In this document: positions 1-35,840 of the stretch, one piece after another
How the letters are laid out: the number at the start of each line of letters is the position of its first letter
Numbering within the stretch: the stretch's first letter is position 1
Assembly: GCA_025450755.1 (NCBI GenBank)
Contig: JANWLR010000037.1
Coordinates: forward strand, 1-35,840
Source of the DNA: Sphingomicrobium sp.
Lineage (GTDB): Bacteria > Pseudomonadota > Alphaproteobacteria > Sphingomonadales > Sphingomonadaceae
Length of the DNA stretch: 35,840 nt
Reading direction: 5' to 3'
The notes under the pieces: generated by a model
Told to the model about the DNA's origin: nothing
The model's database searches: none
The model's input: the letters and a program-made list of their open reading frames with translations, nothing else
Made by a program: the position numbers and the translations under genes

Positions 1-1269
1 ACCGGCGTTCGCGAAAGCCTGGCCCAGCCTGCCTCGTGCATTCAGCCTGACCAGGGCTGGAATCATGCGGACTATATGATCCAAAACGAGGACTGCCTGA
101 CGCTCGACGTCCGGACACCGTCGCTGCACGGCAACCTTCCGGTACTCGTCTGGATTCATGGTGGCAGCAACCGCGCCGGCGGCCCCAACGACATCGTCCT
201 GTCGGATATCGGAAAGCAGGTGCTCATCGTCGGCGTGCGCTACCGGCTCGGCCTTTTCGGATTCCTGTCACACAGCAAGCTCACCGCCGAACAGGGCGCG
301 TCCGGCAATTACGGACTGATGGACCAGATCGCCGCTCTTAAGTGGGTCCATCGCAATATCGCCAAGTTCGGAGGCGATCCGACCAACGTGACGATCGCGG
401 GCGAATCGGCTGGTTCGCAGGACGTCAGCCTGCTGCTGGCGGAGCCCGAGGCGAGACCCTTGTTCGCCAAGGCGATCATGGAAAGCGGAACACCGGGATT
501 TGGCCTGGGCTTTCGCAGTCGCGCCGATGCCGAGCGAATTGGCGACCAGCTCGACAAGCTCGTTGGCAGCGGCGGCGATCTGCGCAAATTGCGCGCCGTT
601 CCGGCAGCTCAGCTACTCGCCGCCGATGCGAAGCTTCACGATCCCGCCGCGCCCGACGATTCCTTCATCTGGCTGCACATCACCATCGATGGAAAAGCGA
701 TCACCACCAATCCGCGCCAATTGCTTGCGGCAACTCCAGCAAGGCCGGTGATACTCGGGTCGAACCGGTTCGAGTTTGGTTTGGGGGGAGGAGCGCAGGA
801 GCGGGACCGGGCAATGGCGGGCGCGTTCGGTGCCCGGTTGCGACAAGCCCGCGCTTATTATCATCTCGGCCAGCCTGAACCTTCTTTGGATTTGCGCCTC
901 GGATCGCGCGATGACCAAATTGCGACCGACCTCCTGTTTCGCTGCCCAACAGCACATATGGCCTCGATTATGTCAGCCAGGGGGGCGCCGGTCTGGCAAT
1001 ATGAGTTCGATGCTTCACAAGGTGGCGGCAAGACCTCGCACGCGGCCGAAATTCCCTATGCCTTCGGTGAATCGACCTTTGCCGCCAGGCTGTCGCTGAA
1101 ACCTTACTGGATGAACTTCATCCGCACTGGGGACCCGAATGATCGTGGGCTCCCGTATTGGCCACGTTTCACGTCCGCTTCGCCGGCGCATGTGCTGTTC
1201 AGCGACGCCGGGGTCACGCCGAGGGGAGCTCTTCGCCCCGAAATCTGTTCGCTTTCGGATCGCATCTGA
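1..1269 (+). CDS. Type B carboxylesterase, 5' end outside window
   Basis: Alpha/beta-hydrolase of the carboxylesterase type B family, which cleaves carboxylic esters. The reading frame is open from base 1, and upstream of the first in-window ATG (76) it already reads family-like sequence ending in NEDCLTLDV, so the start lies left of the window. Visible motifs are the oxyanion-hole segment VWIHGG and the nucleophile elbow GESAGS with the serine codon at 406-408. The acid is probably the Glu in SNRFEFG, and the His is in SHAAEIPYAFG, the usual family position. About 420 residues are present against 500-550 for whole members, so roughly the first 100 are missing, including any signal peptide. 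The stop overlaps the next start in TGATG (1267-1271), suggesting coupled translation with the SGNH hydrolase. The substrate is unknown; an acetyl or feruloyl ester on plant polysaccharide would fit the neighbours but is inference. Confidence 0.9.
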   Translation, partial: TGVRESLAQPASCIQPDQGWNHADYMIQNEDCLTLDVRTPSLHGNLPVLVWIHGGSNRAGGPNDIVLSDIGKQVLIVGVRYRLGLFGFLSHSKLTAEQGASGNYGLMDQIAALKWVHRNIAKFGGDPTNVTIAGESAGSQDVSLLLAEPEARPLFAKAIMESGTPGFGLGFRSRADAERIGDQLDKLVGSGGDLRKLRAVPAAQLLAADAKLHDPAAPDDSFIWLHITIDGKAITTNPRQLLAATPARPVILGSNRFEFGLGGGAQERDRAMAGAFGARLRQARAYYHLGQPEPSLDLRLGSRDDQIATDLLFRCPTAHMASIMSARGAPVWQYEFDASQGGGKTSHAAEIPYAFGESTFAARLSLKPYWMNFIRTGDPNDRGLPYWPRFTSASPAHVLFSDAGVTPRGALRPEICSLSDRI

Positions 1270-2006
1270 TGATTAATCGCCGTCGCCTCATCCAGTCCGC
1301 GCTTGCTATTCCGCTGATTGCCGCCAAGCGGGCACCCCCGGGCGTGGACTGGAACCAATGGTTTCACAGCTGGTTCGCACGGGACTTTGGAATGATCGAT
1401 TATTATCGCGACGACAATGAAGCACTGCTCGCGACACACGAGCCGGTCGATATCGTCTTCCTCGGCGATTCAATCACAGAAGGCTGGCACGACAAGCGGC
1501 CTGGATTCTTCACGCGCGGCCGGATCGATCGCGGGATCGGTGGCCAGACCACGCCGCAGATGGTGCTGCGCATGTACAGCGATGTCGTAAAACTAAAGCC
1601 CAAGGCAGTGCACATCATGGCCGGCACCAATGACATTGCGGGGAATACCGGCCCGATGACCGCACAAATGACAGAGGACAATTTCCGAGCGATGGCAGAC
1701 ATCGCAACTCGCCACGGCATCGAGCTCCTGCTTGCGCCCATCCCGCCGGCGGCTCTTTTTCCATGGGCCCCGCAAGTGCAGGCTCGGCCGCGGATCGTCG
1801 AAATCAACCGCGGGCTGGAGGCGTTTGCGCGCAAGACGGGCGCGATCTGGGTCGACTATTGGCGTGTGCTCGATGATGGGAGCGGCGCGATGAGGCCCGG
1901 ACTTGCGATCGACGGCGTGCACCCGAACGAAGCCGGTTACGACGCGATGGCGACCATTATCGAGCCGATTCTGCGCTGCTTGTTCGGGCCGTCGCGAGCC
2001 GCATGA
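1269..2006 (+). CDS. SGNH/GDSL-family hydrolase, probably exported
   Basis: Serine esterase/lipase of the SGNH (GDSL) superfamily, 245 residues. All four blocks are visible: GDSIT with Ser68, Gly91 in the GIGGQ segment, GTND at 119-122, and DGVHPN near the C-terminus supplying the catalytic Asp and His. The start is ATG 1269, which overlaps the upstream stop (TGATG). A longer open frame exists, but its added residues lie inside the carboxylesterase. The N-terminus has three arginines followed by a hydrophobic stretch (NRRRLIQSALAIPL), resembling a Tat-type or other export signal. The 3' end overlaps manA in ATGA at 2003-2006, so the three genes are probably one operon. The exact ester cannot be read from sequence; families of this length include polysaccharide acetylesterases and platelet-activating-factor acetylhydrolase-like enzymes. 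Confidence 0.88.
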   Translation: MINRRRLIQSALAIPLIAAKRAPPGVDWNQWFHSWFARDFGMIDYYRDDNEALLATHEPVDIVFLGDSITEGWHDKRPGFFTRGRIDRGIGGQTTPQMVLRMYSDVVKLKPKAVHIMAGTNDIAGNTGPMTAQMTEDNFRAMADIATRHGIELLLAPIPPAALFPWAPQVQARPRIVEINRGLEAFARKTGAIWVDYWRVLDDGSGAMRPGLAIDGVHPNEAGYDAMATIIEPILRCLFGPSRAA

Positions 2007-2782
2007 AGCTAGAGCGGCGCTTCGTCGAGAAGCCCTGGGGCCGGACCGAGCTGCCGGCGATTTTCGACGCTCCCGTCGGCAAGCGCATTGGCGAAGTCTG
2101 GTTCACCGGCGCCGCCGACCTGCCGTTGCTGGCGAAGTATATTTTTACGAGCGAGCGCCTTTCGATCCAGGTTCATCCGAATGACGAGCAGGCCCGCACG
2201 CGCGGCCAGGCGCAGGGCAAGAGCGAGTGCTGGATGATCCTCGAAGCGGAGCCGGGCGCGACGCTTGGGCTCGGCCTTCAGCGCGACATGGGCAAGGACG
2301 AACTTCGCTCCGCGGCACTGGACGGCTCCATCGAGCGGCTGATGGACTGGCGGACAGTTAGCGCTGGAGACTTCATCTTCGTTCCTCCGTGTACGATCCA
2401 CGCGATCGGCGCCGGCATCTCGCTTCTCGAATTTCAGCAGAACAGCGATGTCACTTATCGCCTCTACGATTACGGCCGTCCGCGCGAGCTTCACCTCGAC
2501 GATGGTATCGCCGTCGCAAATCCTTTCCGGTGTCCCGCCGAATTCGTCCATCGCTTCGGGAACGAACAACGCACGCTCGTCGACGGGCCCCATTTCACAC
2601 TGCTCCAGTCAAGCTGCGATGCGCTGACCGACCGCCTTCGCTGGATCATTCCGCTCGATGGTGAAGCGAAGACTGGGGATGATTCTGCCGGGCCGGGCGC
2701 CTGCCTCCTCGTCCAACCGTACGAGACGGTCGAGGCGTTCGGCGGACGGATTCTGATCGGCGCTACTTACCGGCGGCCATAG
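2003..2782 (+). CDS. manA: Mannose-6-phosphate isomerase, class I
   Basis: Zinc-dependent isomerase interconverting mannose 6-phosphate and fructose 6-phosphate, 259 residues, the short single-cupin form. Likely metal ligands are Gln56 and His58 (QVHPND), Glu75 (KSECW) and His133 (TIHAIG). The EKPWG start and the QQNSDVTYRLYDYGR stretch are family hallmarks. The ATG overlaps the upstream stop as ATGA, so it is probably translationally coupled to the SGNH hydrolase. Its last 20 bases overlap the end of the convergent ROK kinase. With that kinase it would carry free mannose or fructose into glycolysis; the same activity also supplies mannose 6-phosphate for GDP-mannose and exopolysaccharide. 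Confidence 0.92.
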   Translation: MKLERRFVEKPWGRTELPAIFDAPVGKRIGEVWFTGAADLPLLAKYIFTSERLSIQVHPNDEQARTRGQAQGKSECWMILEAEPGATLGLGLQRDMGKDELRSAALDGSIERLMDWRTVSAGDFIFVPPCTIHAIGAGISLLEFQQNSDVTYRLYDYGRPRELHLDDGIAVANPFRCPAEFVHRFGNEQRTLVDGPHFTLLQSSCDALTDRLRWIIPLDGEAKTGDDSAGPGACLLVQPYETVEAFGGRILIGATYRRP

Positions 2783-3626
2783 CAAGCGCGATCGCGCCGA
2801 GCGGACCGGCATCCCCGCCGAGCGCTGGAGCGCGAATATATCCGGAGCCCGGAAGCTCGACATAGCCGTGGAGGCTCTCGACCAGCATGGGCTCGATGCC
2901 TCCGAGCAGATGCGGCTGGTTCTCGACCACACCGCCGCCGATCGCGATTGCCCGCGGCGCGGTTGCGCAGACGATCGCATGGCAGAGCTGCGCAAGCGCC
3001 CACGCGACCGATTTCCACAGCGGATCGTCGGCTCTGAGTTCCCCGACGCCGTCGCCGACACGCGCCTTGAGCGATGGTCCAGCCGCCAGGCCCTCCACGC
3101 AGTCGCCGTGGAAGGGGCACGAGCCGGCAAACGTGTCGCCGGGCAGGCGCGCGACTCGAATGTGGCCGAGCTCGCAATGCGCGAAGCCGCGCGTCGGCAT
3201 TCTGTTGACGATCAGGCCGACGCCGACGCCGGTCCCGACCGTGACATAAGCAAAGTCATCGAAACCGCGACCGCTCCCCCAACGCATTTCGGCGAGCGCG
3301 GCGCCATTCACATCGGTGTCGAAGGCAGCCGAAACTCCAGCAGCATCTTCGAGCCGGCGCTTCACCTCTGCGTCGCGCCAGCCAGGCTTGGGCGTGCTCG
3401 CAATTGTGCCTCTACCGAGATCCAATGGACCGAAGCTTCCAATGCCAAGCGCCGCGAAGCCTTGCGATCTCCAGGCGGACAGGATGTCGCCGAGCCGACC
3501 CAGCGTCTCATCGGGCGTTGTCGTTGGCACCGTCTCCCGAGCGAGAATCCGCTCTGGTCCGCTGGCCAGGATCGCGACGCATTTGGTACCCCCTAGCTCG
3601 ACGCCGGCATATGTTTCAGCGCTCAT
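2763..3626 (-). CDS. ROK-family sugar kinase (fructokinase or mannokinase type)
   Basis: ATP-dependent hexokinase of the ROK family, 287 residues. The N-terminal phosphate-binding loop is GVELGGTK, the catalytic region contains FDTDVNGAALAE, the second phosphate motif is VTVGTGVGVG, and the ROK zinc site is formed by GHIRV and the cysteines of CPFHGDC. I chose ATG 3626, which places the ATP loop at residues 8-15 as usual; upstream alternatives at 3653 (ATG) and 3680 (GTG) only add non-conserved residues. No strong ribosome-binding site precedes any of them. The gene is convergent with manA, and the two coding ends overlap by 20 bases (2763-2782). Bacterial relatives phosphorylate fructose and/or mannose; pairing with manA favours that, but glucose cannot be excluded. 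Confidence 0.88.
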   Translation of the reverse strand: MSAETYAGVELGGTKCVAILASGPERILARETVPTTTPDETLGRLGDILSAWRSQGFAALGIGSFGPLDLGRGTIASTPKPGWRDAEVKRRLEDAAGVSAAFDTDVNGAALAEMRWGSGRGFDDFAYVTVGTGVGVGLIVNRMPTRGFAHCELGHIRVARLPGDTFAGSCPFHGDCVEGLAAGPSLKARVGDGVGELRADDPLWKSVAWALAQLCHAIVCATAPRAIAIGGGVVENQPHLLGGIEPMLVESLHGYVELPGSGYIRAPALGGDAGPLGAIALAMAAGK

Positions 3627-3751
3627 CCCGCGAGGTAAACGACTGCCGGTCATAACCGCAATATCGCCGAGGTGCGCCACACCTGCGGCAGCCCGAACTT
3701 CCCGCCCAAAACGGCAGGCGTATTCTTGTGCGCGAATGCGGGAGGATGAAG

Positions 3752-4030
3752 ATGGCTTGGTGTATCGGCAGGACCGAGGCGATGAGCGACCCGGTCTCGG
3801 CGCGCCGAAAAGCGCTGACGAAATTGCGCGGGCTTGAGGAGATGGACGACCCCGAAAGCCTGGTCGTTCCGATCCTCATCGACGCGATCCTGATGGCTGA
3901 AAGCTATCGCGGCGCGAGGCACGAGGTCACCTTCCTCAACGAGCTGACGCGCAGCGTCGACGCGCTGATCCGTGAACTGAATGCGGTCGAAAAGGCGCGT
4001 GAATGGGCTGAGCCTGTCAACGGAGTGTAG
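3752..4030 (+). CDS. Hypothetical small helical protein
   Basis: Unrecognised 92-residue protein. ATG 3752 is chosen because GGAGG lies at 3741-3745 with a suitable gap; in-frame alternatives are ATG 3728, 3746 and 3782, the last giving an MSDPVSARRKAL start. The composition is soluble and mainly helical, rich in Leu, Glu and Arg, with no cysteine cluster or membrane segment in the body. It is divergent from the ROK kinase and 80 bases upstream of the large secreted protein. A long antisense reading frame covers its end but looks like a shadow. No function is proposed. Confidence 0.6.
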   Translation: MAWCIGRTEAMSDPVSARRKALTKLRGLEEMDDPESLVVPILIDAILMAESYRGARHEVTFLNELTRSVDALIRELNAVEKAREWAEPVNGV

Positions 4031-4110
4031 AACCACCGCAGTTCCGAACCTCGCTTGCTCCTGCGCCTGCTCCAGCTATTGGTAGCGCTAACGGAGTGCA
4101 GGGGGAGCGC

Positions 4111-5886
4111 ATGCGTCTGCAGCGGATCGTCGCCGTTTACTTGAGCCTGGTTTGTCTGCTCGCGGTTCCGGCCGAAGCGCAATCCTACAAGAACTTCCGG
4201 GCGGCGATCTACATCACCGTGGGGGATACCAAGCGGCTCGCCGACCCTGCGACTTTCAACCGCGATTTCCAGCGCGTCTCCTCCCAACTCAAGTTCGACA
4301 AGGTTTATATCGAAGCCTACCGAAATCATTTGTTTGCCACCGACTCCGAGCTCGACGCGGTCAAGCGCGAGTTCAAGGCGAAGGGCATCCAGACGTCGGG
4401 CGGAATCACACTCGCCGCCGGCGGCGCCGGCGGGCAGTTCGGCACCTTCGATTATGAGAATCCGGCAGACCGGGCCGAATGCGAACGAGCCGTGCGCCTG
4501 ATCGCGCGCCACTTCGACGAAGTCATCCTCGACGACTTCTTCTTTTATACCTCGAAGAGCGATGCCGACATTGCCGCCAAGGGTAATCGCAGCTGGACCG
4601 ACTACCGGGTCGACAAGATGCGCGAGGCGAGCCGCGACCTCGTCCTCGGCCCCGCGAAGCAGGAAAATCCGCGCGTTCGCGTCATCATCAAATATCCCAA
4701 CTGGTACGAGCATTTTCACGGCCTCGGCTACGACCTCGCCGACGAAGCGCACATGTTCGACGCGATCTATACCGGCACCGAGACCCGCGACCCGATCGTC
4801 ACCGACCAGCTTCTGCAGCAGTACGAGAGCTACGAGATCTACCGCTACCTCTCGAACGTCCGGCCGGGCGCGAACCTCGGCGCCTGGGTGGACACGTTCG
4901 GCACCCGCGCAATCGACCGCTACGCCGAGCAATTGTGGGACGGCCTCTTCGCTAAGGCCCCCGAGCAGATGCTGTTCAACTGGCACCCGATGGCCGAGCA
5001 GGCGCCGGCGGATGTGGGGGCAAGGCCGTGGGCGAACCAGGCGACGAGCTTCAAATGGCCGATCGCTGCCGGCAACGGATGGGCGAGCGCCGCGAATGAG
5101 GCGTTGCACGTCGTCGACGGGGTGCTCGGGCAACTCGGGAAGCCCGTGGGCATCGCCAGCTACCGGCCGCCGCACGCGACCGGCGAGGACTTCCTCCACA
5201 ATTACATCGGCAACCTCGGAGTGCCGATCGAGCTTTATCCCGAATATCCCGCGACCGCCCACACGATCCTTCTGACCGAGGGCGCGGCGAGCGACCCGGC
5301 AATCATCGGCAAGATCAAGCGCAGCCTAGAAGGCGGAGCAAATGTGATCGTGACGTCGGGCTTCCTCGAAGCAACGCAAGACCACGGCTTTAAGGACCTC
5401 GCTGAATGGCAGGCAACCAGCCACGTCATCGCCATCGACCAGTATTTCGTGGGTTTCGGCGCCGGGAACGGCACCGAGCTGAAGGAGCGCGGCAAGACAA
5501 GGCCGGTGCTGTTCCCCGAGGTGCGATTCTATACCAACGACAGCTGGGGGATCATTCGTGGCGTCGCAGCGGCGAAGGGTTTCCCGATCGTTCTCATGAA
5601 TCACTACTCGCAAGGCACGCTCTATCTTTGGACGATGCCGGAGAATTTGGGCGACCTGTACAATCTGCCCCAGGCGATGATCACTCGGCTAAAGCAGTTC
5701 CTGTTCGGCGACTCGCCCGTCACCATCGATGCGCCCGACCATGTCGCGCTCTTCACCTACGACAATGGCGCGTTCGTCATCGAGAATTTCCGCGACGATT
5801 CGGCGAGCGTCGGGATCCTGCGCAAGGGGCAGGCGGCGAAGAGCGTTTCCATTCCCCCGCACAGCTTCCGAATGTTCCGGCATTGA
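4111..5886 (+). CDS. Secreted glycoside-hydrolase-like protein, unassigned family
   Basis: A 591-residue exported protein I cannot place in a named family. ATG 4111 follows a strong GGGGGAG site at 4101-4107. A signal peptide ends near AEAQS. Three parts can be read. An N-terminal region of about 330 residues alternates strands and helices like a TIM barrel (FDKVYIEAYRNH, FDEVILDDFFFY, VIIKYPNWYEHFHG, LGAWVDTFG). A middle region around residues 350-430 resembles the flavodoxin/glutamine-amidotransferase-like domain found in some glycosidases (KPVGIASYRPPHATGEDF, PIELYPEYPATAHTILL). The tail is beta-rich (VALFTYDNGAFVIENF). Paired acids in ILDDFF are candidate catalytic residues, by analogy only. 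The order barrel, amidotransferase-like fold, beta domain recalls GH42-type architecture. It lies beside esterases, manA and a sugar kinase, which supports a carbohydrate role. Confidence 0.75.
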   Translation: MRLQRIVAVYLSLVCLLAVPAEAQSYKNFRAAIYITVGDTKRLADPATFNRDFQRVSSQLKFDKVYIEAYRNHLFATDSELDAVKREFKAKGIQTSGGITLAAGGAGGQFGTFDYENPADRAECERAVRLIARHFDEVILDDFFFYTSKSDADIAAKGNRSWTDYRVDKMREASRDLVLGPAKQENPRVRVIIKYPNWYEHFHGLGYDLADEAHMFDAIYTGTETRDPIVTDQLLQQYESYEIYRYLSNVRPGANLGAWVDTFGTRAIDRYAEQLWDGLFAKAPEQMLFNWHPMAEQAPADVGARPWANQATSFKWPIAAGNGWASAANEALHVVDGVLGQLGKPVGIASYRPPHATGEDFLHNYIGNLGVPIELYPEYPATAHTILLTEGAASDPAIIGKIKRSLEGGANVIVTSGFLEATQDHGFKDLAEWQATSHVIAIDQYFVGFGAGNGTELKERGKTRPVLFPEVRFYTNDSWGIIRGVAAAKGFPIVLMNHYSQGTLYLWTMPENLGDLYNLPQAMITRLKQFLFGDSPVTIDAPDHVALFTYDNGAFVIENFRDDSASVGILRKGQAAKSVSIPPHSFRMFRH

Positions 5887-6015
5887 GCCCTTTGGTTTGG
5901 TAAACGAATTCGAAACCGCATCCTTTTAGAAGCTGCTCAGCAAGAGTGCGTCAGAGTGGCGTCGTGGAATCGATGCGCGGACTTGGACTCCCGTGCAAGC
6001 TGAAGTGGACGATAG

Positions 6016-6291
6016 ATGAAACATGAAGCGATTCTGGCGGGCGACTGGCTCCCCAGGGACCCGCGCGTCGACGTCGATTTCGACGTGCGCGTGCACTGCG
6101 AGGCGGGAGAGGTCGGCGCCCAGATCGTCAACCTGTCGAGCGACGGCTTCCGTCTCCATACGTCGAACCCGCTCCAGGTCGGTTGGGAAGTGACTCTCGA
6201 AGCCGCGAAGGACTTCCCGGTTCGCGCATTGATCTGCTGGGCCTGCGGCAATGAGTCCGGCGGTGTCTTCGCGGAGTCGGTGGCGCTATAA
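6016..6291 (+). CDS. PilZ-domain protein
   Basis: Single-domain PilZ-type protein of 91 residues, a fold that binds cyclic di-GMP in many bacteria. The conserved NLSSDGFRL matches the N/D-x-S-x-x-G motif, preceded by an arginine-containing segment (PRDPRVDV) corresponding to the usual RxxxR region, though spaced RxxR here. That shortened spacing leaves nucleotide binding uncertain; alphaproteobacteria carry many PilZ proteins with imperfect motifs. It stands alone with 129 bases free upstream. Likely a small receptor or adaptor affecting motility, adhesion or polysaccharide output, but the partner is not encoded nearby. Confidence 0.75.
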   Translation: MKHEAILAGDWLPRDPRVDVDFDVRVHCEAGEVGAQIVNLSSDGFRLHTSNPLQVGWEVTLEAAKDFPVRALICWACGNESGGVFAESVAL

Positions 6292-6582
6292 TTTCGCTAT
6301 CAGATGGACGAGCCTCCCGGACGCGCCAAGATCACGGCCGCAACGAACAGGCTCCGGCCATGACGATCAGCTAAGAAAGCCAGCGGCGAGCTTCAATTTC
6401 GGTCGCCAAGGGGCGCCGGTAGGCACAAGGCGACAGGCCGATGATCGAACCGGTGTCCACCAGCAGCAGTGGAAGGGAGGGCCCGGCCGCCAGCCGGAGA
6501 GCCTAATCCAAATCATGCTAGCCACACCGCCGGCTCCCAGGACAAGAGCGATCAGAACGCGTGCCGCGGTTGGCATCTTTGC
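6292..6582. other. Stretch between convergent genes, no convincing full gene
   Basis: About 290 bases separate the PilZ gene from the end of the oxidoreductase fusion. A minus-strand frame of 69 codons (6576 to 6367) opens with a hydrophobic stretch but then turns into a Trp/Cys/Pro-rich tail that looks non-coding. Another minus-strand frame across roughly 6361-6490 reads an ordered segment (LPLLLVDTGS) but is bounded upstream by a stop. This could be a decayed gene end or chance. No terminator hairpin with a T-run was found. Confidence 0.4.
6367..6576 (-). CDS. Doubtful small membrane-like ORF
   Basis: A 69-codon frame starting with ATG six bases after the stop of the oxidoreductase fusion on the same strand. 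Residues 5-24 form a plausible membrane segment or signal anchor (RVLIALVLGAGGVASMIWI). After that the composition is unusual (CCWW, many Pro and Arg), which argues against a conserved protein. The ribosome-binding region is weak. It may be a short translated leaderless peptide or a chance frame; I would not annotate it without homologues. Confidence 0.22.
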   Translation of the reverse strand: MPTAARVLIALVLGAGGVASMIWIRLSGWRPGPPFHCCWWTPVRSSACRLVPTGAPWRPKLKLAAGFLS

Positions 6583-8889
6583 TCACGCCTTTAGCACTCC
6601 GGCATTGGCCTCAGCTTCGCGCTTCAGGTTGCGGGCGAGCTGGGCCATGCCGTTGAGATACTGCGGCGGAACGGCGACGTCGCGATAGTCGAGCGCAGCG
6701 GCAGCGCGCAGCGTCCAGAACGGGTCAATCAAATGCGGTCTTGCCAGCGCGACCAAATCGGCGCGGCCGGCTGCGAGGATCGAATTGGCGTGATCCGGCT
6801 CGTAGATATTGCCTACCGCCATGGTCGCCAGTTGCCCCTCGTTGCGGATTCGGTCGCTCAATGGAGTCTGGAACATTCGGCCGTAGACCGGCTGCTGACC
6901 CGCCCAGGTCTGGCCCGCCGAGACGTCGATCAGGTCCGCGCCTTCGCGGGCAAACGCCTCGCCGACCAGCACTGCGTCCTCGGGCGTGATCCCGTCCTCG
7001 CCAGCCCAATCGGTCGCCGAGATGCGGACCGAAATCGGCCTGTCACCCGGCCAGGCGGCGCGCATCGCCGCGAACACTTCGAGCGGATATTTGAGGCGAT
7101 TCTCGAGTGAGCCGCCATATTCGTCGGTGCGCCGGTTCTGCAGCGGCGTGATGAAGCCCGAGAGCAAATAGCCGTGAGCGGCGTGGAGCTCGACCATGTC
7201 GAACCCCGCTTCGAGACCCATGCGCACCGCTGCAACGAACTGGTCACGCACCGCGTCCATGTCGGCGCGGGTCATCGGCTTGGGCACCTGGTTGACCGGC
7301 GACCATTGGACGTCGCTCGCAGCCATCACCGGCCAGTTGCCGTTGGCCAGCGGCACGTCGCTGCCTTCCCAGCCAAGCCCGGTCGAACCCTTGCCGCCCG
7401 AATGACCAAGCTGCAGGCAGATCTTCGCCTTGGAGTGCGAATGGACGAAATCGACGATCCGCTTCCAGGCAGCGACATGATCGTCGTTCCACATCCCGGT
7501 GCAGCCAGGGCTGATCCGGCCTTCCGGAGAGACACAGGTCATCTCGGTGAAGACCAGCCCCGCTCCACCAAGAGCTCGCTCGCCATAATGGACGAAGTGA
7601 AAGTCGTTGGGCGTTCCGTCGACCGCCGAATACATGTCCATGGGCGAGACGACGATACGGTTTTCGACCGTCAATTCGCGCAGTTTGAACGGCGCAAACA
7701 TCGGCGGCGCGGTCTTGTTCGATTTGCCCGCGGTCGCCCGCTTCCAGAACCAGCGTTCGACGGTTTCCAGCCATTCGCGGTCGCGCAGCCGCAAATTTTC
7801 GTGGCTGATGCGCTGCGAGCGGGTGAGCAATGAGTAAGCGAACTGGAGTGGCTCGAAATGCGTGTAGCGCTCCAGTGTTTCGAACCATTCGGTCGAGTTG
7901 CGCGCGCTGTTCTGCAGCTTCAGCACCTCCAGACTCCGCTCGGCCTGATATTCGTCGAGCGCGGCTTCGAGGGAAAGGCCGGGGCGGTTCAGAACCTCGG
8001 CCAACTTGATCGCATCTTCGAGCGCGAGCTTGGTGCCGCTTCCGATCGAGAAATGCGCGGTGTGCGCCGCGTCGCCGAGCAGGATGACGCTTCCGCCCGC
8101 CCAGCGCTCGCATTTGATCCGACGGAAGTTGAGCCAGGCCGCCGAGCCGACGAGATGTGTTGCATTGGATTGAAGCGAATGGCCGTCGAGATATCTGGCG
8201 AAGAGCTTCTCGCATGCCGCGATGCTCTCTTCCTGCGTCATCCTGTCGAAGCCGAAGCTGCTCCAGGTCTCCTCCGAACATTCGACGATGAAGGTCGAGC
8301 AATCGGGTGCGAAGCGGTAGGCGTGAGCCCAGATCCAGCCGTGCTCGGTCTTCTCGAATGCAAAGGTGAAAGCATCGAAGACCTTCGACGTGCCGAGCCA
8401 GACGAACTTGTTAAAGCGAATGTCGATATCGACCCCGAATGCGTCTGCGTCCGCATCCCGGAAGCGTGAGTTGGCGCCGTCGGAGGCAATGACGAGGTCG
8501 TACTCGCGCCACTTCGGATCTGCCGTATCGCACTCGGCGTTGAAGTGAAGCTCGACGCCAAGCTCGCGCGCGCGACCCTGCAGGATCTCAAGCAGTCGCT
8601 TGCGGCCGATGCCGATGAACCCGTGACCACTCGAGCTAATCGTCTCGCCTTTGAAGTGGACGTCGATATCGTCCCAGTGTGCGAACTCGCGCGTGATGAT
8701 CTTGGCAGAGACCGGGTCGTTGCGCTTGATGTTGTCGACGGTGAGGTCGGAGAAGACGACTCCCCAGCCGAAGGTAACGCCCGGCGAATTACGCTCGAAG
8801 ACCTCGATTTCGTGCGCAGGATCGCGCAGCTTCATCGAGATGGCGAAGTAGAGGCCCGCCGGGCCGCCGCCGACACAGGCGATCTTCAT
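6583..8889 (-). CDS. FAD monooxygenase/Old Yellow Enzyme fusion (2-aminobenzoyl-CoA or salicylyl-CoA type)
   Basis: A 768-residue two-enzyme fusion. Residues 1 to about 385 are a class A flavin monooxygenase: the FAD-binding GGGPAGLY at 7-14 and the second FAD motif [14 protein letters not shown] at 272-285. Residues 397-768 are an Old Yellow Enzyme reductase starting MFAPFKL, with HAAHGYL at 569-575 and [13 protein letters not shown]. This order matches Azoarcus 2-aminobenzoyl-CoA monooxygenase/reductase and proteins named bifunctional salicylyl-CoA 5-hydroxylase/oxidoreductase, which dearomatise CoA-activated aromatic acids. ATG 8889 puts the FAD loop at the N-terminus; the extra 38 codons upstream look non-coding. 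No aryl-CoA ligase or beta-oxidation gene is nearby, so the substrate and pathway remain open. Confidence 0.9.
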
Positions 8890-9217
8890 GGTCGAACACC
8901 GCCCAAAGTCACTATTGTCACGAGGGGCGTCGCCTTTCTTTCGTGAATTAAAGCGCGGCCGCCTTCGACCCCGGCGAGGGCTCGATTCAAGGCAGAACCG
9001 CATCGCCGAAGCATGGCACAGCAGCGCTGCAATAGGACAGAGCCAATATGTCGCTCCTCGACATGCTTGTTCACGCCCAATTCGAGACGAAACAGAGAGC
9101 GTGTACCAACTAAAGATAGTAAATAAACATCAACCACTTACGCGCCGATTTTAACGATTTGGCAACCCGCAGTTGAGACAATCACCTCGGCTTAAAAAGG
9201 GCCAAGGAGCCAAGACC
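8890..9217. promoter_or_regulatory. Divergent upstream region of oxidoreductase fusion and pilin
   Basis: A 328-base gap between two divergent starts. It becomes AT-rich from about 9105 to 9185, unlike its surroundings, so it probably holds the pilin promoter. I could not fix a -35/-10 pair with good spacing. Short open frames here are not convincing genes. Confidence 0.45.
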
Positions 9218-9376
9218 ATGAGTAAGTTTCTGAAACTGATCAAAAATCAGAAGGGCGCGACCGCGATCGAATACGGTCTGATCGCTGCTCTTATTGCTGT
9301 TGCTGCCATTGGCGCGATGCAGGGCATCGGCAACAAGCTGAATACGACGTTCAATAACGTCTCCAACAAGCTCTAA
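9218..9376 (+). CDS. flp: Flp/Fap-type pilin
   Basis: A 52-residue Flp-family type IVb pilin, the building block of tight-adherence (Tad) pili. The N-terminus is a short basic leader followed by QKGATAIEYGLIAALIAVAAIGA: cleavage is expected after the Gly, and Glu plus Tyr at positions 5 and 6 of the mature pilin are the family signature. One hydrophobic helix follows, then a short polar tail. The start ATG 9218 is preceded by AAGGAG (9204-9209). A strong terminator sits 28 bases after the stop, so it is a single-gene transcript, which suits an abundantly expressed subunit. No Tad assembly genes (cpaB, cpaC, tadA, prepilin peptidase) lie in this window, so assembly must be encoded elsewhere or the gene is an extra copy. 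Confidence 0.93.
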   Translation: MSKFLKLIKNQKGATAIEYGLIAALIAVAAIGAMQGIGNKLNTTFNNVSNKL

Positions 9377-9403
9377 TATTGAATCCCCACTAGCTGGTGG
9401 AGG

Positions 9404-9437
9404 GCGGCGGCTCCTTGAAGGAGCCGCCGCTCTTTTT
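9404..9437 (+). terminator. Rho-independent terminator after flp pilin
   Basis: Near-perfect inverted repeat GCGGCGGCTCC / GGAGCCGCCGC with a small TTGA-type loop, followed by a CTCTTTTT run. The stem is GC-rich, at least 11 bp, and lies just after the pilin stop, a textbook intrinsic terminator. Confidence 0.93.
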
Positions 9438-9507
9438 GTGCGAGCTTGACGGCTTGCCATTCTGCCGCCCAGCTGTATTACCACGATGATACAGCTGGGA
9501 GCACAAT

Positions 9508-12153
9508 ATGCGTTTCATCGCCGTTTCACTGGCAATTTTGCTTTCGACAACCGCAAATGCCGCGCCGCAGGCGAAGGCGCCCGCGATCCTCGCCGATGCG
9601 CAGGCGCCCAAGGGCAAGCTCCCGGATACTGCAACGCCAAACGCTTATCGCCTGGATTTCACGATCTTGCCCGAGGCGGACCGATTTTCGGGTCACGACG
9701 AAATCGACATCACGCTCAACCGTCCGGAAAGGTCGCTATACATGCATGGTCGCGACCTGACGGTGACCAGCGCCGTCGCCATCATTGGGGGCAAGCGCAT
9801 TCCGGCCAAATGGACGCAGGTCGACAAGACCGGCACGGCGCGTCTCGATTTCCCTCAGACGCTTGCCGCCGGGCCGCTCACCTTGAAGTTCGTCTACAGC
9901 GCGCCATTCGGTGACAGCGCGTCTGGCATGTTCCACGTCAAGGTCGACGACAAATGGTATAGCTGGACCCAATTCGAGAGCATCGACGCGCGCGCCGCTT
10001 ACCCCGGCTTCGACGAGCCTGGGTTCAAAACTCCCTTCACTGTCTCCGTGACGACCCATCCCGGCTTGGTGGTCGTCGGCAACGCGCCGGAGGTCTCGGT
10101 TGCCAAGGCAGCCGGCGGGCTGGAAAAGCATCAGCTCGCGCCGACCAGGCCGCTTCCGACCTATCTAGTCGCGATCGATACCGGTCCGTTCGTCCACGAG
10201 ACCGGGGTCATCCCGCCGGACGCGGAGCGATCCACTCCCATGCCTTACGGCGCGGTCGCGACGCAGGCCCAGAAGGATAAGATGGGCTATGTGATGGCGG
10301 AAACGCCGCGCATCATAAGCCTGCTCGAAAACTATTTCGGCGAGTCGTTCCCGTTTCCCAAGCTCGACCAGATCGGAACTCCGATCATGCCGGGCGCGAT
10401 GGAGAATGCCGGAGCCGACACCTACGGCGATGGAATCATCTTCCTGCCGCCGGGCGCGACGACCGGCGACAAGCAGGCTTTCGGAATGGTCGTTGCCCAC
10501 GAGCTTTCGCACCAATGGTTCGGCGACCTCGTGACCCCCGCCTGGTGGGACGACATCTGGCTCAACGAGAGTTTCGCGAACTGGATGGGCTACCGAATCG
10601 GCAACGAGTGGCGGCCCGAGCTCAACATCGGCGTCGGAGCGCTCGACGAAAGCTTCAGCGCGATGAACACCGACGCGCTGGTCGTCGGTCGCCCCATCCA
10701 CCAGCCGATCACCGAAAACGGCCAGATCGATTCGGCGTTCGACAGCATCACCTACGGCAAGGGCGGGCAGGTCGTCGCGATGATCGCCGCCTATCTCGGT
10801 GACGAAAAGTTCAAGCAGGGCGTCAGGCTTCACTTGCGCCGCCATGCCTATGGCAATGCAACGTCCGAGCAATTCTTCCAGTCCATCGCCGACGCCGCGC
10901 AGGATCCGAAGGTGCTCGCCGCGTTCAAGAGCTTCGTTGGCCAGCAGGGTGTCCCCCTGGTCGATGTCCGCCGCGACGGATCGAAGCTCGTCGTCACTCA
11001 GTCGCGCTATGCGTTCCTTGGCAGCAATCCGCCGCCGCTCTCCTGGACCATCCCCTTCTGCATCCGCGCGGCTGGACCCAAGTCGTGCTCCTTGCTCGAT
11101 CAAAAGGTGACGACCATCGACGTGCCGGGACCCGGTGCACTGGTGCCCAATGTCGGAGGCACGGGCTACTACCGCTTCAACCTCGAACCCAGTGACTGGC
11201 AGGCGCTGATTGCCTCGTCGGCACAGCTTCCGCCGGGCGAAGCACTCGCGACAACAGACAGCCTTTGGGCGTCGTTCCGCGCCGGCAGGGCGCCCGCATC
11301 CTGGCTGGTCTACGAAGCGCGCGCGATGGCTGGTAATCCGAGCGCGGCCGCAAGCGTCGACCCCGGCGAGCGGTTGTCCGGCCTCCACACGCTCGGCCTG
11401 ATCGGGGCTTCATCGGAACCAGCGTACCGCTTCCTGATTGCTTCGATCTACGGCTCGCGTCTTGCAGCTATCGGGTTCGATCCAAGATTCGGTGCTCATG
11501 CGAGCGATACTCCCGACCGCCAGAAACTGCGCCAGCAGCTGGTCGGGCTGATGGCGTTCGACGCTCACGATGCGGGCGTGCGCGCGAAGCTCAAGGCCGC
11601 GGCCGAAGCCTATCTTGCTGGCGACAAGCAGGCGCTCGACCCAAGCTTCCTAGGCTCCGGTTTCGGCGTCGTAGCGGAGGATGGCGGGCTTCCCGCCGCC
11701 AAGCAGCTGGTCGAGCAGGCATTGTCGACCGAAGATTCGGGCGTTCGGCAGCAGATGCTCGGTGCCGCTGCTTCGGGCGGACATGCCAACGTCGCAAACT
11801 ATCTCTTCGGCTTCAGTGACAAGCGCTTGCGCAGCTTCGACCGCCTGGAGCTGATTGGAGTGCTCGCGTCGGTTCCGGAAACGCGGGAACTCACGGCCAA
11901 CTGGATCCTCGCAAATTACGACAAGCTGGCGAGCGGGAACGGCATTTTCATCACGAGCCGTTTGCCAGGCATGTTCAACAGCCAATGCGGCGCGGCGGAG
12001 GCCGATCGGGTCGAGCGAGAGCTCGGCCCCAAGATCATGAAGGCGAACGTCGGGCTTCTGGAATTCCGCCGAATGCTCGAGCGCGTCCGCAACTGCGGCG
12101 TGCTTAAGCAGGCCAAGGGCGCCGAGATCGCCGCTGCGCTTACCGCCAGGTGA
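9508..12153 (+). CDS. Secreted M1-family aminopeptidase
   Basis: Zinc metallo-aminopeptidase of family M1, 881 residues, removing N-terminal residues from peptides. A signal peptide ends around TANA-AP (residues 16-20), so it acts in the periplasm or outside. The substrate-anchoring GAMEN motif is at 296-300, the zinc site is HELSH at 331-335 with the third ligand Glu354 (NESF), and the SITYGKGG segment carries the probable catalytic Tyr. Full family architecture follows: N-terminal beta domain, thermolysin-like catalytic domain, then a long helical C-terminal part. The start has a modest upstream purine stretch (GGGAGCA). It ends 12 bases before the convergent alpha/beta hydrolase with no terminator seen. 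A role in scavenging peptides, shared with the DUF885 and M19 enzymes nearby, is inferred. Confidence 0.93.
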   Translation: MRFIAVSLAILLSTTANAAPQAKAPAILADAQAPKGKLPDTATPNAYRLDFTILPEADRFSGHDEIDITLNRPERSLYMHGRDLTVTSAVAIIGGKRIPAKWTQVDKTGTARLDFPQTLAAGPLTLKFVYSAPFGDSASGMFHVKVDDKWYSWTQFESIDARAAYPGFDEPGFKTPFTVSVTTHPGLVVVGNAPEVSVAKAAGGLEKHQLAPTRPLPTYLVAIDTGPFVHETGVIPPDAERSTPMPYGAVATQAQKDKMGYVMAETPRIISLLENYFGESFPFPKLDQIGTPIMPGAMENAGADTYGDGIIFLPPGATTGDKQAFGMVVAHELSHQWFGDLVTPAWWDDIWLNESFANWMGYRIGNEWRPELNIGVGALDESFSAMNTDALVVGRPIHQPITENGQIDSAFDSITYGKGGQVVAMIAAYLGDEKFKQGVRLHLRRHAYGNATSEQFFQSIADAAQDPKVLAAFKSFVGQQGVPLVDVRRDGSKLVVTQSRYAFLGSNPPPLSWTIPFCIRAAGPKSCSLLDQKVTTIDVPGPGALVPNVGGTGYYRFNLEPSDWQALIASSAQLPPGEALATTDSLWASFRAGRAPASWLVYEARAMAGNPSAAASVDPGERLSGLHTLGLIGASSEPAYRFLIASIYGSRLAAIGFDPRFGAHASDTPDRQKLRQQLVGLMAFDAHDAGVRAKLKAAAEAYLAGDKQALDPSFLGSGFGVVAEDGGLPAAKQLVEQALSTEDSGVRQQMLGAAASGGHANVANYLFGFSDKRLRSFDRLELIGVLASVPETRELTANWILANYDKLASGNGIFITSRLPGMFNSQCGAAEADRVERELGPKIMKANVGLLEFRRMLERVRNCGVLKQAKGAEIAAALTAR

Positions 12154-12165
12154 GAGGCTGAGTCT

Positions 12166-12948
12166 TTAGGCCTCGACCTCGTCGAGGAAATCACCGACGA
12201 GCCGGTTGAACTCGTGCGGCTTTTCCAGGTTCGTAAGGTGCCCCGCACCGACGATCACCTGCATGCGTGCATCGCGAATGAGGTCGAAAAGTTCGTTCGA
12301 AAGATCGACCGGCGTGATCAGATCCTGGGCACCGCAAAGCACGAGGGCGGGAACGCCGATGTTGCCGGCGCGGTCGCGCTGGTCGGCGAGCCACACCGCT
12401 TCGGCGCCGATGCGGTATGCGGCTGGATCGATCCGCGACATGGTCTCGACCAGTTCGCGGCGAACTTGCGTCTTGGCGGGCTGGGCGAGGAGCACGTCGA
12501 TGCGCGCCTCGGCCATCGCCGGCAGGTCGCGGCTGCCGGCCAGCGAACGCTCGTAGATCGCACGGCCTTCCGGATGCACCGCGAACGTGTCGGCGAGGAT
12601 CAGCGACGCGCAACGAGGGGAATCTGCATGGTGCATCGCGATTGCAACGACTCCGCCGAGCGAGAGGCCGCAGATGTGCGCTCGGTCGATCCCGATTTCG
12701 TGCATCGCCGAGATGATCGCCGATGCATAATCGTCGCGGCTGGTGCCCTCGGGCGCAGGATCGCTGTCGCCATAACCCGGGTAATCAAAGGCGACTGCGC
12801 GCCGCATCTTGCCGAAAGCTTCAAGCTGCGGGTGCCATACCGACTTGTCCGAGCCGACCCCGTGGAGAAAGACGATCGGAACGGCGTCGCCGGCGCCCGC
12901 TTCGACGTAGCCGATGTCGTAGCCGTTATTGGTTATGACGCGAGGCAT
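12166..12948 (-). CDS. Alpha/beta-fold hydrolase, PcaD-like
   Basis: Cytoplasmic alpha/beta hydrolase of 260 residues. The oxyanion-hole segment is FLHGVGSDKSVW, the nucleophile elbow GLSLGG has Ser96, the acid is in GAQDLITP, and the catalytic His is in GAGHLTNLEKP. ATG 12948 places the first strand normally; upstream codons overlap the divergent [2Fe-2S] gene and look non-coding. The overall pattern is closest to 3-oxoadipate enol-lactonase and related hydrolases, but no other pca gene is present, so lactonase activity is not claimed. Only 46 bases separate its start from the divergent iron-sulfur gene. Confidence 0.87.
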   Translation of the reverse strand: MPRVITNNGYDIGYVEAGAGDAVPIVFLHGVGSDKSVWHPQLEAFGKMRRAVAFDYPGYGDSDPAPEGTSRDDYASAIISAMHEIGIDRAHICGLSLGGVVAIAMHHADSPRCASLILADTFAVHPEGRAIYERSLAGSRDLPAMAEARIDVLLAQPAKTQVRRELVETMSRIDPAAYRIGAEAVWLADQRDRAGNIGVPALVLCGAQDLITPVDLSNELFDLIRDARMQVIVGAGHLTNLEKPHEFNRLVGDFLDEVEA

Positions 12949-12994
12949 AGGCGCATCTTGGCAGTGGAGCGGCTGTGAGGCTAGCGTCGCTTCT

Positions 12995-13471
12995 ATGGTG
13001 CGGATGACGGTCAACGGCGAAGGCGTCGAGTACAAGCTCGATCCCGAACTGCCTTTGTTGTGGGCGCTCCGCGACGCGTCCAACCTCACCGGCACCAAAT
13101 ATGGCTGCGACAGTCATGATTGCGGCGCGTGCACGGTGATCATCGACGGGCGAGCAGTCACCAGCTGCAGCGTCGCCCTGCGCGACCTCGAAGGCGCGAT
13201 GGTCACGACGATCGAAGGCCTGTCGGAGAACGGCACCCATCCGGTGCAGCAGGCATGGCTCGCCGAGCAGGTAACCATGTGCGGCATGTGCGAGCCCGGC
13301 TTCATCATGGCAATCGCGGCACTTCTCGAAACCAGCCCGGCGCCGAGCGAAGAGCAGATTGCAGCAATTCCGAACATCTGCCGCTGCGGCGCTTATCCGC
13401 GGATCAGGAAAGCAATTGTGCGTGCGGCGCAGGCGGCGGCAAAGCCCGTCGCAGCCAACCTCCAAGGCTGA
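12995..13471 (+). CDS. [2Fe-2S] subunit of xanthine-oxidase-family hydroxylase, orphan
   Basis: Small electron-transfer subunit of molybdenum hydroxylases (XdhC/CoxS/IorA type), 158 residues. The plant-ferredoxin-like N-domain has Cys38, Cys43, Cys46 and Cys58 (GCDSHDCGACTV). The C-terminal all-helical [2Fe-2S] domain has Cys96, Cys99, Cys129 and Cys131 (CGMCEPGF, CRCGAYPR). All eight ligands are present, so it should bind two clusters. Start ATG 12995 is favoured; ATG 13004 also fits. Family members need a molybdopterin-binding large subunit, normally the next gene, as in iorAB. Here the next gene is an unrelated RcnB-like protein, so the partner is missing from the locus. Confidence 0.9.
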   Translation: MVRMTVNGEGVEYKLDPELPLLWALRDASNLTGTKYGCDSHDCGACTVIIDGRAVTSCSVALRDLEGAMVTTIEGLSENGTHPVQQAWLAEQVTMCGMCEPGFIMAIAALLETSPAPSEEQIAAIPNICRCGAYPRIRKAIVRAAQAAAKPVAANLQG

Positions 13472-13553
13472 ACAAACGCTTCCGAAACAATTCAGCCATC
13501 GCTCATGTGATGAGTCGCATTTCGCGCATCAGGGAACAGAGAAAGTTACTGAC

Positions 13554-14354
13554 ATGCGTAAAATCCTCCTCTCACTACTTCTCGCCAGCGTTGCAGCATC
13601 GCCGGTGATTGCCGAGCCCTGGAACAAGGACGGCGACAAAAATCGCCCGCAGGCGCAGCACCAGCAGGGCCATGACCAGAACCGCGGCGAGCGTTCGAAC
13701 GGCAATGGCGACAACGGCCAGCGCCAGCATTTCGAAGTTCGCCAGCAGGTGCAGCAGCAGAACGCGTATCGTGGCGGCTGGGATCGAGCGCGGTTCGAAG
13801 GTGGCCCGCAGCAGGTCCAGGTGCAGCAGCAGGCATATGATCGTCGCGGGAATTATGAAAACTACCGCCGCGACCGCTCAAACTGGAATGGCGGCAATGC
13901 CGTCCAGCAGCAGCAGATCGAACAGGCGCAGCGCAGCGGCAGCTGGGCGCGTGATCGAAATAATTGGAGGCAGAATCGCGACGGCGATTTCCGCCAGCGC
14001 CAGGTCGAGCAGTCACAATATCGGCAGGGCGACCGCTGGGCGAATGGCGGCAGCTGGAACCGCAACTGGCGGACCGATCGCCGCTACGACTGGCGAAGCT
14101 ATCGCGACCGGAACCGGTCGGTCTTCCACCTCGGCATCTATTACGATCCGTTCGGCTATGGCTATCGGCCGTTCGGCATCGGCTATCAACTGATGCCGGC
14201 CTATTTCGGCCAGCAATATTGGATCGATCCGGCGATGTACGGACTGCCCTACGCACCGCCGGGAACCGAGTGGATCCGCTACTGGAACGATGCGGTCCTG
14301 GTTGACATGTACTCAGGTGAAGTCGTCGACGTCATTCGCGATTTCTTCTGGTAG
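13554..14354 (+). CDS. RcnB-family periplasmic protein with Gln/Asn/Arg-rich middle
   Basis: A 266-residue exported protein with a clear signal peptide (LLSLLLASVAASPVIA). Residues from about 22 to 180 are low complexity: Gln, Asn, Arg, Gly and Trp, with recurring QQVQQQ, VQVQQQ and QQQQIEQ blocks separated by RDRSNW/RDRNNW units. The C-terminal 60 or so residues (YWIDPAMYGLPYAPPGTEWIRYWNDAVLVD) match the RcnB domain, known in E. coli from a periplasmic protein that affects nickel and cobalt efflux. Alphaproteobacteria often carry several such long forms of unknown role. No metal-efflux gene lies nearby, so a metal role is unproven; cell-envelope stress is another possibility. ATG 13554 is chosen for the signal peptide. 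Confidence 0.82.
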   Translation: MRKILLSLLLASVAASPVIAEPWNKDGDKNRPQAQHQQGHDQNRGERSNGNGDNGQRQHFEVRQQVQQQNAYRGGWDRARFEGGPQQVQVQQQAYDRRGNYENYRRDRSNWNGGNAVQQQQIEQAQRSGSWARDRNNWRQNRDGDFRQRQVEQSQYRQGDRWANGGSWNRNWRTDRRYDWRSYRDRNRSVFHLGIYYDPFGYGYRPFGIGYQLMPAYFGQQYWIDPAMYGLPYAPPGTEWIRYWNDAVLVDMYSGEVVDVIRDFFW

Positions 14355-14375
14355 AGCGCTACTGCTCATTGATCG

Positions 14376-14411
14376 AAGGGGCGTTGCGGGCCACACTCGC
14401 AGCGCCCCTTT
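14376..14411 (+). terminator. Probable intrinsic terminator after RcnB-like gene
   Basis: Inverted repeat AAGGGGCGTTGCG / CGCAGCGCCCCTT with a 9-base loop and one G-T pair, 21 bases after the stop. The T-run is short (TTT), so termination may be moderate, but the 13-bp stem is strong. Confidence 0.75.
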
Positions 14412-14448
14412 GCGTACCGGCGGTTCATTCGACCATTAAAGGAATTGC

Positions 14449-16326
14449 ATGAACGCCGCTCGCCGCCTGATCCTCAGCTCGTGCCTGATTGCGCTTGCAC
14501 CGGCGCCGCACGCGTTCGCGCAAGCTCCGGCGACCGCAATCGATGCCGCGCAGCAGAGCGCGCACGAACGCCTGTTCGCTTTGTTCAAAAAAAGCGATGA
14601 GGCGAATCTCAAGCGCAATCCGCTTCAAGCACTGTTCCGCGGCGACATGCGCTACGTCGATCACCTCGGCGACCTGTTCAGCGACGCCCACTATCAGGCC
14701 GAAAAGGCAGCGGCAGAGCACGACCTTGCCGCGCTCCAGGCAATTTCGCGCGGAGAGCTCAGTCCGACAGATCAGATCGCTTATGACGCGTTCGAGTTCG
14801 AGACCAAAGACAGCCTGCGCGGTCTTCAACCCGACCTCCTGATGCTGACCGAATCCCTGCCGATGAATCATTTCTTCGGCCTGCACACGCAATATCCGAC
14901 GATCGCTAGCGGACAGGGCGGGGCGCCATATTCGAATGTCACAGATTACCAGGCGGGCCTAAGCCGCGATCGCGACTTCGCGGCAAATATCGACGAAGCG
15001 ATCAGGCAATGGCGCAAGGGTGAGGCCGAGGGCGTGGTCGATTCCAAGCTCACCGTCCGCAACATGATCGAGCAGCTCGACACCCAGCTGCAGCTGAAGC
15101 CCCAAGATTCTCCATATTGGGGACCGATCAAGGCCTTCCCTGCATCAATCGGCGCCGCCGATCGCCAGCGGATCACGGATCAGTATCGCGCGTCGCTGAA
15201 GGACGTCGTCTATCCGGCGCTGAAGCGCATGCGCGATTTCCTCGCGAATGAGTATCTCGGCCAGGCGCGCGACGGTGTCGGCCTCATGTACATGAAGGGC
15301 GGAGATGCGCTCTACCGTTACGATATCCAGTCGACCACGACGCTACCCTATACACCCGATCAGATCCACGAGCTCGGACTGAGGGAAGTCGCGCGCATCA
15401 CTCAGGATTTCGAAAAGGTGCGGCGGGAGGTGGGATTCACGGGCGATCTCCACGCCTTCTTCGACTATATGCGCACCAGCCCGAACTTCCAGCCGAAGAG
15501 CGGCCAGCAGCTTACCAGCGACTTCTATCGGCTCAAGGCCGCGGTAGAGACCAAGGTGCCGCAATATTTCTCGAGAGTCCCCAAAACGCGGCTCGTGATC
15601 CGGCCCTATCCCGTCTACCGCGAGAAGTTCGAGGCTGGCGGGTCATATGACGCGGGCACGGCGGATGGTTCGCGGCCCGGAACCTTCTATTTCAATACTT
15701 ACGACCTGCCGTCACGCAGCACATGGGAGGAAACGACTTTGTTTCTCCACGAAGGCGAGCCGGGTCATCATTTCCAAATCAGCCTGGCGCAGGAGAATCC
15801 AAATCTTCCCGCCTTCATGCGATTCGGCGGCAACACCGCCTATGTCGAGGGCTGGGCGCTATATTCGGAGACGCTCGGCTACGACATGGGCTTCTACAAG
15901 GATCCCTATCAGCGCTTCGGAACGCTTAACGACGAGATGCTGCGCGCGATGCGGCTGGTGGTCGACACCGGCATTCATTCCAAGGGTTGGACCCGAAACC
16001 AGGCGATCCAGTACATGCTCGATAATTCAGGGGAATCGAAGACCGATGCGACCGCCGAGGTCGAACGTTACATCGCGATTCCAAGCCAGGCGGTCGCGTA
16101 CAAGGTCGGCGCGCTCAAGATCCAGGATTTGCGCAAGAAAGCGCAGGACGCGCTGGGCTCGAAGTTCGACATTCGCGAGTTCCACGACCAGCTGCTCAAC
16201 ACCGGAGCGCTGCCGCTCTCGATTCTCGAGCAGAAGATCGATCGGTGGATTGCGGGTGAAGAAAGCCAGTTAGCAAAGAGCCCTCAACCTCCGCACCCAC
16301 CCGATCAGCGGCGAGTCAAACTATAG
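14449..16326 (+). CDS. Secreted DUF885 peptidase-like protein
   Basis: A 625-residue member of the DUF885 family, thought to be zinc metallopeptidases related to carboxypeptidase Taq and thermolysin-like folds. A signal peptide ends at HAFAQA. The core motif HEGEPGHH at 434-441 contains the expected HExxxGHH-type metal and catalytic residues, and the downstream YVEGWALYSE supplies the Glu commonly conserved in the family. The start ATG 14449 has AAAGGAA just upstream. Its 3' end overlaps the convergent PEP-CTERM gene by 11 bases (16316-16326). Substrate unknown. Several copies per genome are typical of sphingomonads and xanthomonads. Confidence 0.88.
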   Translation: MNAARRLILSSCLIALAPAPHAFAQAPATAIDAAQQSAHERLFALFKKSDEANLKRNPLQALFRGDMRYVDHLGDLFSDAHYQAEKAAAEHDLAALQAISRGELSPTDQIAYDAFEFETKDSLRGLQPDLLMLTESLPMNHFFGLHTQYPTIASGQGGAPYSNVTDYQAGLSRDRDFAANIDEAIRQWRKGEAEGVVDSKLTVRNMIEQLDTQLQLKPQDSPYWGPIKAFPASIGAADRQRITDQYRASLKDVVYPALKRMRDFLANEYLGQARDGVGLMYMKGGDALYRYDIQSTTTLPYTPDQIHELGLREVARITQDFEKVRREVGFTGDLHAFFDYMRTSPNFQPKSGQQLTSDFYRLKAAVETKVPQYFSRVPKTRLVIRPYPVYREKFEAGGSYDAGTADGSRPGTFYFNTYDLPSRSTWEETTLFLHEGEPGHHFQISLAQENPNLPAFMRFGGNTAYVEGWALYSETLGYDMGFYKDPYQRFGTLNDEMLRAMRLVVDTGIHSKGWTRNQAIQYMLDNSGESKTDATAEVERYIAIPSQAVAYKVGALKIQDLRKKAQDALGSKFDIREFHDQLLNTGALPLSILEQKIDRWIAGEESQLAKSPQPPHPPDQRRVKL

Positions 16327-17020
16327 CGACAGCCTCCGCGGCTTTGCGACGCATCGCAAACCCGATTCCGAAAAAGCCCAACAGCATGAAGGCCCATGTT
16401 CCGGGTTCCGGAACCCCGGAAACCGAGAACGTGGTCACCAGTGCCACCAAGTCGTTCGCAGCGCCCGAGCCTGTCACCTGATAGGCCCGGGTTGCGTCGC
16501 TGCCGCTTAGGTCTGGAGCCAGGTAAGAATTGCCTGAACCGTTAGGCACCAGGTCCTGATTGGTCACGACCACTTCCATGACCAGATTACCGTCGAGCGG
16601 GTTGTAGAGGTAGGGCGTTCCCGCCAGAGTCAGCCCGGCCGTGGATCCGGAAGCAGTCAAGGTCGCGTTGAGGAACGTAGCCGTGTTCGAAAGCGGTCCG
16701 ATCGGGAACGAGCTGCCGAGCGGGGCCGTCGTGGTCGAGAATATGATATCATAGGCGCCGCCGATAAGGTCTCCAGGCCCGCCAAATCCTGCGTCCGCGA
16801 AGGAAATGGTATCGAAGGTGGTCGGCCCAGAGAACGCGGTCGAACTATAAATCTGGTAATAGTCGATCGATTGGCCGGACGAGGAACCAGAGTCATTGCA
16901 TGAAAACGGGTAGCAATTTCCTACTCCGGGGGTCGGCGTCCCGACTGTAACCTGCGCCATTGCTGCAGATGAGAAGAAAGCTGCCGCGGCAAGGCCGACC
17001 AGCGCGTGTTTGACGATCAT
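16316..17020 (-). CDS. PEPxxWA-type C-terminal sorting protein
   Basis: A 234-residue exported protein. It has an N-terminal signal peptide (ALVGLAAAAFFSSAAMAQ) and a C-terminal sorting tag: VPEPGTWAFMLLGFFG, a hydrophobic helix, then a basic AMRRK end. This PEP-CTERM variant is recognised by an exosortase-like enzyme in the inner membrane, and the mature protein usually goes to the cell surface or extracellular matrix. The middle is Ser/Thr/Gly-rich beta-strand sequence with no enzyme motif and two cysteines close together (NCYPFSCND), possibly a disulfide. A strong AGGGGG site precedes ATG 17020. No exosortase gene is in the window. Confidence 0.9.
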   Translation of the reverse strand: MIVKHALVGLAAAAFFSSAAMAQVTVGTPTPGVGNCYPFSCNDSGSSSGQSIDYYQIYSSTAFSGPTTFDTISFADAGFGGPGDLIGGAYDIIFSTTTAPLGSSFPIGPLSNTATFLNATLTASGSTAGLTLAGTPYLYNPLDGNLVMEVVVTNQDLVPNGSGNSYLAPDLSGSDATRAYQVTGSGAANDLVALVTTFSVSGVPEPGTWAFMLLGFFGIGFAMRRKAAEAVAIV

Positions 17021-17354
17021 CGATTTGCCCCCTGCATCGTCCGTGGAGGGGCAAGCAACGGCGCTTCACCCCAGATCCACGAGCTCATGATTAACAATAA
17101 TTTACTATAACGAGCGCGGCGCGGCAAGGAACCGGGGAAATCTACTAGGTAAGACAAGCCTGGAATCGCCCAACGGCACGCCGACAATCGTGCAAGTCAT
17201 CATGCGAGACGAGACGGGCATTCGAGCCGCTCCTTCTGATCCATGTTGATTTTTTGATTGCCGCCGTTCGTCGAAATTACGTGACCGAAACGTCGATCGA
17301 CCGACGCCGACTGGCTCGCATCGGAGTAAGGCGGAGAATCGAGGAGGCATGCGC
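17021..17354. promoter_or_regulatory. Divergent upstream region of PEP-CTERM and small exported protein
   Basis: About 330 bases between divergent starts. The AT-rich core 17085-17110 stands out and contains TTAA-N7-TTAC at 17091-17105, one base from the CtrA consensus TTAA-N7-TTAA. It is roughly 70-90 bases upstream of the PEP-CTERM start, a plausible promoter position. No credible gene is seen here. Confidence 0.4.
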
Positions 17355-17612
17355 ATGCCAAGGCATTTGCTCAAGCTCGTTGCTCTCGCCGCGGTCTTGT
17401 TGGTCGGACCTGCAGTCGCGGGGCAGGTTGAAGCCGCAAAAGCGGCGCAGCACCGTTGGGACTGCCCGAAGAAACGAGCTCAGGCGGCGGCTGCGGGCGC
17501 ATGGCATGCACCCCAGCAGGCGAAAGGGGCAACCACGATCACGCTGCCCGACAGGGTGCCGGATGGTTCAATCTTCGATCTCGGCTGGCGCCACGGAATC
17601 TTCGCGCCCTAG
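17355..17612 (+). CDS. Small exported protein, function unknown
   Basis: An 85-residue protein preceded by a strong GAGGAGG at 17341-17347; that spacing favours ATG 17355 over ATG 17349. Residues 1-23 form a good signal peptide (LLKLVALAAVLLVGPAVAG). The mature part is Ala/Gln/Lys-rich and holds a single Cys and a C-terminal IFDLGWRHGIFAP segment. I do not recognise a family. Its stop codon is interlocked with the stop of lysS in CTAG (17609-17612), so the two convergent messages overlap by four coding bases. Confidence 0.6.
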   Translation: MPRHLLKLVALAAVLLVGPAVAGQVEAAKAAQHRWDCPKKRAQAAAAGAWHAPQQAKGATTITLPDRVPDGSIFDLGWRHGIFAP

Positions 17613-19165
17613 GCAGTAACACTTTCCAATGCCTCGGCGATGAGCTTGCGGCTGTTGTCGATCCCATAGAGCGCAATGAAGCTGCCCATGCGCGGGCCCT
17701 GGCTGGAGCCGAGAAGGGTCTCGTAAAGCGCTTGGAACCAGCTGCGCAAATTCTCCTTGCCGAAGTGCTTCTTGCCGATTTCGAAGACCTGAGTCTGGAT
17801 GTCCTCGGCGGCCGTGTCCGACCGGAGCTGCGCAAGCTTAGTATCCAGGTCGCGAAGCGCATCGGCCTCCATCTGGCTTGGCAGCCGGCGCTTCAGTCCC
17901 GGCACGACGAAATCGCGCGCGTAATTGACGGCAAGGCCAATCAGCTCGTCGAGCTCGGGCTCGCTCTCGGGTGAGGTTCCCGGGGCATAGCGCTGCACGA
18001 ACCTCCATGCGATCTCCTTGTCCTGCAGTCCCGGAAGGCTGACGAGGTTGAGCAGCAGCCCGTAGGTCACCGGCAGCTTCTCGGTCGGCACCTTGCCGGC
18101 GTGGATCTGGTGCACCGGGTTGCCGAGCTTCTGCTCGACCGGCTGGTTCGGGTAATTGCCGCGGAACTGCCAATATTCATCGACCGCGCGCGGGATCACG
18201 CCGATGTGCAGGCTCTTGGCCCGCTTGGGCTCGCGATAGATGTAGAAGGCGAGGCTTGGCTCTGAGCCGTAACGCAGCCATTCCTCAAGGCTGAGGCCGT
18301 TCCCCTTCGACTTTGAGATCTTTTCGCCATTCTCGTCGAGGAACATCTCGTAGTTGAACCCCTCTGGCGGGCGGCCGCCCAAGATTCGCGCGATCTTGCC
18401 CGATTGGACGACGCTGTCGATCAGGTCCTTCCCCGCCATCTCATAGTCGACACTGAGCGCGACCCAGCGCGCCGCCCAGTCGACCTTCCATTGCAGCTTG
18501 GCCGAGCCGCCGAACGCCGACTGGTGAACCCGGCTTCCGTCCTCGTCGTCGAATGCGATGAGCCCCGCTTCGGCATCGATGACCTCGACCGGAACCTGAA
18601 GCACTCGGCCGCTGGCGGGCGAGACCGGAAGCACGGGCGAATAGGTCTTGCGGCGATCCTCGCGCAAGGTTGGAAGCATCACACCCATGATTGCCTCGAA
18701 GCTGTGCAGCACCTTGCGAATGACCGCATCGAAGCGGCCGCTGGTATAGCAGTCTGTCGCCGACAGGAATTCGTAGTCGAAGCCGTAGCGGTCGAGGAAA
18801 TGCTGCAGCATCGCGTTATTGTGATGCGCGAAGCTTTCATGCTCGCCGAACGGGTCGGGGACTTGTGTCAACGGCTTGCCGAGATTCTCCTCCAGCATCT
18901 GTTGGTTGGGGACGTTGTCAGGGACCTTGCGCAGGCCATCCATATCGTCGCTGAATGCGATCAGGCGGGTCGGATTGCCCGTCAGTTCCTCATAGGCCTG
19001 GCGCACGAACGTGGTTCGAGCGACTTCGTTGAACGTACCGATGTGCGGCAGGCCCGACGGGCCGTAGCCGGTTTCGAAGATCAGCGGATCGCCTGCAGGC
19101 TTTCCGTCCGGCCAGCGTTTCAGGAGCTTGCGTGCTTCCTCATAGGGCCAGGCCTTCGACTGCAT
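17609..19165 (-). CDS. lysS: Lysine--tRNA ligase, class I
   Basis: Class I lysyl-tRNA synthetase, 518 residues, the archaeal-type enzyme that also serves most alphaproteobacteria in place of the class II form. It charges tRNA-Lys with lysine using ATP. The HIGH-equivalent is PHIGT at 40-44 within ETGYGPSGLPHIGT, and the KMSKS-equivalent is KISKSKGNG. The C-terminal part is the helical anticodon-binding cage. ATG 19165 gives the usual short lead; the 36 codons upstream run into the divergent helicase leader and look non-coding. Only 71 bases separate it from the helicase start. Stop interlocked with the preceding small exported gene. Confidence 0.95.
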   Translation of the reverse strand: MQSKAWPYEEARKLLKRWPDGKPAGDPLIFETGYGPSGLPHIGTFNEVARTTFVRQAYEELTGNPTRLIAFSDDMDGLRKVPDNVPNQQMLEENLGKPLTQVPDPFGEHESFAHHNNAMLQHFLDRYGFDYEFLSATDCYTSGRFDAVIRKVLHSFEAIMGVMLPTLREDRRKTYSPVLPVSPASGRVLQVPVEVIDAEAGLIAFDDEDGSRVHQSAFGGSAKLQWKVDWAARWVALSVDYEMAGKDLIDSVVQSGKIARILGGRPPEGFNYEMFLDENGEKISKSKGNGLSLEEWLRYGSEPSLAFYIYREPKRAKSLHIGVIPRAVDEYWQFRGNYPNQPVEQKLGNPVHQIHAGKVPTEKLPVTYGLLLNLVSLPGLQDKEIAWRFVQRYAPGTSPESEPELDELIGLAVNYARDFVVPGLKRRLPSQMEADALRDLDTKLAQLRSDTAAEDIQTQVFEIGKKHFGKENLRSWFQALYETLLGSSQGPRMGSFIALYGIDNSRKLIAEALESVTA

Positions 19166-19236
19166 TGCGGCAGAACGGATGTCGTCAGCGGCCAAATTCG
19201 TTGCTCTTCTGTTCTTGTAGCGGCAGGGTCGTGGAG

Positions 19237-21933
19237 ATGGCTGCTCCTTTGCCTCTTCCCGCGCTCCACGCAACCCACGCCGGAATCTGGCTGGCCGGCG
19301 GCGATGGCGAAGTCCACGAAGCGAGCCGCGGGGAAGCGATTGCCCGAGCTGCCGAGACCCCGCACATCATCCTCAACGCGCCGCTGGTGGGGCAAAGGCT
19401 CGGCTATCCCGAGCTCAGCGGTCTCGACCTAATGGAGCTGTTCGCCTTCCTGCCTCCGGCGCGATTTGCAGTGCCGACGGTGGCCGGACTAAGTCGCTCA
19501 GTAGGTATTGATCCGCCAGCGAGCGAGGCAGACGCGGCGGCCTCGCTCGCTGGCATCGCCGAAAAGCTGCTGATGGCGCTTGCCGACCCTTCCTGGGGCG
19601 AGCGCGAAGGCGCGTGGACGAGCAACGCCACGCTGCATCGGCTGGGGTGGGGCTGGGCGCCGCTGATCGGCTCGCGGCTCGAGAGGCCCGAACGCGGCGA
19701 GCGCATGCTCTTCTCGCGGCTCAAGCAGTGGGAAGAAGCGGGCGAACTGCCGCCGCCACGTACAGTCATCGTTTCTCCCGAAGATGCGCGGGCACGTCTC
19801 GACCGGCTGACCGGCTGCGCCGAGGCTCGTGAGGGGCAGCGAGCAATGGCGGAAGCGATTACGAAAATATTCGCGCCAAAGCCCGCAAAGGGTTCGCCGA
19901 ACCTGCTGCTCGCCGAGGCTGGTACCGGCATCGGCAAGACGCTCGCCTATCTTGCGCCCGCGTCGCTGTGGGCGGAAGCCTCCGGCGGCACCGTTTGGGT
20001 GTCGACCTTCACCAAGGCGCTCCAGCGGCAACTCGACGGCGAAGGACCGAAGCTTTTCGCCAATTCCGAAGAGCGGGCACGGCGAATCGTGGTGCGCAAG
20101 GGCCGCGAGAATTACCTCTGCCTCTTGAACCTCGAAGACGCGCTGCAGGGCGCGTTCAGCGGCCGCGCTGCAATTCTCGCACAATTGGTGGGACGCTGGG
20201 CGGCGTTCACTAAGGACGGCGACATGGTCGGAGGCGACCTGCCGGGCTGGCTTCCGAGCCTGTTCCGGCGCACGGGCGCAACCGCGCTGACCGACCGCCG
20301 CGGCGAATGCATCTATGCCGGCTGCCCGCACTATCGCCGCTGTTTCATCGAGCGCGCCGAGCGCGCCAGCCGAGAGGCAGACATCGTCATCGCCAACCAT
20401 GCGCTGGTGATGGTCAATGCCGCGCGAGCGCGCGAGGACGCGCCGGGACGAATCCTGTTCGACGAGGGCCATCATCTGTTCGAGGCGGCCGATTCGACCT
20501 TCGCGGTCGCGTTCGGCGGCCAGGAAGCCATCGAATTGCGGCGCTGGATCGTCGGGCCGGAGGGCCGCTCGCGAGGCCGGCGGCGTGGTCTTGCAGCGCG
20601 GTTGATGGATGTCGCATCCTACGACGAGGAGGGCGCAGAGGCGCTTGATGCGGCAGTCGAGGCGGCAAAAGCGCTGCCGTCCGACGGCTGGCTGCAGCGG
20701 CTGAATGAAGGCGCTCCGTTTGGGCCCGTGGAGGCGCTTCTCGTCGAAGTGCGCGGCACAGTTTACGCGCGGGCCAAAGCGCAGGAGGCGGGCTACGGGC
20801 TGGAGACCGAACTCGCCGAGGCTGACGGTGCCCTGGTTTCCTCTGCTGCTGTGGCAATGCAGGCGCTGGAGTTGCTCCAGAAACCGCTCGCAGCACTCGC
20901 GCGGCGCCTCGAGGCAGTGCTCGAGGACGCGCCCGATTGGCTCGACAGCCAGGCGCGCGCGCGGGTCGACGGTGCGATTCGCGGACTGGCTTGGCGGCGG
21001 GAGACGCTTGCGGCGTGGATTGCTTTGCTCGCGCGTATCGGTGGCGAAGCCGACCCTGAGTTCGTCGACTGGCTGGCGGTCGATCGAATCGACGGCCGCG
21101 AGTTCGATGTCGCGATTCATCGGCGCTGGCTCGATCCAACCCGACCGCTGGCGACTGCGGTCATTGCCCCGGCGGACGGCGTTCTTGTCACTTCTGCGAC
21201 GCTGCGTGGAGGCGAGGACTGGCCAGCCGCCGACGCGCGCACCGGTGCGGCACACCTGCCCGTCCCCCCGCTCCATTTCGAGGCCGAGAGCCCGTTCGAC
21301 TATGCTGGCTGCTCCGAGGTTCTGATCGTCACCGATGTAAAGCAGGGCGATATCGCAGCCCTCGCCGGCGCCTATGCCCGGCTGATTGCGGCAGCCAATG
21401 GCGGAACGCTCGGCCTTTTCACGGCGATACAGCGGCTGAAAGCGGTGCATGCGCGGATCGCCGACCGGCTCGCGCGGGACGGTCTTCCGCTGCTTGCTCA
21501 ACATGTCGATCCGATCGACGCGGGGACGCTCGTCGACATCTTCCGCGACGATCCGCGTGCGTCGCTTGTCGGAACGGACGCACTGAGGGACGGGGTCGAC
21601 GTGCCTGGCGAATCGCTTCGGCTGGTTGTGATGGAACGAGTGCCGTGGCCTCGGCCGACCGTGCTTCATGCAGCGCGGCGAATGGCTGGAGGCGGAAGCG
21701 CCTATGACGACCGAGTCGTCCGCGCGCGGCTCGCCCAGGCGTTCGGGCGGTTAATCCGTCGCCAGGGTGATTGCGGCCTGTTCGTGGTTCTTTCAGCCGC
21801 TTTTCCGTCGAGACTGCTTTCGGCATTCCCGCCAGGAGTCCCCGTGCGGCGAGTCCCGCTCGACCACGCGATCGCGCGCGTGGAGCAGAGGCTCGGAACT
21901 GCCGTGCCTCTGCCGATGGAACGAGTCGAATGA
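19237..21933 (+). CDS. DinG/XPD-type ATP-dependent DNA helicase with N-terminal extension
   Basis: Superfamily 2 iron-sulfur helicase, 898 residues, expected to unwind DNA 5' to 3' in repair or replication restart. Walker A is EAGTGIGKT at 227-235 and the DEAH-type box is DEGH at 409-412. The four cluster cysteines are C295 (RENYLC), C358, C363 and C369, and motif VI is QAFGRLIRR near the end. The first 200 residues precede the helicase core and look like a worn DnaQ-type exonuclease fold (NAPLVGQRLGYPELSGLDLMEL) without the catalytic acids. ATG 19237 is chosen because upstream codons are antisense to the lysS start. E. coli DinG has about 716 residues; the extra length here is this N-terminal part. 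It overlaps the next gene in ATGA. Confidence 0.9.
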   Translation: MAAPLPLPALHATHAGIWLAGGDGEVHEASRGEAIARAAETPHIILNAPLVGQRLGYPELSGLDLMELFAFLPPARFAVPTVAGLSRSVGIDPPASEADAAASLAGIAEKLLMALADPSWGEREGAWTSNATLHRLGWGWAPLIGSRLERPERGERMLFSRLKQWEEAGELPPPRTVIVSPEDARARLDRLTGCAEAREGQRAMAEAITKIFAPKPAKGSPNLLLAEAGTGIGKTLAYLAPASLWAEASGGTVWVSTFTKALQRQLDGEGPKLFANSEERARRIVVRKGRENYLCLLNLEDALQGAFSGRAAILAQLVGRWAAFTKDGDMVGGDLPGWLPSLFRRTGATALTDRRGECIYAGCPHYRRCFIERAERASREADIVIANHALVMVNAARAREDAPGRILFDEGHHLFEAADSTFAVAFGGQEAIELRRWIVGPEGRSRGRRRGLAARLMDVASYDEEGAEALDAAVEAAKALPSDGWLQRLNEGAPFGPVEALLVEVRGTVYARAKAQEAGYGLETELAEADGALVSSAAVAMQALELLQKPLAALARRLEAVLEDAPDWLDSQARARVDGAIRGLAWRRETLAAWIALLARIGGEADPEFVDWLAVDRIDGREFDVAIHRRWLDPTRPLATAVIAPADGVLVTSATLRGGEDWPAADARTGAAHLPVPPLHFEAESPFDYAGCSEVLIVTDVKQGDIAALAGAYARLIAAANGGTLGLFTAIQRLKAVHARIADRLARDGLPLLAQHVDPIDAGTLVDIFRDDPRASLVGTDALRDGVDVPGESLRLVVMERVPWPRPTVLHAARRMAGGGSAYDDRVVRARLAQAFGRLIRRQGDCGLFVVLSAAFPSRLLSAFPPGVPVRRVPLDHAIARVEQRLGTAVPLPMERVE

Positions 21934-22445
21934 AACGCCTGACGCTCCTCAGGCATGCCAAATCGAACTGGGGCCATGAGGAGGTCGACGATCTCAATCG
22001 TCCACTGAACGAACGCGGCTGGAAGGCGGCGCGGCGCATTGGAAAGGAGTTCAAGCATCGCGGGATCCACTTCGATCTCGTCCTCGCGAGCACAGCCGCG
22101 CGGGTGCGCGAAACGATTGACGGTTTAAAGGAGAAGTTCGAATTTGATTGCGAGATCCTTTTCGAACAGCAGCTCTATCTCGCGAGTGCCGAGACGCTGC
22201 TTTCGACCGTACGCGGCCTTTCGGAAACCGTGCATTCGGCGCTGCTCGTCGGGCACAATCCCGGTCTGGAGCGACTTGTCATTGAGCTCACCCGTGATGA
22301 CGACCATGGCCTCAGGCGGCGCGTCTCGAATAAATTCCCAACTGCTGCGCTTGCGGTGATTGAACTCCAGGCCGAAAGCTGGAGCGACGTTGCGCCAGGA
22401 TGCGGTCAGGTCGTCGACCTGATCCTGCCCAAGGAATTGGCCTAG
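21930..22445 (+). CDS. SixA-like histidine phosphatase
   Basis: Histidine-phosphatase (phosphoglycerate-mutase-like) family member of 171 residues, the short SixA type. The phospho-acceptor is His9 in LLRHAKSNW, the second catalytic His is in LLVGHNPGLE, and an Arg is present in the STAARVRET segment. SixA in E. coli removes phosphate from histidine of phosphorelay proteins, but many homologues act on other substrates. The start overlaps the helicase stop as ATGA, so translation is likely coupled; a functional link to the helicase is not established. The stop interlocks with the convergent merR stop in CTAG (22442-22445). Confidence 0.87.
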   Translation: MKRLTLLRHAKSNWGHEEVDDLNRPLNERGWKAARRIGKEFKHRGIHFDLVLASTAARVRETIDGLKEKFEFDCEILFEQQLYLASAETLLSTVRGLSETVHSALLVGHNPGLERLVIELTRDDDHGLRRRVSNKFPTAALAVIELQAESWSDVAPGCGQVVDLILPKELA

Positions 22446-22825
22446 AGCTCGAGCGCTTCCGCCAACCGGTCTCGAAGTGCAATCAGCCGGAACACATCGA
22501 TATTGCGCGACGGTTCATCGGCGGTCGGCTGGAACTGAGGGGCTGCGCGCGAGGCCGAAACCGACTCCTGATCTCCCTTCGCTCGAAGCAACTTCTGGAC
22601 GCCCCGGACGGTATAACCTTCTTCGGTGAGCAACCGGTGGATCTTGCGCACCAGCGCGACGTCCGAAGGACGATAATAGCGCCGATTGCCGGCTCGCTGC
22701 ATCGGCCGCAACTGCGGGAACTTTGTCTCCCAGTAACGGAGAATATGCTGGGCGACGCCAAGCTCCTGCGACAATTCGCCGATCGTCAGAAAAGCGCCGG
22801 GGTCTTTGTCGCCGGCGCTAGCCAA
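22442..22825 (-). CDS. MerR-family regulator, TTG start
   Basis: DNA-binding regulator of the MerR type, 127 residues. The winged helix-turn-helix reads FLTIGELSQELGV, then ILRYWETKFPQL and NRRYYRPSDV, followed by a short tail with no effector-binding cysteines. It follows ihfA in many alphaproteobacteria. No ATG or GTG fits: the domain begins close to the ihfA stop, and TTG 22825, two bases after that stop and preceded by GAAGGG, is the best start. The longer open frame lies antisense in phase to ihfA and is not conserved-looking. Likely co-transcribed and translated by reinitiation after ihfA. Confidence 0.82.
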   Translation of the reverse strand: MASAGDKDPGAFLTIGELSQELGVAQHILRYWETKFPQLRPMQRAGNRRYYRPSDVALVRKIHRLLTEEGYTVRGVQKLLRAKGDQESVSASRAAPQFQPTADEPSRNIDVFRLIALRDRLAEALEL

Positions 22826-22827
22826 GG

Positions 22828-23160
22828 TCAGCCCTTCGCGATTTCGTCGCGCATGATCTGGCTTGCGCGGAAGGTCATCACCCTCCGTGGCGCGATCGGC
22901 ACCTCCACGCCGGTCTTTGGATTGCGGCCTATCCGCTGGCCCTTGTCGCGCAGGATGAAGGTACCGAAGCCGGAGACCTTCACATTCTGGCCGACCGCGA
23001 GCGCGTGGCACATGTGGTGCAATACCCGCTCGACGAGGCCCGCGGACTCGGCACGCGACAGTCCGAGCCGCCGGTGGACGACATCGGCAAGGTCAGCACG
23101 CGTCAAAGTGTTGGCGGCGTCCGCTTCCTTGTTGACCCGTGCGATCCCGAGATCGGCCAT
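22828..23160 (-). CDS. ihfA: Integration host factor subunit alpha
   Basis: IHF alpha, 110 residues, a DNA-bending protein that works as a heterodimer with IHF beta in recombination, replication and transcription. The DNA-inserting arm shows [12 protein letters not shown] with the conserved proline, and the core VKVSGFGTF is characteristic. ATG 23160 is chosen because GGGAG sits 7 bases upstream; ATG 23166 is too close to it. The N-terminus is slightly longer than in E. coli IhfA (99 residues). It lies between fabH and merR in the conserved alphaproteobacterial cluster. Confidence 0.95.
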
Positions 23161-23269
23161 GTTCATCTCCCGCCCAATACGGCGATGCCCCCCGCCGTCT
23201 CGATTACGCACTCGTAACGGAAATAGGCTCCGTCGGCAATTCGACTAATCAACTGATATTCCAATTTTT

Positions 23270-24226
23270 TCAATACCTGAGCGCTGCTGCGCCCCATGTA
23301 AACCCACCACCCATCGCTTCAAGAACGACGACGTCGCCACGCTTTATTCGCCCGTCCTTAACAGCCGTATCGAACGCCAGCGGAACCGATGCGGCCGACG
23401 TGTTGGCATGGCTGTCGACGGTGACAACCATCTTTTCCGATGGAAGGCCCAATTTCTTCGCCGTAGCGTCGAGAATGCGCGCATTCGCCTGATGCGGAAC
23501 GACCCAGTCGACGTCCGCTGCCGTAAGGCCGGCGCTTTCCAGCACCTCATTGAGCACTTCGGCGAGGTTGACGACCGCGTGGCGGAATACCTCGCGGCCC
23601 TTCATTCGCAGCTTGCCGACCGTTCCGGTGGTGGATGGCCCGCCGTCCACGAAGAGCAGGTCGTTGTGGCGGCCGTCGGCGTGAAGCTTGGTCGACAGGA
23701 TGCCTCCTTCGGTCTCCTCAGCGCTAAGGACCAGCGCCCCGGCGCCATCCCCGAACAGGACGCAGGTTGCGCGATCCTCCCAATCGAGGATCCGACTGAA
23801 TGTCTCGGCCCCGATCACCAGCGCCTTGTTGGCGCTGCCCGCGCGCAACATCGCATCGGCGACCGAGAGGGCATAAAGAAACCCGGTGCAAACTGCGTGC
23901 ACGTCAAAGGCAATGCAGTCGTTCACTCCAAGCGCCGCCTGAACCTTCGTCGCCGTCGACGGGAAGGTCTGGTCCGGTGTCGCGGTTGCAAGCACGATGA
24001 GATCGATTTCGCCCGCGTCGATTCCGGCATGCTCGAGCGCTCGGCGGGCGGCCTCCGTCGCGAGGCTGCCGGTCGTCTCACCGTCCGACGCGATGAAACG
24101 GCTGCGGATGCCGGTGCGCTCGACGATCCACTTGTCGCTGGTGTCGACGCTCTGCGCGAGCTCGTCATTGGTGACTCGCCGCTTCGGCAGTGCACTGCCG
24201 AGGCCGGCGACGACCGAGTGCCTCAC
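23270..24226 (-). CDS. fabH: Beta-ketoacyl-ACP synthase III
   Basis: Starts fatty acid chains by condensing acetyl-CoA (or another short acyl-CoA) with malonyl-ACP; 318 residues, cytoplasmic. The catalytic triad is Cys113 (AVCTGF), His245 (VPHQANAR) and Asn275 (SHANTSAA). The start is a GTG at 24226 that overlaps the plsX stop as GTGA (24223-24226), so the two are translationally coupled. The 109-base gap to ihfA holds an A/T-rich tract after the stop and may contain a separate ihfA promoter. Confidence 0.96.
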
Positions 24227-25272
24227 TCCGCCGCCTCGCCGGCGAACGCGTGCGCCCGAAAATTGTCGAGATCGTCGCCGATCTTGCGGGTGATGTCGTT
24301 GCGAACCATGCTCGCGGCGACACGGATCGCGTTGGCGACGCCCTTCGCGTTGGCGCTGCCGTGGCTTTTCACGACGAGGCCGTTGAGGCCCAGGAAAACC
24401 GCGCCATTGTGGTTGTTCGGATCGAGATGGACCTTCAGCAGGTTCAATGCCGGGCGCGACAGAGCGAACCCCGCTTTCGACCGAAGCGAGCTCTTGAATG
24501 CCCGGCGCAGCAGGTCGGTTACGAAGCGCGCCGTGCCCTCTGCGGTCTTGAGGGCAATATTGCCGGAGAAGCCGTCGGTAACGACAACGTCGACAGCGCC
24601 GCGGGAAAGCTGGTCGCCTTCGGTAAATCCGTCGAACCGGAACGGCAGGTAGTCGGCCTCGCGAAGGAGCGCGGCGGCGTCCTTTAGCTCATCGGTGCCC
24701 TTCAATTCCTCGGTGCCGATATTGAGCAGCTTGACGCGCGGAGCGGCAATGCCGAGCACGCAGCGGGCATAAGCTGCACCCATGACCGCGAATTGGACGA
24801 GGTTCTGGGCATCGCACTCGGTGTTCGCGCCGAGGTCGAGCATGATCACGTCATTGTCGCCGAGCGTCGGAAGGAGCGCAGCGAGCGCTGGCCGGTCGAT
24901 TCCCGGCATGGTCCGAAGCGCGAGCTTGGACATCGCCATCAGAGCGCCCGTGTTCCCGCCCGACAGCGCCGCGTCAGCGATCTGCTCCTTTACGGCATTG
25001 ATCGCCATGCCCATCGACGTCGTGCGGGCACGGCGGATTGCCTGGCTGGGCTTCTCGCTTGGCGAGATCGCCTCGGGCGAGTGGACGACGAGCGAATTTC
25101 CGGCGAGATTGCGATGCTCCGCGAGTTGAGCCTCCACCTGCCGCTCGTCGCCATAGAAAGTGAACTGGAGCGTCGCGTCTTTCCTGATCGCGCGCGAGGC
25201 GCCGGCGATCATTGCCGCCGGGCCCGTATCGCCTCCCATGGCGTCGATGGCGATGCGCGGGCCTTTAGCCAT
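24223..25272 (-). CDS. plsX: Phosphate acyltransferase
   Basis: PlsX makes acyl-phosphate from acyl-ACP, the first step of glycerolipid synthesis in bacteria that use PlsY. 349 residues, starting [20 protein letters not shown] and [13 protein letters not shown] are conserved segments, and [14 protein letters not shown] lies near the C-terminal half. It lies 35 bases downstream of rpmF and overlaps fabH in GTGA, the common rpmF-plsX-fabH arrangement linking ribosome supply to membrane lipid synthesis. Confidence 0.96.
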
Positions 25273-25307
25273 TCGTCGCTATCGACCTCTTCAATCGCTG
25301 CGGTGGC

Positions 25308-25487
25308 TCAGGCCTCGGACGACACGATTTCGCGGCCGTTATAATAGCCGCAGGCCGAGCACATGTTGTGCGGGAGCTTGAGCTCACCGCAGTTGGGGCA
25401 TTCCTGGAATGCTGTCGCCTTCAGCGCATGATGGCTGCGACGCATGTTCCGCTTCGACGGCGAGGTTTTTCTCTTGGGGACAGCCAT
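25308..25487 (-). CDS. rpmF: 50S ribosomal protein L32
   Basis: L32, 59 residues, beginning [19 protein letters not shown] with the expected basic N-terminal tail. It keeps the zinc-ribbon cysteines (CPNCG and CSACG), so it is the C+ form. ATG 25487 is chosen; the eight upstream codons are not conserved. First gene of the rpmF-plsX-fabH-ihfA-merR run. Confidence 0.97.
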
Positions 25488-25595
25488 TGCGGCACCTTCA
25501 AAAAAGATCAAACAACAATAAAAATGGCGACGATCTGCGCCTCATCTCAACGGGTGTACCCGCGGGTGGCGGCCGGATCGTCGCGAACAGCGGCC

Positions 25596-25623
25596 CCTAT
25601 AGCGAAAAGGCCGCTTGTTGCAA
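25596..25623 (-). promoter_or_regulatory. Candidate sigma-70 promoter for rpmF operon
   Basis: On the minus strand TTGCAA (25618-25623), a 16-base gap, then TATAGG (25596-25601). Four of six bases match each consensus hexamer. The implied leader of about 100 bases before rpmF is plausible for a ribosomal-protein operon. Read by eye only. Confidence 0.4.
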
Positions 25624-25668
25624 GGGCGCGCGAGCGATGAAGATTAAGAATAGGGGAGGGCAATCGCA

Positions 25669-26067
25669 ATGACTATAGTTCCAGTCTTCCTTGGAACGGC
25701 AGCAGCGGCTGCGCTGGTCAACGGCTGGCTTGTGGCGAGGACCGGCAAGCTCCGGCGAGCGCTCGGGATCAGTGTCGGCGACGGAGGTAACGACGCGTTG
25801 CTCAGGCGAATGCGGGCCCAGGCCAACTTCATCGAGACCACGCCGTTCTTCCTGTTTCTCATTCTGGGCCTCGAGCTGTCGGGTGTGAACCAGATTGCGC
25901 TCGCGATCGTGGCCGCTCTGTTCATCCTGGCGCGGCTTTCGCACGGTGTTGGAATGGAGGGCGGCGAGAAGGCGCGCTTTCGAGTGTACGGAATGACGAC
26001 GACGACATGCGTAACGATCGCGCTAATCCTCTGGGCGATCGTCTGCCTCCTAAAAAGCTTCGTCTAG
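25669..26067 (+). CDS. MAPEG-family membrane protein
   Basis: Integral membrane protein of 132 residues with four hydrophobic segments, in the MAPEG family (glutathione- or eicosanoid-related membrane enzymes). The signature RMRAQANFIETTPFFLF carries the conserved Arg, Asn, Glu and Pro. AGGGGAGGG lies just upstream of ATG 25669. Bacterial members often have glutathione transferase or peroxidase activity. The neighbouring convergent glyoxalase-II-like hydrolase also belongs to a fold that uses glutathione thioesters, but a shared pathway is only suggestive. Stop interlocked with that gene in CTAG. Confidence 0.88.
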   Translation: MTIVPVFLGTAAAAALVNGWLVARTGKLRRALGISVGDGGNDALLRRMRAQANFIETTPFFLFLILGLELSGVNQIALAIVAALFILARLSHGVGMEGGEKARFRVYGMTTTTCVTIALILWAIVCLLKSFV

Positions 26068-26723
26068 GCAGCCAGAGCGGCGTCGCCGACGAACGGGTTG
26101 GTCGCGCGCTCATGGCCGAAGGTCGACATCGGGCCATGGCCCGGGACGAAGGCCGTCTCATCGCCCATCGGCCACAGCCGCTCCGTGATTGAGTGGATCA
26201 GTTGCTGCTGGTTGCCGTGCGGGAAGTCCCAGCGGCCGACCGAGCCACGGAACAGGACGTCGCCGACCAACGCCAGCTTCGACTGGGGATGGTGAAAGAC
26301 GATATGCCCGGGCGTGTGGCCGGGACAGTGACGGACATCGAAAACCAGCTCGCCGACCGTGGCCTGATCACCGTCAACCAGCCAGCGTGACGGCTCGAAG
26401 GGATATCCGGCAATTCCATATTTCGCGCCGTCCTCGGCGAGCCGCTCGATCCAGTAGATGTCGGCCTGGTGGGGACCCTCGATTTGCACTCCAAGCGCCT
26501 CGGCCAAGATGCCGGCACTCCCGCAATGATCGATATGGCCGTGAGTTAGCAGGATCTTCTCGATCGTGACGCCAGCTTGCTTTGCAGCGGCCTTCAGACG
26601 CGGCAGGTCGCCGCCAGGATCGACGAAGGCACCGCGCATTGTCGCCGTGCACCACAGCAAGGTGCAATTTTGCTGAAGCGGCGTAACCGGGATGACCGCT
26701 GCCTTTAGCGGCGGCTCGCTCAT
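26064..26723 (-). CDS. MBL-fold hydrolase, glyoxalase-II/YcbL-like
   Basis: Metallo-beta-lactamase-fold hydrolase, 219 residues. Binuclear metal ligands are visible: HGHIDH at 61-66, His136/His140 in HCPGHTPGH, Asp155 in VGDVLF and His196 in VPGHGP. It lacks the C-terminal substrate-binding extension of classical GloB and resembles the shorter type II enzymes such as YcbL, which hydrolyse glutathione or other thioesters. ATG 26723 overlaps the dipeptidase stop in ATGA (26720-26723), so it is probably the second gene of a two-gene operon. Confidence 0.9.
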   Translation of the reverse strand: MSEPPLKAAVIPVTPLQQNCTLLWCTATMRGAFVDPGGDLPRLKAAAKQAGVTIEKILLTHGHIDHCGSAGILAEALGVQIEGPHQADIYWIERLAEDGAKYGIAGYPFEPSRWLVDGDQATVGELVFDVRHCPGHTPGHIVFHHPQSKLALVGDVLFRGSVGRWDFPHGNQQQLIHSITERLWPMGDETAFVPGHGPMSTFGHERATNPFVGDAALAA

Positions 26724-28015
26724 TTCCACGGATCTGTGGTCGAGCGAGGCTGAAGCGTCGCCATAGCCGGCGCTTCGTCCTTCATCGAGGCGGAGACCGC
26801 CTCGGCTTGCCGCAGGACCCGCAGCAGGTTGCCCCCGGCAAGCTTGGCGAGGTCCGCGTCGTCCCAGCCGCGGCGGATCAGCTCGGCAAACAGCAGTGGA
26901 TAACCGCTGACACTGTTCATCCCAGCGGGTGCCCCGTCCCAGTCAATACCGTCGAGGTCGCCGCCCAGGCCGACATGATCATGGCCCGCAACCATGACGA
27001 TATGCTCGATATGATCGGCCACGAGCCCGACATTTGCGCGCGGCGTCGGATGCGCGGCCAGCCAAGCCTTCATCGCTTCGTCGCGGCGCATGGGCTGGCC
27101 GGTGTAGAGGTTCTTCAGACGGGCATCCTCGGCATCCTTAGAAGCGCTCCAGCTCATGAACTCCGGCGACAAGTGCCCGAGGAAGAAATTCACCATCACC
27201 ACGCCGCCATTCTTCTGAAGCAGCTGGAGCACGTCGTCGGGCACGTTGCGGGGATGGTCGGCGAGCGCCCGCGCGTCGCTGTGGCTGAAGATCACCGGCG
27301 CCTTGCTGACCGCGAGCGCCGCGCGCATCGTCTCGGGCGAAACGTGGCTCAAATCGACGAGCATCCCGAGGCGGTTCATCTCATGGATGACGATCCGTCC
27401 AAACTCGTTGATCCCGTTCCACTTGGGATCGTCAGTCGCGCTATCGGCAAACTCGTTGTTCTTGAAGTGCGTCAGCGTCATGTAGCGCGCCCCAAGCTCG
27501 TAGAACTGGCGAAGTGCAGCGAGGCTTCCGCCGATCTGGTGGCCGCCCTCAATCCCGATCAGCGACGCGACCTTCCCGCTCTTGTGGATGCGCACCACGT
27601 CGTCGGCCGTGCGGGCGAGCTCGAGGTCGTTCGGATAGGCTTTGACGAGGCGCTTCACGATGTCGATCTGCTCGATCGTCTCGCGGATCGCCGTGTCTCC
27701 GGTCACCGAGCTTGGGATGTAGACCGACCAGAACTGCCCCCCGAGGCGACCCTGATGCAGTCGCGCCATGTCTGTCATTAGCGGGTGATCCGCCCGCTTG
27801 TCCGTTCCGCTCGCCAGGTCTTCAATGCTGAGGTTGTAGTTTTCGCGAAGCTGCTCCGCGAGGTCGTTGTGGCCGTCGATCAGCGGCGTGCCTTTGAGGA
27901 TGCGGTCGATGCGCGCCTGGACCGAGGGGGAGATGGATTTGTCAGTCGGTTGTGCCACGGCCGCCGATGATAGCAGCATTGCGGAGGCGAACAGGAGTGC
28001 GGCTTTAGCTGTCAT
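26720..28015 (-). CDS. Exported membrane-dipeptidase-type (M19) peptidase
   Basis: Renal-dipeptidase family M19 enzyme, 431 residues, cleaving dipeptides with two zinc ions. A signal peptide ends at AAVAQP (ATG 28015 chosen to give it). Metal ligands are His49 and Asp51 (DGHNDL), the Glu in GIEGGHQIGG, and histidines in DLSHVSPE and FSHSDAR. It is likely periplasmic or lipid-anchored elsewhere; no lipobox cysteine is seen. Co-transcribed with the downstream MBL hydrolase through an ATGA overlap. Confidence 0.93.
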   Translation of the reverse strand: MTAKAALLFASAMLLSSAAVAQPTDKSISPSVQARIDRILKGTPLIDGHNDLAEQLRENYNLSIEDLASGTDKRADHPLMTDMARLHQGRLGGQFWSVYIPSSVTGDTAIRETIEQIDIVKRLVKAYPNDLELARTADDVVRIHKSGKVASLIGIEGGHQIGGSLAALRQFYELGARYMTLTHFKNNEFADSATDDPKWNGINEFGRIVIHEMNRLGMLVDLSHVSPETMRAALAVSKAPVIFSHSDARALADHPRNVPDDVLQLLQKNGGVVMVNFFLGHLSPEFMSWSASKDAEDARLKNLYTGQPMRRDEAMKAWLAAHPTPRANVGLVADHIEHIVMVAGHDHVGLGGDLDGIDWDGAPAGMNSVSGYPLLFAELIRRGWDDADLAKLAGGNLLRVLRQAEAVSASMKDEAPAMATLQPRSTTDPWK

Positions 28016-28100
28016 GCCAGGGGGTTTAGGAACAGCCGCAAAGTCCTGCAATCAGCGATGGTCCCGGGGGGCTTGTTCTTTGCCGTTCGCGCGGTGATGA

Positions 28101-28340
28101 ATGATGAGGATGAGCGATCTTGAAGAAACGATGCATTTCGATCCGGACGAAGGACTTGCCGACCTCGACATGCATCTTGACCGGTTGAAAGCCGCCGCCG
28201 AAGGCCAAGGTTTCAAGTTCGACCGCCATGCCGCCCGCAACGAGCTGCAGGCCGCGACCTTCGGAAAGAGGCGAACGGCGATTGCCCGGCTGCTGCTTTC
28301 GCCGACAGGCGCGATGGCGATCGAGGTCAAGTCGGACTAA
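28101..28340 (+). CDS. Hypothetical 79-residue protein
   Basis: Unrecognised small protein, charged and helical in its first half (DEGLADLDMHLDRLKAAAE), with a basic middle (FGKRRTAIARLLL) and ending AIEVKSD. ATG 28101, 28104 and 28110 are all possible starts. Divergent from the M19 dipeptidase and convergent with pdeM, whose stop interlocks with its own in CTAA (28337-28340). Codon use looks like its neighbours, and the tight packing favours a real gene. Confidence 0.55.
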   Translation: MMRMSDLEETMHFDPDEGLADLDMHLDRLKAAAEGQGFKFDRHAARNELQAATFGKRRTAIARLLLSPTGAMAIEVKSD

Positions 28341-28999
28341 GCGGCAAGCCGAAAACGCAGCAGTCGGTTGGACACCGGCACCAGAGCCGATGCTTCACTT
28401 CCAACAGAACCAAGAATCTCCGGATGGTGCGCATCGAGCCCGCCCGTCAGCGAACCAAATGCCGGCATGATGATCTTGGTCGCGGAGGTGACGAAGCAGC
28501 GCCGAGAGATCCGGCGGCCGCGGAGGTGAACCCTGAGCTTGGGGTGGAAGTGGCCGGAAATTTCCGGCCGCGTCTCACCGCGCACAGCTTCGTGGCGCAG
28601 GATGATCCCGCCGATCTCGACTTCATCGACGATGGAACCGCCGCAATGGTCGGCAAAGCCCGGATCGTGGTTGCCAACGATCCAGGTCCAGTCGAGCATC
28701 GAGGTGAGGGCACTCAGCAGTTCGCGCGCTTGTCCGGGTAAGCGGTCACAGCCGAACTGGTCGTGGAAGCTGTCTCCGAGGCAATAGAGGCGCGCCGCGC
28801 CAGTGCGCTCCACCTCAGCCGCCAACGCGGTCAGCGTCGCGTGCGAATCATAGGGGGGCAGGAATTGGCCCAGACGCGCGAACCAGCTCGCTTTCTCGAG
28901 ATGCAGGTCGGCGACGAGAAGCGTCTGCCGCGACGGCCAATAAAGCGCGCCGTCGGCTGTAGCTTCGAACGTTTCGCCTGCGAACGAAAAGGGAACCAT
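28337..28999 (-). CDS. pdeM: Ligase-associated DNA damage endonuclease PdeM
   Basis: Calcineurin-like metallophosphoesterase of 220 residues matching the PdeM group of DNA repair nucleases. Metal motifs in order: ADLHLEK, LGDSFHD, VGNHD and a late GHFHPK. In many bacteria pdeM sits beside an Lhr-type helicase, an ATP-dependent ligase and an exonuclease. Here the neighbours are rpoZ upstream and a hypothetical gene downstream, so it is detached from that set. ATG 28999 is the only sensible start. Confidence 0.87.
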   Translation of the reverse strand: MVPFSFAGETFEATADGALYWPSRQTLLVADLHLEKASWFARLGQFLPPYDSHATLTALAAEVERTGAARLYCLGDSFHDQFGCDRLPGQARELLSALTSMLDWTWIVGNHDPGFADHCGGSIVDEVEIGGIILRHEAVRGETRPEISGHFHPKLRVHLRGRRISRRCFVTSATKIIMPAFGSLTGGLDAHHPEILGSVGSEASALVPVSNRLLRFRLAA

Positions 29000-29086
29000 G
29001 GGCCAGCTCTAACTGTCGGCCGAGATTCGTTCCAGTGGGATTGAACCGCATGCTCGCCTGCCCCTCGGACAGGCTGCGCGTGGGAT

Positions 29087-29428
29087 TTATTCGTAGTCCC
29101 CGCCCGACGGGGTCGGACGCGGCGGGGCGGCGGCAGTCAGGCGCAGCGCCTCGGCGGCTTCGCTCAGCGATGCCAGCTCTTCGGTCTCGTCTTCCTCATC
29201 GATCCGGACCTTCTGCAGATTGGTGACGATGGCCTCCTCGAGATCCCGAGGCTTCACCGTCACGTCGGCAATCTCGCGCAGCGCGACGACCGGATTCTTG
29301 TCGCGGTCGCGGTCGATGGTCAGGTCGGCGCCGCCCGAGATCTGACGTGCGCGCTGGGCCGCCATCAGGACGAGGTCGAACCTGTTCGGGATCTTGTCGA
29401 CACAATCTTCAACCGTAACGCGCGCCAT
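29087..29428 (-). CDS. rpoZ: RNA polymerase omega subunit
   Basis: Omega, 113 residues, helping fold the beta-prime subunit and, with it, forming a ppGpp site in proteobacteria. The N-terminal half reads [20 protein letters not shown], then [10 protein letters not shown] and [11 protein letters not shown], all family-typical; the acidic Glu/Asp-rich tail varies between species. ATG 29428 is the conserved start. Confidence 0.96.
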
Positions 29429-29484
29429 CAATCGCTCCGCAAAGCTATTCCAAGCCAGGAATATGGGATGTGAGGAAGGCGTCG

Positions 29485-29514
29485 CCAATAGCTTGCGGTG
29501 CCACGAAAAGTCAA
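29485..29514 (-). promoter_or_regulatory. Candidate sigma-70 promoter for rpoZ
   Basis: Minus strand TTGACT (29509-29514), 18-base gap, TATTGG (29485-29490). The -35 is five of six to consensus; the -10 is weak. It is well placed about 55 bases upstream of the rpoZ start. Confidence 0.42.
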
Positions 29515-29528
29515 CAAATCTGCAGCCT

Positions 29529-30701
29529 ATGGCCGATCAGGGCACCGAGACTGTCAGCAGGGCGGCTATCCGGGCTGAGATCGCCGGCAATCGCCTTGAG
29601 TTGATCGAGAGCGGAGAAGCACGGCTTCGGGTCCTGCTCGAGATGATCGGCGGCGCCCAGCAATCGATCAAGATGCTGATGTACATGTTCAACCCCGACG
29701 CGGTCGGTCACGAGGTTCGGGACGCGCTCGTCGCCGCCGCCCAGCGCGGAGTGCGAGTGAATGTGCTGATCGATGGCTTCGGCTCGGTCGCGTCGCCGGA
29801 ATTCTTCGCACCGCTCCGGGAAGCCGGCGGAGACGAATGCGTCTTCAATCCGAGCTACGGCCGCTCATACCTCATGAGGAACCATCAGAAGCTGGTTGTG
29901 GTCGACGATTGGCTTGCGATCATCGGCGGAGCGAACATCGACGACACCTACCTGCACGACGGATCGCTGAGGGATTGGCGCGATTTGTGGCTCAAGCTCG
30001 AAGGGCCCGAGGTCGCCATGCCGTGCCGCTATTTCGACACACTGTTTCGCTGGTCGAAGCGCAAGAATCCAAGCCTTAAGTTTCTTCGACGCCAGCTCGC
30101 CGAATTCAGCGAGTGGCGCGGCCCCCTACAGTGGAAGTTCAGCGGGCCTTTGAGCCTTCGCAACAGCTGGTGGCGGAGCATCGGCCAGGACATCCGTCGC
30201 GGGCACCGCCTCGACATGATCTTTGCTTATTTCGCCCCGCCGGGCGCGATGGTGCGGCGGATCGGCCGCCTTGGGCGGCGTGGACGCGCGCGGATCATCA
30301 CCGCCGCCAAATCGGACAATAATGCGACGATCGCGGCCGCGCGGCACAGCTACAGCCGGTTGCTTCGCCGCCATGTCGAGATGTACGAATATCAGCCGGC
30401 CAAACTGCATACCAAGCTCGCTATCGTCGACGACATCGTCCACATCGGCTCTTCGAACTTCGATTACCGAAGCCTGTACATCAACCTCGAGGTGATGCTT
30501 CGGATCAAGGACGCGGGCTTCGCCGCGGAGATGCGCGGCTATTTCGAGCGCGAGCTAGAAGAGTGCAAATGGATCACTCCGGCTCTGCACAAACGGCGTG
30601 CGACCCTCTGGCGGCGAATCAAGTGGGCCGTCTCTCACTTCCTAGTGAACGTGACGGATTATACGGTCACTCGGCGGCTCAACTTCCGGGCCGAGCGTTA
30701 A
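29529..30701 (+). CDS. Phospholipase D/cardiolipin synthase-like protein
   Basis: Two-HKD phospholipase D superfamily enzyme, 390 residues. The first motif is HQKLVVVDD with His119, Lys121 and Asp126; the second is HTKLAIVDD in the C-terminal half, followed by GSSNFDYRS. Both are complete, so activity is expected. Cardiolipin synthases of the ClsB type have this length and lack N-terminal membrane helices, as here. ATG 29529 is chosen; the longer frame upstream is antisense to rpoZ. Interlocked stop (TTAA) with the convergent methyltransferase. Confidence 0.9.
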
Positions 30702-31339
30702 TCCGAAGGCTCGCCTTTATAGGCCCAGAACAGGGTGGCCGGCGGCACATTGATCCATTCGAAGCCGCGTTTGATCGGCTCGAAATGCGGCTTGATGAAA
30801 TCCAGCACCTTCGGGCTGAACTGATAGACCAGGAACGCGCCGCCCGGACGGATTACCTTGGCAGTCGCTTCCGCAATGTCGTCCCCCACGCCGGGCGGGA
30901 GAGTCGAAAACGGAAGGCCGGAGAGAACATAATCTGCATCGCCGAGGCTCCGTTCTGCGAGAATCTTTTCGACGTCCGCGGCCGAGCCGGTGACAGTGAC
31001 CAGCCTCGAATCGCTGATCTGCTCGCGAAGATAAGATGTGAAATCCGGGTTGGTGTCGATCGTCAGCAACGTCGCATCGGCACCGAGGCGGTCTAGCACG
31101 GGGCGAGTGAAGGTGCCCACGCCCGGGCCATATTCGACGAAGAGCCTGGTGTTCGCCCAGTCCACGGGGTCGAGCATCTTGTCGATCAGAACGCGGCTCG
31201 ACGGAATGATCGAGCCGACCATGACTGGGTTCTTCAAAAATCCGCGCAGGAATTGCCACTGCGGGCTTGGACTGCGGCGGTCGCGGCGGCGCTGAAGGCG
31301 TCGTGAACCTTTCAGCGTGCGCGCGGGTGAGGTCGACAT
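30698..31339 (-). CDS. PmtA-like SAM-dependent methyltransferase
   Basis: Class I methyltransferase, 213 residues. The SAM loop is VEYGPGVGTF at 68-77, followed by an acidic residue in LLTIDTNPDF. The pattern FLRGFLKNPVMVGSIIPSS and the late YQFSPKV match bacterial phospholipid N-methyltransferases of the PmtA group, which turn phosphatidylethanolamine into its methylated forms. A basic N-terminus (about 25 residues, rich in Arg) could help membrane binding. GGGAG precedes ATG 31339. Adjacent to a cardiolipin-synthase-like gene, it suggests local lipid remodelling genes, though they are transcribed towards each other. A ribosomal RNA dimethylase-like role is less likely. Confidence 0.78.
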   Translation of the reverse strand: MSTSPARTLKGSRRLQRRRDRRSPSPQWQFLRGFLKNPVMVGSIIPSSRVLIDKMLDPVDWANTRLFVEYGPGVGTFTRPVLDRLGADATLLTIDTNPDFTSYLREQISDSRLVTVTGSAADVEKILAERSLGDADYVLSGLPFSTLPPGVGDDIAEATAKVIRPGGAFLVYQFSPKVLDFIKPHFEPIKRGFEWINVPPATLFWAYKGEPSD

Positions 31340-31505
31340 GGAAACTCCCGTGGGGCGACGAAGGCCGAGAGCGTTGGCAAATGCGCCGCCGCTTGGCAAG
31401 TTTCGAACGTCAAAGGCCGGAAGCAGTCGCGCGCCGTTCTGCGAAACGGGCAATTCGCGCGACGAAGAGGTTTCCGAGCGTTTGCGACGGCTCTAAGCCT
31501 CGGAT

Positions 31506-32804
31506 GTGGCCTCAATCGCGAGCAATGGAGCGGTCGGCAAGGCGGCGCTGACCAATAGTCACTTCGTGCTGCTCTATTGCGCGATGCTCGTTGCATCGTC
31601 GGGCAACACCGCGCTTCAATCCGTCATGCCGGCGATCGGCCGCGAGATCGGAATCGAGGATTTCTACGTCGCCGTCGCCTACACCTGGTCCGCCGTACTG
31701 TGGGTGCTGCTTGCGCCCTTTTGGGCCGAAAAGAGCGACCATCACGGCCGCAAGACCCTGACGATGATGGGCATCAGCGGCTTCATCCTGTCGATGACGC
31801 TCTGCGGGGTCGCCATGTTCGCGGGACTTCACCGTTGGATCGGCGGCGGACTGACCTTCGGCTTGTTTGCGATCTTCCGTGCGATCTATGGCGGCCTCGG
31901 CTGCGCCACCCCGTCGGCGACTCAGGCCTATCTCGCTTCGAAGACGAGACGCAGCGGACGCGTTGCGGCACTTTCTGCTCTGTCGTCCTCGTTCGGGCTT
32001 GGGACGATCATCGGCCCTGCAGTGGCTCCCCTGTTCGTGCTTCCAGTCGTCGGGCTCGCGGGTCCTTTGTTCGCCTTCGCGGCAATCGCTGCCGCAGTGT
32101 TCTTCGCAATCGTGCTGTGGCTTCCGGACGACCGCAGTGGCCGCCGGCTCGGGCATGGTGCAGCGATGAGCTATCCGTCGCTGGCAAGCCCGCCGACGGG
32201 GGCGAGCGTCACGGCGGCAACTGCGCCGCGCAGACTGAAGCGGCTCAGCTGGAAGGACCCGCGCGTTCGGCCATGGATTCTTGCTGGCGTCGTCGCGGGC
32301 CATGCACAGGCGGCGACTCTGACGTGCATTGGTTTCTTCGTGATCGATCGCCTTCATCTTCGCGCAACTGCTTCCGAAGGACCGATCGCGATCGTCATGA
32401 TGGCTGGGGCGGTGGCAACACTCGGCGCGCAATGGGGACTGATTCCGCGGCTTCGGCTAAATCCTCGTTCGCTGATCCTGTGGGGCGCGTTGATCGCCTG
32501 CGCCGGTCTTCTCGGAACGATGCTGTCGAAGGACCTCTACGGGATCACGATCGGCTTTGCCGTTGCCTCTCTCGGATTCGGATTCACGCGGCCGGGCTTC
32601 ACTGCCGGCGCATCGCTCGCGGTTCCTCTCGCAGAACAAGGGGCGATCGCCGGTGTAATCACGTCGGCAAACGGAATCAGCTATGTCCTGGCGCCCGCAG
32701 CTGGAATCGGCCTTTACGGCTGGAACCACGACCTGCCGTTCGCCGCATTTGCACTATTGCTCGTCGTTCTTGCAACGGTTGGCAGTCGGCGACTGGCCGC
32801 CTAG
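31506..32804 (+). CDS. MFS transporter, GTG start
   Basis: Major facilitator superfamily transporter of 432 residues with about 12 hydrophobic helices and a central hydrophilic loop near residues 210-250. The motif-A-like sequence is SDHHGRKTLT between helices 2 and 3. No upstream ATG fits; GTG 31506 starts MASIASNG. The substrate cannot be told: drug or small-molecule efflux is the usual guess for this type. It ends interlocked with the cdc48-like gene in CTAG (32801-32804). Confidence 0.87.
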   Translation: MASIASNGAVGKAALTNSHFVLLYCAMLVASSGNTALQSVMPAIGREIGIEDFYVAVAYTWSAVLWVLLAPFWAEKSDHHGRKTLTMMGISGFILSMTLCGVAMFAGLHRWIGGGLTFGLFAIFRAIYGGLGCATPSATQAYLASKTRRSGRVAALSALSSSFGLGTIIGPAVAPLFVLPVVGLAGPLFAFAAIAAAVFFAIVLWLPDDRSGRRLGHGAAMSYPSLASPPTGASVTAATAPRRLKRLSWKDPRVRPWILAGVVAGHAQAATLTCIGFFVIDRLHLRATASEGPIAIVMMAGAVATLGAQWGLIPRLRLNPRSLILWGALIACAGLLGTMLSKDLYGITIGFAVASLGFGFTRPGFTAGASLAVPLAEQGAIAGVITSANGISYVLAPAAGIGLYGWNHDLPFAAFALLLVVLATVGSRRLAA

Positions 32805-35110
32805 CCTTTGCCGCCTTCCTTCGGGTGGAGCATGCCCGGGAGCACGAACCCGATGCCGCCCAGCGGCCGCGTCGCATCGCTCTTCAACGTGTCCTGGATG
32901 CGCGAATATTCCTCGAGCATCTCGGGCGTAACGGAAGCACGGGTCTCGCTAAGGGCGGTTTCGAAATCCTCCATTGTCACCTGGCCCGTGTCGAGGCCGC
33001 GACGAAGTGCCGTCAGGCCAGCGCGGCGCACAAGGTCTTCAAGGTCGGCGCCGGTGAAACGGTCGGTCCGCTGAGCGATCTTTTCGAGATCCACGTCGTC
33101 GGCAAGCGGCATCGCTTGGGTATGGATCGCGAGGATGCGGCGGCGTCCGGCAGTGTCGGGCACGCCGACGTAGATCAACTCGTCGAAGCGGCCCGGACGG
33201 AGCAGCGCCGGGTCGATGAGGGTCGGCCGGTTGGTTGCACCGATCACCACCACGTTCTGCAGCTCTTCCAGACCGTCCATCTCGGAGAGGATCGTGTTGA
33301 CCACGCGTTCCGTGACCTGCGGTTCGCCGAGGCCGCCTCCTCGCATCGGCACCAGGCTGTCGAGCTCATCGATGAAGACGATCGTCGGCGCGACCTGCCG
33401 CGCGCGGTTGAAGAGCCGGGCAATCTGCTGTTCGCTCTCGCCGTACCATTTGGACAGCAAGTCAGACGACTTGGTGGCAATGAAGTTTGCTTCGGCCTCG
33501 CGCGCCGCTGCCTTGGCGAGAAGCGTCTTGCCGGTGCCCGGGGGGCCGTAGAGCAGGAAGCCCTTGGCTGGACGGATGCCGAGCCGTCGGAATGCTTCCG
33601 GATGTTTGAGCGGAAGCTCCACACCTTCGCGCAGACGATCGCGAGCGGCATCAAGTCCGCCCACATCGTCCCAGCGAACCTGAGGCGCTTCGACCATGAC
33701 CTCGCGCATGGCCGAAGGCTGGACTCGCTTCAGCGCATTCTCGAAATCGCCTCGTTCGACGGACAAGGCGTCGAGGATCTCGGCCGGAATCGTCTGCTCG
33801 GCAAGGTTGATGCGCGGCATGATCCGCCGCACCGCCTCGAGCGCCGCTTCGCGGGCGAGAGCGGCGATGTCGGCGCCGACGAAGCCATAGGTGCGTCGCG
33901 CCAGTTCCTCGAGGTTGACGTCGTTCGCCAGCGGCATGCCGCGCGTGTGGATGCCGAGGATTTCGCGGCGGCCCGGTTCGTCCGGCACACCGATGACGAT
34001 CTCCCGATCGAACCGGCCGGGGCGCCGGAGTGCTTCGTCGATCGCTTCGGGGCGGTTGGTAGCGGCGATGACGACCGTGTTCTGCCTCGGCTCCATTCCG
34101 TCGAGAAGCGTAAGAAGCTGGGCAACAAGCCGCTTTTCGGCTTCGCCGGTCACCTGGCTGCGCTTGGGCGCAATTGAATCGATCTCGTCGATGAAAATGA
34201 TCGACGGTGCTTCCTGTGCTGCCTGCTCGAAAATCTCGCGCAGCCGCCGTTCGCTCTCGCCGTAGGCAGAGCCCATGATTTCCGGGCCGGCGATATGGAA
34301 GAACTTGGCTGCGCTTTCATTTGCGACAGCGCGCGCGAGCAAGGTCTTGCCGGTGCCGGGAGGGCCATGGAGAAGCACTCCCTTGGGCGGATCGACACCC
34401 AGCCGCTGGAACAGCTCGGGATGGCGCAGCGGAAGTTCGACCATCTCGCGAAGCGCGTCGATCGTGTCGCGCATGCCGCCAAGATCGTCATAGGTGACAT
34501 CGGCGCGCCGCTCGCCGTCGCGGGCGGTGAATTCGGGCAACAGCTCGACCGTCGTGTCCGAATCGATGTGAACGATGCCCTTTGGCACAGCGGTCACGAC
34601 AATCAGTCTCAATTCCTGAAGCGCGAAGGCGGGGGCATTGAGCAACTGCCGGATATGGTCGGGCATATCGGCGTTGATTCGCTGGTGTCCCGCAGTCGCG
34701 ACAGTGTCGCCTTCGACCAGCGGGCGGCCGGCAAAGGTGCGTTTCAGGGCTTCGGCCGAACCCTGGAGGCGGACGTTGGGCTGGGCCGGCGCAAAGACGA
34801 CTCGGGTTGCGGGCTTCGAATCGCCTTTTCGGACCTCCACAAAATCGCCCGAGCCCACGCCGGCATTGGCCCGCTGCAGGCCATCGAGCCGAATGATGTC
34901 GATCCCGACATCTTCGCCGTAAGGAGGGATCGCGCGCGCCGCAGTCGAGCGCTTGCCGACGATTTCAATCACGTCGCCTTCAGCAAGGCTGAGATCACGC
35001 ATCAGCCCCTCGGGCAGGCGAGCAAAGCCACGGCCGCTGTCGGCCGGGGGCAGGCTCGCGACCTGGAGCCTCCTCGATTTCACCCGCTCGACCGTGTCTG
35101 CTTCAGGCAT
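32801..35110 (-). CDS. CDC48/VAT-type double AAA+ ATPase
   Basis: A 769-residue AAA+ unfoldase with the same layout as archaeal VAT and eukaryotic p97/Cdc48. Residues 1 to about 190 are the substrate- and adaptor-binding N-domain (LPEGLMRDLSLAEGDVIEI, the double-psi barrel part). D1 has Walker A GPPGTGKT at 249-256 and Walker B IIFIDE at 304-309. D2 has GPPGTGKT at 522-529 and VFIDE at 578-582, plus the pore-loop segment KWYGESE. ATG 35110 follows AGGAG. It should extract or unfold proteins using ATP. No proteasome-like or adaptor gene is near. The short C-terminal tail lacks the archaeal HbYX-type end (it ends EGGKG), arguing against docking to a 20S-like protease. Confidence 0.95.
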   Translation of the reverse strand: MPEADTVERVKSRRLQVASLPPADSGRGFARLPEGLMRDLSLAEGDVIEIVGKRSTAARAIPPYGEDVGIDIIRLDGLQRANAGVGSGDFVEVRKGDSKPATRVVFAPAQPNVRLQGSAEALKRTFAGRPLVEGDTVATAGHQRINADMPDHIRQLLNAPAFALQELRLIVVTAVPKGIVHIDSDTTVELLPEFTARDGERRADVTYDDLGGMRDTIDALREMVELPLRHPELFQRLGVDPPKGVLLHGPPGTGKTLLARAVANESAAKFFHIAGPEIMGSAYGESERRLREIFEQAAQEAPSIIFIDEIDSIAPKRSQVTGEAEKRLVAQLLTLLDGMEPRQNTVVIAATNRPEAIDEALRRPGRFDREIVIGVPDEPGRREILGIHTRGMPLANDVNLEELARRTYGFVGADIAALAREAALEAVRRIMPRINLAEQTIPAEILDALSVERGDFENALKRVQPSAMREVMVEAPQVRWDDVGGLDAARDRLREGVELPLKHPEAFRRLGIRPAKGFLLYGPPGTGKTLLAKAAAREAEANFIATKSSDLLSKWYGESEQQIARLFNRARQVAPTIVFIDELDSLVPMRGGGLGEPQVTERVVNTILSEMDGLEELQNVVVIGATNRPTLIDPALLRPGRFDELIYVGVPDTAGRRRILAIHTQAMPLADDVDLEKIAQRTDRFTGADLEDLVRRAGLTALRRGLDTGQVTMEDFETALSETRASVTPEMLEEYSRIQDTLKSDATRPLGGIGFVLPGMLHPKEGGKG

Positions 35111-35180
35111 TTCTACTCCTGACCCGCGCCTTCATACCGGATACGTAACGGCGGCACACCGGGGCGGTTTCAATTGCTGA

Positions 35181-35840
35181 TCAATATTTGATGGCTCCGG
35201 CAATCTTGCGAACGACGGAGCGCGGCGCAAAGCGCGTGCTGCCCGCGCCAATCTTGTTGACCACACCCGGGACCACCACCGCCTTATTCCTTTCGAGACC
35301 GTCAAGTCCCGCCGAAACGACCTCCGGTGAGTTCATTGCAACCTTGTCGAACAGGGCATTTCCCCCGAAGCCCGCGACATCGCCGAACTCCGTCCGCGTT
35401 GGACCCGGGCAAAGACAGGTGACCCGGATACCATGGGGCTTGAGTTCCTCGTGCAGAGCCTCGGTCAGCGAGAGCACGAACGCCTTGGTTGCGAAATAGA
35501 CCGCCATGTTCGGGCCCGGCTGGAATGCGGCAGTGGAAGCAACGTTGATGATGCCGCCCGACTTACGCTCGATCATCCCGGGCACGGCCGCACGGCAGAG
35601 GTCCGTCAGCGTTCCGACGTTAAGGTCGATCATCTGCCGCAGCCGTCCCGGCTCGGCCCTGGCGAATCTGCCGATCAGGCCGAAACCCGCGTTGTTGATG
35701 AGGAGGTTGACGATTTCGCCATTGGCATTGAGGTCGGCGACAAGCTTGGCTGCCGAGTCTTTCTTGGAGAGGTCGATCGCCACCGCGCGGGCATTGCCCA
35801 GCTCCGCCACCAGCTCTTTCAGCCGCTCCTTGCGCCGTGC
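35181..35840 (-). CDS. Short-chain dehydrogenase/reductase, 5' end outside window
   Basis: NAD(P)-dependent oxidoreductase of the SDR family, cut by the right edge; the frame stays open to base 35840. Visible: NNAGFG after the second strand, the catalytic Ser in NVASTAAF, and the YFATK form of the YxxxK motif, followed by CPGPTRTEF. About 220 residues are present; the N-terminal nucleotide loop (TGxxxGIG) and first helix are missing. An internal GTG at 35810 could be called as a start, but the sequence before it (RKERLKEL) continues the fold. Substrate unknown. Confidence 0.9.
   Translation of the reverse strand, partial: ARRKERLKELVAELGNARAVAIDLSKKDSAAKLVADLNANGEIVNLLINNAGFGLIGRFARAEPGRLRQMIDLNVGTLTDLCRAAVPGMIERKSGGIINVASTAAFQPGPNMAVYFATKAFVLSLTEALHEELKPHGIRVTCLCPGPTRTEFGDVAGFGGNALFDKVAMNSPEVVSAGLDGLERNKAVVVPGVVNKIGAGSTRFAPRSVVRKIAGAIKY

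What the first reader, a model, noticed from the sequence alone, without database searches (positions are those of the whole stretch)
17609..32804. Six of ten convergent pairs end with stop codons interlocked in exactly four bases
Tail-to-tail gene ends overlap by precisely four bases at 17609-17612, 22442-22445, 26064-26067 and 32801-32804 (all CTAG), 28337-28340 (CTAA) and 30698-30701 (TTAA). Each tetramer holds the stop codon of both strands. Two other pairs overlap by 11 (16316-16326) and 20 bases (2763-2782). Four-base stop overlap is a known preferred geometry, but 60 percent in one window is striking, and CTAG is often a rare tetramer in bacteria. There is no room for ordinary terminators, so convergent transcripts must overlap. 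Inference: this lineage may rely on Rho, polymerase collision or RNase III processing of 3' duplexes.
Basis: partly seen in the sequence, partly recalled or inferred. Interest (0 to 1): 0.72.

Follow-up and report, generated by a model that had tools for sequence, protein, structure and literature searches.

The report
Facing genes with interlocked stop codons
Many facing gene pairs in this bacterium end in a shared four-letter stop signal; this is a known, tightest-possible way for two genes to meet, unusually common in this genus but explainable without any new machinery.

Summary
The geometry is already in print (Lillo & Krakauer 2007, passages). Facing stops cannot overlap by 1, 2, 3 or 5 bases, so four is the minimum.

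It is a lineage trait: 23 of 85 pairs in this genome outside the window, 15 of 57 in five same-genus genomes, 3 of 51 in three other families of the order, 10 of 240 in other Sphingomonadaceae loci, 3 of 31 in sampled E. coli. The window is weakly above its own genome (P about 0.04).

Relatives often keep the geometry while letters swap among the four tetramers. A mutation simulation without reward for the geometry gives similar rates under hand-set TAG usage and slight deletion bias. Four still exceeds the simple extension model, so a cost of longer overlaps, or a preference for four, remains.

Interlocked ends lack terminator-like hairpins (1 of 58), as do most ends in this genome. Rho-type termination is plausible, general and untested.

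The parts
17609..17612 (.). CTAG interlock: 87-aa ORF (17349-17612 +) with class I lysyl-tRNA synthetase (17609-19273 -)
   Evidence: 87-aa partner weakly matched in 1 of 29 relatives (G022, overlap 4, CTAA)
22442..22445 (.). CTAG interlock: histidine phosphatase (21930-22445 +) with MerR-type regulator (22442-23011 -)
   Evidence: partner matched with E<=1e-20 in 7 of 29 relatives, overlap 4 in 6 of these 7
26064..26067 (.). CTAG interlock: MAPEG protein (25669-26067 +) with metallo-beta-lactamase-fold protein (26064-26729 -)
   Evidence: no convincing partner beside the orthologue in 26 relatives (one chance-level hit, E 0.5); found with overlap 4 (CTAA) in L279
28337..28340 (.). CTAA interlock: conserved short ORF, 76-79 aa (28110-28340 +) with a conserved protein weakly like metallophosphatases (28337-28999 -)
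   Evidence: partner matched in 17 of 21 relatives, overlap 4 in 14 of these 17
30698..30701 (.). TTAA interlock: phospholipase D-like protein (29394-30701 +) with methyltransferase (30698-31453 -)
   Evidence: partner matched in 14 of 18 same-genus loci, overlap 4 in 5 of these 14, 3-base gap in 5
32801..32804 (.). CTAG interlock: MFS transporter (31506-32804 +) with CDC48-type AAA ATPase (32801-35110 -)
   Evidence: partner strongly matched in 15 of 18 same-genus loci, overlap 4 in 9 of these 15
16316..16326 (.). 11-base convergent overlap: DUF885 protein (14449-16326 +) with PEP-CTERM protein (16316-17020 -)
2763..2782 (.). 20-base convergent overlap: 2003-2782 + with ROK family protein (2763-3680 -)
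12154..12165 (.). convergent pair with a 12-base gap: M1 peptidase (9508-12153 +) with alpha/beta hydrolase (12166-13098 -)
6292..6582 (.). convergent pair with a 291-base gap: PilZ protein (6016-6291 +) with FAD/FMN oxidoreductase (6583-9003 -)
   Evidence: ORF 6251-6688 + lies across the gap, without a Pfam match and not predicted as a gene

Best explanation
These are ordinary tail-to-tail gene junctions that have settled in the tightest arrangement the stop codons allow. Facing stops cannot overlap by 1, 2, 3 or 5 bases, and any TAA or TAG stop preceded by a pyrimidine (YTAR) already carries a stop in one frame of the other strand. When a neighbouring gene loses its stop or a short deletion pulls two genes together, its frame can run to that ready-made stop and the pair interlocks. 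Most single changes of the inner TA break both genes at once and are removed; changes of the outer letters can turn CTAG into CTAA, TTAG or TTAA and keep the lock. The state is therefore easy to enter and slow to leave. This genus (small-genome Sphingomonadaceae, near Sphingomicrobium; name inferred) is at the high end, probably because its junctions are compact and TAG after C is common. Shown: geometry, genus-wide rate, persistence with swapped letters, stop usage, compactness. Inferred: the mutational path, deletion bias, and mild selection against longer overlaps. Termination is inferred to be mainly Rho-dependent or diffuse, as elsewhere in this genome.
For: Spike at 4 in own genome, 29 of 95 pairs with the window. 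Same-genus genomes 15 of 57. Persistence: in orthologous pairs an offset of 4 is matched by 4 in the other genome in 218 of 324 ordered comparisons, against 22 of 150 for other offsets within 30 (not independent). Tetramers swap within orthologue families. Simulation with no reward for the geometry: family-like stop usage, balanced indels and little overlap cost give 0.048 at 4 (observed 10 of 240); TAG-rich usage with 55% deletions gives 0.24 to 0.36 over three overlap costs (observed 29 of 95 and 15 of 57); 4 is the stickier state in each of the 33 settings run. Compactness: convergent gaps over 30 are 32 of 95 own and 18 of 57 genus, against 155 of 240 in other Sphingomonadaceae. Co-directional genes at least 20 bases from the next gene end YTAR in 0.296 own and 0.275 genus against 0.147. 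Literature: PMC2174442 names the same four tetramers (passage); PMC3887535 reports that Kingsford et al. 2007 explain convergent overlap lengths by extension to the next stop (passage); PMC4161906 favours a neutral by-product view of overlapping genes (passages).
Against: Among overlaps of 30 or less, 4 exceeds the pure extension model: own 29 of 43 against 40% expected (P 2.5e-4), same-genus 15 of 17 against 42% (P 1.1e-4), near loci L275-282 8 of 9 against 23% (P 6e-5). So selection against longer overlaps or for four is needed; I cannot separate them. Simulation parameters were set by hand on a small grid, and at 55% deletions the genus-like runs give too few gaps over 30 (0.18 to 0.21, observed 32 of 95 and 18 of 57). 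CTAG share in own genome (21 of 29) is above the simulated 0.56 to 0.61, though same-genus is 8 of 15. The near loci have a high rate (8 of 27) with YTAR endings of only 0.175 (40 genes), which does not fit the stop-usage part. Single genomes vary (1 of 14 in G020, 5 of 10 in G024). Own genome has more overlaps of 5-30 (14 of 95) than the same-genus sample (2 of 57), which a common cost would not predict.
Confidence: 0.78

Rival explanations
1. The four-base interlock is selected for a function: it fixes where opposing RNA polymerases and ribosomes meet, so that head-on collision or Rho ends both transcripts with the shortest RNA duplex.
For: Excess over the extension model, conservation of the geometry at several junctions where a partner is found (14 of 17, 9 of 15, 6 of 7), terminator-like hairpins at background at interlocked ends, Rho and RNase III present.
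Against: Hairpins are scarce at most ends of this genome, interlocked or not. Three of six junctions mostly lack the offset or the partner in relatives (PLD/methyltransferase 5 of 14; no convincing MAPEG partner in 26; 87-aa partner in 1 of 29). A model without function reproduces much of the pattern.
Confidence: 0.1
2. Small-sample and selection effect: the window only looks special because it holds many convergent pairs and was chosen for the pattern.
For: Window against rest of the genome P 0.042, permutation P 0.045, before allowing for the choice of window.
Against: The trait itself is genome- and genus-wide (23 of 85, 15 of 57) and common in the matching blocks of ten relatives (32 of 83 pairs; those blocks were chosen through the window's genes). 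The window is the only one of the own-genome loci with at least 4 pairs that reaches 60%. So the effect may explain the 60%, not the phenomenon.
Confidence: 0.6
3. Annotation artefact: several plus-strand partners are spurious ORFs that happen to end at CTAG.
For: The 87-aa ORF at 17349 is hardly conserved; many overlapping ORFs of 80 aa or more exist in this window (160 listed).
Against: The other five pairs have conserved or Pfam-matched genes on both sides.
Confidence: 0.04

Closest known systems
Four-base convergent gene overlaps (CTAA, TTAA, CTAG, TTAG) described by Lillo & Krakauer 2007 (PMC2174442; passages seen; authors recalled)
   Same: Same geometry, same four tetramers, same jump at length 4 in convergent overlaps; the paper also notes more convergent overlaps in Caulobacter among alpha-proteobacteria.
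   Different: Here the share is about a quarter of sampled convergent pairs in one genus, mostly CTAG in the own genome, and its persistence with swapped letters across orthologues is measured.
Random 3' extension model of Kingsford, Delcher & Salzberg 2007 (paper not held; content seen only as cited in PMC3887535)
   Same: Extension to the next stop explains major patterns of convergent overlap lengths.
   Different: The observed share at 4 exceeds a simple version of the model computed here, so a cost of longer overlaps or a preference for 4 is needed.
Convergent transcripts of Rickettsia prowazekii (PMC3027695; abstract and outline seen)
   Same: A bacterium of reductive evolution (an alphaproteobacterium, recalled); most convergent transcripts examined did not stop at a specific site between the genes.
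   Different: Pairs there have intervening regions; I found no RNA data for the present genome and did not search for any.
Zymomonas mobilis terminators (PMC7566282; passages seen)
   Same: Member of the same order (recalled, not looked up).
   Different: There the convergent class is over-represented among ends mapped to intrinsic terminators (34% against 7.5%); here terminator-like sites are scarce at convergent ends.

Membership tests
Four-base convergent stop overlap | Both stop codons contained in one YTAR tetramer | tested here: met
   six sites
Four-base convergent stop overlap | Both overlapping ORFs are real genes | tested here: met
   five of six pairs by Pfam or conserved homologues; the 87-aa ORF is inconclusive
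Neutral extension origin (Kingsford-type) | Share of overlaps at 4 equals that expected from the next stop in a random frame | tested here: not met
   29 of 43 against 40%, 15 of 17 against 42%, near loci 8 of 9 against 23%; other Sphingomonadaceae 10 of 25 against 35%, compatible
Neutral extension origin (Kingsford-type) | Whole offset distribution reproduced by mutation alone plus a cost of longer overlaps | tested here: inconclusive
   share at 4 reproduced with hand-set parameters, gaps over 30 too few in the genus-like runs
Rho- or collision-terminated convergent pair | No intrinsic terminator at the junction | tested here: met
   terminator-like at 1 of 58 own and 0 of 30 same-genus interlocked ends, shuffled 2.4 and 1.0; simple consensus only, hairpins deeper than 70 bases past the stop not scanned
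Rho- or collision-terminated convergent pair | Mapped RNA 3' ends inside the opposite gene | not testable with these tools
   no RNA data at hand

The most novel reading that the evidence does not exclude
In this genus the shared stop tetramer is actively selected as a fixed meeting point of opposing transcription and translation, so that the interlock works as a minimal two-way insulator without hairpins.
Probability: 0.08. Interest if true: 0.65.

Novelty: new member of a known kind. Interest (0 to 1): 0.3.

Why it matters
It gives a clean natural case for telling mutation from selection in gene packing: one genus with several times the rate of its family in the loci sampled, orthologous junctions that keep the geometry while the letters change, and few intrinsic terminators. 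It also warns that a striking window can rest on an ordinary stop-codon rule.

Tried and rejected
CTAG as a special signal: rejected as the main cause. It is depleted overall (346 found, 824 expected in the 666 kb sample); 21 sites are interlocks and 59 are single stops, and orthologues swap it for CTAA, TTAG and TTAA.

The first extension model used all genes and so counted the interlocked genes themselves; it was redone without convergent genes and then with co-directional genes at least 20 bases from the next gene, because tight co-directional genes use TGA in 81%. The excess at 4 in own and same-genus samples stays in all three.

TAG excess at convergent ends as a separate signal: not seen in the own genome (29% and 34% at gaps of 0-30 and over 30, 37% at co-directional gaps of 100 or more), but the five same-genus genomes do show 38% at gaps of 0-30 against 16% (40 and 61 ends). 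Left open.

E. coli counts come from four 50 kb stretches only, counted by eye from the tables: 31 CDS pairs, 3 at overlap 4; tRNA and pseudogene neighbours were left out. Genus against E. coli: P 0.06, so not a firm contrast.

The split of the 80 loci into 8 near (L275-L282) and 72 other is mine, from rank and names; identities at the border overlap (L282 72%, L283 73%). Undivided the count is 18 of 267. All 80 lie around one gene (lysyl-tRNA synthetase), and one search kept the best 80 of 588. G029 gave few predicted genes (52 in 80 kb), so its 0 of 11 is weak. The Fisher tests ignore relatedness.

Conservation count: I gave it 30 of 30 loci, 19 of 30, 19 of 30, 27 of 30, 30 of 30 and 22 of 22 (the rest were paralogues or distant matches). 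Own loci are not counted. Dropped as weak: partners with E above 1e-20 for MerR, E 0.08 for one CDC48 locus, and for LysRS and MBL hits with E from 0.05 to 1 (one of these, L032 at E 1, also ends at overlap 4). Of the 17 short-ORF rows, one has the partner stop 517 bases away, which may be a broken or misread frame.

Literature. Only one search used the word Sphingomicrobium; it listed 10 of 326 papers and none of these ten holds the word. I make no claim that the genus rate is unpublished.
Full report
What is there. The window is contig C37 of a 2.19 Mb draft genome in 101 contigs, 84% complete. The closest named records by lysyl-tRNA synthetase are Sphingomonas and Sphingomicrobium MAGs at 80-81%, so the host is a small-genome member of the Sphingomonadaceae; the genus name is an inference. 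All overlaps in the finding are exact. Against RefSeq in one E. coli stretch it gets 7 of 8 convergent pairs right, both four-base overlaps included, and misses one small gene in the eighth.

Why four. From the stop codons alone, facing stops cannot overlap by 1, 2, 3 or 5 bases, and an overlap of 4 must read CTAG, CTAA, TTAG or TTAA, so TGA is excluded. This was already in print: PMC2174442 (Lillo & Krakauer 2007) gives the same four tetramers and the jump at length 4 in convergent overlaps (passages).

How common. Own genome outside the window: 23 of 85 pairs, 17 of the 23 CTAG. Five same-genus genomes, 80 kb each: 15 of 57, from 1 of 14 to 5 of 10. Five genomes of three other families of the order: 3 of 51 (all). 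Eighty loci of Sphingomonadaceae around lysyl-tRNA synthetase: 18 of 267, which I split into 8 of 27 in the eight nearest loci and 10 of 240 in the rest. E. coli K-12, four 50 kb stretches counted from the annotation: 3 of 31. Genus 38 of 142 against 10 of 240 gives P 3e-10; within the same genomic region 8 of 27 against 10 of 240 gives P 9e-5; genus against E. coli P 0.06. These tests ignore relatedness. The window itself, 6 of 10, is only weakly above the rest of its genome (P 0.042; permutation 0.045).

Conservation. Where a partner gene was matched beside the orthologue: metallophosphatase-like/short ORF 14 of 17 at overlap 4; CDC48/MFS 9 of 15; MerR/histidine phosphatase 6 of 7; PLD/methyltransferase 5 of 14 (another 5 have a 3-base gap). 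No convincing MAPEG partner was found in 26 relatives, but L279 has the pair with overlap 4. The 87-aa ORF beside lysyl-tRNA synthetase has one weak relative among 29, also at 4. Letters swap among the four tetramers. In 120 convergent pairs from the window, the matching blocks of ten relatives and eight near loci, an offset of 4 is matched by 4 in 218 of 324 ordered comparisons, other offsets within 30 by the same offset in 22 of 150. Comparisons share genomes and are not independent.

Is it more than mutation? If a gene runs in a random frame into the end of its neighbour, the expected share of overlaps at 4, among overlaps of 30 or less, is 40% for own and 42% for same-genus gene ends; observed 29 of 43 and 15 of 17 (P 2.5e-4 and 1.1e-4). 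The near loci give 8 of 9 against 23%. Other Sphingomonadaceae fit the model (10 of 25, expected 35%) (all). A simulation of substitutions and indels that asks each gene to keep a stop within 12 codons, with a small length cost on overlaps above 4, gives 0.048 at 4 with family-like stop usage and balanced indels, and 0.24 to 0.36 with TAG-rich usage and 55% deletions as a further overlap cost is raised. Observed: 10 of 240, and 29 of 95 and 15 of 57. In each of the 33 settings run, 4 is stickier than other offsets. Parameters were set by hand, and the genus-like runs leave too few gaps over 30. So no reward for the geometry is required for the rate, but a cost of longer overlaps, or some preference for four, is.

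What sets the genus apart. Its convergent junctions are compact (gap over 30 in 32 of 95 own and 18 of 57 genus, against 155 of 240 in other Sphingomonadaceae) and its co-directional genes end YTAR twice as often (0.296 and 0.275 against 0.147). Against this, the near loci reach 8 of 27 with YTAR endings of 0.175 in 40 genes.

Termination. Terminator-like sites are at background at interlocked ends (1 of 58, shuffled 2.4; same-genus 0 of 30, shuffled 1.0) and only somewhat above it at convergent gaps over 30 (8 of 64, shuffled 3.0). The E. coli stretch gives 8 of 10. Rho and RNase III genes are present. In Rickettsia prowazekii most convergent transcripts examined were reported not to stop at a specific site (PMC3027695, abstract). 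Rho-dependent or diffuse termination is therefore likely for the genome as a whole; nothing found here ties it to the interlock.

Verdict. Real, genus-wide in the samples taken, and of a known kind. The added elements are the high rate in this genus and the measured persistence of the geometry under changing letters. The special-termination reading is not excluded but not needed.

Noticed in passing
convergent pairs in same-genus blocks L255-L274: A second small peak at a gap of exactly 3 bases (10 of 83 pairs; 5 of 14 PLD/methyltransferase junctions) that I did not explain.
   Followed up: no
own genome sample, 40 stretches plus window: Overlaps of 5-30 bases are commoner in this draft genome (14 of 95) than in five same-genus genomes (2 of 57); could be assembly or finder error or real.
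   Followed up: no
28110-28340: Short ORF of 76-79 aa, matched in 17 relatives at 61-87% identity, with a below-cut-off match to only the first 60 positions of the class IV aminotransferase model: possibly a trimmed enzyme domain kept as a small protein.
   Followed up: partly
own genome sample, co-directional genes: Stop usage depends on context: TGA 81% when the next gene is within 20 bases, 43% when it is 100 or more away.
   Followed up: partly
32801-35110: A CDC48-type ATPase with the CDC48 N-terminal domains, matched in the 18 same-genus relatives searched (split or cut in two); in the 12 order-level relatives only partial or AAA-domain-level matches.
   Followed up: no
17349-17612: 87-aa ORF with a signal-peptide-like start (judged by eye), nearly unconserved; may be a young or fast-evolving gene beside lysyl-tRNA synthetase.
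   Followed up: partly
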